From the NCBI GenBank assembly GCA_902728285.1, contig CACVBU010000910.1, forward strand, positions 1,120,157-1,184,156: a stretch of DNA of 64,000 bases. Reading direction: 5' to 3'. Shown here one piece after another: positions 1-64,000 of this stretch. Below the pieces are notes generated by a model. It was not told where the DNA came from. It made no database searches and saw only the letters and a list, made by a program, of their open reading frames with translations. Numbering within the stretch: the first letter of the stretch is position 1; each line of letters starts with the position of its first letter. Source of the DNA: Clytia hemisphaerica (lineage: Eukaryota > Cnidaria > Hydrozoa > Leptothecata > Clytiidae). A program made the position numbers and the translations under genes.

Positions 1-921
1 GATATCATGAATGGCATCAAACATTTTCAGCTTAGGAATATTGGTGTACAAAATGCACTTCTTGTCATCTTTCAGTAGTTCTTTGTATACAGGCTTTTTC
101 ACATCTTTTGACAATTCAACAATGGACTTTTTCTCCCTCATCACAGCAAATATAATTTTTGATTTCATGTTTTTGTTTATCTTTTTAAATATGTTTGGTG
201 TAGATGGTTTGGAAGGTTTTGATGGTGGATTAGCCTCAATTTCAATAGGCTTATCAACAGTCACATTATCAATATTCATATCTATTTCTTGAGTCGATGA
301 CAAAGGTGTATTTGAAGGATTTGAAGAGTTCTTTGTTGGATCATCAGAAGTTTTTTTGGGTGGGTACTGAATAGTGAATAACTTTTTAGATGCTGTCTTT
401 GAGTTACACGAAAGTACGGGGAATGACGGGGGTAACTTTGAGGACGATGATTGTTCTGTTAAATTTGTTGTAATCGATGATGACGGTGCTGGTGGCTGAG
501 ATTGGTCCTCGAAAGCCTTACGTTTGTGTCCAGATCGACTTGTTGTTGTAGGTGTTGGTGACAAAAGAGACTCTCTCTTCTTTGAATCATAACCAAGATT
601 TTCAGTAGGCATTGGATGCTCTGGCGTTGGTCGTCCAACTTTGAAGTGTTTTGAACAGATGCGGCTGTTCATAGTTGGTATAAATTTGGAGTGTTTGGTT
701 TTTCCTTCCCTATTGAGCATAGAAATCCATCTTTGTCTCATGTCTCTATTTTTCAGCTCTGTTGGAAAGGGGAAAAGTTTAAAAAGTGGTTCACATCCAC
801 ACGACTCATGTAAAATTCCTTCTCCACTGACATCAAAGTGTTTATCACATCGTTTACCTTTCCATTGTGTTAGAGTGTATGAGCCATTGTGACAGCCAAT
901 AACGTTACAATGATAATCCAT
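1..921 (-). CDS. THAP-type zinc finger protein, 5' part (runs off left edge)
   Basis: The minus frame opens at ATG 921 and stays open for 307 codons to the window edge. The N-terminus shows a C2CH THAP finger: Cys5 and Cys10 (HCNVIGC), a LFPFP turn, a conserved Trp in MRQRWISML, then Cys89 and His92 (ICSKHF). THAP domains bind DNA sequence-specifically and occur in transcription regulators and P-element-type transposases. The spacing between the first and second Cys pairs (about 78 residues) is longer than the usual 35-50, so there is an insertion of roughly 30 residues that itself holds several Cys/His. Residues ~110-220 are Ser/Thr/Pro-rich and low complexity; the visible C-terminal part is Lys-rich. 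A splice acceptor (TTTTTCTAG on the minus strand, exon from 955) lies just upstream, so the ATG is in the second exon or later. I cannot tell host regulator from transposon-derived protein because the C-terminal half is missing. Confidence 0.8.
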   Translation of the reverse strand, partial: MDYHCNVIGCHNGSYTLTQWKGKRCDKHFDVSGEGILHESCGCEPLFKLFPFPTELKNRDMRQRWISMLNREGKTKHSKFIPTMNSRICSKHFKVGRPTPEHPMPTENLGYDSKKRESLLSPTPTTTSRSGHKRKAFEDQSQPPAPSSSITTNLTEQSSSSKLPPSFPVLSCNSKTASKKLFTIQYPPKKTSDDPTKNSSNPSNTPLSSTQEIDMNIDNVTVDKPIEIEANPPSKPSKPSTPNIFKKINKNMKSKIIFAVMREKKSIVELSKDVKKPVYKELLKDDKKCILYTNIPKLKMFDAIHDI

Positions 922-1051
922 TTTGTATGAAATATGTCTTTTTAAACTCTTGAATCTAGAAAAAGAAAGATAAAATTTAAAAGAAAACATAGCTTTCCAC
1001 CAAGAATTAAAACAAAAATATTACATTTCACACAGTGATTTTAGTTGCCGC

Positions 1052-1061
1052 CCGCCATCTT
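1052..1061 (-). promoter_or_regulatory. YY1-like AAGATGGCGG motif upstream of the THAP gene
   Basis: On the minus strand AAGATGGCGG sits about 130 bases upstream of the THAP ATG, in a locally CpG-rich patch (GCCGCCCGCC) and upstream of the 5'UTR acceptor at ~956. YY1-type motifs of this form often lie just downstream of metazoan transcription starts. The ATG inside the motif is followed after a few codons by a stop, so it is not the start codon. Function is inferred. Confidence 0.3.
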
Positions 1062-1627
1062 TTGGTTTGTTTACTTGAGATTTTCGTGCGCGTTACATGG
1101 AATCAAAACAAAGATTTAATTTGAAACCCGTGTATTCTCGTCCAAGAGTTATCCCCGTCTTTCTGATTTTTAGAAACTTTTAGCTTGATTAGTAAGTTTC
1201 ATATGAGAGATCTTGAAATTTCTTGAAATTTAAATTAAAATTTTGAATGACTAGTAGTTAATGCAATCATTGGATTTCTGAGCTTTTTAAGAAAATCGAA
1301 ACAGGTTATCCCAAAATTGGGGTAACTCAGACGGGAATTTTATACACGATACGCATCCCCTATATCATCAATGTTTAGAAAAAGGGGTTACGCGCGCTCC
1401 AGAACGCTTAAGTACGTTCCTCTGCTCTGTTTGCATAGCAAAGACATGTGAGAGTGACAAAAACAAGCCGTAAATGTCACGAATTTAAGTTGCGAAGCGA
1501 CCCAGAACCTCCTCGATTTGCAAGTTGCAAACAAAAAAATTGAATGACAAACAAACGCCGTATATTAAAGTAAGATGAAAACACTAGACACTCTCAGAGG
1601 ATCTTGAATTTAAAGGGTTGTCGCAAT

Positions 1628-2001
1628 ACACTCATTTTGTTTTATAAGCATAACGTTTATAAGCATACTGAAGCTCAAATTTCCAGAAAAATTAAGCATA
1701 TGCTAAGCATACCTTGAGGCTCAGCCAAAGAAATTTTTAGAATCATAATTTCCAAAACTCTAGAAAATAACAGAAGAAAGAATCATATTTATCATTAAAC
1801 ATTCGAAAACAATAGAATGACTTCATTTCTCGCTCAAGATTAAAGAGAGGGGAAAATGCGCGAAAAACTCACCCCCCCCCCCTTCATATTTTTTTTACCA
1901 AGCATAGGGTTAAGCATAGTCGAGGCTCAAAATTGAGCTTTACTTAAGCATAGTGAGCTTCAGCCGAAATTTACCGTATGCTTATAAAACAAAATGAGTG
2001 T
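1628..2001. mobile_element. MITE-like element with ACACTCATTTTGTTTTATAA inverted ends
   Basis: Positions 1628-1652 and 1977-2001 are near-perfect inverted repeats (ACACTCATTTTGTTTTATAA and its complement). The interior repeats TTAAGCATA and GCTTATAAGC-like words several times (1640-1720, 1900-1960). No coding capacity. Related AAGCAT-rich sequence is scattered at 31480-31830, so this looks like a multi-copy short inverted-repeat family. Confidence 0.6.
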
Positions 2002-2522
2002 AAACAGACTGTACCCTTGTAATCATAAAGGTTGGTGAGTCCAGTCAAAACACAGATTTGATCTGTAGCGTCATGCTTCACCTTAACCCTTTACTTTACA
2101 AAATGGAGAAAGTTTTACAATAAACCAAGGAAAATATCAAAATTTCTGAGAGATGAATTTTTTGGAATACTATCATGTGTAAAAATGCTGAAAAAAGGAA
2201 GAAAAGTAAATATTACTAGTCTGAATTAGGATCCTAACCTAAGAATGCTGTAAGAATATTTTAGGATGATTTTCCTAAGAAAGTTAAGAATATCCATGAT
2301 GAAATGGATTTACACCATCCCTGTAAAAAATAAATAACTCAGAAATTGCCAAAATAATTTATCCTACCAACTTAGAGGCGCGTTAAATTAGAGAAATGAT
2401 AGAACGGCGTTCCAGGAATGCCTAAAGTATTCCAAAATTCTTACGGTAATTACAACAACGACTTTGAAGAATCTTTTCCACTAATTATATTTCTCAAACT
2501 GAATTTTTCTTCTTTCCTTTAG

Positions 2523-5500
2523 GACAAGGTGAGGTCTCTTTACCGAGCTAACTTCAAAGATGGAGAAGGCTACGATTTATCGAAAAGGTAAACGATTCTT
2601 CTACTATATGGTTGTTTATTTTATTTTATACTGGGTATCGTTTTTAATTCCGTTGTTATGGCTGAAAAACCCATTTTATTTACGAAAAATTTCTTCAATA
2701 TTACTAGATCAAGTTTTGGGTTGGAAATAAAATTAACTTTAGAAACTACAATACAATGTAGCAAGTCAAAGTAGTGTCACAATTGCTTTGTAATTGAAAA
2801 AAGCGTCTTTAATAGGTATAGGGGTTTACGTAAGCTACTTTTAAAAAATGCGTAATTTTGTTGGCAATTTTGTAATATTTCAAACTTACAGGCTTTTACT
2901 AAAATCACTGTGCTTTATTTTTAAATTAATTTCACACATTAAAATTTATAGAGAATGGTCTAAGGTGCCTAAATAATATCTGGTTAAATAAACTTAGTTA
3001 CATTACATCCTTAACCGTTTTGTTGCGTTTTTTGGCCGATCTGGTACAATATGATTCACATCGAAGCAAATATTAATATTAAAAGGTTTAAGTCAAGGTT
3101 TTCAGTCAAACAGACTGAAGGGCTAGATGCTAATGAATTGAATTGACTTTTAGATTTATTCATACCACCAACCTTGAGCTGCATCTATCACGCAAGCCAT
3201 CCTCGAACAAGGAAAATTTACAGACGAGAGAGAGATAAAAGGTATTATAGAAAATTAGTTCTTTGCAACGGAAAGCTATCATGTAACTTTCAACAAACCG
3301 GTTCTTTCTATTAAAAAGGTTTAGGAGACAGTAAAATTATTTGACTAGTTTATACGAAAACAAGGATGCGGTTTTAAATTGAATTCCATACTCTCCAGAA
3401 CAAAAATTTAAATCAGATCTTCTTAATAAATAAATAAAAGGGAAGTCCCTATAAAGGAGGGGGCGTACGGGATATCGGTACATCGGTATTGGCCGTTTTT
3501 TAGATCGGTAAATCGGTATTACAGGAAAGAAATGATCGGTACTCAGTATTTCAAAATCATCTCGGTATCGGTAAAGGACCTATTTTTTTGTCGGTATTTC
3601 GGTATTTTTCGTCAACCATCGGTATGGAAAGATCATGAGCCATTGCGCCCCAAGATCAAATTATGTGAGATAAATTTTAAAATCTTGCAATTTTTTTCGC
3701 TCCCCTCGCTCGCAATGAAGTTCTTTCACAATCTACCAATACACTCTTATCGAAATGCATAAGTAAGCATTGCAGGCCTCGTTTTCAAATATTGTTGCCT
3801 AAGTAACTCAACGTCATTTGACATGTAATTATCTTTTGTAAATGTGCGTGCATTTGTTTTAAAACTGATAACTTCCTTTTTGGAATGCATTTACGTCTAC
3901 GTAAATTGAATGTTGAATAATTATTCTGCTTGCGAACGAGGCCAGCAATGCTTTCTCGAGAAGAGTGTATTTGGCGAACACAAAAATTTAAAACAAAAAA
4001 TTTAATCTTTTTTTGCTCGCTTAGCTCGCACTAGCTTCTTCGATATCTTCTTGATAAGTATCAAATTCATAGCTTTTTTAGAGTTTATGTTATTTGGTTG
4101 ACTTTCAAATATTTTCTATTTGGCCAAAGCCTCCTTTACTATTCGAATATATGAACGATATGTTCTGAGCGCTGATCTACTAAATAATCCCTCCCTCATA
4201 CGTAAATTAGTGCAAATTAAGGAACACTCAGGGGCGCCGATTTGAAAAATCATTGCTGCAATTTTGATAAGGCAAGAGGCTCAGCCAGGGGTCTGCTTGA
4301 CACGTGAATACAGTTGACGCTCTCTAAATTGACGTTCTACTCTTTGATAAGCTCCCATTTTTGATCCATTGGCGTTTTGACAGGGGGCCACGCCTCCCCA
4401 AGTTGAGCTATTTTGAACGCCAAAATCTTGAAATATTCATAAACTGTAATTGATCGCCCCCCACCAAAGAAAAAAATAATTGACCAAATAGGTCAAAGTT
4501 TTCCCAACAGAATGTGAAGGAGTTTGTAGTTTTTGTGACCTTTTTCTGGCTAACTTTGACCTTGCTTAGAGCAAAAATTTAATCTGAAAAAACTTTCTCT
4601 GAAAATTTCCCCTAAAAAAGGTCAAAATTTTTCCAATCTCGCCCCCCCCCCCCCCGAAACGAAAACTCGTGGCTACGCCTCTCCTAGACTTTACTCAATC
4701 CATCTCGATGAACAATGTCGCAAATTTTTCTTGCTCGCTTCACTCGCATTTCCTAAATGTTTCAAAAATGACCTAAATTCTAAGTTGAAATTACGGTATA
4801 CCATTTCGACCAAAAGGGGCGCCAGAATAAGCCTACAAGGGGGCACCTACTTTTGCTCACCAGCCTGTACCTACCCAACACGCTACAGTTTGTAATAGTT
4901 ATAGAGAATTTTGGATGATGAAAAATCCGACCTTTATCGTCCACACATACCAAGTACCCATTTTTGCCTAAGTACCTAAAAAATTGGGAAAAATTATCGG
5001 TATATCGGTATTACGAAGTCCCGTACGCCCCCCACTATAAAGAATGTCTCCAAGTTGTCTAAACCCTTCATTAACATAACCTTATAACACTACTAGTCTC
5101 CATAACTCTAACAAACCTGCGATTCGCCTACTTGCTTTTGTTATGGAAACTTCACTGTAACATCAATGGTTTTTTCATTAATGGTCGTTATAAAATGCTA
5201 TTTGGATATTTTTTTTCTTCAAAAATTTAGCTCAACATAGTATTGATTACATTTACATTGTACTATGATTTTCAGTTAAAAACAAAATCTATTTTTCAGC
5301 ATGCTGTCGCAGATATTATGAAACAAAAAAGAAAGAACAAAAGAAACTGCTAATGGATGATGATGAACGTGAAAAAATGGAAAAATACCAGCGTCGCTAT
5401 TCAAGAAGAGACAGGGTGAGTTGCCTGACATTCAGTATTTTGTTGGTTACAAAGAAGCAGTCTTAAAATTTGAATTTTTACGCCCAAGGAGAATTAAAAA

Positions 5501-5813
5501 GTCACTTTCTATTAAAACTTTTGTTTTTCATTGATAGCTTTACAAAAGTCGGAACAAACAAGTCAACGCATTAAAGGAGCAGATCGGGCCAGATGTCTTT
5601 CACTTGTGGACGACGACAGCATGTCCCGAGCTGATGAGCGACGAGGAGAGTGATTTGGATAACGAAGAGGTGCTCGTCCGCAGATCGCCACCTTGGAGAG
5701 ATCCAACTCTTACTAATCTTATTTGTAACCTACCAATTAAACGGGGAGGCACAAAAAAACGGAGAATTTTAGGCCAACCCAGTACTCGCTTCCCACCGGG
5801 CCACAAAAGTTAA
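2523..5813 (+). CDS. Unidentified basic/acidic gene, three 3' exons
   Basis: Coding exons read as 2523-2587, 5313-5415 and 5538-5813 (stop TAA 5811-5813), with acceptor and donor sites at each junction and matching phases (2, then 0). Exon 5313 could instead begin at 5300, but only the later AG keeps phase with the first exon. The product is Lys/Arg-rich (RYYETKKKEQKKLL, EKYQRRYSRRDR), then has an acidic segment ELMSDEESDLDNEE and a segment RRSPPWRDPTLTNLI before a basic tail. The MSDEE...SPPWR pattern resembles a C-terminal module I associate with uncharacterised cnidarian proteins; no function is known to me. A polyadenylation signal AATAAA lies at 5923-5928. Upstream exons and start codon were not found; the large intron carries a hAT-type element. 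Confidence 0.55.
3457..5034. mobile_element. Non-autonomous hAT-like element, 1.58 kb
   Basis: The ends are GAGGGGGCGTACGGGA at 3457 and TGGGGGGCGTACGGGA (complement) ending at 5034. They are flanked by identical 8-bp CTATAAAG at 3449-3456 and 5035-5042. An 8-bp target duplication and G-rich terminal repeats of this style are typical of hAT elements. Subterminal ATCGGTATATCGGTATT-like words are repeated at both ends. The interior has no transposase-like frame. It sits in the intron of the preceding gene. Confidence 0.75.
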
Positions 5814-5829
5814 CTCTCAAAAGTTTTCT

Positions 5830-6860
5830 TTCTTTTTTTTTCAATTGTATTTTTACTGTTTTTTAACTATTAAGCTTGTAACTTTTTAAACTTAAAGTTT
5901 GCAGAAATTCTATCATGAAGACAATAAATTGCAACTTTTAAATTAAAACTGCTTCTTTCCATGTTTTTTAAGTGATTTCCAGCTGTAAAAGTCGCTGAGA
6001 GATTTTATAATTTATGTATTGCCATGAAGTGCAACTTTTTTAGAACTTTTAAGTCTTTCTAAATTCTTCCTGGGTATTCCCAAATTATTTGTGATGCCTT
6101 CCATTTAATGATATCCTCGGTTATTACAAATTTCTGGAGTGATTTCAAATACACCAGCTGGAATCTTTAAACGTGTAAACATAAGAAAACTGTAGTAATC
6201 GACCATTATTCGTAAACTCTTTCGACTGTAGAACGATGAGATAATCGTATAAGTATTAATAATCGTATATTTTATCAATATAACAGCTGGAATCGTCAAT
6301 TCTGTAGTCAATAGTAAAATGTAGTAATCGACCCGTATTCGTAAAATCCATATTAACTATTAAATAAGGGCATAATCGTAAAAGTTAAACTAGCTTATTT
6401 GTTATTATAGTTATGGCATATTCGGAGATAAAAAATATGAATATGGAAAGTAAAAATATTCCGTTTTGAACTTGAAAAATTACGAAGAATTACGCAAACG
6501 CCATATTTGAAGATCATTGATTTTTTCGATTACTTCGTATAATCGCACGATGGGTTATTTTTTCTTATTTGGCACGCCCTCAAAGAGAGCAATTAATCGT
6601 TAATTGCATTCTGTAGAGAGCAATTAATCGTTAATCACACTCTCCAATGCGGCGCCAATGTTTACAAAATTGATTTTAATGATTTTTCTTACATTTTTTT
6701 TGCATCGAACGTTTTAATTGCATTCGAAATTTTTTTGTGAGAAAGAAAATCAATAAACAACAATAAAAGAAAGAGAAAAAGAGAAGAGAAAAATATAAAA
6801 CTCTCAGTGTAATTTCTGTGATTTACTTTCCTAACTGGGAAAAAGTAGTGACAGCCATTG
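5830..6860. other. Non-coding AT-rich stretch with partial direct repeats
   Basis: No gene is seen. Two imperfect direct copies of a CAGCTGGAAT...GTAGTAATCGACC...TATTCGTAAA segment lie at ~6157-6220 and ~6286-6350. Two copies of AGAGAGCAATTAATCGTTAA lie at ~6583 and ~6616. Confidence 0.5.
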
Positions 6861-6862
6861 TG

Positions 6863-7006
6863 CGATTAGCTCGTAATCACATAATAACTTGTACAATTCA
6901 AAAATTGCACTCGTGATTTTTTTGTTTCGAATTTAATAACAAAAAAATCACTCGTGCAATTATATTCGAATTGCACTCGTTATCATGTGATTACATATAC
7001 TAATCG
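6863..7006. repeat. 144-bp imperfect palindrome
   Basis: Sequence from CGATTAG at 6863 is mirrored by CTAATCG ending at 7006. The arms share TAATCACAT, AATTGCACTCGTGATTTTTT and its complement near the centre (AAAAAATCACTCGTGCAATT). This is a small fold-back/MITE-like sequence directly left of the small-gene array. Confidence 0.6.
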
Positions 7007-7240
7007 TGAACATTCGAGTCTTTTTATGTTTGAAAACAACTATATGTTTTGCAGTGTTTGATTGGTATTTTTATGCATTACTTCGTTATTCGTAACTGTT
7101 TCTTTATGTAGTGTTTTGTAATTGTACAGTTTATTTATGTCATAGTAATATATTTAATGTATGTTAGATCTTTATTTTTAACTGCAAATGGCTTATTTTT
7201 TATTTCACACGCATTTTATCAGATTTTATATATTTTACGT

Positions 7241-7329
7241 AAAAAACGAAAACGAAAGTGAAATAATTCAATGTCAAAAAAAGGCCTCTCAGTGAAAAGA
7301 GTTAGTAATTTTCATAATGGTCACGTGAC
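7241..7329 (+). promoter_or_regulatory. ISRE/IRF-like block plus CACGTG E-box upstream of A1
   Basis: AACGAAAACGAAAGTGAAA (7245-7263) matches the GAAANNGAAA pattern bound by interferon regulatory factors. It is followed by CTCTCAGTGAAAAGAG (7287-7302) and a CACGTG E-box at 7322-7327, 83 bases before the A1 ATG. The same arrangement recurs at 9064-9148. A role as promoter is inferred from recurrence and position. Confidence 0.5.
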
Positions 7330-7409
7330 CTATTTTGGAAAAATCTTCTTCTGACCATATATTTCATCTTCGTTTCTTTTTTTCTTTTATACAAAAAAAA
7401 ATTAAAAAA

Positions 7410-7577
7410 ATGAACCAAGAACAAGACCAAGAATCAGAACAAGACCATGTCACCATGTTCCTGGATGACTTAGAGGAGGTGGGGCTTGACGTGATGTCGC
7501 CTCGTAAATTTTGTATGGGGCTGTTTGTGGAGTTTTTTGTTGTGATTGTGGTTCTGCTGATTTGGTATCTTTGTTAG
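7410..7577 (+). CDS. A1: small tail-anchored membrane protein, family A (55 aa)
   Basis: ATG 7410 to TAG 7577. Residues 1-28 are Gln/Glu/Asp-rich (MNQEQDQESEQDH, then FLDDLEEVGLDV). Residues 37-54 form one hydrophobic segment (LFVEFFVVIVVLLIWYLC) that ends at the C-terminus, so a tail-anchored topology is predicted. There is no signal peptide. A Cys precedes the membrane segment and another is the last residue. The start was chosen as the first ATG in frame after the ISRE/E-box block; the frame extends upstream without another ATG. I recognise no family. The degraded sister A2 lies at 9185. Expression is not shown by the sequence. Confidence 0.5.
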   Translation: MNQEQDQESEQDHVTMFLDDLEEVGLDVMSPRKFCMGLFVEFFVVIVVLLIWYLC

Positions 7578-7650
7578 TGTCACTTTTTAGATGTTGGATG
7601 TTGGTATTTGTAGTTACCATGCAATGTAATGTACCCAGGGCCACCTAAAT

Positions 7651-7920
7651 ATGTCCGATCCTGCGGTCCTGTTTCTTCCTCCTGCTCCTTGTGTCCTTCC
7701 TCCCGTTCCTGTTGCTTTGCCTCCTGTTTCTGCTGTCGTCCTGCCTGATATTTTTCTAAATGTACCTGCTTTTCTTCCTCCTCCTATTCCTGATGTTGTT
7801 CCTGTTTTCGTTCCTGTTGTTGTTCCTGTTGATAATGTAAATAGGCAATTTCGTCCTCCTTCTTCTCCTTGTAAGTGTCCTGGTTGTCTTGGTACATTTT
7901 TAATTGTTTTACTTACTTAA
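7651..7920 (+). CDS. B1: small proline-rich protein, family B, membrane tail frameshifted
   Basis: ATG 7651, 89 codons. The body is a Pro/Val/Leu-rich run of PPVPV- and PAFLPPPIPDVVP-like units, followed by the family's conserved block QFRPPSSPCKCPGCLGTFLI. Compared with B2, a 4-bp TTAC duplication at ~7911-7918 shifts the frame and truncates the transmembrane tail after LIVLLT; the sequence for the rest of the tail survives downstream out of frame. The leader CCACCTAAATATG is shared by all three B copies. There is no separate ISRE block between A1 and B1, so B1 may be transcribed with A1. Function unknown; probably a decaying or soluble variant. Confidence 0.5.
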   Translation: MSDPAVLFLPPAPCVLPPVPVALPPVSAVVLPDIFLNVPAFLPPPIPDVVPVFVPVVVPVDNVNRQFRPPSSPCKCPGCLGTFLIVLLT

Positions 7921-8164
7921 TGTTGTGATTTTGATTAGCATTTTTTATGCATTACTTCGTTATTCGTAACTGTTTCTTTATGTAGTGTTTTGTAATTGTA
8001 CAGTTTTTATGTCATATATATAGCTAATTTTTATTATATTTAACTACAAAGGTATATTTTTGTAAATTTTGTAGAATAGAAAGAAAGAAATCAGTAAAAA
8101 TACAGACATATTGCAGTTCTTAATGCCCAGAAAACAAGCTGTCAGTGAAAAGACTTAAATTTCA

Positions 8165-8193
8165 GAGAAAACAAAAGTGAATGTGATCACGTT
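8165..8193 (+). promoter_or_regulatory. ISRE-like block with degenerate E-box upstream of C1
   Basis: GAGAAAACAAAAGTGAATGT followed by GATCACGTTA, 65 bases before the C1 ATG. Compared with the copies at 8582, 11394 and 11636, the E-box has lost its last G (CACGTT). A TCAGTGAAAAGACTT block precedes it, as in the other copies. Confidence 0.45.
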
Positions 8194-8257
8194 ATCTGTT
8201 TAATACAATATTTCTTTATTTTGCTCTATTTTTTAGATAAACAATTCAAAATAAAAA

Positions 8258-8437
8258 ATGGAAAATGCTATAGTTGTACATCTAGATTATACAGACAATA
8301 TTGTTGATGCGGCATCCTGTTGTTCCTGTTTGTGCTGTGTTTGGTGGTATGTTTTGTTGTGTTATGGTTTTTTCCTGATTGTTGAAATGTTGGTATTTGT
8401 TATTTATTTTATAGGTTATGTCTTAGACACTTTTTAA
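8258..8437 (+). CDS. C1: small Cys-rich membrane protein, family C (59 aa)
   Basis: ATG 8258 to TAA 8437, 59 residues. The N-terminus is MENAIVVHLDYTDNIVDAA, then SCCSCLCCVWW, then a long hydrophobic run to the C-terminus (FFLIVEMLVFVIYFIGYVL). It has the same plan as families A and B: a short cytosolic head, Cys next to the membrane, and a hydrophobic tail. A possible splice acceptor (CTATTTTTTAG at ~8226-8236) just upstream suggests a 5'UTR intron. The truncated paralogue C2 at 11491 starts with nearly the same residues. No known family recognised. Confidence 0.45.
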   Translation: MENAIVVHLDYTDNIVDAASCCSCLCCVWWYVLLCYGFFLIVEMLVFVIYFIGYVLDTF

Positions 8438-8581
8438 TGTAAATTTTTCAATAGTTTTGTATGTTTTGTAAATATTTATATGGGAAGAACTCCTCTAAAG
8501 TCAACTAAAATTGAGGTTTTCAAGTTTTCTATTTGTCAAAAAAAAACACGCTCTCAGCTAAAAGACTTTCTCTAAAATTTT

Positions 8582-8612
8582 GAGAAAACGAAAGTGAAAG
8601 TGATCACGTGAT
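8582..8612 (+). promoter_or_regulatory. Composite ISRE-like/E-box element upstream of B2
   Basis: GAGAAAACGAAAGTGAAAGT then GATCACGTGA: three GAAA-type half-sites in register directly abutting a palindromic TCACGTGA E-box, 95 bases before the B2 ATG. The spacing to ATG is identical for B3. This is the best-preserved copy of the shared upstream module. Confidence 0.55.
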
Positions 8613-8704
8613 TTTCTTCTAAATGTTGTATTTCTATATTATCTTTTTTATTTTACAGATAATTAAAAAAACTACATATCATGTAATGTAAATGCCACCT
8701 AAAT

Positions 8705-8914
8705 ATGTCTGATCCTGTGGTCCTGTTTCTTCCTCCTGCTCCTCGTGTCCTTCTTCCCGTTCCTGTTGTCGTTCCTGTTGATAATGTAAATGTACAGTTT
8801 CGTCCTACTTCCTCTCCTTGTAAGTCTCCTGATTGTGTTGGTACATTTTTAATTGTTTTACTTAATGTCGTGATTTTGATTGGTATTTTTTATGCATTAC
8901 TTCGTTATTCGTAA
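8705..8914 (+). CDS. B2: small proline-rich tail-anchored protein, family B (69 aa)
   Basis: ATG 8705 to TAA 8914. Layout: MSDPVVLFLPPAP head, a short Pro/Val run (much shorter than in B1 and B3), conserved VNVQFRPTSSPCKSPDCVG, then a hydrophobic C-terminal segment (TFLIVLLNVVILIGIFYALL) ending RYS. No signal peptide, so tail-anchored. The Cys-x3-5-Cys before the membrane could be lipidated or bind metal; this is inference. This is the only B copy with the complete tail and is the reference for the family. A TTTTTTATTTTACAG acceptor-like site at ~8644-8658 hints at a 5'UTR intron. Confidence 0.55.
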   Translation: MSDPVVLFLPPAPRVLLPVPVVVPVDNVNVQFRPTSSPCKSPDCVGTFLIVLLNVVILIGIFYALLRYS

Positions 8915-9063
8915 CTGTTTCTTTATGTAGTGTTTTGTAATTGTACAGTTTATTTATGTCATAGTAATATATTTAATGTATATTTAGATCTTTATTTTTA
9001 ACTGTAAATAGCTTATTTTTTATTTCACACGCATTTTTTTATCAGATTTTATATATTTTACGT

Positions 9064-9148
9064 AAAAAACGAAAACGAAAGTGAAATAATTCAATGTCAA
9101 AAAATGGCCTCTCAGTGAAAAGAGTAATTTTAATAATGGTCACGTGAC
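9064..9148 (+). promoter_or_regulatory. ISRE-like block plus E-box upstream of degraded A2
   Basis: Duplicate of the A1 upstream region: AACGAAAACGAAAGTGAAA at ~9067-9086, CTCTCAGTGAAAAGAG, and CACGTG at 9141-9146. It is retained although the downstream A2 frame has lost its ATG. Confidence 0.5.
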
Positions 9149-9184
9149 TTAATTTGGAGAAATCTTCTTCTGACCATATATTTC

Positions 9185-9323
9185 AACCAAGAATCAGAAC
9201 AAGACCATGTCATTATATTCCTGGATGACCTAGAGGAGGTGGGGCTTGACGTGATTTTGTATGGTGCTGTTTGTGGTGTTTTTTGTTGTAATGGTGGTTC
9301 TGCTGATTTGGTATCTTTGTTAG
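9185..9323 (+). pseudogene. A2: degraded copy of family A
   Basis: Aligns with A1 from its second codon (AACCAAGAATCAGAACAAGA) to the TTTGTTAG stop region. The start codon and a few upstream codons are missing. A ~14-bp deletion removes the part encoding SPRK, so the membrane segment is read in another frame. The acidic part FLDDLEEVGLDV is intact. Confidence 0.6.
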
Positions 9324-9411
9324 TGTCACTTTTTAGATGTTGGATGTTGATATTTGTAGCTATTTTTTATTATATTTAACCTCAAAGGTATATTTTTGTA
9401 AATTTTGTAGA

Positions 9412-11253
9412 TACCGGGTGTCCCAGAAAAAAGTTCCGCTCTTTGAAGTGAATTTTCTCGAGTTCTATAAATTTTTAAATAATGAATATTTTTGCATTGG
9501 AAAGAGGAAGGATAAACTTAAATTTTGAGGGGTCATTTATGAAATTAAGTAAACTTGATCAAAAGTTATAGCCTAAATGCTAAAACATCACTTTTCAAAA
9601 AAGTCAAAAAAAGACGTAAAAAGAGGAGATCAAATCATCATAAAGAAAGCACTTCTTTTGCCAATTTATTTACGCTCAAAGTTTTTTCCATGCAGTTCTT
9701 TAAGGTGTCTTTATTTTATTGTTAATTCCTTTTCTTTTCTTTGTCCAATTTAACGAGTTCCCATGGGCACAATCAAGGGGCACGATGCTTTTTCGAGCTC
9801 CAAACATTCATCAAAATCTTACAAATAGTTTCCAAAGCTTTTTGTGTATACATTGTTGAGAGTGAGAAGGAAAAAGCTTGTATCGAGTGTGTTGAGAAAA
9901 ATGCCTCGCCTAACTATTCCACAAAGAACTTGGGTGTGTATTGAGTTTACACGCACAAAGAATGCCGCAGAAGTACTGACACGATGGCCTAACCAATGGC
10001 CCAATGTTCCTCCTCCGACAAGAGAAGTCATACTCAAAAACTTTCAAAAATTTGGTAGAGAAGGAACTTGCCACAACCTCAACAAAGGTCGAAGCGGCAG
10101 AAGGGTCACTGTCATGACGCAAGCGAACAAAAATATGGTTAGAAGATCTTTACAGCAAAATGGTCGTCGTTCTTGTCGAAGGAACGGGGTGCACCTTACT
10201 CGATCCACTTTCAATCGAATCGTCAAGGAAATAAAATTTCATCCTTACGTGTTGGTAAAGAAGCAAAAACTAAAAAATCAGGATCCAGCAAGAAGATTAA
10301 CCTTTTGCAACTGGTTCAGAAATATGAATAATGCAAATTTTTTATCAAATTTGATCATTTCTGACGAGGCAATTTTCAGCATGAACTCTGATGTGAATAC
10401 TCGTAATGTTATTTACTATTCTGAACATGGTCAAGGGCATCCCGATGACCACTATGTGGAGTTTGAGCAAGGGGCGGATCAGGTGATGGTTTGGCTGGGC
10501 TTAACAGGAAATGGATTAGTGTTGGGTCCACATTCTGTTCAGGGAAGGTTGGATACAAGGGAATATATGAGAATCGTGCGTTATAATGTCATTCCACAAG
10601 ACTTCGTGAGGCTTGGGATCAATAGGGCAACGTCTTGGTGGATTCAAGATAGAGCGACTCCCCACACGAGCGACTCCCCACACAAGCAACGCTTCACTGC
10701 GCTATCTTCGTGGTCAGTTTCCAAGAAAGGTGGTCAGCAATAGAGGAGATGTTGAGTGGCCCCCAAGATCGCCTGATCTCACTGTATCTGATTTCTTTTT
10801 GTGGGGTTACATGAAACAGCAGATCTGGGAACAACCCGAAAATTGGTAACCTCCGACCCTTTCAATCAATTGAAAGCTTTAATTAGAAATGTTGCAGCTA
10901 ACCTCGACCCTCAAATGGTTCGAAATGCTTTCGCAGCAATGATTAATCGTGTAAATAAGTGCTTTGGAAAATATGGAAATACATTTCCTGATGAATAAAA
11001 AACTTTTTGTGTATTTGTCTTAAAATGAATTTAATCCCCTCTTTTTTCGTCTTTTTTTGACTTTTTTGAAATGTGATGTTTTAGCATTTAGGCCAAAACT
11101 TTTGATCAAGTTGACTTAATTTAATAAATGACCCCTCTAAATTTAAGTTTATCCTTCCTCTTTCCAATGCAAAAAGATTCAATATCTAAAAGTTCAGAGA
11201 ACTCGAGGAAATTCACTTCAAAGAGCAGAACCTTTTTTCTGGGACACCCGGTA
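9412..11253. mobile_element. Mariner-type (Tc1/mariner/IS630) transposon in the small-gene array
   Basis: Terminal inverted repeats begin CCGGGTGTCCCAGAAAAAAG at 9414 and mirror the right end at 11251; similarity extends >45 bases (through GAACTCGAGAAAATTCACTT-like sequence). TA target duplications are at 9412-9413 and 11252-11253. The uninterrupted sister site near 8076 (TTTTGTAGAATAGAAAGAAA) shows the empty target, so insertion followed the tandem duplication. Length between the TAs is 1838 bp. Related solo ends lie at 26504-26560 and, more divergent, at 36008 and 37321. Confidence 0.9.
9901..10996 (+). pseudogene. Mariner-type transposase, frameshifted
   Basis: Starts at ATG 9901 (MPRLTIPQRTWVCIEF). 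The N-terminal helix-turn-helix region (VILKNFQKFGREG, then GRSGRR) resembles the DUF4817-type head of insect and cnidarian mariner relatives. Catalytic motifs: first Asp in LIISDEAIFS, second Asp in WWIQDRATPHT, third Asp in WPPRSPDLTVSDFFLWGYMK. A 16-bp tandem duplication (CGACTCCCCACACGAG at ~10655-10686) and a second shift near 10840 (after WEQP) break the frame; the C-terminus resumes as LVTSDPFNQLKALI and ends at 10996-10998. The element encodes no full-length enzyme. Confidence 0.85.
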
Positions 11254-11393
11254 GAAAGAGAGAAATCAGTAAAAATACAGACATATTGAAGTTCTTAATG
11301 GCCAGAAAACAAGCTGTCAGTGAAAAGACTTAAATTTCAGATAAAACCAAAGTGAAAGTAAATTTGAAAGTGTCAAAAACACGCTCTCAGCCA

Positions 11394-11426
11394 AAACGAA
11401 AACAAAAGTGAAAGTGATCACGTGAC
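11394..11426 (+). promoter_or_regulatory. Composite ISRE-like/E-box element upstream of C2
   Basis: AAAACGAAAACAAAAGTGAA then AGTGATCACGTGAC (CACGTG 11419-11424), 67 bases before the C2 ATG. A second partial block, CCAAAGTGAAAGTAAATTTG, lies 45 bases further upstream (~11347), so this copy may carry two IRF-like sites. Confidence 0.5.
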
Positions 11427-11490
11427 TTCTGTTTAACACAATATTTCTATATTTTGCTGTAATTTTTAGATAAACAATTCAAAATAAAAA

Positions 11491-11553
11491 ATGGAAAAAG
11501 CTATAGTTGTACATATAGATTATACTATATTTATATGGGAAGAACTCCTCTAA
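11491..11553 (+). pseudogene. C2: truncated copy of family C (20 codons)
   Basis: ATG 11491 gives MEKAIVVHIDYTIFIWEELL then stop. The first 12 residues match C1. A deletion of about 190 bases relative to C1 fuses the head to what is the 3' flank in C1 (TTTATATGGGAAGAACTCCT), removing the Cys cluster and the membrane segment. Confidence 0.6.
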
Positions 11554-11635
11554 AGTCAACTAAAATTGATGTTTTCGAGTTTTCTATTTGTCAAAAAAAA
11601 ACGCTCTCAGTTAAAAGACTTTCTCTAAAATTTTG

Positions 11636-11665
11636 AGAAAACAAAAGTGAAAGTGATCACGTGAC
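11636..11665 (+). promoter_or_regulatory. Composite ISRE-like/E-box element upstream of B3
   Basis: GAGAAAACAAAAGTGAAAGT followed by GATCACGTGAC, CACGTG at 11658-11663, 95 bases before the B3 ATG, the same distance as for B2. It is preceded by CGCTCTCAGTTAAAAGACTT as in the other copies. Confidence 0.55.
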
Positions 11666-11757
11666 TTTCTTCTAAATCTTGTATTTCTATATTATTTTTA
11701 TTTTACAGATAATTAAAAAAACTACATACCATGTAATGTACCAATGGCCACCTAAAT

Positions 11758-12072
11758 ATGTCTGATCCTGTGGTCCTGTTTCTTCCTCCTGCTCCTCGTG
11801 TCCTTCCTCCCGTTCCTGTTGCTCCGCCTCCCGTTCCTGCTGTTGTCCCTGCTGTCGTCCTAGCTGATATTCTTCTAGATGTCCCTGCTTTTCTTCCTCC
11901 TCCTATTCCTGATGTTGTTCCTGTTGTCGTTCCTGATGATAATGTAAATGTGCAATTTCGTCCTCCTTCCTCTCCTTGTAAGTGTCCTGATTTCCTTGGT
12001 ACATTGCTGTTAACATTTCATTTATTTATTTATTCATATTTCATTTTTTATAACAAACAAATGTACGGATAA
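11758..12072 (+). CDS. B3: small proline-rich protein, family B, with replaced tail (104 aa)
   Basis: ATG 11758 to TAA 12072. Head MSDPVVLFLPPAP and the longest Pro/Val/Ala-rich run of the family, then conserved VNVQFRPPSSPCKCPDFLGT. After that the sequence departs from B2 at the DNA level. The new tail (LLLTFHLFIYSYFIFYNKQMYG) is encoded by an AT-rich repeat-like stretch yet is still strongly hydrophobic. The Pro-rich core varies between copies by in-frame units while head, Cys block and hydrophobic tail are kept, which suggests selection on a membrane-linked Pro-rich protein. Function unknown. Confidence 0.5.
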   Translation: MSDPVVLFLPPAPRVLPPVPVAPPPVPAVVPAVVLADILLDVPAFLPPPIPDVVPVVVPDDNVNVQFRPPSSPCKCPDFLGTLLLTFHLFIYSYFIFYNKQMYG

Positions 12073-12274
12073 TGGGTCCTAGGACCTTTTAGTATGATAT
12101 ATATATATAGATAGATAGCTCTATTTAATTCACAAGAAAGATAACGTCGATGAAACTGACAACTGGCACCGCAGCAAGTGCAACCAGTTGCTTACACTTA
12201 AACGATGATTCGTGTGCTGTGGAATTATTCAAGAAGGAAAATTCAAATCAGCAGAATGGCAAAAAGTTGAACAG

Positions 12275-12483
12275 TTTTTCAATCTAACTATAACTATCAA
12301 CCTCACCAGCAAGAGATTGAGCGGTATATGGTTGACCGATACAACAGAGAAAGTGCGGAGCAAAAGAACACTGATCCGGAACACAAGAAGTACCACAAAA
12401 TGCTTGATGAAGCAAGTCATTACTTTCGCAAGATACAACAATTAAAAACAATATGGTTTGAGTTAAGGATTTTTAAATTTTAA
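12275..12483 (+). pseudogene. Orphan coding fragment (probable transposon-derived exon)
   Basis: A frame opening after a TTGAACAG acceptor-like site reads cleanly as QQEIERYMVDRYN, then EHKKYHKMLDEASHYFRKIQ, and stops at 12483. Its composition is clearly coding-like, but it has no start and I recognise no family. Adjacent fragments (12634-12827 and the R2-like piece) suggest a graveyard of mobile-element exons. Confidence 0.35.
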
Positions 12484-12633
12484 CTTCTGTTGCCTCTTTA
12501 ATTTTCCAAAGTGAGATCACTCATATTGTTATTTTTCAATTGTCTTATCTTCCAACTGTGCTTCATCGAGCACCTGATGACTGTTTGATTGACTGTGTTT
12601 CAATAGTAATCTAACTTTTGTTCTACTTATAAG

Positions 12634-12827
12634 AACATCATGAAACTTTGCTTGATGGCCATTGCCCGAATAAGTTATTAAAGCACAACTCCTGGACAGC
12701 AGAAGAATGGCAAATATTTGCTTATCCAGTAGCAGCGATTTTTTTCTTTGAAAAAGTACCAGAACAGGAATATCATCTCATAATCGATTTTTTCAAACTT
12801 AAAATACATTGTAAAATATTTTTTTAA
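12634..12827 (+). pseudogene. Orphan coding fragment resembling cnidarian transposase-like proteins
   Basis: After a TTCTACTTATAAG acceptor-like site the frame reads LLDGHCPNKLLKHNSWTAEE, then EWQIFAYPVAAIFFFEKVPE, and ends at TAA 12827. The HNSWTAEEWQIFAYP pattern resembles a segment seen in large uncharacterised transposase-like cnidarian proteins (family not named with confidence). No start or further exons seen. Confidence 0.35.
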
Positions 12828-12888
12828 TCAAAATTATGTTTAACAAATATATTGAAAAGTAATAATTCGTTATAAACAAAGATAACTT

Positions 12889-14274
12889 GTGCGGAAAAAA
12901 CGTCTTCATTCATTGACCCCCGGATTTTTCATTAATATCATTAATAATGATATGTTTGTCACATCAACTGAACAGGATACTCAACTATTGCTGAATGTAT
13001 TAACTAAATGGTGTAACTGGGCAAACCTGATTGTCAGAGTTGATAAATGCGTTACCTTCGGTATCAAGAAAAACGGTTCAACATCAGCTCAATTCAAACC
13101 TTATCTTCGTATACTAAACGAAATGGTACCTGCAGTTAAAATTGGTGATAAATTTACATATCTTGGAAAGGACTTTTCATTTGATATGAGCACAAGTAAA
13201 GTGAAAGAGGAGCTAATCTCAGAGATGAACAAGTGCGTTGACACCATAAACCGTCTTCCAATTCATCCGAGAAATAAATTGCTTATTATATCGAGATATG
13301 TATATAGCAAAATGCGCTGGACATTTTCGATTTACAAACTTTCAACAACTTGGGTGATACAGAATCTAGACTCTATAGTGAAAGAGTACACAAAACGTTG
13401 GCTCAGATTACCCCAGAGTGCAAATACCAGACATCTTTACCTCCCAGTCAAGAAACTTGGTATGAAATTTATGTTACCATCTGATTGCTACAAATCAAGT
13501 CAGTTGACTACTCGTAATATCCTGAAAGAATCCGCCAATCCTGAAATTCGCAATCTTTACCAGTTAACAGCACAGAAACACATCGAGATAGATACCCTGC
13601 TTCATCTGAAAAAACCGAAACAACCGAAAGATCGTCTTGTCAACAAAACCGTCGAAAAGATTTTAAACGATATGAATGTTTTAAAAGAACAGAACACGAT
13701 AATGAATCAGGTTGCTCAGGAATGCTCTGTCAGTGCCATCAGTCAATGGCAAACCGTTTGCGAAAAGCTCCCAACTAACATCTTCGTTTTCGTTAGAAAA
13801 GCAATCATTCTTCAACTAGCGAACAACACCAATTTATTTCGATGGAAAAAGATCCAATCAAACCTTTGTGGATTATGTGTCAACAATAAGCAAACCCAGT
13901 TACATATCTTCAATAATTGTTTGTTTGCTTTAAATGGTGGAAGATTCACATGGCGTCACGATTCTATTCTGTTCACAATGTGTCACTATTTGAAACTACT
14001 TGAGAATATGGGCTTTGAACTTTTTGCAGATCTTGATGGATTCCGAAATCCAGCTGAATTCTTTGATGGACCACGCCCAGATATCTTATTAAAGATAGGA
14101 AATGAACTTAATGCAATTGAGATCAATACCACACGAATGATGCTTAAAATGTCTGAAGTAGCAATTAGAAGCTCTCATTTTATTTATTGTAGACGAAATA
14201 GTATTGAATGGGAAAACCCTGATATACTTAAATTTATTGATATATTTTTAAAATTAATTTTGACGATAACATAG
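12889..14274 (+). pseudogene. R2-type non-LTR retrotransposon, 3' half (RT end, CCHC, restriction-like endonuclease)
   Basis: A 461-codon frame without a convincing start; it begins inside the reverse transcriptase. NNDMFVTSTEQDTQLLL stands where the FADD box should be, so the catalytic Asp pair is degraded or cut off. Downstream is CGLCVNNKQTQLHIFNNC, which fits C-x2-C-x8-H-x4-C of R2-clade proteins exactly. It is followed by GPRPDILL and ELNAIEINTT, the PD...(D/E)xK core of a restriction-like endonuclease. This places it in the R2/NeSL/Hero group that uses a site-specific endonuclease. The copy is 5' truncated, as is usual for LINEs, but the visible part has no stop until 14274. Confidence 0.75.
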
Positions 14275-14778
14275 ATATGGTGGCCAACTTTTGTAAATTG
14301 TTGAGATAAACATATCTAATTTTTATTGTATATTTTAGGAATCTTTTTAATTTTTAAATACAAAAAAATGAAGTTAAAAAAAAAAAAATATTCTTGACAA
14401 AGTCTATTCCTGCTTACTGTACCTTTTTTGGCTTTTTTGGAGTAAGCTTTCTTTGACTGCACTTTCTTTTGACAGGTGACACGTGTGGACTGCAGGTCTA
14501 AACAAAAGTAACGGAACAAGTTTTTCAATTTCAAAATTTCATTCTTTTTATTTGACATCCCACTCCCAACCAACTTTTGAAAACAGAAATTATAATTACC
14601 ACAATTATCTGTATTAGCCATTTTACCTTCTCAAAAAGCTCCTCCCTACAATTAGTAGATCAAGGGAGAGGATTTAGAAGATGAACAAAAAATTAACCAA
14701 ACATTTCTATTACCTTTCGTTTATTTGCACTGGTAGCTTGAGGTAATTTATCTTTTTGACTTTCTCTCTAATCCTCAT
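14275..14778. other. Non-coding stretch, likely 3' flank
   Basis: AT-rich, with a poly-A/T run at ~14376-14390. A short minus-strand frame here has no supporting motif. Nothing else seen. Confidence 0.4.
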
Positions 14779-17133
14779 TCATATCCAACTGCCTGCGCAC
14801 TTGTTCAGCTGCTCCTGATTCTATTAAGTTTAATAAAAACAACATTGAATTCAATTTTAGGGATTTGGAATTTTATACTAATAAATGTTGTGAAAACTGA
14901 AATGGGAATTCATACTAAGGAAGTTTGAGAATTTGCTACGAAAGGGTTACAAGTGCTAATAAAAACTGACTCAAAAATATAATAATTGAAAAAAAAGTTT
15001 CAAAAGATTCTTTACCTGTGATCCTGATTTTCTCATTTCTTTTATGTTTCTTCTTCTTTCATGGACAATGGTCAGGATGGAACTTCTGATCTTGTTCTTT
15101 CCCATGTGTTCAAGCATCCTCAAATATGTTGTTGATTCACCATGCAACCAATCAACAAAAGCATCAAGTTCCTCTTTGTTTACTTTATCTGCAAATGATG
15201 CTGGCAGTCTATCATCAGACCATTTCCGTTTGACCTCAGCACGTAGTTGCTTTTGCCTGGTGTGAGGAATAAAAATACATGTCCTAGAAAATTTGAATTA
15301 ACTCCTAGCAAAATATTAGTTGGTTTTGTTAAAATAAAAAGTTGCAATTCTACAGCCACAAAATTTGACATAGATAAACTTACTTAATCTTTTGTTTAAT
15401 GAAACTCTCTAGTGTGGTGTGAACTTTAATATTTCCAAACTAATAGCAACTCATATTCCAAGTAAAAGGAGTTATATGAAAGCCTTGCAGAAACAATATC
15501 ATGATTGAGTGAATGACATACCATGTCTGATTTTGACAACTATTTCAGAGATGCAAATAAAAGAAGAAGCTATTGCTTGGCAAACTGCTGCCAAATCAAA
15601 TACATTGTAAATATGAGAGACTTACTGAAGGTTTTTCTGTCGTTTCAGAAGTCTATTTGTCATTGGTGTTGATGCCTTTATAGATTTCCTGGTGGGAGTG
15701 TCACTGTGATTTTTTGTTATTGGGTAGACTGTCTGAAATTGTAGGACCTCCTTTATTGTAAACTCCATGGATGAAAGCAAAAAGTACTGGTCTGGCGTTC
15801 TGATTAGCGTTTCAAATAGCTTTCCATCCAATTCGTGACCTGGTAACGAAATGTGTACATTTTTTTTATAAGCATACTCAGACTCTCCCACTTGATAAAT
15901 GATATCAATTGATTCTGATAATCGATTGACAATCAATAATCGGGATTTTATGGGAGGCTTGATTGCCTACCAAATTGATCGATTATTCAATTGACTCTAA
16001 GATGATTGATTGATCACAATTTATAACTAAGCGATGAAAAAACTAACTGTGATCAATCGATACTTAAGATATTAGAATAGTCTTGATTACCTATCCATTA
16101 TGTTTATCTCTATCAATATCCAGTCATTGATTGCAAAATGATTAAACTAATTACATATCAAGTGGGATAGTCTAGTACCATAAGTTGGTCTTATGTCAAC
16201 ATTCCTCTTCTAATTCCAACACTCAGTTTTAGAGATAGAAATAATAGTAAAGTCAGAATCAATAATAGACAAAAGATTTTTTCCTTTCTGGTCTCTAAGT
16301 AAGGCAGCAATCCCAAATATCTTGTTTCATGTCGTCAGACAGATTCTCGAAAATTGAGTCGGTAAATTTGTCTGACTTTTTCTGTCAATAATGTTTCCTT
16401 CGTTCAAAAATTTATTATTACCAATTCTTTGCGAGCGATTTTCTAGCGCGTTCGCCGCATTTTGACTTTATTTATTATTACATGCGTTATTTTGGGTCTG
16501 AGGTCACAGTGTGCAAAGGTCATAATTTGAAACCACCCATAACACGCGGTTGGCTGGCTGGCAGTTTCCCTTGAGAATACACTCCAAAAATGGATGATGG
16601 AGGTAAGAAAACGCGAAAATTTTTACGACCAACCAACTCACTTTTTAGACCCAACGAGGACATGAAATGAAGATATTTTTAATTGCCGCCTAATGAAATA
16701 TAGTTTCCATAAGCAATTTCGACTTTTCTACTATTCCTATTTCCAAAGAAGTGGTGTCGGGATTAGAAGAGAGATAGATGTCGACATCAGACCAAGTTAC
16801 GGTATTATCTATGATTCAACAAAGTAATGACGAGCCTCTACCTGGCTTAGATACAGTCTGTGAGAAGCCTGCAGAGTTTGAATAATAAGAGGTGGTTGAA
16901 AGAATGAGCCAAAAAAAAATTTAGGGACCTTCTGGACAACCACATAATTTTCAGAGGAAAAGAACTTCTTAAGCACTTCAACAATTCATCAAAATAAAAG
17001 AGAACAAAAAGATTTTTCAGGTTAAAAATTATTACGACATACTTATAATTTTATCAGCAAGATCAGCTGGAAATGTTCTTCGTAGGAAGGTTGCCAGTTC
17101 GTCTTTAGTAAAGTCTTCCAATCCAGGTTCCAT
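14779..17133 (-). CDS. Unidentified multi-exon gene with possible SAM-like start
   Basis: Minus-strand exons: 17043-17133 (ATG 17133, MEPGLEDFTKDELATFLRR, donor GTATGT), 15626-15966 (acceptor TAG, donor GTAAGT), 15016-15256 (acceptor CACCAG, donor GTAAAG), and probably 14779-14820 (NQEQLNKCAGSWI, stop). The last three join in phase (2, then 0). The link from the first exon to 15966 is not in phase by itself, so at least one exon is missing between. The N-terminal exon looks like the first helices of a SAM or SAM-like domain (inference). The third exon is charged: KRKWSDDRLPASFADKV and VHERRRNIKEMRKSG. I do not recognise the protein. It lies among mobile elements and could itself be element-derived, but no inactivating change is seen. 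Confidence 0.45.
16176..16804. mobile_element. Two halves of a TACC(G)TAAGTTGG-type MITE around a CpG-rich core
   Basis: TACCATAAGTTGGTCTTATG at 16176 is mirrored by a complementary end (CATCAGACCAAGTTACGGTA) at 16804. The same family occurs intact at 54259-54493 (235 bp) and as parts at ~51914-52120 and ~52845-52920. Here the ends are 629 bp apart because ~430 bp of unrelated, CpG-richer DNA (16300-16730) lies between them. Confidence 0.6.
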
Positions 17134-17280
17134 TTTAAATATCTTTATATCGAAAACTATTTTCTATGTATGACTTTTCTTGATCTAGTGCGCGTTGTAA
17201 AAGAATTATGCACGTGCTTCGCAACCGTAAGAAAACAATCTCAAAAACTGGGTAAGCATGGACACACGGATATGTCATTT

Positions 17281-18060
17281 GTGACCCTCCAAACGATTTG
17301 GAGTACATTAAAAACGAGACCGGTCTTGGTGCGGTCGTGCTCGTGCCGCTTTCCGACTGGTTAATTGTGCGTGTAAAAGTTTAAAAAAGCGGCCAGAAGA
17401 CCGCACAGTACCGTATGGTCCGTGCGTACAAAACGCCAACTAAAGCGGACGATGGTGCGGTCCCTGCCGACTAAAGCAGACGATGGTGCGGTCCCTGCCG
17501 ACTAAAGCGGACGATGGTGCGGTCCCTGCCGACTAAAGCGGACGATGGTGCGGTCCCCGCCGTTTGTTTATATTTCATTCAGTTGCCGTAAGAATTTCAG
17601 CCTCCAGTTCAAGCAAGCAAAACAACAATTTGTTTCTGGACACACAAAAAGAACTTGCGATGTTCGATGTTCGATGCTCACATGTGAATTCTTGAGTTCA
17701 ATTTTGTTTATTTTGCCGAACGTTATAAAATCGGCGAACAGTCGTGTAAAAAACCATTCCGTAAAATGTATGCTGTTTGTTATGATTTCTCGTTTGCCGG
17801 CAAACATTTCGAACGGCAAAATGTCCGCACCATGACCGCACTGAATACCGCACTTATTCAAATGGTGCTCTTTAGTGACCGATCGAGTGCGTTTGAATGG
17901 ATTTTTAGAAAAGATTTTTGAATGATTTCTGGCCGATACAAAGCTATCATTTTACCGCACGGTAAATCGTTTCGCCGCTTTTTTGCCGCACATTTTATCG
18001 ATCTGTCCGCACCAAGACCGGTCTTATTTTTAATGTACTCCAAATCGCTTGGGGGGTCAC
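17281..18060. mobile_element. 780-bp inverted-repeat element
   Basis: The first 53 bases (GTGACCCTCCAAACGATTTG, then GAGTACATTAAAAACGAGAC) are mirrored at 18007-18060 with few differences. ATTT flanks both sides, a possible 4-bp target duplication. The element is GC-richer than its surroundings and full of GTGCGGTC words. Frames of ~95 codons on opposite strands inside it shadow each other and show no known motif, so I treat it as non-autonomous. Confidence 0.75.
17438..17561 (+). repeat. Four tandem 31-bp repeats inside the 17.3-18.1 kb element
   Basis: The unit GACTAAAGCGGACGATGGTG-CGGTCCCTGCC starts at 17438, 17469, 17500 and 17531. Copies differ by single bases. There are no spacers, so this is a minisatellite, not a CRISPR array. 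Confidence 0.9.
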
Positions 18061-18163
18061 ATTTTATCCAAGGGAATTCATCTCGATTTTATAATGTCCG
18101 TCTGACCAGGAAATATGTCGGCTAAAGCGCATGCACGAATTTAATAATCTCCAGACTTGAAAT

Positions 18164-18582
18164 TTGATAATTGAATCGGATAAAGCACATGTACACTGTC
18201 CTTGTTCAATATGCAGAAACAAAGCTGTCAATCCTGCTACTGAAATAAGAAATCGTAAAGAATTTGAGGAACTGTTCGGGGAAAGCAATAGAAATGAATT
18301 ACAACAAGTACAAGAGAGTGAGGCAAGCATGCAATCTGTCCCTGGTCACTGTAGCAGCAATGTTAGCAATAGTATCAACCAGTCAGGAAATTTTATTGAT
18401 GAACAACAAGATCAAGATGTTACTGAAAGTTCAGATAGTCTGCTGAGGGGAGAACATGATGATGATGATACTGATGATGACAGTGACAATGTTGCTGATA
18501 CTACTGATCAATCACACGATGAGAGTGCTGAGGAGAATAGAGATGGGAATATCAATGGAATTGCGGAACAAAATGCTAACAG
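18164..18582 (+). pseudogene. Coding exon with CxCxxC motif and acidic tail, 5' incomplete
   Basis: The frame reads DKAHVHCPCSICRNKAVNPA, followed by a Gln/Ser-rich part and an Asp-rich run (HDDDDTDDDSDN), and ends at a good donor (AACAG|GTAAAA, 18582). The HVHCPCxxCR...AV pattern resembles the head of large uncharacterised transposase-like proteins common in cnidarian genomes, the same general class suggested for 12634-12827. No ATG supports the start and no next exon was found. Confidence 0.4.
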
Positions 18583-18984
18583 GTAAAATTAAATTTTTTC
18601 ACGGGTTATTGTGCTTTTTCTGTTTTCCATATTTACTTTACCTTCTTGTGCCGCCGCCACACGCACAGTCTGTATAAAAAGTTTATATGAACCAGACCTG
18701 ATCAATCAAACTTTTTGAACAAATCAAACAATCGAAGTTCAATCTTATAGGCTTTTTTAGTGCTTTAGTAGAGCAAAGTCAAAGTCGGGAGATCAAGGGA
18801 ACAGCTATATGAGAAATTATGGAAAGAGAAATGCACTCCAACCCTGACCCTAACCGATATAAACAACTTTCACCCGCACGGATTGAATAACAAAAAAATC
18901 TTCTTTCACCCGTATGAAGGAGTCAGCACCGTAATGAACAGGAGTTTTATAGACCTTTTGCTTATCATGATACCATTTTGACTT

Positions 18985-19710
18985 ATTGTTATTACTTATA
19001 CTTGCTATGCACCTATGGAGGAAAGTAGTGACAGTTCAAAAGACTTATTTTACAGAACTCTTCATAAACAATTCTTGAATACACCACCAAAATTCAAAAT
19101 TTTTTGTCTTGGCGACTTTAATGCTACAACCTCAGCTTCATGGTATAATTCTTCCCTCAGGGAAAATAGTGTCATTGATAACTTGACTGTGAATGATAAT
19201 GGTGAACGGTTTCACAATTTGATAAGAACTCAGAATTTATCAGCATTAAACACATGGTTCAACCATAAACGCTGCCGGCGAATCACATGGCATTCCCCAG
19301 ATGGTACAACAAAGAAAGTTTACGATTTTATACTTAGTTGCTCTTGGTTATGCCAGTACACTACAAACTGTAGAGTGTATAATTCGTTTGATTTCGACAG
19401 CGATCATCGATTGGTTATTTCGAATATGAACACCCCAGGAAACAAATCATCTCGTGCGAGAAAAAGGAAACCAAAGACTATTCGCAAAAAGCTCAACTAT
19501 AAACTACTAGAAAACGACGATATGTGTGAAAACCTGATTTCGAAATTCTCTAATTCCTGGGATAACATTCAGATAAACAATCTTGAAAACAATGATATTA
19601 ACGATTTGATTATTAAAAATATCGAAACTGCTGCTTCAGAGACATTACCTGAAACTGTTGAACAAAAACTTCACCAACCATGGCAAAATGATGAAAAATT
19701 AATTAATTAA
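18985..19710 (+). pseudogene. LINE apurinic-type endonuclease fragment
   Basis: About 240 codons of an APE-like endonuclease domain. It starts inside the domain at CYAPMEESSD, then FKIFCLGDFNATTSASW (GDFNA catalytic box), RITWHSPDGTTKKVYDFIL, and FDFDSDHRLVISNM (SDH box). The frame ends at 19710 without any reverse transcriptase downstream. Both 5' and 3' parts are missing, so this is a relic. Confidence 0.75.
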
Positions 19711-19802
19711 TTATACTTCCAAGTGAGAAGTTATTTTTCACTTATACTCAACCTGGTCTAGGTTTTAATAGTTAGAAAGAGTTTCAGAACACGATCTTAT
19801 GT

Positions 19803-19933
19803 ATGTTGAATAATTAAAAACTCAAGCATCAAAACAATGACAAGAAACCGGCCAAAAGTTTTAGTTCCCACTTTTACTAATTATGCATTCATGTGTTATT
19901 GTTTTAATGCTGGAGTTTTTAATTATTCAACAT
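19803..19933. repeat. 131-bp hairpin
   Basis: ATGTTGAATAATTAAAAACT at 19803 is mirrored by AGTTTTTAATTATTCAACAT-like sequence ending at 19933; the arms (~38 bp) also share AAGCATCAAAACAATGAC. A short fold-back/MITE-like element. Confidence 0.65.
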
Positions 19934-20417
19934 AACATCGCGTTCTGCAAAACAAGGTGTAATGGACAATGGAGACGATGACAAAGTTCAACCGATCAAA
20001 GGAGAGCTGGTGGCTGGATAAAAATATTAATAGGTAACTACTTTTTTCAGGATAAAAATTGTTAGTGTTGCATCTTCCCAAGATCGAATGAAGGGACATT
20101 TCGATCATGGTCTTTGTCCTCCATATATCGGGCGAATATTCCTCCATGATTGTGGCCTTGTTAAATTTGTACTTTTTGTTTCGGCAGTACAGTAAGAACC
20201 GGTTTGAAATCCTCCGATAAGACTTGATAGTGAGGTCATGAAGTTGAAAACTTCTTTGAAAAAAATCGAACTTCTGGTCAAATTCGGACGAGTTGAACTC
20301 CTTATTCACGTAGAAAAAACATGCCTGAGCAAAGTGGCATTTGAATATTTCAGTCATACGTTTAAGAAGCGTGTTGATCTTAGAAAAAACTGTATAAAAA
20401 GTATAAAAAGGGTACAA
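19923..20417 (-). other. Open frame of 164 codons, no recognised domain
   Basis: Long for such AT-rich DNA. The middle part (FDQKFDFFQRSFQLHDLTIK, then SPDIWRTKTMIEMSLHSILG) looks coding-like, but the C-terminal end runs into the hairpin at 19803-19933. There is no homologous motif I can name. It could be an exon of a mobile element or chance. Confidence 0.2.
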
Positions 20418-20924
20418 AAAATCTAAATAAATAATTATCGACGGCCATTTTGATGGTTTTGAGGTGCCCCTTGAGTTTTACTCCCCCTTAAATTTGCAAG
20501 ACTCTTATGTATACATGCCTTTAATTTTTCGGGTGCAGAGACAATCGAGAAATTAGTCCTTAAACACATTTGCAACATAAACAGTGAAATTCTATTGATA
20601 ATTGTTTTTTCTTTTTTACCATAATATTAGCTCTTTCGTTTTTAAAGAACAAAATATACAAAGTCATAAAGTCAAACTTACAGGTTAAAAAGCAATCGAA
20701 ATATCAAATGCAAGATACATATCCCGTCACAATATTTACATCTTAAAAATCAAAGTGAAACAACCTTTTTTGAAACATTTACTAAAAGTTTAAGAAGGCT
20801 AGAACAAAATATAAAGAAGGCTTGCTTAGAAAAGCAGTACTGTACAGGTTAATATCATTGATAGATGCCATTGATTGAAAGTCTGTATCATAACAATCCA
20901 AATAAAAACTGATGATAAGAGGTG

Positions 20925-23035
20925 TTACTTTTCCATATGCAATCTATCCTTATAACAAAGTTTGGCAAGCCTTGAATACGATCTTTTTAAAGGTCCTGTG
21001 TTAATTGCAACACTATAAAGAATTTGGACCATGCGGCATACGTTAGGATGTGAGATTCCATAGTTGACTATCATATTTTTCCAGAATTTGAAATTTCCAC
21101 TTTTCTTATCTTTACTTCGTTCTTGATTAAGCTTGATAGTGGGAAAGAGATTTTTAAACTCCTGGACAATTTCTTCGACAGTGCATTCGATTTTCTCCCG
21201 GTACTAGATTGAAATTTTTAAATCGACCCAATGATCTGCTTTTTCTTTGACAGCATGTACGTAATCAGTGCAATAAATTTTTGCCAATTCAGTAAGGAGC
21301 TTGACCCTTTTGTCCAAGTCGATCCGCCTGTGGAGATCGAATGCAGAAGCGAATTCGACCAAGGTACCCTCCTGACATTGATCTTTAATATTATTGGTGA
21401 GATTTTCAACCAAATCTTCCTTTAGCTTTTGAGCATTTTGCTTCAGCGTCAGTAATCTATCAGGACCACGAGTAGGACGGTGTGTGTAATTGAGATTAAT
21501 TTCATGCACTTCTCCGTTTATAACTGCAGAAGAGGAAAGATTTTTGTTGTTGTCAAGTTTCAATCAATTGACAAAATCATCTGTCAACGAATGCAACATC
21601 ATCTAAAAAAAATTTGCTTTAGTTCATGAGATGTTTATTCTTTGAATTAAAACTCCTATAGTGAAATTGTGATAATGACCTGTTTGAGATAAGAGAGAGC
21701 TAGCTAAGCCTCATAACTACCTATGAAGGCTTTCTGAAAATGAGAATTAAACAGTAATCAGAATTTAAATAGGTTGCCTAGTTATTGTTTATTAGTCGCG
21801 CGGCTGAGGTCGAAAAACGTTTCATTTCGTGATACATCTTTTAGATTCCAAAAAAAACAACGGAAACTCGCAAATTAGTATGTGTAGATTACAAAATCAA
21901 AAAGTTTCCACGATATTATCGTGCAAGTAACGAGTAATTGGCGATTTTTTGCGTTTCCAGGCAAAATTGCAAGGCCTGGAAATTCATGATTTTTGGAGGG
22001 TCTTCAAATTAAAAAAAGACCTATATCACATGATAGAGCTCTTCAAACTGAGCAAAAAAGTGTATTACACCAAAGTCCCAACTTCTCTAGATCAAAATTT
22101 ATTGGCCTATTTGTGGTAAAAAACTGATGGAAAACAGGGAATTTCCCCACAATCTGAATTAATTTATGCAAAATTAAACACCTTTTTGACAGCACTTACT
22201 TAATGTGTCTACAAAGGACAAATTGATCCGAAATATGTCAATTGGTATTGTGTCATCACCATCAACGATTTTCAGAAAGTATTTCTGAAAAGGAGTTTCA
22301 AGGTCTGCCAAAGCATGCATCACAAACATGCTCTTTGGAGAGAGAAATTCATTCCTTTGTTCTTCCTTTACGTTTAATGAGACCAAAACATTGCATATTG
22401 GAACCACCAGAATGACTGCATGCTTTGCTGCAGTCAAGAGGTATGCCATCCTGGTGGGGGCAAAATGACATCATGCTCACTTTCTTCAATCTGAGAACTT
22501 CGATGACTTCGTTAAAAGCTGAAGTACTTTTTCCTGAAGAAAAAAATAAAGTTTTCGAATCTATAGACTGCTAATTGAAATATATTAGAATACAAAATTT
22601 TTCAACCACACTTTAAGACTACTGGAATGATAAAACAAACTTTTCTTACCACTTAGCTTAAAGTGCTTCATTATTTTACGAAAGCTTGGAAGAAAGTCTG
22701 ACACTGACTGTACATTCATAGTTTTGGAGTTTGCTAATCGTTTCAGAGAGCCATCAGCAGCACGAGAGCCGCATCTACAAAGAAAACATAAAAAGTGAAG
22801 TTATATTTAATTTTGAAAAGAACACAAAAATTTGAGTTTTATCTAAGTTTGAAAAGACAAAATTATTGTCACTAAAATCGATCACAAAGGTTAACATTCT
22901 GTATATTAAATCACCTGTTAAATGGTGTTAACAAGCCAATATTCTTAACCAACTGATTTCCTGCAGCTATATTTGTTGAGCAACCATCAGCTGTAACTGC
23001 AACCGGCCAAAATGGCATTACAAGTTGTATGTATC
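20925..23035 (-). pseudogene. Decayed hAT-family transposase-like gene (multi-exon)
   Basis: Minus-strand pieces in order: ~23035-22915 (TADGCSTNIAAGNQLVKNIG), ~22774-22650 (CGSRAADGSLKRLANSKTMN), ~22533-22174 and 21600-20925. The C-terminus PNVCRMVQILYSVAINTGPL followed by KRSYSRLAKLCYKDRL is a hAT dimerisation domain (normally NTGPLERSFS...LKxxKxxxR). Inactivating changes: one extra C in the CCCCC run near 22457 shifts FCP into the frame of TRMAYLLTAAKHAV; TGA falls where Trp is expected near 21566; an in-frame TAG lies at ~21205 between VDLKISI and YREKIECTVEE. Related to DUF4371/ZNF862-like hAT proteins by pattern (inference). Confidence 0.7.
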
Positions 23036-23870
23036 AGTTTCTGTTCTTCTGAGAATGTGATGATTTCACATACACGAAAGTAACTAGGAGTTTAGTTCTC
23101 TTGTGAACTTTTGGATTCCGTCATGAACGATAGAGTATAGTTTACCTGTAGATAAGTTTTAAAAAAATATCATTAATTTTGGTTGATAGGTCAAGAAATA
23201 CTTTTCATAGTGAGAAATTGATGAGGTGAAGACTGAAAATTTTTGGCAGTGAAAATCAAATCCCTATTACCTTGTGGTGTTTTCAGTACAGTAGCTGATG
23301 ATAAGGGTTGGTTTCGTCTGTGCTGCTTTTAAACAATTGCAATATTGACTGAAGAGGACAATCAATGTTATTTCTGTCAACCTGTACCTTTGGTGGATTT
23401 GTTAGCAAGACCCCGTTGATCATTTTATCCCGCATCAGTAAGATTCTAACGATTTCATTGGTCAAAAGACATCACGTGGAGGTGGGATATATACCGTATC
23501 TGTCTTCCTCGCGTTCGATTGAGAAAAAAAAGAAGACATTGCATATTGATGAATGTGCTTTCGAATGTTTTGATCAAGATTCGAATGTTTTGTTTTGAAA
23601 AGACTTGAAATCGAAATTGAAATGGTCGGGGTTGAGAAAGTCAACAAACAGAAAATCTTCAAAGTTATTTTAATTTTTACTTTTCTTCTTTTTATGTTTA
23701 TGGATACAGCAAGACTTTTAATTGCGAAGTTATAAAATGTAACTTTCGCGGATCCCACTTTCACTGTTTGATTTACTTTGTAGCTTTTTGATGTAAGTAT
23801 CTACATGGATAATTCTGAAATTTTTTCGTGCTATTAGAAAAGATGCAAAGGACTTCAACGGGATAAATCC

Positions 23871-24008
23871 GTTGCACGGTCGCCTCGAGGTGGGATACGG
23901 GATATACAGGGATCAGTAAAACCGTATTGGGACTCAGCAAGCCTCGCCACCAATACGGTTTTACTGACCCTGCATATCCCGTATCCCACCTCGAGAAGAC
24001 CGTGTAAC
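23871..24008. repeat. Long hairpin, ~60-bp arms
   Basis: CCTCGAGGTGGGATACGGGA...CAGTAAAACCGTATTGG on the left is mirrored at 23950-24008 with about four mismatches and a ~20-base loop. Any short minus-strand frame here is a by-product. It could form a strong RNA stem or cruciform. It lies just upstream of the LINE at 24115. Confidence 0.8.
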
Positions 24009-24114
24009 TAATAATATCTGGTAATATCTTTTTGTGGTAGTCTGCTATACCTTCCATCACACAATTGTAAAATTCAAGGTTTACTTCATTTGAAACCTGT
24101 TTCTGAACTCCAGT

Positions 24115-26446
24115 ATGGACGACCTAAAAATTAGAGACCGTAAAAAAAGGTTAAAAGGAAAAGCCAAAGGAAAACAGAAAAAAGATCTACCACTTCGTCA
24201 GCTCAACGATAACTTACTCTCACAGGGTATCGAATGTCTGACATTAGAACTAAATTTGAGAAAAACAAAATGGCTTGTCCTCTCGATATATCGAAATCCA
24301 AGTCTACAAAAACTTAAGCCTTTTCTGTCTTTTCTTGAGGAGTTGACTAAAGTTCTCGACCACTATGGTGCCTGGTATGAAAATATTTTGATTTTTGGCG
24401 ATTTTAATGAGGAGATATCAGAAAAAAATATGTCTGATTTTCTGGATACTTTTTCATTAAAATCTCTAATAAAAAAACCAACATGCTTTAAATCAGAAAA
24501 TGGTAGATGCATCGATCTAATTCTTACAAATCGACCTCTTTGCTTTAAAAAACCTGGGTCCTATGATACAGATATCAGTGACTACCATAATTTAATCTAC
24601 AGCATGTTCAAAGCTAGTTTTGAAAAGGCTCCGCCTAAAATTATAGAATATAGATCCTTTAAAAGATTTGATGAAGCGTTTTTCCGGTCGGATCTTTGTC
24701 GAAATTTTGATTGCGATTTCCCAGACTCTGAAACTTTTAGCAACACTTTTGAAAACATTCTTGATGTCCATGCACCTATGAAAAAGCGAACCATCAGGGG
24801 AAATCAAAAACCTCATCTTACCAAAGCTGTGCATAAATCATGGTTCGCACTTTTTACAAAAACTAAAGCAACTGGAAACACCAAATTTAAAACTCTATAT
24901 CATAAACAAAGAAATTTTATTGTAAATTTGAATAGAAAAGCAAAGAGAAAATATTTTCGTGATTTAGGGTCATCACCAAAGTTTTGGAAATCAGCAAAAC
25001 CATATTTTTCTGAAAAGGTCCAAAATCATGAAAAAAATCTTTTTGCTTGAAAATTCAAATGCACCTAATAAATTAATAGATGATGAAGCAACTATTGCTA
25101 GAATTTTCAACGAATATTTTGTAAATATTGCATCAAATCTTGGTCTAAAAACTTCCCAGACTTCCACTAGATTCTGAGATTGATTCGCTGCTAAACCATC
25201 CCAGTATAATACGCATCACTGAATCTTTGTCTGAAAACAAATCTTTTTCCTTAAGTGATGTGAATCCTGACGATATACTTCGTGTCATCCTCAAACTAAA
25301 TCAAGATAAATCTGTCAGTGGTCCTTTCTCAGTGAGATTAATAAAAATGGTTTCTGACATACTGTCAGAACCGCTAATCTTGCCCCAGGTCTTCTCAATT
25401 CCCCCAAACTCTTAAGAAGGCAAGAGTTACACCTGTTTATAAAAAGGAAGACACTTTTCTGAAGAAAATTTATCGACCAATTAGTATTTTACCAGCTTTT
25501 TCTAAAATTTATGAGAGAATAATGCATGACAAACTTTCTTCTTACTTCGATGACATTTTTGATTCAAGGCTTTAGAGCTAAACACAGCACCCAGCACGCA
25601 TTAATTCAAATGATTGGACAATGGCATCAAAGTCTTGATGGGTCCGGGAAGGTGGGGACAGTTTTAATGGACCTATCAAAGGCTTTTGGTTGCATTGACC
25701 ATAGACTCCTGGTTGCAAAGCTCAGAGCCTATGGACTCGATACAAAGAGTCTTGAATTTTTGAAATGTTATCTAAGTAATCGCTATCAGAGAACAAAAAT
25801 CGGCTCTGAATATAGCGAATGGTTGAAAATCACTCTAGTTGTTCCTCAAGGCTCAATACTCGGGCCTCTTTTATTCAATATTTTTATAAATGATTTGTTT
25901 CTCTTTATTGTCAAAGCCAGCATTTGCAATTTTGCCGATGATAATACTTTACACTCTCGTGCGGACACTCTTGAAGAGGTCATCTCAAATCTTGAGTTTG
26001 ACCTAGAAGCAATCTTAGATTGGTTTTCAAACAACTACCTTGCCGCAAATCCCAGAAAGTTTCAAATGTTGGTTTTAGGAAATCGAAATGTTCCTGTAGA
26101 AATTACTATTAGAAATATAACTATCAGATCTACGAGCTCTGTTGAGCTCCTTGGTATCACCATTGACAATAATCTTTCTTTTGATATTCATATCAACCAA
26201 CTTTGTTCTAAAGCCAGATCAAGAGTATGGAGCTTAAACAGAATTCGTATGTATCTAACTTTTGATCAACGAAAGTTGATTTTCAACCCTTATATCATGT
26301 CAATATTTAATTATGCACCAATAATCTGGAGGTTTTGTAATAAAAATGATTTCATCACTGCAGCCATTAAAGTCAAATACCTGTTGGAATTATCAAATTT
26401 TTCAGTTTTTCATATACATTTCTTTGTTTCACTTAAAATCTTTTGA
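24115..26446 (+). pseudogene. CR1/Jockey-type LINE, endonuclease + reverse transcriptase, several frameshifts
   Basis: Frames at 24115-25050, 25227-25415 and 25526-26446 are parts of one ORF2. Endonuclease part: LVLSIYRNPS, ILIFGDFNEEIS, CIDLILTNRP, DISDYHNLIYS (SDH-type box with Tyr). RT part: RPISILPAFSKIYERIMH, GFRAKHSTQHALIQM, VLMDLSKAFGCIDHRLL, VVPQGSILGPLLFNIFINDL and NFADDNTLHS with the FADD catalytic box. The 5' part of the endonuclease is missing and there are at least three frame breaks (~25050, ~25180, ~25410-25560). Abuts a mariner end at 26504. Confidence 0.85.
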
Positions 26447-26503
26447 TCCAGTCGACCAAATAATTTTTTATCATTCCTCTTTGCAATGCATGTTTAGAAA
26501 TTA

Positions 26504-26560
26504 ATGGAACTCGAGAAAATTCACTTCAAAGAGTGGAACTTTTTTCTGGGACACCGGGTA
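26504..26560. mobile_element. Solo mariner terminal inverted repeat
   Basis: GGAACTCGAGAAAATTCACT, TCAAAGAGTGGAACTTTTTT and CTGGGACACCGGGTA match the right end of the mariner at 9412-11253 almost base for base. No partner end is found within several kb, so only one terminus remains. Confidence 0.85.
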
Positions 26561-26902
26561 TAAGGAAAAAGTCAGATGAAAATCTGCAAAAACGGCGATT
26601 TTCGGCATATTTCCAGCACTTTCGGCCGGAAAAAATTTTTTCACAAAAATCGGACTCACCTATGTTTTGGGCTGGAAGATTTTAACTGGCATAATTTCTA
26701 AGATAAAACTGCCACGCCCAGGACTTCTTTTGAGGAGTTCTAAGATTTTTTTGGACGGGGGTTTTGTTCGAAAGAAAAGCTGTTTTTTTATTTTTTTCCA
26801 ATGAAAGAAAAAATTAAAGCATTTTAACAAATCATAACTGAGTTCATACTGTCGTTTTTCTAAAAAAAGTTATTATTTTTCTACATTATATGACTGGATT
26901 AC

Positions 26903-27226
26903 CTTAAAGGAAAAAATTTTGGCAGAAAGAAAATTTGGCGGATTTAGCGGATTTGGCCGAAATCCGCCAAAATTTCTTTGTTCTGCCATCCGCCAAATTA
27001 AATTCCCGCCAAATTAAACTTTTTGAAAATGTGTACCCTTTAAAAGTAGTTTTTGCTATTTTTTAGCTGTTTTTACGCCATTTAAAGGTTAAATTTTTCA
27101 GCAACCGCCAAATTAAATTCCCGCCAAATTTAGTTTTTTTGTCCATCCGCCATATTAAATTCTGTGTGAAAAAACTTTTTCGGCCATCCGCCAAATTAAA
27201 TTACCGCCAAAATTTCTTCCTTTAAG
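26903..27226. mobile_element. MITE with CTTAAAGGAARAAATTTTGG ends and internal CCGCCAAATTAAA repeats
   Basis: CTTAAAGGAAAAAATTTTGG at 26903 is mirrored by CCAAAATTTCTTCCTTTAAG at 27226. CCGCCAAATTAAA or close variants occur about six times on one strand and GGCGGATTTAGCGGATTTGG on the other, giving many nested stems. No coding. Confidence 0.65.
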
Positions 27227-28325
27227 CTAGAACCCTAGCTCTTACTGAAATGAACCCCCTGCAATACCGCCTGAAAAAAGCACATGACAGCACAGCTCCT
27301 ATCATTTGGCGCTACACACATTTTTCATGAACTCATTTAGTATATAGAGATGCTTCCTGCTTCCTATCTAATCATGCTTCTTACATGCACAATTGCTATG
27401 TTAGGTAGTTTCAAAGCTACTTCAAGACTTAAAGTTAAACAGATAGTGAAAAAATTGAGGACAGCTGTGTGTTTCTCTAGGAAAAAACAATGTGCAAAAA
27501 AGAACCAAAGTGTCGTGCTGTAGGACTGGAGGGGTAAATACACGGAAAAAAATTCCAGAAAATAGTAATCTCAAATTTAATAAAAGCAAATCAGATTTCT
27601 TTAGACCTTTGAACAAAGAAAGCATCAATTAACTTTTACAACTTTAAACTTGATTAATTATATAAGTGTAAGTAGACGGTTCCCGTCGTTGCAAACGCTG
27701 GTTAACGGTTTTGCTTGCGCATCAAAAGCCTTTAAAATATTATGATGTAGGTTAAAGTACAATCAAAGTAGAAATAACGGAAAATCCCTTCAAAAGTTAA
27801 AAATATTTCTCTTTCATTAATTCTTGGCATGGTTTTTGCTCAAAATACTGCACACAATTAATTGCTTACGACTGCCGCACATGTACGACTGCCGCACATG
27901 TAATGCAACCAACATTGAAACCTTTTCAAATAATAATGTTAGACAAAGTTTAATCATCAAACAACAACAATGTTGGATTTTGTTGTGTGTTGATTGATAA
28001 AAAAGAAAAGATAAAAAAAGTGCCACACCTTTTTATTTGAAACTTTGTGACGTCGCAGTACTTTTTCAAGAAAACTGACGTCAGAACTTTTTTCGTTTAC
28101 AAATAGCAGTGTAGAGTCTTCTCTAAGCCGAGTTTTTATATTGAAGATGAATAAGTCTTTCAGCCGCGGCGTTTAAATTTTAGAAACTTCGATACGATAT
28201 ATTACTGGGCTAGCGTGACATTTTTCCAAAACTCAAAAAGTATATAAGATGAGGTAAAAAAACTGTTTCTTATCCTAAAATTTGTTCTTAACATGTCAAA
28301 GGTGTTTTCTTTAATCTCTTTTTAG
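27227..28325. other. Non-coding stretch
   Basis: No supported gene. A 17-base word GTACGACTGCCGCACAT is repeated in tandem at ~27880-27900. The 3' end is the intron before the exon at 28326. Confidence 0.4.
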
Positions 28326-29159
28326 GAATCAAGCTGGGCCAACTTCTGGTTTAAATAGCCTATATGGTAAAAGGGGAGGCATTGATGCAGGAAGGCAATG
28401 AACAAAAAACCATGACAGATGATTTTGTCAGCCTTATCAAGATGAAGTGGAATGAAGAAATAAGTCGGGTTTCCAGGACAGGATTACAAGTCAGGAAATA
28501 TAACAAGCCCCAGCTCCTACCCTTAACAGAGGATCTCCAGAAGCTCAAAACCCATCTTGCAACAACTTCGCCAGACCAGCTTTGATAAATTGGCTGCTGA
28601 TAACTCAAACATTTCAGCTTGGAGGAGGCTCGCCACTTCAACTTTGGCATCAATAATCCTGCTAAACAGACGCAGAAGTGGGGAGGTTGCCAAGACGAAA
28701 TCAGAGCAGTTTGGTGACCATGCTACTGGCAACATACATGGAGAAATCAAGAAGTCTCTTTCTCCTTTTGAAGTGAAGTTGTGTGAAACTTTGAAAAGAA
28801 TTGAAATAAGAGGGAAAAGAGGTCGGATTGTCCCTGTCCTCTTAACAAAGCACATGACGGAATCAATGAACATCTTGGAAAAAACTCGAGAATATGTGGG
28901 AGTCCTTCCAGACAATCGAAATTTTTTGCAGTGCCCACGACCCTTAGCTACCTATGTGGACCTGATGCACTTCGAAAACATGCTAACTTATGTGATTTCC
29001 AATGCCCTGAGGCCGTAACTTCGACAAAACTAAGGAAACACATTGCAACCTTGTGTCAAATCCTAATCCTTCAGATAGGGATTATGCAAGACAGTTTTAA
29101 TTCATTTTGTTCTACAGGAAGACTAAGAAAAATACTAGTTTGTTGGTTAGTATAATAAT

Positions 29160-30120
29160 AATAATAAAAGTAAATATCAATGATCAATGAGCCACATTTG
29201 TGCCGTTTCCATTGCGATACTTTAAATAATTAACTTTAATAAATTCATCTTAGTACAGGAATGGTTTGCTCTTTATTAACCCTTCGAGCATTTTTTTTGG
29301 GGGGGGGGGCAGAGGGACTGGTATGTAAAATACCAACCGCTCGCTTGACTAAATTGAAATTTCGCTCTGTCTTAAATGGTCAATATCTGTCACTGATAAA
29401 AGTCAAAAGCTCCAGTAGTTCCTGAGTTCCGGCAGGTGGTCAAAGTGTATTTTACAAACCAGTAAGCAAAGTACCAAGTATACTCAATATACAAAAAAAA
29501 TTTCTGTTACTAGTCTCTTTTATTTGACAATTTAGCCTTCAGGAACAAATTTCAGTCAAACCAGTCAATCAGTCAATACATGATTTTGGTCAAGTGTACA
29601 TTCTGGTAAAATACCAAACAGACAGGTGGCTGGACGAAAATTTTAAAGTAATAATACTTGTCAATTTTGAGATTTTAAGGAAGCCCCTCCAAGATGCTTC
29701 CCCTAGAAAAAAATATGAAGATGCTTGAAGGGTTAACTACAGTTAAAAATATCTGCAAAAAAACTTAAAGTTCATCCTCCAGATTTGATTCAATTCAATA
29801 TTATTATTTCTTCAATTCTGAAAAAAAAACAGGTCTGGTCGGGCCCGTAAAACAATTAATTGGTCATGCCTAAATAGAAATAATAAATAAGTAAATAAAC
29901 CAGAATAAAAGATACAGTTGATTTAATAATTTTAATTACATTTACAAATGGAGGACACGAAGCTGTTTCTACAGTCTCCCTCCAAAGTAAAGCTTCATGT
30001 TTTGAATATTTATATGTTGGAAATAAGTTTGAGCTTATATTCGTCTCTTTAAAAGAATTAGCCTTTATCAATTTTCTCCAATTCATTTATCAAAACATCT
30101 AACAAGAATTTTCTTTCCTA
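29160..30120. other. Intronic, non-coding
   Basis: A run of ATA/ATAATA at 29150-29170 and a G run at ~29300. No motif supports any frame here. Confidence 0.4.
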
Positions 30121-32663
30121 CAGGAGAGAGAGTTGGAAATCTTGGCAGGCTTCTTAGGACATGATGTGAAAATCCATCGTGAGTATTACAGGCTTCCTGA
30201 ATCGACAACACAGGTGGCAAAAGTAGGGAAGTTGCTCATGCTCATGGAAAGAGGAGAGGTAGCAGATTTTGCTGGAAAGACATCCGACAACATTGAAATG
30301 GATTTAAATGGTAATAAGAACTTAACTTTTCAGTTTAGAAGCTTCTTTTTTCCAGGACTAAAAATGGGTTTGAGAAACCACTACTACTATTCAATTTAAG
30401 TCTGGATAACTTTGCCTTATCCCTGAATGAGAAACATTAACTGCACCCTTGTTCATCATCAAGAATCAGAAGATATCTTGAGAAACAAGTCATGTGTAAA
30501 ATGCATTTTTTTTTTCTAAGAAAGCTTGATTGTTTTATCTGGTTTTATACTGAAAGAGTCAACCTTTAACTTTCGAAAAACAATAACTTAAAAACAAAAA
30601 TAATATATAGGTGATGAAAATTAATTGTCACAAGCAATTCACAAGTCAAAATTCACAATGTCCGGAGGTAAATTTCCAAAAAATGTCATATCCTCCACCC
30701 CCTAATCAATTTTTTCAGGAAGAACCCATTGCTGCATCAAATGTGCATCAGATGATGTTTGTCAGTCAATAAAAAAATTAAAATTTTAAAATCAGCTTTG
30801 CCCTAAAGAGAAGCCACCCTCCAGAATATGGAATTTATGACAAAATACAATATTTTTTTAAATGTCCTCATAAAATTTTATTTTCACGCAGTTAGTACCA
30901 AAATTTGGCAATTTTTTAGCAAGGGACCACCCTTCTTTGCAGTTAGTACACCTGAGTACTAAGCGATTTCATCCAATTCACACCACCACGGTACTAACCG
31001 GCATAGTGTCTTGTACTAACTGCTTGACCCCCCTTGTATATAATGTGTATAAAATTTCATAGTGATTTGGTTTTAAGAGGTTTTTTGACAGATTTTTCCA
31101 TGCTTATGAATAGTTGTGAAGTTGAGCATCTTTTATTTATTTCAAATTATATGTACAGCTTAAAAAGACAATTGCACTAAGAATAAATCTCTTTTTATAG
31201 AAATCAACTCTGAATGCGAATCTGATGTAGATTCAACTGATGAAAGTGACCAAAGCGAAGATGAAGAACTTGACGAAAACAATGAAGATGGTAATTACTT
31301 TACAGTAAATGGCCCCAGAATGCATTAGCATTTGCTCTCAATTTTTGCATTTTGCAAATAATTTAGATATTTCTTCACTAAGTGGACACCTAACCATCCT
31401 AAAAATCTTTCCCAAAGACTTTTTCCCCAAAATACTATTTCAAAGTGTCTTATTTTAATCCTAAGGTCGAAAGCTAAATAAGGCTGAAATAATGCTTGAG
31501 GGATGCTTATATCCTAACATAAATTTTTCGAGGATGCTTACAAAAGATAACGAATCAGTCTCACAAAATATGCTTAAATTTGCCTATAGAATTCTTGGCT
31601 GAGTTAATGCCGATGATAAACATTCAAATTCTTATGAAACATTCAGATTTTTTACTTAATATCTTCGATTTGCTTTGCAATGGCTTCACAAAAAAACAAA
31701 GTAGCTATACTACAAAGTAGCTTATACTTTTTTCATAGGCTCGAGGTAATGCTTAGCATATGCTTAATTTTTCCACCTAGATATGCTTATAAGCGCAATG
31801 CTTATAAAAAAAACATGTATCATAATTTCTGAAGTCACTTTTATAAAAAATAAGTTTCCCCGTTGAATAGAGCCCAAAATTATGACCACGAAAATCTGAA
31901 GGTACAGGTACCCTCGACTTTGATATATTCAGAAAGCTGATGCATCAGTGCACCAGTACCAGCAAAATTTCAAAAAAATTTCTATTGTCTTTTAACATTT
32001 TAGGTTGGCTTTAAGGTAGGCAAAAACAATTATGTAAATGATTTTTTGTGTTTTAGAGTATAAGCACCTATCCATCTATATATGAACTTTTCCAGGGGGT
32101 CTGAGCCTTGATTTTCCAAGGGGTTTTATTCCTTTTTCAGATTTTCCAAGGGGGTTATTGAAGTTTTCCATGGGGTTCTCTATTCATAAAACTGACATCA
32201 ATAGTTATTTTCCAGCCCCTTTTTCAAGAAATTTCACTTTCCAGAGGAGCCTATTCCAGATTTCCAGGGGATAATTTGTTACTCAAAATTTCCAGGGGAT
32301 TAGTGAAAAAGGTTCGTCAATATACCCCTGTATGTATAAATTCTTTTGGAATAGCCCAACAGTTATCGCAAGGATTAAATTTCGTGAGTTTCAGGAGAAG
32401 TGGGCTTATTTTTTTTAAACAAATGGAAATTTTGTCTAAAGACTTAATTTCATGAATTTTGCAAATCGAAAGGTTTTTTAAATTTTCACCAGGATTAATT
32501 TTCCCTAATTAACGTGGACCGTCAAATTTTAGAGAGTGTCCACTGTACAACCTAGAAAGAACAAAACGAACCTGTTTAAAACCTTTTGAAATATACTGGT
32601 TGAATCAATCAGAATGATTGTTCGAATCAATTCACCTCATCCTCGGGTGAAACAAGGCATATC

Positions 32664-33357
32664 CCAAATATATTTTGCGTGACGCGCACCGCTTCCCATT
32701 ATTCCTTAACTCTCATATATAGCTCGAAAAAAGTCGTATCAACGAGAGGATTTTGAAAAGTGCTGGGTCAAAAATTTACATTAAGTCAATCTGAAGATAT
32801 CGGTCACAAACTAATTTTGACGATATAAAATACATCGAAAAAACACGTCATGAGTAAGATTAAAATGACGTCATTATTGAAAAACGGCGATAACTTCAAT
32901 TCTATTAATGCAATCAACACCAAATTTTGACTGGAGTTGTAAATTAACGATTCTGAAATATTTGTTAAAATAATTTCAGAAAATTTAAATGACGTCATTT
33001 GTTATCGGGAAAAATTGAAATACGTCAAAAAATGCTGACGTCATCATGAATTTTAAATTTTTTTTCATGAAATATTTCAGAATAAATAATCAACATCTCC
33101 AGTCAAAATTTTGCTTTTATTGTAGTAAGTTAATCGGAATCATCGCCTTTTTTCACTAATGACGTCATTTTGACGTGTTTTTTCGATGTACTTCATAACT
33201 TCAAAATCTGTTTTTGGCCGATATCTTCAGATTTGCTTAATATAAATTTTTGACCCAGCACTTTTTGAAATCCTCTCGTTGATACGATTCTTTTGAGCTT
33301 TATATGAAAGTTAAGGGATAATGGGAAGCGATGCACGTTACGCAAAATTTATTTTGG
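32664..33357. mobile_element. Fold-back element, ~694 bp, arms over 300 bp
   Basis: CCAAATATATTTTGCGTGAC...CGCTTCCCATTATTCCTTAA at 32664 is mirrored at 33357 (CCAAAATAAATTTTGCGTAA...CGCTTCCCATTATCCCTTAA). The arms continue through GTGCTGGGTCAAAAATTTA and CTGAAGATATCGG almost to the centre. Multiple TGACGTCA-like words (ATGACGTCATT) occur on both arms. It lies in an intron of the tyrosine-recombinase-like gene. Confidence 0.8.
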
Positions 33358-36007
33358 ACAAAAGCAGAAGGTAAACAAACACTGAACTCTAAAAAGGCGG
33401 CTTAATGGATCCTGTAGCCTAGCCTGGATATCCAAGCTCAAAATTTTAGAAAAAATAAGTTTCACCTCAGCCAGACAAAGTTCTAAAAATTCTGAGCTTG
33501 GTTCACTTGAAATCAAGTGAACCCCTGTTGACAGATTTTCCTGCATGAAACCCATGACTGCAAAAAAATATATGCACATAATTTCAAGATGGTACCCCAG
33601 AAATGGCAGCCTTGACCATAAATATAGATAATATAGATAATATATCGTTTCCCATCTTTTGTTTTGAATGAACAAATCACTTTTACCGAATTGTGGTAGA
33701 TGGTGCTTGACTTTGCTTCATGCAGGGATTGAGTTGCTCTATCTAGTGTTTTATATAAGACATAGTTACTGGCTTTCTTCCACCGATTACAAAGCTCTTT
33801 ATTCCGGAAAATTTTGTACGTTTTTGTCTACATGATTATGTTATTTCTTTCAGGTACCACCATCAAGATGATGGAGTTCGTCAGAAATGACGATATCCAA
33901 AAACAGTTCGAGATTGCGGCGAAAGGAGATTCCGAGCCCTTCCTCAATCTTCAAAGTAATAGCCCCCGATCTAAATTTCTAATTTCCTGAACATTGTTGT
34001 TTTCTTTTCAAGTTAAGTTGAGTCAATTATCTTTTCTAAGAAATATCTTGCAATAATGTTGGATTCTTAGTTTTTGAAGTCTCTTGCATCGCATTACAAA
34101 GGTAGATAATACATTAAAGAATGAACCTCAGTAACTTGAGGAATAAATTTAATGGACTAGCTTCTATGACAAGTTTTAAGTTAGTAATTATTAAAATAAA
34201 GCGCAGTTGAATCTCGATAAGTATAAGTATACACAGGGGAACAAAGAAAAATGGTACTAATTGTTAGAATCTACCTTAAGTTAGTACTTATTATATGAAC
34301 ATTTTCAAATTGTCCTACTTAACAGGATGTTTGACAAGAAAACAGGATGCTTGACAAGAACCATGAAATTAAGTGGAAAAAAAACAGTCAATTAAGATTT
34401 TTCTCTAAGTTTTTAGAGACTTATATCTTCGAATTTTGAAACAGGCAATGTGGTTTCATCAATCTATTACAAATGTCCTACTTAAGCCTGTCCAAAGTCT
34501 TACTTATTCCCAACTTTTTCTCTTCAAGGGATTATAGAAAAGTGATAATACTTTTAGCCGCGTACTACTCGTCCGTAGTACTACTTATCCAATTTTTCTT
34601 AGCCTGAAAAGGGTAAGAAAGTTCAGGGGGCTTAAGAAAAATGATACTTCTTATCCATGGTACTATTATCGAGATTCAACTGTATTCTGCAAAAGTACTC
34701 GAATTTTATTGATTGTTCATCCAAACTCCTCAATTAGGTAAACGATCGGTGCAAAATAAGTTTGCTGGAGTAGAAAACGAGGCGGAGGATTTTGAAATCC
34801 CGGTTTACTGGGAGAAAATGAATACCCTCAAAAAAAAGAGATCTTGTTCGTAACTTGGTCAGATGGTACAGTGGTAAATCATTTTCGACTTCATTTCAAA
34901 TTCAATCTTTAAATCTTCATCAATATCAATTATAACATTTCGGATACTAATGCATTGTTTCATCTTCATGCTGAAATTTTTGTTTACTTGTTCACGTTAC
35001 TGAGTTTTCCTCTTCAGACTGCTTTGCTGATTGCAAGGATGAATAGTGAAATGCTAATTTTGATATATGTTGTTTTATTTCCAGAGGCATGGCAGCCATG
35101 GATTCCTTCCTTGAAGCCAGAGTGGTGGCCCAATGACATCCAATATCGATCGACAAGAAAATCTGATGTAGCGTCATTGGATAAGATATTGAAAAGTGTC
35201 TTCGAGTTCCGTGCTAAAAACAGTATGGTTAGTCTATTAATTCATTTTACCTACTGGGGTGTCCTATACATAAATGAAAAACTCTAATCGTTCGTCTGTT
35301 ACCAAACTAAACAAAGATTTAAAACAGCAATGCCCCGAAAAAAATGTTTCGATAGAAAAATCACTCGAACTTTTTTCCATGCAATAGGACTTATTTTGTT
35401 ATTAATTCTTTAGCAGAAAGATAAAAGGAAAAATTAATCACCATGCTTTTTTCTCTATCAGAATTAATTTCCCATCCTCGAGTTTCGTGCTACCAGCAAT
35501 ATGTTGGTATAAAACATTTTGACTGCAAAATTTCAAGGAACTAAGTTGCATTTGAAAAAATATGCATCGACCTTTTTTATGTTGGCATACTGCCACGGAG
35601 AGGTTGCAAATCTAAGTTTAAGGTAGCTCAAGCATCGCGGTTTAAGAAAGAATCTTCAATTTTTTAAGTGAGACTCTGTCCTTATGTGAAATATGTTTTG
35701 ATATTTTAGGCCTCCTTCAAAGCTTCCGATCTTCTAACTGGGGAACAGTGGGCAGACTTAAAGTGGAATGAGGAATCACTTTGCCCTAAATACTGGCTCG
35801 AAAGGCATTGGTCTCCTCCAAAAACAACGATTGACGCGCGACTTGTATCTATAAAGTATATAAAATAAGTTCATGAGATTTTTTGTGCATTCTTCTTTTC
35901 TTTTTTCTTTTCTTTTTCTTTTTTAAAATATTAGATAATACCCCAAAACTTTTCAAAGGTATGGAAAGCCGTTGCCTCTCCATCTATCTTTGTTACATTT
36001 AACTCAA

Positions 36008-36040
36008 TACCGGGTGTGCCAGAAATATGTTACCCTCTTT
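36008..36040. other. Divergent mariner-like terminus TACCGGGTGTGCCAGAAAT
   Basis: TACCGGGTGTGCCAGAAATA resembles the TACCGGGTGTCCCAGAAAAA end of the mariner at 9412. It was copied with the tandem duplication (second copy at 37321). No opposite end is identified. Confidence 0.4.
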
Positions 36041-36174
36041 AATTTGATATTGCAGGCAGGGTTTCCCCGAAAAAGAAGACCTTGAAGCGCAATTCAAGCA
36101 AAATCGAATGCGCCGGGGTTTTTGCCCCTCGTTTCCAAACAAAAACAAAAACAAACAAAAATTTTCAAATAGAA

Positions 36175-36858
36175 ATGGAGAATGTAAATGAGACCAAACA
36201 AAAGTTCACAAGAAAACCGAACTTCTCAGCAGATGAAACACGAGTCCTACTGGACTCTTACAAAGATATCCTTGAAGGAAAATTTTCAAATGCTCTAACA
36301 CAACAAAACAACAACGAATCATGGCAAAAAATAGCCAGCAACGTTAATGCTGTTGGGGTAACCCCTCGTACGATTGCTAGTATACAAACCAAATTTAAAA
36401 ACATTAAATCTGAAGCAAAGTTTGCTTATAACAAATTCAAGAGACATCAAAATGGCACTGGTGGTGGTGGTCCTCCACCAAAAGAACCGTCTTCATCAGA
36501 CCAGAGAATAATTAGTTTATTCGAAGGGCGTCCCTCTTTTGAGGTCCTCCATGGTTTTGCATCAAACGCACATGAAACTGGTAAGTTTCCTTGTTTTTTT
36601 TTCAATACACTTGCTGGTGATCTTCCTGGTGTGATACTAATTATCCTTGATGTCTTTCTCTACTCCCTCCCACCGGAAAACAAGAGACTAATGAAGCAAT
36701 CAGCTAATTATAATTCTAAGATAATAGTTTCCAAATTATTTATTTTTACAGAAATCGGATCTTATTCAACGTCAATGATGAGTGAGGTATCAGCAGACCC
36801 AATGCTTTCATCGACCGCTCTTATGGGTCCTCAAGATAAAACTAACGAAACAATTTAA
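36175..36858 (+). CDS. Myb/SANT-like DNA-binding protein, copy 1
   Basis: ATG 36175 (MENVNETKQKFTRKPNFSAD). Exon 1 ends at 36580 (donor GTAAGT); exon 2 is 36752-36858. Residues ~10-90 form a Myb/SANT-like trihelix domain of the type in NAIF1/MSANTD and Harbinger-associated proteins: NFSADETRVLLDSYKDILEG, NESWQKIASNVNAVG, then IQTKFKNIKSEAKFAYNKFK. A Gly/Pro linker follows (GTGGGGPPPKEP). The 171-base intron is in frame and open in this copy, so a retained-intron product of ~225 residues is possible. After the stop, a coiled-coil-like frame (ELAIQKARRKGERFRNKNLL, 36965-37080) survives in another frame, so the protein has lost its normal C-terminus. Confidence 0.65.
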   Translation: MENVNETKQKFTRKPNFSADETRVLLDSYKDILEGKFSNALTQQNNNESWQKIASNVNAVGVTPRTIASIQTKFKNIKSEAKFAYNKFKRHQNGTGGGGPPPKEPSSSDQRIISLFEGRPSFEVLHGFASNAHETGKFPCFFFNTLAGDLPGVILIILDVFLYSLPPENKRLMKQSANYNSKIIVSKLFIFTEIGSYSTSMMSEVSADPMLSSTALMGPQDKTNETI

Positions 36859-37484
36859 AAAACTACGAAAGGAAAACAGAAAGCCACAGCACCCAAACAA
36901 GGGAAGTCAGTAATCAAACGCTTGAAGCTAACTGCAAATAAGAAAATTCAGAAAAAATGTTCTTCAAGAACTTGCAATACAAAAAGCTCGTCGGAAAGGC
37001 GAGCGCTTCAGAAACAAAAACCTTCTTTTGAAAGAAAGAAACCTTCGACGAGAGGACGAAATTCTAACCGTCCAAAAAAAATTGCGAATCACTTTGCCCT
37101 AAATACTGGCTCGAAAGGCATTGGTCTCCTCCAAAAACAACGATTGACGCGCGACTTGTATCTATAAAGTATATAAAATAAGTTCATGAGATTTTTTGTG
37201 CATTCTTCTTTTCTTTTTTCTTTTCTTTTTCTTTTTTAAAATATTAAATAATACCCCAAAACTTTTCAAAGGTATGGAAAGCCGTTGCCTCTCCATCTAT
37301 CTTTGTTACATTTAACTCAATACCGGGTGTGCCAGAAATAGGTTACCCTCTTTAATTTGATATTGCAGGCAGGGTTTCCCCGAAAAAGAAGACCTTGAAG
37401 CGCAATTCAAGCAAAATCGAATGCGCCGGGGTTTTCCCTCGTTTCCAAACAAAAACAAAAACAAACAAAAATTTTCAAATAAAG

Positions 37485-38169
37485 ATGGAGAATGTAAATG
37501 AGACCAAACAAAAGTTCACAAGAAAACCGAACTTCTCAGCAGATGAAACACGAGTCCTACTGGACTCTTACAAAGATATCCTTGAAGGAAAATTTTCAAA
37601 TGCTCTAACACAACAAAACAACAACGAATCATGGCAAAAAATAGCCAGCAACGTTAATGCTGTTGGGGTAACCCCTCGTACGATTGCTAGTATACAAACC
37701 AAATTTAAAAACATTAAATCTGAAGCAAAGCTTGCTTATAACAAATTCAAGAGACATCAAAATGGCACTGGTGGTGGTGGTCCTCCACCAAAAGAACCGT
37801 CTTCATCAGACCAGAGAATAATTAGTTTATTCGAAGGGCGTCCCTCTTTTGAGGTCCTCCATGGTTTTGCATCAAACGCACATGAAACTGGTAAGTTTCC
37901 TTGTTTTTTTTTTCAATACACTTGCTGGTGATCTTCCTGGTGTGATACTAATTATCCTTGATGTCTTTCTCTACTCCCTCCCACCGGAAAACAAGAGACT
38001 AATGAAGCAATCAGCTAATTATAATTCTAAGATAATAGTTTCCAAATTATTTATTTTTACAGAAATCGGATCTTATTCAACGTCAATGATGAGTGAGGTA
38101 TCAGCAGACCCAATGCTTTCATCGACCGCTCTTATGGGTCCTCAAGATAAAACTAACGAAACAATTTAA
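37485..38169 (+). CDS. Myb/SANT-like DNA-binding protein, copy 2 (tandem duplicate)
   Basis: ATG 37485, exons 37485-37890 and 38063-38169; same protein as copy 1 except Leu for Phe in SEAKLAYNKF. The intron is 172 bases, one T longer, so retention here would break the frame. Copy 2 keeps the original 3' flank: after the out-of-frame coiled coil (KERNLRREDEILTVQKK) a further frame NLHLEISLMKGNILYVEPD continues to a stop at 38474, which copy 1 has lost to the duplication junction. The same premature end (NETI stop) is in both copies, so decay of the 3' part predates duplication. Confidence 0.65.
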
Positions 38170-38479
38170 AAAACTACGAAAGGAAAACAGAAAGCCACAG
38201 CACCCAAACAAGGGAAGTCAGTAATCAAACGCTTGAAGCTAACTGCAAATAAGAAAATTCAGAAAAAATGTTCTTCAAGAACTTGCAATACAAAAAGCTC
38301 GTCGGAAAGGCGAGCGCTTCAGAAACAAAAACCTTCTTTTGAAAGAAAGAAACCTTCGACGAGAGGACGAAATTCTAACCGTCCAAAAAAAAAAATTTGC
38401 ATCTTGAAATCAGTTTGATGAAAGGAAACATTTTATATGTTGAACCAGATGTTGAAAATCCCATTGAAGAATGAAACAA

Positions 38480-39470
38480 GCTTTCAGAAATCACAATAAA
38501 AATTAATAGCAAGCAACCAAAGCAAGCCAACACCGACCAGATCTCTAACTTATTTTGAAATGTTTTTGAATGAACCCTTTCAAACTTTCGAGCCTTCTAC
38601 AATTTCGAATGGGCCTATTCTTGCCTCTTAAATTCTATTGTTATTTTGTTCCATCTCATTCGTCTCTAAAAAACAAAGGAATTCCTTAGAATTTCTCATA
38701 AAAACGTCAATCACTGAGAAAAAACAATGGATTCGAATCTCATTTTTTCGAATGTTTTTGAAATCTTTTGTCTGGATTCTTTTCTCAGGCAATTTCTTTC
38801 TGAAATGCTCTGTTTTATGATTCTCTTTTCCTCGTTTGTTGTCGGAAATTTTATAACTTGTATTTTTTTTGCATTCAATGCTAGGCAGAATTTTGCGATC
38901 ACTCGGCAAACTGTGGAACTCCTATACTGTCTCCAAGCACTTGTTGGAAGCTCCCATAGGCAAAAAACCTGAGAGCAATCAAAACTTGGGTCTCCACCGA
39001 CGAGGATTAAGGCTTGCTTGGAGCCGCTAAGGCTCTTAACTGGATTTGATCTTTTCTTAATCGCGATTAAGTTCGTGAGTTTCGAACAACCGCTTAATCG
39101 GTGCTAATCTCAATTTAATATGGGATTAAGCTAATTAGGCCCAATCGCTTTTTGAACGGGCCCTATGAAAAAGAAAAAAGGAAGAAAAAGTTTCAGTCCA
39201 GAAAAACGTAGTAAGCAAAACCTTTTTTGACATTCTTTTATAAAATGCGATGCAGGGTCGGCAGACCTAGACATAAAGAATCAAACATATTTCTGTTGAC
39301 TGAAAGAGGTTATTTTGGTTTATTCGAGATAATATGGTATCCGAGGCATCTGTGATATGAATACCGTTTACATTTCGCTATCTATCAGGTTGTCTGTACC
39401 AGACGACCACTGCTTTTTCCTTGACACCATTCCGTCTGTAACTTTTTACATTTATTCCCCCAGAGATTCG
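38480..39470. other. Non-coding stretch left of the Academ-like element
   Basis: Short frames on both strands at 38628-38972 overlap each other without any known motif. TTAATCGCGATTAAG-like palindromic words at ~39057-39130. No gene supported. Confidence 0.4.
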
Positions 39471-40091
39471 GCAATATCAATGAAACTTTGCAAACATGTT
39501 TACATATAATTAAGAATTATTCATATAAATTTTTATGAAATTTTACTGACCCAGTGGTATTTTACAGACCAGAAAAGTCGATTTTTTGGATTTTTTAACG
39601 ATTTTTTTGAAAAAATGACCAAAAACTTTTTCCTGAAGTCTATAAATGGGTCCTACCTATTTGCTCTGCCCTTTTTCATCAATTTTAGCATCTTAATGAT
39701 GAACATGGGTGGTTTTGTCAAAGAAACCACACTTAAATGGCTATTTTTAAGGCAAAATGGCTGTTTTTACCACTAAGACATATCTAAGGTAGTCTGAATA
39801 GGTAATTTCAAAATGTCATATCTTTGAAACCATAAAGTCAATACTAACGAAACTTTACAAACACATCCATATATAGTGAGAAATCATCTATAGAAAATCT
39901 TAAGAAGTTTTACTGACCAAGTGGTATTTTACAGACCAGAAAGCTCCAACTTTTGCATATTTTTACGATTTTTCTACGGACACGCCTCCAAACTTGGCTA
40001 ATGCTAATAATACCATTGTCTTCTTTCATTTACAGAAAGGGTAATAATTGGAGTGCAAAGGACTTCATTGTAGGTTTACTGAATAGCAATA
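39471..40091. repeat. Left terminal inverted repeat of the Academ-like element
   Basis: 621 bases, complementary to 45575-46194. Internally it holds two diverged copies of a ~300-base module, each containing GTGGTATTTTACAGACCAGA (at ~39550 and ~39922). Confidence 0.9.
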
Positions 40092-40194
40092 GAGAGAGAC
40101 TAAGAGAGAGAGAGAACTCACTGGTTATAGCTTAAAATTACAGTATCTCGTTTGCTTAAATTAAAGCCTTATTGTATCGTTTCAGTGAATAAAA

Positions 40195-43100
40195 ATGAGT
40201 AAAAGAAAGAAAAATGAGTTAGAACTTGTGTGTATTTGCCACTACCCTGGTAACTCAAGTTATTCGAAAGAAGTCAAAGAATTAACTGAAAACAACATAA
40301 GCCGGTTGATTCAAGCAAAGGAAAAACGGAAAGAGTTGGGTGGTGATCATCTCCATGAGGAACAAATCAAGCAGATTCCAGAAACTTTCGATTTGAAAAA
40401 GCACGGTGTTCATTCAAGGCCATGTTACAACTTGTAAGTCATAATGTTGATTCTTAATTTTTCATCTATTAACTCCATTCACTTTTTAGAATTTGTCTCT
40501 TTAAAAAATATTCTAGTGGGCATTTCTAATCACGAGCTTGAGTTGGTATGCATTTACTTTAGAGTGAGTCGCTTATAATACATGTTAACATTTTCTGTTT
40601 TAAGGTTTACAAATGTTATCGGAGACAAACGCTATTCAACAGAGGATGCAGACGAACCGTCGAGACGTAAGTCAGCCAGATTATCGAGTCCACCACCACC
40701 AACAGAATCTCGGATAGTTTATCCAAATGTCTGCCAGCTGTGCGAAAAGTATAAAATGCAACATAAAAACAAAACCCATTACCCGCATAAAATATTGACA
40801 TACAACACTGCTGATGCAATTAAGGCATCTGCGAAGAATAAGGATAAACGGTTGTATTGTGACATTGCATTTGTGGATATTGTTGCCAAAGAATTCCATG
40901 TGCATGACCCATGCTATAAAAGCTTTACTCTTGAATACTACCGTGGAATCAACGAAAGCTCGAAAGCTTGCAGCAGTAGAACCACAGCTCAACAACAAGA
41001 AACACAACCGAGCTACTCGAAATCAAATTACGAAGAGGTAAAACAATACGTCAACGATTCCATCATTAAGGAAAAGAAACCCGCTTCAATCAAACTTTTA
41101 CACGACATCTACGGAATAGGAATTGGTTGCACAAGCTATAGACAAAAACTTAAAGAACGCTTAAAAAGTGATTTCGGTGATAAGATATCATTCCTTAGTC
41201 AAGAAAATAAGACATTGCCAGAAATCGTGATATCCAATGAATACTTCACTGCCGAAAAAGTTTTATACTCTGAAGAGCAGACGGTAAAGTATGCTGCAAA
41301 GATTTTAAGAAACAATATTTTAACAAAATTCAAATCGTTTTCCAATGAACAATGGCCACCAGACCTTAATCAATTCAATTCAACAGAGCTCCAGCCACCA
41401 GACATTGTTCAATTATTTGTGAAATCACTATTGCAGCCCTCTGGCGGGGATCGAACTCCAAACATTGATAGAATTGTTGACTGTTTAGCACAAGACATAG
41501 TTTTCAATGTTTTGAAACGTCAAGTGCCTCTCAAAAAACAATTTCTCTTGGGCCTTGGGCTTCACAGCTTAACAGGATCTCGACAACTGATAGAAGTCCT
41601 GTTTAAATTTGGAAGCTGTGTTAGCTACGACTACATTTGCGATGTTGAAACTGCGTATGCTGAAGCTGCTCAAGAGAAAGCCAAACTAGGTTTTACATTA
41701 CCTATACAGCCAATCCTTCGTGAGCTGGCCATATTTTCACACTTCTGGGTCGACAACTTTGACGTTTTGATTGACAAGCAGTCAGGGGGAGGTTCCATCA
41801 ACACAACTCACATGGTTGCATTTCAAAATCCTAGTGAAAACGGTACAGTGCAAACCCGAAGAATGTCACTTCCAAGGAAAAAAAGTCGACAACTTTTCAT
41901 TGAAGATATCAACATTGAGACATTCCCCGTTGACAAGAAAAAGGAGCCACCCACAACATTCTCTCAGACAATTGAAATCACACCAAAATCAGTCGATTTC
42001 AATTGTGCATATCTCATTTGGATTTACCTCAGGAAGATATATTCGGTAGATCAATTGGTTCCTATCTTTAAAGCTTTCAAACTAGAACATAGAAAAACAG
42101 AAGCTCCGGTTTTGTGCAAAACGAGCGAGACATACCTGACACCACTCAATTCTAAGGTAACGGATTATCAGACCATCCAACGGTACATGCAGTATCTTCA
42201 AAGTCTTGCAGAACAAGTCAATATGCCGTTTGTAAACATCACTCTCGATGTAGGAGCTGCCATCAATGCCTACTTGGTTGTCTGGAATAATCCCATACTT
42301 TTCAAAAACATCATCATCCACCTTGGCAGTTTCCACTTTCTCAAAGAGAATTTTCAGGTAATTTTAGATTTCAATTTCTCATTTGGTTATATGATTAAGT
42401 TCAGTCTTTGTAGGTTATCTGAGTGGTTCTGCGGAGCTTCGGATAGAAATTCTAATAGAAATACAAAATCACAAAAGTTCTTGAAGTTGAACATTATAGT
42501 ATCAACTCCATTCAAAGCGAAGTTAACTTCTTTTCCGTTCAGGTTATTGGATCACTCGTTGCTGGCTCTGGCTTCGAAGACACAGTATACGAATCAACCC
42601 TTTGTACATCTGGTAGTTTGCATGGTGCACTCGCTGGAACCCATTACAACCGTGCATGGTATATGCAAAACACCTTTTCCGAAGCATTAGAACGTCTTTT
42701 CTTGACAAGATTCTTGGCAACAGAAAAACCAAGAATCCCAGCAATTTTGGATGAAATCACCATGGAAAACCTACCGGAACAGTTAACCGTCGACGATGCC
42801 TTTATCAAGAAGTTTGAGGTCTTCCGCGAGTCTGCAAGACAAGGATCAATGGGGAAAACAGCCCAATTTTGGCTTTTGTATATGGACTTGATGAGGTATC
42901 AGGTTATGGCACACACCGCAATCCAAGAGAACGATCTCGAAACCTTGATGTTTTGTTGGAAAGCGTTCTTACCGATGTATTTTATTATGAACAAAAGGAA
43001 TTATGCAAGGTGAGTTTAGCTGTTCAGTAATTTCTAGTTGTGTTAGATTTACAACAGTACAAAAGAAAAAAAGATTTTATGTTGAGTGCCATTTTATTTA

Positions 43101-43746
43101 TTTGTTTACTTCCTTTCTCCTTATTAGATATGGTTCGTACTACGTATCGCAAATGGAACACCTTAAAGCGACCAAACCAGATGAATATGGTGAATTGGTG
43201 AAGAATGGACTATCGATTCAGGCACAGGATCAATACCCATTGGCTACTGCATGCGATCAACGCGGAGAACAAACAATTAACAGAGATGCCAAAACCGCAG
43301 GTGATTCATTACTTGGGGTTTTAGGGTCTTGCTTTTATGAAATAATCATAACATAATCGATGTTATAAGTATAATCTGTCCACTTTCATCTGAATACCTG
43401 GATCTGGTTCATATCTTTTATTTAGCAAGTTTACAAAGCTGAGCAGTGATAAAATCTTTTTCTTTTGATTCGTTTATTTGTTATTTTGGAACTATGAATT
43501 CTAATCGGTAATTGTAAAAAAACACTATCCATATGAAAATAAACGAAATTTAAGATGTCGTTTGTTACTTTTGCAGGTGGAGTCAAAGGATACTCGAGCA
43601 ACCATAACAATGTTACAAAATGGTGTTTAAATCGACCAAATCTTGCCTTAATCACGAGAGATCTATTAGATATGGCTGGATTGACACACAAGACAAAATA
43701 CAAACCACTTCGAACAAAAGAAATCAAGAAGTCAGAGAGTAATTGA
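40195..43746 (+). CDS. Academ-like transposase, N-terminal and central part (five exons)
   Basis: Exons 40195-40433, 40605-42357, 42543-43009, 43128-43300 and 43577-43746, all with GT/AG and matching phases. The N-terminal part has a Cys/His-rich zinc-binding region: NVCQLCEKYKM, later YCDIAFVDIVAKEF then HVHDPCYKSF, a pattern usual in this family. The central part carries NITLDVGAAINAY, IIHLGSFHFLKENF and YNRAWYMQNTFSEALERL, positions where acidic and His residues of the family's transposase core fall. The frame stops at TGA 43746 after KTKEIKKSESN. The expected continuation is in the +1 frame at the same point (VIDVPENEYWSPFS), so a single frameshift separates this from the nuclease part. 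Confidence 0.75.
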
Positions 43747-43747
43747 C

Positions 43748-45466
43748 GTGCCAGAAAATGAATACTGGAGCCCATTCAGCGTCTTTCTCCGAGATGAAGA
43801 AGTCTACAATCTAAGCTCGGGAAAAAAGTTCGAAGGAAATGTTGAAAAGTTGCTCGACATCAAAAAACAAGGACAACAGTTGATGGATACCTTTATGGGT
43901 GATAGAATTCAATCAAACAAAACACCGTTCCATGAACCTTTGACCAAACAAAAACCAACCTTGTTCAAGCAACAACAAATTAAGAAGAAGAATAAAGACC
44001 ATGCAAAGGAAGTGATCAAAGTCAATCGGGATATCCTCGGAAAACTTTTGTCTATCTCAACGAAACTGCAGAGCCCAATCGATTTCAAAACCGTTTTATC
44101 CTATCCATTATGTCCAGTTCCACTTAGTTTGGCATTTCCAGACGGAACAAAACGAGGCAACAAGAAAAGCCAGCTGATTGAAATCATACTTCCTTCCGTT
44201 ATTCCATCTTCTGGTGATCGCACCTGCAACACATTGATAGTTGATCTAATCGCTCATTACCGAATCACATCAAAGGGAAAGGCAAAAACTTTCGCACAAT
44301 TCATCACACGACTTCTTTCATCATTACCGAAAGGCCACCGTCGAGTTGATCTGGTCGCAGACTGTTATCGCGAATTCAGCATCAAAGCAGGTGAAAGAGA
44401 CAAACGTGGAGCTTCCGATTCAGAAAAAGTCTTAATCAGATCTGTCGATACATTGGTACCTAGTGATCTTAACCGTTTCTATTCCAATTCCGAAAACAAA
44501 ACGCAACTGATTCAGCTGACATTCGACTTCATCAAAGCAAATCCCAAAAAGTGCCTCGACATCCTTAAATGTGACAGCATAGTCATGTCTGGTGACCAAT
44601 ATTGTGAGAAGGTAACTCGTGACAATGTGTCGAATGTGGAAAGTCTCGTTTCAGATCAAGAAGAAGCTGATACCAAACTTATTTTACATGCTTTGGACGC
44701 CCTCAACAGTGACGGCAATGTATGCATTCGTTCTTCATCGGGAGATACCGACGTTTTGGTCATTGCTATTGGTTTGCTTGGTGGAAATTCCCGTGTTCTC
44801 GTTGACACAGGAAATGGCGACAGTAGGAAGAAAGTCTGGCTTGATTCAATTTCGTTGACAAGTGAGCAGCAGAATGCACTTATTGGTTTCCATGCATTCA
44901 CCGGAAACGACTATGTATCCTGCTTCTTTCGAAAAAGTAAACAGATATGTTGGGGCAAAATGAATGACCAAGATAAGGATGATTGGACAGCCCTTTTTGG
45001 AAATCTTGGAGATTCGTGGGAGATTTCAGAGGATCAAATATCGAACTTCGAAAAGTACATCTGTCACCTATACTCATCAAAAAAGTCAAACATAAACGAT
45101 GCAAGGTTTCAGATTTTCGAAAAAAAGCATTTGAAATCAAAACAAGTAGCTGACCTTTCCCTCCTTCCACCCTGCCGTAGAACTTTCGTACAACACCTGA
45201 AAAGAGCAAATTACGTAGCAAAAATTTGGAAGTCAGCTGGGACAGCTATGGTGGAACTACCCCCTCCTTCGCAGCACGGATGGACTGATGATGGAGACAT
45301 CTTTTGGACGGACGAAATGTTTCCCGACAGCTTGAATAACTTTGTCATTTCTGATGAAGATGAGGACGATGACGAGGATTTCGAGGACGATATCGAAGGC
45401 GATGTTTTCGATGAATCAGACGAAGAAGATGATTTAAGTGATGACGAGGACAGTGTTGAAGAATGA
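43748..45466 (+). CDS. Academ-like transposase, C-terminal XPG-like nuclease part
   Basis: 572 codons, open from before 43748 (no ATG needed if it is the continuation of the previous gene). After a charged linker the nuclease signature appears: SDQEEADTKLILHA (~44654), SSSGDTDVLVIAIGLLGG (~44734) and FHAFTGNDYVSCFF (~44890), matching the acidic EEAD, DxD and GxDY motifs of the XPG/FEN1 fold. DLSLLPPCRRTFVQHLKRAN follows. The last ~45 residues are almost all Asp/Glu/Ser. All expected acidic residues are present, so this half looks intact. If the frameshift at ~43740 is an assembly error, the whole element would encode one ~1500-residue protein. Confidence 0.75.
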   Translation: MPENEYWSPFSVFLRDEEVYNLSSGKKFEGNVEKLLDIKKQGQQLMDTFMGDRIQSNKTPFHEPLTKQKPTLFKQQQIKKKNKDHAKEVIKVNRDILGKLLSISTKLQSPIDFKTVLSYPLCPVPLSLAFPDGTKRGNKKSQLIEIILPSVIPSSGDRTCNTLIVDLIAHYRITSKGKAKTFAQFITRLLSSLPKGHRRVDLVADCYREFSIKAGERDKRGASDSEKVLIRSVDTLVPSDLNRFYSNSENKTQLIQLTFDFIKANPKKCLDILKCDSIVMSGDQYCEKVTRDNVSNVESLVSDQEEADTKLILHALDALNSDGNVCIRSSSGDTDVLVIAIGLLGGNSRVLVDTGNGDSRKKVWLDSISLTSEQQNALIGFHAFTGNDYVSCFFRKSKQICWGKMNDQDKDDWTALFGNLGDSWEISEDQISNFEKYICHLYSSKKSNINDARFQIFEKKHLKSKQVADLSLLPPCRRTFVQHLKRANYVAKIWKSAGTAMVELPPPSQHGWTDDGDIFWTDEMFPDSLNNFVISDEDEDDDEDFEDDIEGDVFDESDEEDDLSDDEDSVEE

Positions 45467-45574
45467 TCATTTACATAGAATTTTGATATATTTCGTAGTT
45501 TTTTTACAGTATAAATGTAAAACTTTAAAGATAAAATTTCAATCAAAACGGCTAGGGTTTGTTTAAGACAGTCG

Positions 45575-46194
45575 TATTGCTATTCAGTAAACCTACAATG
45601 AAGTCCTTTGCACTCCTATTATTATCCTTTCTGTAAATGAAAGAAGACAATGGTATTATTAGCATTAGCCAAGTTTGGAGGCGTTTCCGTAGAAAAATCG
45701 TAAAAATATGCAAAAGTTGGAGCTTTCTGGTCTGTAAAATACCACTTGGTCAGTAAAACTTCTTAAGATTTTCTGTAGATGATTTCTCACTATATATGGA
45801 TGTGTTTGTAAAATTTCGTTAGTAATGACTTTATGGTTTCAAAGATATGACATTTTGAAATTACCTATTCAGACTACCTTAGATATGTCCTAGTGGTAAA
45901 AACAGCCATTTTGCCTTAAAAATAGCCATTTAAGTGTGGTTTCTTTGACAAAACCACCCAGGTTCATCATTAAGATGCTAAAATTGATGAAAAAGGGCAG
46001 AACAAATAGGTAGGACCCATTTATAGACTTCAGGAAAAAGTTTTTGGTAATTTTTTCAAAAAAATCGTTAAAAAATCCAAAAAATCGACTTTTCTGGTCT
46101 GTAAAATACCACTGGGTCAGTAAAATTTCATAAAAATTTATATGATAATTTTTAATTATATATAAACATGTTTGCAAAGTTTCATTGATATTGC
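45575..46194. repeat. Right terminal inverted repeat of the Academ-like element
   Basis: 620 bases, complement of 39471-40091. Near identity of the arms indicates a recent or gene-converted insertion. Confidence 0.9.
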
Positions 46195-46685
46195 AAGAGT
46201 ATTTCAAAAGATATTGTAATTTTTAGTAACCTACCCCAGGCTATAGATTTTTCTATAACTATGTCACCCTACCCCCAAACACCCCCTATAAAACCCAAAT
46301 ACCACCTATCTGGCCCGTAGAGCTTCTGGTTTCGTTAATACTATATGCTAAAGAGTACAAAAAACCATATGGGGGTTTTTCTATCGAAAGGTTGCGCGAC
46401 CGTGAGTCATCGCCTGGTCTAATGTACCTTATTGGGACTAATTTGACCAAATTTTGATCTTTCAAGGGGCAAAAAGTTCAAAATTTCCTATGTAGTAAGG
46501 AACTCGATAAGGAACTTTGAGACTGAAATTCTCTGTAAAAATAAGGAACTCCAGGCTCAGAGCAAAGTTAAGGTTCCTTATAAAATAAAAAACGTGTATA
46601 AGAAAACCTGAGAGGGTGCTGAGGATTTAAGGTTTATGTAAAAGTTATGTATTCTGAAAAAAAGAAAGTATGGCAGAGTGGTGAA
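46195..46685. other. Non-coding stretch
   Basis: Poly-C/A patches such as CCCCAAACACCCCC; no frame or repeat of note. Confidence 0.4.
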
Positions 46686-47067
46686 TACACCGTTTAACAG
46701 TGTCGACTGCGCACGCGTATGAACAATTTGCCATTGTTTTGATTTTGGCAACCACGGGAAACTTCACTCTCCCCGTAAAAAATGGTAGGTAAACATCCAG
46801 TTCTCATAAGGAAACCCAGCAGAGAAATGGTAGGTAAAGAACTCCTTTTAATCATAACTTCTTTTCCTCTTGATGAATTTTTGTGAAATTTTCAGGAGAG
46901 ATACATAAAATTGTCATTAATATCATGTTCAAATATCTAAAAAATTCTCTTTAAAGGAAAGAAAAAAAATGGCAATGTTTACATTTCTCTAACCTTCCAC
47001 AGTACTAAAGTGAGCATTTTTACCTACCGCCTCTACGGTGGAGATGGCGAAACTGTTAAACGGTGTA
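46686..47067. mobile_element. MITE with TACACCGTTTAACAGT ends
   Basis: TACACCGTTTAACAGT at 46686 is mirrored by ACTGTTAAACGGTGTA ending at 47067; 382 bp including a TA at each end, consistent with a TA target duplication. CpG-rich near both ends, no coding. Confidence 0.7.
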
Positions 47068-47214
47068 TTGTTTGGTTACTTAATATTTCACGACTTTTGG
47101 ACACTACAAGGAGCTTTTTAATTGTAAGTGAAATTCCCCTTTTTATTCACTATCTTTGACGTCATAAACAGTGACGCCATTCCCCTTGCAACTTGAAGAC
47201 ATTAGAATTGTTGA

Positions 47215-49345
47215 TTGTTGATGACCCGAAACTTTTTTCTCAAAATTTTATCAGACTTCATTCAGAAATCTCACAAATCCTCACAAATTCGTCACAAAGT
47301 CAGAAATGAAAAGGCAAGAAAAACCTTGGATCACAGAAAATATTTTAAAGAAAAGCCAATACAAAGACTTTCTGTATGGCAAATTCATGAAAACAAAATG
47401 CACAGAGGTAGAAAGAGAATATCAAGTTGCTAGACAAGACATAAAGAAGGAGACTAGAAAAAGCCAGTTCCTTTACATGAGAAACAAATTTTTGAGCACA
47501 GGAAAAAACATCAAGAAATTCTGGGAGAATATCAATGCTTTTTTTGGTAGAAAAAAAACATCTAAATATCCAAACACCATGACTTATGAAACCAAAAACA
47601 TCAGTGGAAATTTCAACATTGCCCAAGCCTTCAACAATCACTATTCTGAAGTAGCACCTAATCTCATTAAAAAACTACCGAAAAATTCTGACTCGAATGT
47701 TTCGAAATCAACACCAGAAAACAATTCAAGTTTCCTTTTTCAAAAAACAACAAGATACGAAATCTTAACCCTCCTTAACAAACTCGACAACAAGAAATCC
47801 AAAGATTTATACGATTTTCCAATTGATATTATCAAAGCAACTGCAGATTTAATTGCCGAACCACTCTCACACATAATCAATCACTCAATAAAAGGTGGAG
47901 TATTCCCTGAGACACTAAAACATGCAAAAGTTCTCCCTCTGTTTAAAAAAGGACCTCGAGATGACATCAAAAACTACAGGCCTATCTCCGTACTACCCCT
48001 GTTTGACAAAGTATTTGAACAGGTAATGCACAAGCGACTATCAAAGTTTCTCGACAAAAACGAATATCTTGACAAAAACCAACATGGTTTTCAAAAGGGT
48101 AAGTCCACTTCTTCTGCTGTTCTTCAACTGAGTCGAATGATCAAAAAATCTCTTAAAGCCAAAGAATATGGTTGTGCTATCTTCTTAGATCTTGCCAAAG
48201 CTTTTGACACAGTTAATCACCCTATTCTGCTACAAAAACTTCAAAGATCTGGTGTTCGTGGTCCCATCCTAAAGTGGTTCCACAGCTACCTTTCCAACCG
48301 TCTACAAACAGTGACCATAAATCAAACAAAGTCTGATCCCAAACATATTTCTCATGGAGTTCCACAAGGATCTGTGTTGGGGACCCCTTCTATTTTTGAT
48401 CTATATAAATGACATCTCTCTAAACACAACTCTTTCAAGCATTCTTTTCGCAGACGACACTTGCCTATTTCTTAGTGACAAAGATCCTCTCAGGCTTCAA
48501 ACAACACTGAACTTGGAATTGGACAAAATTTCGAATTGGCTTGTATGCAACAAGCTTACACTAAATGTTTCCAAGTCAAACTTCATACTATTTTATGGGA
48601 AACACAACAAACTTAAAGATTTTAATTTATTTGTTTCAGGCGAAAAGCTCAAAAACACCAGTAGTTGTAGATATCTTGGAGTCATTGTAGATGAGAAACT
48701 TAATTGGAAAGAACACACAAAACTGGTAAGCACCAAGATCAAACAAGGGGTAGGTATGTTACACAAGGTAGGTAGATACATCTCAAAAAGAAATCTAATG
48801 TCTTTGTACTATGCCCTAATTCAATCCCACTTAACATACTGCATAACTTCATGGGGAAGCCCAGAAACCCCTGGGCTGAACCAAATTAACAAAATCATGG
48901 CTAAATCTCATGCCTTCATTATCAACAAGGTTGAAAACAATTCTATTTTGAATGTCGAATTCAAACCACTAAACATAAACAGTTTATTTAAACTTGAAGC
49001 TTGTAAACTTGTACATAAATTTTTAAAAAAAGATTTAACCAAATCATTAATCGATCTATTCACTTGCCATCCTCGTCCATATGACATCGACAACCCAGCC
49101 AACCGTAATGACAGCGTCTTTGTTATTCACTCTAATAAAGCTGATTGCCCGGTCATGTACCACGCCCCTCTAGTGTGGCATCAACTTGATTGTCACAACA
49201 TTGCTGAATTATCTTCGCATTCCCTCTGTAGTCACCTTAAAGATATAGAACACAGTAAAACATTGATTATCGATTGTGTATATGCTTTATTTGGTTTGTT
49301 ATATAACTTGAGCTACTTTATCTTAAATTTTTTTTTTTTTTTTTT
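47215..49345 (+). mobile_element. CR1/Jockey-type LINE, 5' truncated
   Basis: Begins in the linker after the endonuclease (the endonuclease itself is absent), covers the complete reverse transcriptase and ends near a T run at 49329-49346. Only one frame break is visible. Confidence 0.8.
47306..49289 (+). pseudogene. LINE reverse transcriptase with one frameshift
   Basis: Frames 47306-48412 and 48354-49418 are one ORF. RT motifs in order: RPISVLPLFDKVFEQVMH, QHGFQKGKSTSSAVLQLS, GCAIFLDLAKAFDTVNHPIL, ISHGVPQGSVLG, (frame break at ~48382) PLLFLIYINDISL, SSILFADDTCLFLS with the FADD box, KLTLNVSKSNFILF, and CRYLGVIVDEKLNWKEH. The break falls in GTGTTGGGGACCCCTT, where one base difference would restore GPLLFLIYIND. 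The rest of the RT is well preserved, so the copy is young. Confidence 0.85.
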
Positions 49346-49419
49346 TATTATTGCTGCTTTAGACTTTTCATTTGTGCGTGTAAACGTTATTCTGCCCCAG
49401 AGGCAGTCATTCCTTTAGT

Positions 49420-50215
49420 TTATTATTATTACGAAAACGTTCCGTAATATTTTAAAAGTTCCTGTAATATTTTTAAAGGATTTTATACTGATGAGTGGCG
49501 TAGAAAGCTCCCATTTATGAGCTCTTTTCACTCTCAGGTTTTTATTCACTGTAAATAGTACTACAAAAAGCGAAAGAGAACTTAAACTTAAAGAACAATT
49601 TCCTTCCAATTCCAGATTTTTTTAGACGGATATGCCAATTCCAGACCTTGTAGATATTTGACTGATCCTGGAAATTTCTGGCAGACGTAACAAACCTGAA
49701 TAAGGTTTATTGCAATCACAGACAATTTGAGAAAAGTCAAATGTTTTTAGGGGCTTAAGGCCTATTTAATGGGCGTAAAAAGATCTCTCCTCTCAAGTGG
49801 AGCTAGATTGAAGGATGATGACGGGATGAGAGATTCTAAATCAGCAACTATCAAAGAGTGCCCGAAAAACCCAAAACACAGAAGTCTTACAACCACAGAT
49901 ACACCAAGCCTAGTCCATCACCATCAGCCATCACAACCAGACATCTTCTTCCACAAAAATTTTGTCGCACGTGCAACTAGATAAAACCGGGAAAGTTGTA
50001 GTGCACTTCAGCGTAGATACTTTTATTTAAATGTAAATGGTAAATTTAGATTATGAAATTAGTTTTGGTAGGAGAGCAAAATGCATTATGGGATGTGTTA
50101 TTAAAAACATTGGCTCGGCAGAGAAAACGAAAGGAATTTTTGATTTCAGATCACTCTGGAGTTGAAATCAGCGAGAAAACTGTGCTGTCTTATGAAATGA
50201 TTGAGTAGCTTTAAG
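49420..50215. other. Intergenic/upstream region of TMEM59
   Basis: A 71-codon frame at 49769-49984 has no recognisable motif. GCATTATGGGATGTG at ~50082 lies ~130 bases before the TMEM59 ATG and may be promoter sequence. Nothing else seen. Confidence 0.35.
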
Positions 50216-53200
50216 ATGATAGAGCAATATCTTTTGTCAAATATTATTTTAATAGTATCATTATTAGTCTTTGTAAAATCGCAAGAATCATGTATATCTA
50301 TGTGTGATGCATCGTATCCTCTCCACACTCTAGACAAGGTAAAAACTGAAAACTTTTTGGGTGAACTTTTTATTTTCAGGGAAACTTTATCCATTTCTGC
50401 TTTCTAATTGCTACTTTACATTAAATTTTTGGGGCACTTTCATTATAAATATAAAGCAATGGGCATGGGTAACTTTAACTTTATTACTTCAACACCACAG
50501 CTGGTCTACCGTATGATCTAATGTCAACATGGTGTCACCCCCCCCCCCACTTTAAGTGGGGGTACCTAAAAAAAAAGGTGTTAAAAAAGCCAGGTACCTG
50601 GAAATATTCCAACTTTCAGGGGGTACCTGATATGTTTGGGGGGGACCTGTAATCTCGTCAGTGAGGGTGGGGGCTGTTTTTTCTGTGTGAGATATTTTTC
50701 TTAACTTTACTCAATTTCTCAATTTTCAACCAAACCCTTCGTTTTTACTACTTTTTCTTTCTTATGTCCTTTACATTTTACAGTAACCCCAGTGAAGGAG
50801 ATTAAAATTCAACGATTTTTTTGTTTTTGTTTTTTTTTATAAATAGAAATTTGTAGTTTGCCCACGGACGTGGAGTGGTTCAATTTGAATAAATGAATAA
50901 ATAAATAAATAACGATATTGCATTTTTGCTGACCAAGCGTTTCTATCATAACAAACATGGTAGCTTGAAGTTGTTATATTTTTTTATAACTTGCGAAAAT
51001 CTTTTGGATGCAGTTCCATATACGTTATTTGATTGTATGTAATTTAGTATATTTTTTAATTTCTTTTCATATTAATAATTTTCACCTATTTTGGATATTT
51101 GTTTCTTCACATGGATTTGTGGGAAAAGACATGTCTTACTCTTGTGTGTTCTTTGAATACTTTCAACAACTGACACAAAATTATCATTACAGAGAATAGA
51201 ATGCAAAAAAAAGAAATTCTTCTAATCGGCTACGTAATAAAAGGGGGTACCTAAAAAACATAACCAGACGGTGTCAATTGAACAACTTCGAACAAAAATC
51301 GCAATCGAACCAATCGAACGTAATCGAACGCGATCGAATAATTGCGATTCGATTGTCGAACGTAATCGAATCTTAATCGAACGGCCGATTCCTGGGTAAT
51401 ATTCGATTGTGTTCGATTGCGTTCGAGTAGTGTTCGATTGATAGTTGACTATGTTCGATTGGTTCGATTGATTGTCAATTACATTGGATTAATGTTCGAT
51501 TACGATTATGTTCGATGAGTTTGATTGCGATTAAATCAAATTGGATCACTCTGTTAGAGCTTTTAGCGTGGGTGGCCGAGTGCTTAATTACCATACCAAA
51601 GCGAATAAAATCTTATACACAATTGAATCAATCGAACGTAATTGAATACAATCGAACGTAATCGAAGCAATCGAACAGTAAATCCTGGGTAATATTCGAT
51701 TGCGATTCGATTGCGTTCGACAATCGAATTGCAATTATTCGATTGCGTTCGATTGATTCGGCGTTCGATTCGTTCGATTGACACCGTCTGGACATAATTT
51801 AATGGGGGTACCAAATCCTGGGGGCTACCTAAGAATCCAAACAACTTTGGGGGTACCTAAATCGTTGGGGGTACATAATTTTATTGGGGGTACCTGAAGC
51901 CTGGAGGACCCTATGGTCAACATCCCTCCTCTAATTCCGACACCCTTTTTATCAGCTGAAATTGATAGAAAGGTTGAAACTGTTTTGCTTGGCTTAGTGG
52001 TCACAGAGGAATAATCCTTTTTCAATCAGTGATTCAAACTTTCATATTATTCCTGTCTCTAAAGAAGTGTGTTGGAATTAGACGAGGGATGTCGTTGATA
52101 TTAGGACCAACTTACAGTACCGTGAAAAAGGGTAACTTGCATCATTGGAGGCTAACATGCATAGCCCTCAAATGAAAGACCCAGCTGGTCATTAAAATAC
52201 AAAAATAAATCAAATCAAAAATGGTAGAGTAGAGCTGCGAGCAGAGGAGCTGCATAGTTGTATTTTAATGACCAGCCAGGTCATTCATTTGAGGGCTATG
52301 AATGTTAGCCTCCACTGATGCAAGTTACCCTTTTTCACGGTAAGTGCTAAGCAGTTAGTGGAGCTACCTCCATTTAAAGCATGTTCAAAGTTCACAATAC
52401 CACTTTCTTTTTATTATACGGAAACCAAACAAGTGAGAACAAGTCATTAAAACTAAAAGTCAGCACTCTGTGGTTGTGACGTAGGTTTTGTAATCGATTT
52501 TCACAGTTTCTTGTTTCTACGTCATTTTTTAAACGTCTTAGTAGGAGAACGTGTCATTCAATAAGGAATTTTATAACACTTCATGGCAGATTAAAAAGAC
52601 AATTAGAAAGCGCTAAGTTTCTTAGTTTTTCATTTTCGCATTTATATATGGGGACAAATGAAATTTTCAGAGGATGCTTTATTCAATATGAGGATTCCCA
52701 TTTCTGTAAATCGTGATTCCCCATGGTTGCGAAATGGTAGCTATGGGTAATTCCTTTGTTCTTTTGCTATTTTCTTTTGTTCTGTGTGACGTAAAGACAC
52801 TTCCCAAATCAAAGTACTTCCACTAACTGCTAAGAGCTACCATAAGTTGGTCTAATATCGACATCACTTGTCTAATTCCAACACACTTTTTTAGTTTTTT
52901 AGAGACAGGATTATTTAATAATTACCAGATAGTTGCTATGACAAAATTAGACAATGCATGTCCACATTATACAAAGTTAGACCAACCCTAAAAAAAAAGA
53001 AGAGTTTCCGGTTCACCGGCCGGGTGAAAATTTTTTTCGTCGTCACCCGGCCACATTTTTTTTTCATAAGAACCAAATAGATAACAGAGGAAACTTTCTT
53101 CTTAAAAACGTTTACTCATTTAAACTCCCAGCTGGCACACAACGTTTATATAACGTTAAAAAAGACGTTATGAATGTTAGATGGACGTTGAAACAATGTT

Positions 53201-56200
53201 GTGTGCCAGCTGGGCTGTTACATCGTTGCTTTATAACCCTTGCACTCTTCAAAAAGGTTTGTTTGTTTAGCATGCTTTCTGGATATTAAAGATCAAATAA
53301 ATAGTGTTATGCATATTTAAATGAGTGAAGAAATTATTTGTTTGTCTAGGAGGCTTTCTGAACGTTAAGGATCAAATAAATAGTGTTATGCATATTAAAT
53401 GAGTGAAGAAAATATTTGTTTGTCTAGGAGGCTTTCTGAACGTTAAAGATCAAATAAATAATGTTATGCATATTAAATGAATTTATTAGAATGCAAGGTT
53501 TGTTGATTCTTAGAAAAAAAGATCACAAAGTAAACACAATGACACAACTAATAAACTCATTCAACACTCAATCAGCTTTTTGTAATTAATAACAACACAT
53601 TTCTTTCAGTGAAAGAGAAAAAAAGGGGACAGAATGTGTGGCAATATACTTTCTTTAACACTAACAGTCAGAGAGATGAATTTTTTTCTTCCTTTTTTTT
53701 TTAATTAGAAAGGACCAAAAAAAAATTTTCCCGGCCGCCCGCATGACTTTTTTTTTCGTCACCCGGTGGACCGGATTTTTTAGGGTCGGCCTTAGGGTAC
53801 TGGTCAGAAAAAATAAACAAAATGTTGATTGTCAAAAATAGTGCTACTACTTTTCTTGATTAAAAAAAAAATCTGATCATTTTGTGGGTTAAAAAAATTA
53901 CAGTATGACAATAACTTTTATGGCTCCCAATGGAAATTTCTAAAGGTTTTAACAGCGAAATATTTCTCATAAAAATTTAAAAAATGTCAAGTAACTACTT
54001 TTAAAATGTTTACTCGTATCAAAGAGTTACGTATTTCCACAACCTATGCATAATTTGGCATAACAAGGCACAAAATAGTGAAAATATTGTTCCCTTTAGT
54101 GTCATCTGCAAAATTTAATCCCGCAAAAATTTATCCCATTAAAGTATACAAAAATGCCTAACTTTTGTTAGAAACTTGAGTTCTGCTTTTTGTATACTGT
54201 AGACTGCAAGTGTGGTAATCTACTGCAATCAAGGAAATTTCTCAATTAGCCAACACACTACCGTAAGTTGGTCTAATGTTGACATCCCTCCTCTAATTTT
54301 GACACCCTTATTAGAGATGGGAATAATAGGAAGGTTGGAATCACTGATAGACAAAAGATTTTTTCCTCTCTGACCGCTAAGCACAAAAAAAAAGAATTTT
54401 CTATCAGCAATTGTGACCTTCCTATTATTCCTAGCTCTAAAGAAGAGTGTCAGAATTAGAAGAGGGATGTCAATATTAGACCAACTTTCAGTACACTAAG
54501 GGCAGTAAGGGTGCTTTAGTTTGAGATTAACTTAGGGAAAAGCAAAAAAAAAAAAAAAATTTAACAAAACGTTGTTTAGAACAAGCTGGGTCTCAAAGCT
54601 CAATCTGACCTTCAGTAACAAATAAAATTTTTCTCGACATCTAAAGATTCAAAGGATATTCAAATGTTTTTTGTCACAAAAAGAAAAAAGAAATCTGAAA
54701 CATTTTGAATAAGAAATATCCTCTGATTTGTGTCAAAGCAAAATTTCACTCCTTTCTATTTTTGTGTAAAAGAGAGAAAAACTTGGTCACCTCTTTATTC
54801 TCAAAAAGTCTTTAATGCCTTTAAATTCTCTAACTGTGTTTTGCTTGAGTTTTGATTTATGCGAGACCAATAAATCATTAACAAGACAATTTTACTGGCC
54901 GTGCAAAAAAACATTCTTGTTTTTGATGATGTCTATATATCATATTTATTGTATTTAAAACAACTAGCAGAAGGTAATTCTAATTGGCGAACTTTACACC
55001 TATTGCAATTTTATGTGATACTAACTGCTTGACTATATGCAAATATTATTTTCAGGACTATTATTGTCAGCAAAGACAGTAGATTTTTAACGAGACTTTT
55101 GGGAGAACTGTTGTTAAAAAAGTTTATATGGAAGGTATATGGGAGGAATCGGGATGTCCTTTGATTGGAAATTATTCCTGTAATTTCTATTCATTGATCC
55201 TAATCATGCAGTAGATTTTGGGTCAATTTTGACTTTCTTTTTGGGTTTTTGGAGATTAGATTTCTTTAACAAAATTAATAGGCACTGTAATCCACTAAGC
55301 AAGCTAATGACCATTTTGTAATACATATTTATGGATTTTACTCTGAAGAAAGTAATTCATTTGCATTGAGATTTAACTAGCTTGTTGGATTTTTTAAATA
55401 TTTTTTAGTATGAAACATCTTCTATTGATTTTTAGGTCTCTGATTTACAAGCATGTACAAAAGGATGTCGTTTGCAATACATTTCACATCTGTCAAGAAC
55501 CAAAAGTGATTGTGAAGAAGGTATTGTTTTTTAATTGTTGGCATAGGAAATTAAACTTTGCACAGCCTTTTTAATAACTCCATTTCCAATGGCCACGGGA
55601 GATGGTTAAGTGTGAAAGTTCTTGGAAACATTTTATATGTACGTGAAGAAATTCAAAGAATTTCTGTCCAGCTATCTTTATTCAGGAGATTTGGGTGGCA
55701 GAGCAGCATATGCATTTCGTCCTTTTTAGGACTCGTCCGCACTGCATACTGCACCCTGGCCAGGCAGATCGAATTGCATATATATTTAATATAATTATAT
55801 ATATATAAACATTCAAGTTGTCTTTTATTGCTAAAAAGAAAGAACTAACCTCCAAATTTCAAAAACAGAATCTGTAATCAAATTAGCAAAGAAAAAATCG
55901 ATTGTTGTCTTTGCTCTATCTATTGCTCGAGTTGTAAATGTTGATGAAGGCTTCTTTTAAAATCTAATCATCATCATCAACTAGTCAATTTGGCATATTT
56001 AAAAAAGGCTACCTGATCCTTTCATAATCTTTCTAGACTGCACACATGCATATGGAAAAAGTTTAAATGAGAAAAAAGCGTGTCAAGAAGGATGCCAAGA
56101 GCAAAAAGCTTTGGATTTGAAGCCCAAAATGTTGCAGGTAAATTACTATTAACTATTATTATCTATTTGCGTCAAAGTAGACAGCAATTATATTAATGTA

Positions 56201-59200
56201 ATTTACACAGAAACTGCTAAACTGCATATGATTTCAGGAAACAAGTAATGATGACAATTAATCATGAGTGATTCATTTATTTGTTTTGTTTTGAGTGAAC
56301 TCAAATGATTTTCTTAATGTTATGGGATTACATCCTAATGTGTAGTTATTTAGGATGTTGGATTGTGTTCATTGAAGTTAATGACCTCTGTCACCCTCTC
56401 AGCAATTATGTATGATCCTAAACAATGCAATTTTTCTTGTTCAATAATATGTTAATATGTACCCCAACAGTCTCTGTAGTCGAAATGATTGAGTTGGCTA
56501 AGCAACAGTTTGTTTGATATTGATAAATGGGTGCAAATTGAATAAGTATTATGAAATGCATAAGTCTAAAGTGATTCAATTAGAATAGTATACATTGAAA
56601 AAAAAAAGTTTGATTGAGTAAATGAAAATATCTAAGTTTAGTATGCAAATTATACAAAAATGAAAATTCCAAGATGGCTGCCAAGACCACAATGGCTGAA
56701 CTAAACCTAACCTAACCTAACAGTGCTGCACTCCCGCTGCACTGCAGTACAGGGACTGCCTATCTTGTTCACCCCCTAAAAGAACAGTTGCCCCTTACTT
56801 TCATCATTAAATTTTGATGCAAAACATAAAAAGCTTATAAGGTAGCTTTACATAAAGATAGTGTGTTGTGTAATAACTGTGTATACGCCAACGAAAATCA
56901 TAAAAAAGAAATAAGTTTATACCTAAACTACTCTATAAGTAGAATAATAATATTGTGCAAATATGAGTGTCTTAACCAGATTGTTCTTAAATTGCTTTTT
57001 TTGCCATGTGAAAGTAGTTGTGAAAACTCTTGAAAGAGTTAAAAATGTTTTCAGGAAAAAGACAACACAATTATAACATTAGATAGTATATATTGATTGA
57101 ATCATAACATTTGATGCTTTGGTAAGCATCTTAGGGTGTTGATAAAACAGTAATACAAATATTATTTACAGTCATATTCTTACATTCAGTAATTTCTATC
57201 CAACCGAATCTTCCCGGTTTAACATGAAATATGTAGCAATTTCAGCACTTTTATAGACAACGTTCAAATCAAAATATGATGATAAAATAGAACAGAACAG
57301 TTTTTCAAAGTTGTACTAATTCTTTAGTCAAAATGCTAGCATCACAGATTCTTCACCAAAAATATTCCTTTGCTCGTTAAAACTACAAAATGATATGCTG
57401 AGAAAAAGCTATAATATTGTGCTATCTTCAACTATATACAACCACAATTGGATTTTCTTGAGTTCAGCATGTTTCAATGGTGCTCCATATCTGTACACCG
57501 GGCGTCGACTGCCTGTGTCAACTTCAACCATTTGACATCAATTGAACCCAATCTTTGATCATCGGGGTTTGATTAACTAAGGGCTCCTTAATGTATTTTT
57601 ATAAGGATGTAATGTTGTGATATTTTTTTATACCATACTTCGGTACCGGGGATTTATACAATCGAAACAAACAACTACAACTACACGTTTTTTAATTAGA
57701 ACACCTCAATTTTGGCTGAAGCTGGATGTGCTTATTTTCTTGGTAATTTCCAGCCTAACATGTTCATAAACACGTTCTTAATTTTCGTTCAAATTTAGAA
57801 ACTCTAAAAACTGGGGAAATGGCTGCGAATTTTAGTGGTTCCATCTAGTGTCTTATATAGGATATATGTGATATCACTGCAGCAATCAGTAAACCATGAT
57901 TTCAGCTAGATTTATTGCTCTTATTAAACCAATATCAAGTTGAAGTAACTCCACGTTTCGTGCTAAAAGAGGTTTAGTACATCGAGCCATATATATTTCA
58001 GCTCTAGTATAACCAATGTGAGTACATAACCTGCGATTGTCATTAGGGTTCCCATTGTTAAAGACATAAATATCATTATGAGATAGACGTTCTAATATGA
58101 GTATATAGTTAGCTGTTTCAAGTATTCGATTATGTATAACAAGGAATGTTATGATTTTCAGTGAACCAAGATCGATGCGGAGCCAATTTGAATATTCCAT
58201 GCCCGTGTGACAAACTGGAACGTCGGGTCCATATGTTCCATCTGTACAAATTGAACCAGGCCTGATCACATTTGAAGAAGTTGACATTGATACAGTTTTA
58301 TGTAGGGCCATGTTATCTACAAAGAAATGAAATTTGACATACCGTACTACATGGCTAGGGTCTCTTACTAACAAGAAGGTGTTATAGTTTCCAACCTCAG
58401 CAGGCTTTCGATTTTCTTTCACGCACTTTTTTTCATAAAATCTTTATCAAATTTCTCACGATACTACACTTTTTTTAATAAGCAACCACAGGTTGGGAAG
58501 ACTGGAGGGCTCAAATTTAGCTTCTTGGATGATCTAAAGGTGCTCTTGGCCTAATAACCATGAAATATGGTATAATATCAGGGATGGTCAAAGCAAATTT
58601 TTCAAAAAATGAGCTAGAATGCCAAGCAACCCCTAGACTGACCCGAAAATTGGAGTTTCCTATAAAAAGTGTAGCTTGTTAGACGAATACTGCTTTTTTA
58701 TTTCGCAATAGATCACTTAGTTGGTTGATGGGAATGTACTGGTTAAAATGAGACCATTTTGTGATTTTCATGAGAAAATTTATGTATAAACTGTTTACAA
58801 GTCACGGAGAGACGGTAACAACAACACTTGTTTTATAAGAAAGCCAGATATTAAACTTGACTTGAGCACTGAGTGATTGTGTTTTGTGCGTACAAAAGAC
58901 TGCTTTACTGTATTTATTTATTTTAAAGTTGAAGTCACCTAGTAACCTACCTGTCAGTTCGAACATACAACACCCTTACAGTGTATTTTGGGAAGCCTGA
59001 AAAACTTTGGGATTGCATCTACGTTACCTCGCTTTACATTGAGTTTTATTGTATTAGAAACCTACCTGTAAGTTCGAACATACAATGTTCATCGTAGGTT
59101 TGAAACGGACAAACACACTCGTGAGTTCCATTTTGATAATCAGGAATACATTTATGGTTTGGATTGATGCATGTCTCATCCCATTCACAATCATGCTAAA

Positions 59201-62200
59201 ATTTTGTGAGAAAAATTATTTTTATTGATGAGCTTATTGAAATTTAACTTTATTAAATTCTTTATCGAAAAAATGAAGATTGACAGTAGCTGAGTCTTTT
59301 CATAGTCATTATAAAAACTAAGGTCTGGAAGGCTTTTATCTCTTTTTTAATGTTTTTAAAGGACGGAGCTTACGTACCAAAATCGATTTATTTTGCTAAC
59401 TTTTTGATCATGTGATTAGTAAATAGACCAATCCAAAGAGGAGATTTTAGTAACGTGATCAGAAAGTATGCAAATCGTAAGTTTGTAACAAAAGAAAATT
59501 GAACAAAAAACTAAAACTGAACAAAAAACTAAAACAAGACATTGCCAGACCGGGGTTTTTTATAATGACTATGGTCTTTTTACCAGTGCGTCATGGTAAA
59601 ATAATGGATGATTTGATTCGGCCACCTGTCTACTTAGTATTTCACTCCTCCTTTTCGAAGAAACAATGACTTACTTTTATTGCATAGTGAGTGGATTCTG
59701 TCTGTGGGATGAAGCTTGAAGAATTTCTGAATCGATCAGTATCAAGAAGTTGACATTCCAAATCGCCATTTTGTTCAATAATGACATTGACACTGTTACA
59801 ATTCTCAACATCGATACAATTAGTAATGCATTTAGCAGGTGAAGTTGTGTTGATTGTAATTGTTTGTAATGCAGTCACATTGAGGATGTGATCTTGATGG
59901 GCCACCATATTTGCGTATCCATAAAAAACTGAAGAAAAAAGTGTTATCTGAATAATATATTGTCGCCGTTTTAATCAAATTAGTACTAGTAAAAGTAAAC
60001 GGGAGTCTCTATAACTCGAATGCACAATGAAAACACAAATTTGTTCGAGTTAAGGAAATTTAGATATATGGAGTAAGGTTTATAAGACATTGTTAACTGA
60101 AAGGACTAGAAAAACTTGTTCAAGTTAAAGAGACATTCGAGTTATAGTGGTTCGGGTTAAAGAGACTCCAATCCACACCAGTTGAAGAAACTCATTCCAC
60201 AGAAAAGTGATTAACTTGCTCCGTGGACCGATTTCGGGGCCTCCGTCCCGGATAGGGAACAGGGGTCCCCGAACGGTCCCCCGGATTTAGTACGATGAAA
60301 GACAAGAAAGATCTCCTTACCATTTTTGCCAGATATTTGTGAAAATCTTCTGATTTGTTGATGTTGTGCACAAGTCGTGCTCAACAACAACATCCAATAT
60401 ATAAAGATTGAGCAAAAAATCATCATTTATTTATCTACGCACGATCTTGTGTCAATAACTAGTCTTAGTCTTCTATGGAAAAAAGTGTCAACGAGTTTGA
60501 AACAATTTCATCGATTTCGAAAAAAAGTTTTAAATAGTTCACTTTTTTATTGAACTAACTTGAATCAATTCAAAACTAGTCTTTCGTTTGACTAGCAACA
60601 TCAAAACTTTCGTGATCTATTGGACCATTACATTAAGTTTCCATACAGGGGGTGGACGAACTTTTTCAAGTAAAAAAACTTGTTGAAAATGTGTGGATAC
60701 CCCCTGAAAAATTACAAAATTTGAAAAAAGACCCTTGGAAAATTTCTTTTCATACCATAAAGTGATGGTGGACGAACTGAAATCAGTCTTTAACCTCCTG
60801 AAAATATTTTTAGTATCCCTTGGAAAAATGAAAAACACTCTTTTAGACCCCCCTGGAAATGTTTGCCCACCCAGCTGTATAGATATAAAATGAAATGACC
60901 CATGTCATGGTTTCATATTTGAAGATGGTAAAAAGAATTAAATATGAATGAAATTGTGGTTGAATGAATTATTCTTCGTTTAAAGAAACTCCTTTAAATA
61001 AATAAGATTGATATCGTTTGCTTACTTGTCAATTTTAATTTACAAGCTTTTTCACATCTGATTGACACGGATGTGGTCAGAAATATATCAGCATAGTATA
61101 ACAATAGGCAGACACTGACCTGATATGAAATATGTGTCTGATATGAAACGGGAACACTTATGTAAAAACAAAACCTTTAATATCTCAACCCCAGTTCTTT
61201 TTTCATTAGAACTTGATTAATCCAATACGTTTTGAATTCTAGATTGTTCGTAAATATTGGCGATAGATTTTAAATAGTTGGGTGAATCGTAAAGTATAAC
61301 GAAGATTGTTTGAAATAGAGTCTATTTTGATGTCCCTTTAACTCTGCTATAGACGGCCCTGGACGGCCAACTTTTCACACTGCCCATTCTAATTGTGCTT
61401 TCTTTTGACGTCAATGGAATTCCTTGTAAAATATTCTCAAAGTAAAGATTTTAACTGCAACTTTTTGCCAAATATCTCTCATTTATCCAAAAATGTTTCT
61501 TTGATCAAAAATAATTGAAGTTTATTGGATCAATAATGAGCATTTTAGCCCTAACCAGTGGGGAACCGCTTTAAAGCAATTTTGTTCATATCAGAAAAAC
61601 TAACCATTCCTTTCTTTTCTTAATGATAGGTCGAAGAGACGAGCGACTTGACATTCCATTTCCGCTTGCTTCACCCGATCTTCGTGGCGAGGAATTATTA
61701 CTATACCTTGTTCAACAAAGAAAGCCAGAGCGAAGATGGCGGACGAAGGTCTAACAGTTTCTATTTTGCTGAGCAAGCATCTTCTGATGGTAAAGGGAAC
61801 AGCATTTTCGTTCGACTGGAGGTAAACGCAGTGTTTCTTTTTTTTGATAGTAGTCATGTACATACACAGAAACACAGGTTCTCATGCACCTAGTAATTCC
61901 CCCCCACCGCCGCATGTTCATCGTCTACAACGCCATCCAAATAAAGAAACACATTGTTTATTGTGGCTTATGTATTATATTCTGACGTAATGCTAAATCG
62001 GTCTTAAAACTTAAAAATAACTAAAATAACTCGTATGCACCTACGGTATGCGTGTATATTTGAATTTTTCATTTTTCAGTCACTTGTTCGTCAGTTCATC
62101 TTGACCCTCCATTGGTATACTCCGTAGGATACCCCTCCTCTCAAATGCTGTCGTCTCTTTTTAAGCTCCCATAAGTGTTTTGTGATTTTTGTTTAGATGC

Positions 62201-62305
62201 ACCCATTGAAGATTGGTAAATATCGAACGTTCGATAGCGTGGAGAACGACGATATGGAAGCTGAAACTGTGGAGACGCACAAAACTGAAAATACCGTCAA
62301 TGAAG
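50216..62305 (+). CDS. TMEM59: TMEM59 homologue, exons 1-5 (3' exons beyond window)
   Basis: Exons 50216-50338, 55436-55520, 56037-56137, 61630-61821, 62197-62305, each with GT/AG and continuous phase. Exon 1 gives a signal peptide (YLLSNIILIVSLLVFVKSQ) then SCISMCDASYPLHTLDK. Exon 2 gives LQACTKGCRLQYISHLSRTK. Exon 3 gives DCTHAYGKSLNEKKACQEGC. This Cys pattern matches TMEM59 lumenal regions. Exon 4 ends SFYFAEQASSDGKGNSIFVR, at the position of the WTFYLQADDGKIVIFQ segment of the vertebrate protein. Exon 5 is an acidic loop (FDSVENDDMEAETVETHKT). The transmembrane helix and the cytosolic tail, which in vertebrates binds ATG16L1, must lie to the right of 62305. TMEM59 is a type I Golgi/endolysosomal membrane protein linked to glycosylation, Wnt signalosomes and LC3 recruitment. 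Exons 1-3 are the strongest evidence; exons 4-5 rest on phase and weak similarity. Confidence 0.8.
51264..51791. mobile_element. 528-bp inverted-repeat element built of TTCGATTG words
   Basis: Ends CCAGACGGTGTCAAT and its complement at 51791, flanked by ACATAA on both sides (51258-51263 and 51792-51797), a probable 6-bp target duplication. The interior is almost entirely AATCGAAC/GTTCGATT words in both orientations. A short stretch at 51565-51590 (GGTGGCCGAGTGCTTAATTA) resembles the 5' part of a tRNA-Leu/Ser with an A box. Confidence 0.75.
51914..52120. mobile_element. Partial copy of the AAGTTGGTCTAATNTTGACAT MITE family
   Basis: GGTCAACATCCCTCCTCTAA at 51914 and GAATTAGACGAGGGATGTCG...ACCAACTTACAGTA ending at 52120 match the two arms of the MITE at 54259-54493. 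The first ~14 bases of the left end are missing, apparently cut off by a GGGGGTACCT-rich sequence. Confidence 0.65.
52118..52342. mobile_element. 225-bp palindromic MITE (TACCGTGAAAAAGGGTAACT)
   Basis: TACCGTGAAAAAGGGTAACT at 52118 is mirrored by AGTTACCCTTTTTCACGGTA ending at 52342. The arms (~85 bp each) run through TAGCCCTCAAATGAA to TGGTCATTAAAATACAA. TA at each end is consistent with a Tc1/mariner-type target. It abuts the end of the preceding MITE. Confidence 0.85.
53127..53214. mobile_element. 88-bp MITE (CCCAGCTGGCACACAACGTT) nested in the Harbinger-like element
   Basis: CCCAGCTGGCACACAACGTT at 53127 is mirrored by AACAATGTTGTGTGCCAGCT-GGG ending at 53214; the centre repeats AACGTTA/TAACGTT. 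Nearly all of it is stem. Confidence 0.8.
53258..53483 (+). repeat. Three tandem ~79-bp repeats
   Basis: Units start at ~53258, 53337 and 53415 with TTTGTTTGT(T/C)TAG and run through GATCAAATAAATAGTGTTAT and GCATATTAAATGA. Copies 2 and 3 are nearly identical; copy 1 is more diverged. Confidence 0.85.
54259..54493. mobile_element. Reference copy of the TACCGTAAGTTGGTCTAATG MITE family, 235 bp
   Basis: TACCGTAAGTTGGTCTAATG at 54259 mirrors ATTAGACCAACTTTCAGTA ending at 54493. The arms continue through CATCCCTCCTCTAATT and ACAC(C/T)C. The core contains GATAGACAAAAGATTTTTTC, also found at 16265. At least four copies are in this window. Confidence 0.8.
56138..57885. other. TMEM59 intron 3, left part, non-coding
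   Basis: No supported gene. Three tandem CCTAACCTAAC-like units at ~56705-56722 and a CTGCACTGCAGTGCAG-like palindromic patch next to them. Confidence 0.4.
57886..60426 (-). CDS. Secreted PAN-EGF-F-type-lectin protein, nested in TMEM59 intron 3
   Basis: Minus-strand exons 60321-60426, 59675-59928, 59066-59195, 57886-58316 (306 residues; GT/AG sites, phases 1, 0, 1). Exon 1: signal peptide MMIFCSIFIYWMLLLSTTCA. Exon 2: PAN/apple-like domain with CITNCIDVENCNSVNV and LECQLLDTDRF. Exon 3: one EGF-like repeat, six Cys (HDCEWDETCINPNHK to CVCPFQTYDEHC). Exon 4: F-type lectin/discoidin-like domain, NMALHKTVSMSTSSNV, CHTGMEYSNWLRIDLGS (the His...RxDLG fucose-site pattern), ending NLAEIMVY. The His and Arg of the fucose motif are present, so carbohydrate binding is likely but inferred. 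The architecture, secreted apple + EGF + lectin, fits cnidarian cell-surface or innate-recognition proteins. No break is visible. Confidence 0.85.
60430..61629. other. TMEM59 intron 3, right part, non-coding
   Basis: Upstream region of the nested lectin gene. GGGGTATCCACACATTTTC-type and CCCTTGGAAAATT-type words repeat at 60640-60860. No gene seen. Confidence 0.35.
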
Positions 62306-62322
62306 GTCAGTGAATACCTTAA

Positions 62323-63375
62323 CCTTTAGACGCCGAGAGACGTACCACGTACGTCATATATACAGGCCGAGAGACGTACCACGTACGTTTTGATACTGGG
62401 GTCCTTTCAAAGTTTAATAAAATAAAGACCAGTTTGAATTTTTCTATTCTGTAAAATTTAGCAGACAGGATAGGGGTGAAGGTTCATTCGTTCAAAACTT
62501 TACGGGTCCTGCTTTTATACATCTCGAGATATCAGAACTCAATGTCGGTGTATTTTTCAAATGTCAACAAAACATCGTTTTAGTGTTGGACAGAGGGTGT
62601 TTGATGGATTTTTGGACTGAAAAGTCATGTTTATGTCTCGTTTTTTCTTGGTTTCAGCATATAAATATCATTATATGAGATAGAGAACCTTTATTGGCAG
62701 TTTCTATGTGGTTTGAAGGGGTTTTAGGGGGTATTTCCTGACATACATGCCTATCTCTAGCTCCAACAACTCAGGGCTATTTTGCCTGATTTTGCCTAAG
62801 TTTTTCCAGTATTCTGGTGTTTTATTGCTTGAATTTACATGATAGAGAGTCTGTTATGATTATTGTAGTAATTTTACAGGCTTAGGGTAAGTGCAGGGCC
62901 AATTTTAGAGCAACGGGACCACTTAATTTACCTGTTGTGGCCAGAGTGTCGATTTTGGGTGGAAAGTGTGCTTCACCGAAACTTCGATTCTGAGATGAAA
63001 TGAGCTTCTTCAGCCCTGAAATTTCACACAATGGGGCTTATAACCACTAAAACAAAATAATTTTTTCGGGACCATCTTTACCTTGTACCCACTTTTTTCA
63101 TCAATTTGTCAAAAAAAAGAAAAAAAGTGAAAAAATCGTAAACATGCAATTTTTACTGTTTTGATTTGAGGCTGTGTAGTCAGGTTTAAAAGGGTGATGA
63201 GGCGTCTTTTTGGTATTATCTGAAAAAATAGATCCTTAGCTTTTCAAAATGGGTTTACTTTTTACTTAAGCTTTAGCGGTTCAGATTTTATGACATTTTC
63301 CGCGAAACCACCATTTTCATGAAAAAAACAGCGGCAGCAGCGCGCACTGTTTTTAAAAACAGCGGTGTCTAAAGG
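62323..63375. mobile_element. PiggyBac-like non-autonomous element, 1.05 kb
   Basis: CCTTTAGACGCCGAG at 62323 and CGGTGTCTAAAGG ending at 63375 are inverted, and each is bordered by TTAA (62319-62322 and 63376-63379), the invariant piggyBac target. Two GCCGAGAGACGTACCACGTA units at ~62330 and ~62366 form a subterminal direct repeat. No transposase frame. It lies in TMEM59 intron 5. Confidence 0.75.
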
Positions 63376-64000
63376 TTAAGTTATATTGGGCTTTTCTGAA
63401 AAAAATTGAACATGTGGGAGGATTTTGGTGACATTTTTTGGAAATTTACCCCTGGACGTTCAAAATTACCCTAATCAGAACAAAATTACCCCAAACAGAG
63501 CAAGTTTACCCCCTCCCCCCCGAACAAGGCAAATTTTGTAGATTATTCAGCCTCGCCTTTTTGGTCTCGGTTCGCGTATTTGTCTCATAGTTTGCATACG
63601 ATGAGAATGCAAACAATTTGCTTTAAAGTTGCTCTAAAACTCGATATCGAAAATGAAGTTAGTATGTTCTTTTGATTTGCTAGACTGAGACTTATTTTCG
63701 GCTTCACATCTCAATAGTGTTAACTTCATTAATTATAACGAAAAAGTTATTAAGACGGAACGTTCTAGTAGAAACAAAAATGATATATTTCAATGTGCCC
63801 TAGACTGTAGTGAGAATGAAAGCGTCCGTTGTTGTTTTGAATTATAATCCGTTCACCACCTGATTAGTTCAACTACAGTTTATTACGCACGGAGCGAGCG
63901 TTAGCGAGCGAGTGCGACTCTTTTTGGCAAAAGCGGGAAAAAAGCCTTATATGCGAGTGAAAATAATTTTACCATTTTTAGCCTCGTTTCCATTCAGACT
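63376..64000. other. Non-coding right edge
   Basis: AAATTACCCC-type repeats at ~63465-63515 and a GCGAGCGTTAGCGAGCGAGT patch at 63893-63912. TMEM59 intron; no exon recognised. Confidence 0.35.

Follow-up and report, generated by a model that had tools for sequence, protein, structure and literature searches.

Arrays of tiny membrane-protein genes behind a shared IRF-type promoter in Clytia hemisphaerica: candidate genes of a defence or selfish-element system yet to be studied

IFITM proteins are small membrane effectors of vertebrates that are stimulated by interferon. The genes described here, from the hydrozoan Clytia hemisphaerica, resemble them in the small size and predicted membrane insertion of their products, a cysteine beside the membrane, the clustering of copies and a promoter of GAAA repeats (ISRE type). 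However, the array genes encode a single hydrophobic segment and several distinct heads, and their induction is hypothetical. Pfam scans at E-values up to 1 detected no CD225 domain in the small proteins. In a review (PMC7819612), the PRDI and ISRE elements of interferon-beta, which are IRF binding sites, show similar GAAA repeats with AAGTGA units, whereas the array block is joined to GTCACGTGAC and has a further element, box 1, ahead of it. Poly(I:C)-responsive genes of Nematostella, another cnidarian, are reported in PMC8476169 to have TATA-enriched promoters with IRF-type motifs among others; the genes named there are largely canonical antiviral ones, whereas the array genes are unmatched small membrane genes. 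The Alr genes of Hydractinia are likewise clustered, diversified hydrozoan membrane genes accompanied by pseudogenes, but they encode immunoglobulin-superfamily proteins (PMC11067881), and no such domain was found in the array proteins of 45-125 aa. DUF6729 (PF20499) occurs in a large gene linked to many of the arrays and not in the small genes themselves.

The window, a 64,000-nucleotide stretch of contig CACVBU010000910.1 (positions 1,120,157 to 1,184,156, forward strand), contains one of many such arrays in the genome. Seven matches to the IRF-type block at no more than three mismatches were found in it, against 0.03 expected from shuffles, and all of them lay within 7242-11656. The exact block carries three GAAA at six-base spacing and two AAGTGA units, in agreement with the IRF-type assignment made when the window was first interpreted from its letters (the sequence-only reading). 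The features of the array, in window coordinates, are as follows.

7242..7261 (+), IRF-type block of A1; contains GAAAACGAAAGTGA at 7248-7261
7286..7308 (+), box 1-like element of A1, ctctcagtgaaaagagttagtaa (by reading; element counted genome-wide)
7322..7327 (+), CACGTG of A1, within ggtcacgtgacc
7410..7577 (+), gene A1, encoding 55 aa, with an acidic head, LDVMS, K and C and a hydrophobic C-terminal end
7651..7920 (+), B1, broken B copy, 89 aa, directly behind A1
8167..8186 (+), IRF-type block of C1, 2 mismatches, then CACGTT
8228..8236 (+), acceptor-like tract 5' of C1, ATTTTTTAG (by reading; putative function)
8258..8437 (+), gene C1, encoding 59 aa, with a stretch rich in Cys and a C-terminal half that is hydrophobic
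8551..8569 (+), box 1-like element of B2, ctctcagctaaaagacttt (by reading)
8584..8603 (+), IRF-type block of B2, exact
8605..8610 (+), CACGTG of B2
8646..8658 (+), acceptor-like tract 5' of B2, TTTTATTTTACAG (by reading; putative function)
8705..8914 (+), gene B2, encoding 69 aa, the smallest B that is intact, with a proline/valine head, SSPCKSPDC and a hydrophobic end
9065..9084 (+), IRF-type block of A2
9141..9146 (+), CACGTG of A2
9186..9330 (+), A2, decayed A copy without start; head and tail frames differ
9414..11251 (+), DNA transposon, mariner/Tc1-like, that carries inverted repeats and a TA at each end
11398..11417 (+), IRF-type block of C2; its CACGTG at 11419-11424
11491..11560 (+), C2, truncated C copy; stop after at most about 20 codons; ATG at 11491 (by reading)
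11637..11656 (+), IRF-type block of B3
11658..11663 (+), CACGTG of B3
11696..11708 (+), acceptor-like tract 5' of B3, TTTTATTTTACAG (by reading; putative function)
11758..12072 (+), B3, open reading frame of 104 aa with a repeat-derived tail

The open reading frames of A1, B1, C1, B2 and B3 stood where the sequence-only reading had placed them. As it had claimed, CACGTG accompanied the block everywhere except at C1: the hexamer followed directly 3' of the block at B2, C2 and B3 and about 60 bases further on at A1 and A2. Its claim of fixed distances held in that the spacing is family-specific, but the values did not, since the block end lay 101 bases from the ATG at B2 and B3 instead of 95, and 71 (C1) and 73 (C2) bases instead of 65-67. 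The earlier figures agree with a count that includes the E-box in the block. The proposed duplication and decay was evident and extended further than described. A 4-base duplication has thrown the tail of B1 out of frame, and this copy has no promoter of its own; A2 and C2 are broken as well. In addition, 19 other places in the genome matched B3 at residues 83-104, or nearly so, and nothing else of B, so the native tail of B3 has been lost to a dispersed repeat, and A1 lacks the upstream acceptor AG that is present in its relatives. The mariner/Tc1-like transposon between A2 and C2 is outside the small-gene system.

Across the genome, the typical promoter combines box 1 (CTCTCAGCCAAAAGACTTAGTAA) with an IRF-type site whose GAAA units recur at six-base intervals (GAAAACGAAAGTGAAAGTGA), an E-box (GTCACGTGAC), a TATA-like sequence and a pyrimidine tract with terminal AG just 5' of the ATG. 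To our knowledge, box 1 corresponds to no known element. The TATA-like sequence and the acceptor-like tract with AG were each present in 26 of 28 hand-chosen upstream regions. A 31-base composite of block and CACGTG was specific: it gave 55 matches at no more than three mismatches, confined to 18 of 951 contigs, against none for the reversed control. Box 1 was found 138 times, against 2 in its control. The 20-base block alone was dropped as a marker, as it matched 3037 places against 701 for its reversed sequence, part of the matches falling in acidic coding repeats. The contrast between the block and its flanks (0.94 against 0.35 and 0.40) arises partly by construction, the sites having been picked by block similarity; 17 sites without a recognised gene were excluded.

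At least six protein types occur genome-wide. Type E, absent from the window, is distantly related to A, so the description of the families as unrelated was too strong at the genome level. In a search by protein alone, all 37 copies of family A fell on contigs with the promoter module. For at least 23 of the 37, the 600 bases upstream held the module or box 1 on the strand of the copy itself, against none on the opposite strand; 14 had neither among the box 1 positions listed, which were 100 of the 138 for families A and B alike. Thus the possibility that the block is equally common elsewhere, raised in the sequence-only reading, did not hold for the composite. For family B, at least 10 of 15 matches had an upstream module or box 1 (opposite strand, 0 of 15), 9 of these 10 at 121-125 bases from module start to match start, and 5 had neither within 600 bases among the same positions; the 15 remained of 41 after exclusion of 19 tail-repeat matches and 7 second matches. 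The C protein search gave two places among the matches listed, the window copy not being among them.

In 17 array stretches with 39 family open reading frames, identical and altered copies included, the block or box 1 lay within 500 bases of 37. The common design was upheld, with a cysteine near the hydrophobic segment in 38 of the 39. By hydropathy, the products have a single C-terminal hydrophobic segment and no N-terminal signal peptide, a shape that the scan itself required (head of at least 16 residues). Most tails behind the segment measure 0-10 residues, the longer ones being those of one B and of altered copies. Two stretches on different contigs (C726 and C782) were 97% identical over 5.3 kb; such near-identical stretches may be haplotypes, and copy counts are therefore possibly inflated. 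No convincing relatives of the small proteins were found among known proteins, and no description of the genes by title or abstract in the literature searched, as the sequence-only reading had anticipated.

Nine matches to IRF domains were found in the genome. One of them, the C797 domain, matched crystal structures of IRFs and retains RCxxNS, and the remaining ones deviate at one or more of these residues; by the contact residues given in PMC7819612, the C797 IRF is predicted to be able to read GAAA. The 3-kb stretches around the IRF matches held one site of the composite at four mismatches and none closer. STING gave two genome matches. No match to the RIG-I regulatory domain was obtained in a genome search whose control was silent too.

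We consider it quite possible, if somewhat short of probable, that the window array represents a single cluster within a superfamily of genes of about 45-125 codons, spread through the genome and encoding IRF-controlled, tail-anchored innate effectors. An IRF1/2-like factor and an E-box factor would jointly switch the genes on in infection or cell stress. The leader would be replaced at the AG tract through spliced-leader trans-splicing, a process that occurs in hydrozoans according to PMC11067881. The products would insert by their C-terminal end with the head in the cytosol, the cysteine at the membrane may be lipid-modified, and the heads would act at that membrane on pathogens or host partners. 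The large DUF6729 gene, which precedes the module on the same strand in many arrays, may share the programme.

The same gene is central to a second explanation, in which an old family of mobile elements carries the small genes as cargo or accessory genes and has a transposase-like enzyme in the large DUF6729 protein. Box 1, block and E-box would then make up the promoter of the element, possibly taken over from the immune control of the host. Fragments of a single family of large reading frames occurred in 12 of 16 array stretches, on the small-gene strand in all 12, and DUF6729 was detected in 4 of 7 large frames scanned (E 6e-19 to 2e-66). The composite lay 0.5-5.8 kb downstream on the same strand at 15 of 38 DUF6729 loci; on the opposite strand, no locus had it within 10 kb. 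Several large frames are preceded by a further box 1 and two E-boxes, DUF6729 occurs on many other contigs as well, and visual inspection suggests DDE/RNase H-like features in the frames, with a zinc finger at the C-terminus. This linkage overturned our earlier view that the units share no mobility-type gene, and because of it the immune-effector reading is weakened and the mobile-element alternative strengthened. Nevertheless, 23 of the 38 loci have no downstream composite, and DUF6729 is linked to 8 of 19 composite clusters, with no match within 15 kb of the other 11, that of the window included; for the many arrays that are linked, the block may still lie inside one transposon family, the case that would count against the sequence-only reading. 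Diverged large frames (pS above 0.7) are still constrained (pN/pS 0.18-0.58), so the units are old and kept. Further points against mobility are that the only long inverted repeats at window positions 6500-13000 are those of the mariner, that the literature searched gave no description of DUF6729 function, and that B, the family scanned against viral contigs, had no relative there, by which a viral origin was weakened too. Mobile-element cargo is thus rather unlikely in our view, and IRF-controlled innate effectors are favoured over it. A wider scheme is rather doubtful as well: a two-layer interferon-like or selfish defence in hydrozoans, in which the DUF6729 protein would be joined by a changing set of minimal tail-anchored proteins, the one composite promoter of box 1, IRF site, E-box and trans-splice acceptor serving as a fixed frame for diversifying or swapped cassettes, so that new effectors would be born under immune control.

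It is unlikely that these are real small membrane genes whose shared promoter serves a programme other than immunity, for instance gametogenesis, stinging cells or lysosome/stress control, possibly with a PRDM1-like repressor or a developmental IRF as the factor at the GAAA repeats. The block also fits PRDM1/Blimp-1, a repressor that recognises overlapping sites, and GTCACGTGAC is of the type bound by MITF, TFEB and USF factors. Also consistent with this alternative, no canonical immune gene was found next to the composite among the sites read. On the other hand, many and broken copies, several head types and similar promoter frames resemble conflict genes. Moreover, the block spaces its three GAAA six bases apart and includes two AAGTGA units, the arrangement associated with IRF1 affinity, which according to PMC7819612 increases with the number of AAGTGA repeats.

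Coding constraint was moderate in A and E. With gaps allowed and the collecting motif left out, pN/pS was 0.54 in A (n=17; 0.58 in 12 less redundant sequences) and 0.49 in E (n=5); ungapped values without the motif were 0.63 and 0.89. The mirrored minus-strand frame was nearly as low as the true frame (A, 0.51 against 0.47; E, 0.47 against 0.44). Family B gave 0.87 with no frame-specific constraint, a test uninformative for this family, and D gave 1.6 from three sequences only. The frame tests left out two truncated A copies, two altered B copies and those A copies in which no M[DN] start precedes LDVMS. The juxtamembrane stretch of A gave 0.18, or 0.25 without LDVMS; the five or six codons behind the motif gave 0.17, but with pS above 1, and the six in E gave 1.66. 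A strong juxtamembrane constraint of A is not relied on, as the figure was helped by the collecting motif LDVMS. That the arrays are non-coding promoter or enhancer repeats spread by unequal crossing-over, with incidental open reading frames, is very improbable: the values of B and D and the closer similarity between A and E in their flanks than in their coding parts would suit it, but A and E are constrained in frame, 91.3 kb outside the arrays yielded two open reading frames of the same type, neither with a module, and the protein-only search recovers copies within the promoter frame.

Taken together, the observation of the sequence-only reading was confirmed and its interpretation partly supported. 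A single promoter sequence identifies an entire set of unstudied genes, candidate parts of a defence or selfish-element system, and the arrays bear on whether early animals had an effector programme of the interferon-stimulated type. If the linkage to DUF6729 reflects mobility, they would represent a transposon family carrying immune-type control together with membrane proteins. If the immune reading is true, Clytia would possess a non-bilaterian, IRF-driven and fast-evolving system of membrane effectors.

The small open reading frames (ORFs) of families A, B and C at 7059-12072 were present in the window as the sequence-only reading gave them, and the 20-base IRF-type element placed upstream of them (the block) matched seven times at ≤3 mismatches in 64 kb against 0.03 expected, every match lying inside the array. 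Aligned with each other, the array copies form direct repeats up to 137 bases long. The window copies that show all three of coding part, block and acceptor are C1 and B2. The proposed duplication and decay, with A2, B1 and C2 broken, was borne out by reading the copies: B1, which lacks a promoter and lies directly behind A1, carries a 4-base duplication in its tail, A2 has lost both its frame and its start, and C2 is cut short within ~20 codons. Furthermore, B3 has exchanged its own tail for a dispersed repeat, the tail alone matching 19 further places, and A1 is without the AG that its relatives carry before the ATG. Other features of the window are listed here.

Features of the window
9414-11251: mariner/Tc1-like element that separates A2 from C2; its inverted repeats are 209 bases long (91%), and each end has TA
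7618-7651, 8672-8705 and 11725-11758: B leaders in which the main ATG is preceded by ATG-TAA start-stop pairs or short upstream frames
36043-36858 and 37356-38169: gene fragment in tandem duplication
57886-58443 and 59642-59974, minus strand: frames resembling F5/8 type C (E 0.00077) and PAN (E 0.002), both matches weak and below Pfam cut-offs

The Pfam match of the mariner/Tc1-like element was weak (E 0.0015, below cut-off), and its transposase frame, past a short tandem duplication near 10660, ends in a stop at 10743. The upstream pairs and frames of the B leaders are possible sites of translational control. The frame of the duplicated fragment looks like a Myb/SANT-type DNA-binding protein.

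The promoter elements were searched in the 417.4 Mb assembly (951 contigs), in which the window occupies 1120157-1184156 of contig C628. The 20-base block alone gave 3037 matches versus 701 for the reversed control, some exact matches being accounted for by acidic coding repeats. The 31-base composite of block and CACGTG, GAAAACGAAAGTGAAAGTGATCACGTGACTT, matched 55 times (34+21) on 18 contigs with 0+0 in the control, and box 1, a further promoter element (CTCTCAGCCAAAAGACTTAGTAA), 138 times versus 2. Twenty stretches of ~10 kb each were read around block clusters (L009-L028), and small-gene arrays were found in 16. The four without (L013-L015, L017) include three of an acidic coding family: L013-L015 (C195:872000-901900) hold a separate clustered coding family with the exact 20-base block within an acidic exon (seven exact matches, both strands). 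Four further composite sites were read as short stretches.

Composite sites read as short stretches
Contig C261: C copy and degenerate B leader
Contig C707: broken A and the start of a B
Contig C635: A-type upstream frame
Contig C285: two modules, with no gene recognised within the 1001 bases read

Part of the copy number may reflect haplotypes, since near-identical stretches sit on different contigs: L021 (C726) and L024 (C782) are 97.3% identical over 5.3 kb, and L016 (C342) and L028 (C885) 98.7% over 1.3 kb. Stretch L009 (C13:157000-166900) contains five near-identical ~1.16 kb units, each a D gene and a 5'-truncated A-type piece, mostly with a 51-base tandem repeat. A U6 snRNA match (48.2 bits) at L026:1080-1170, plus strand, runs antisense to the small genes, ~200 bases past the last box 1; degenerate U6-like pieces after box 1 were seen by eye in L021, L024 and L023, below the Rfam threshold.

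Because the array stretches had been picked by the block, the association was also tested starting from the proteins. A search with family A (E up to 1) returned 37 matches on 15 contigs, every one of them among the 18 module contigs. At least 23 of the 37 had the composite or box 1 on the same strand, ≤600 bases upstream, and none had either on the opposite strand among the matches listed (100 of 138 for box 1). For family B, at least 10 of 15 had such an upstream element (nine at 121-125 bases, one at 301), again with 0/15 on the opposite strand among the matches listed. Diverged B-like frames (51-68% identity) occur at C716:1336466-1350627 and C771:198694-199131; in two of the three, box 1 stands behind the frame instead of before it.

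A scan covered the window array together with the 16 array stretches and looked for ORFs of 36-150 aa that combine a head and a hydrophobic C-terminal segment with an acceptor-like tract. As a result, 46 ORFs were obtained, 39 in recognised types (identical and altered copies counted); the same scan in 91.3 kb outside arrays gave two, both without a module. The block or box 1 was ≤500 bases away in 37 of the 39, and a Cys lay between 10 residues before and 3 after the start of the hydrophobic segment in 38.

Types of small protein
A: acidic head, LDVMS, KKYC
E: YERQAA, RKYC
B: proline/valine head, SSPCKCPDC
C: MENAVVVH
D: MDQNNNVPAV
Sixth type, single representative: MDKKMLKK

Across 18 aligned A and E members, K33 and L50 of A1 occur in all and C35 in at least 90%. 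Block start and ATG were 121-125 bases apart in nine B copies and 91-93 in C; in D the distance was mostly 144-146. Under the A label, which includes some B rows, the block was most often 309-367 away (111-170 in other copies) and box 1 mostly ~114-131. Pfam matches were all below cut-off: for A/E 0.0033 at best (TRP channel family, one of 18 members), for B2 0.12 (Asp4), for a longer B 0.021 (zinc ribbon), for a C copy 0.0017 (poxvirus entry protein family) and 0.014 (LITAF-like), and for D 0.73. These are taken as hydrophobic or Cys-rich noise, though the LITAF-like hint for C may be worth a look. The best PHROGs match for six proteins was 0.022; in the PDB, A/E, C1 and D found no match and B 0.13 at best.

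In-frame pN/pS was 0.47 for A (17 sequences) and 0.44 for E (5), and ≥0.78 in other frames apart from the mirrored minus-strand one (0.51 and 0.47), which shares third positions with the true frame. Since the sequences had been gathered by LDVMS/YERQA, the gapped count was redone without those columns, giving 0.54 for A (0.58 in 12 less redundant sequences) and 0.49 for E. Family B gave 0.87 in frame versus 0.82-1.35 in other frames, and D 1.6 from three sequences only, one altered at its end. Flanks and coding parts were compared in 11 gene pairs with shuffled sequences as baseline. The A gene of L016 and the E gene of L023 were 0.83 identical over 360 bases upstream (shuffled 0.63) and 0.77 over 300 bases downstream (0.62), whereas their coding parts stood at 0.62, the shuffled level (0.61). 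Likeness between A and the E gene of L012 was weaker (0.75, 0.62, 0.65); B and D were alike upstream (0.77, shuffled 0.64), with coding and downstream parts at shuffled level, and A and B were at or near it in all parts. Some promoters are therefore common to otherwise different coding parts, through either swapping near the acceptor or fast coding change.

Scanning the array stretches for long frames revealed one family of large frames, with pieces in 12 of the 16 (L011, L018-L028), always on the small-gene strand; in L024, for example, the frame at 3786-7556 is followed by blocks at 7668 and 7749. DUF6729 (PF20499) was matched in four of seven large frames scanned (best E 1.5e-66). Genome-wide, its 49 matches merged into 38 loci. 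In 15 of these a same-strand composite follows 0.5-5.8 kb downstream; in none does an opposite-strand composite lie within 10 kb. Conversely, DUF6729 lay within 15 kb of 8 of the 19 composite clusters, the window cluster not being among these. Box 1 and then two E-boxes precede several large frames, and diverged copies (pS above 0.7) gave pN/pS of 0.18-0.58. DUF6729 copies on C875, C212 and C417 have identical scores and so are perhaps recent duplicates. The large frame of L025 had no match in the PDB (phmmer, E up to 0.1), nor the large protein in NCBIfam, and our literature search found no paper naming DUF6729. The other long frames in the arrays are ordinary transposon genes (THAP and DDE domains in L016, DUF1759 in L010). 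For the large protein two roles are possible, either that of a transposase-like enzyme in an old mobile element or that of a partner to the small proteins.

GAAA recurs at six-base spacing in the block, which also contains two AAGTGA units; IRF1 affinity is reported to follow the number of AAGTGA repeats, GAAA being contacted by IRF residues R82, C83, N86 and S87 (PMC7819612). Nine genome matches to IRF are paired into five loci, those on C473 and C499 being nearly alike and perhaps alleles. The IRF domain on C797 has RCAINS at the contact positions and matched IRF structures at E ~1e-34. STING had two genome matches; the RIG-I regulatory domain had none, its control being likewise silent, and a survey describes RIG-I/MDA5-like receptors in all nine anthozoans covered (PMC8260672). 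A cGLR-STING-IRF input route may accordingly be guessed for the hydrozoan. An AG lies 10-50 bases before the ATG, which leaves little space for an exon plus an intron and suggests that the leader would be replaced by spliced-leader trans-splicing, a process reported in hydrozoans (PMC11067881). The acidic or proline-rich head, the Cys at the membrane and the hydrophobic C-terminal end suggest tail-anchored products with the head in the cytosol, possibly S-acylated. In the simplest effector model, a membrane-bound short motif would bind a pathogen or host component, and would be copied and varied through gene birth and death. The small proteins fall outside IFITM; if regulated as proposed, they would work like a set of interferon-stimulated membrane effectors.

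Separately, contig C900 (14,551 bases) carries mitochondrial genes: cob and an apparent nad4 end are followed, at the extreme end of the contig, by a partial cox1, all in one direction and with TGA as Trp. The contig end may be a mere assembly end. Hydrozoan mitochondrial genomes are described as linear, and those of Hydroidolina as having a second cox1 at one of their ends; the same source mentions partial cox1 copies in Aplanulata and a transcript contig of cob-cox1 (PMC4655093). On these grounds the animal is taken as hydroidolinan.

The arrays may have a mobile origin, and an immune function of the small genes is plausible. The small-gene arrays are a real and unusual gene system: their regulatory signature is strong, and they have an unexplained large partner.
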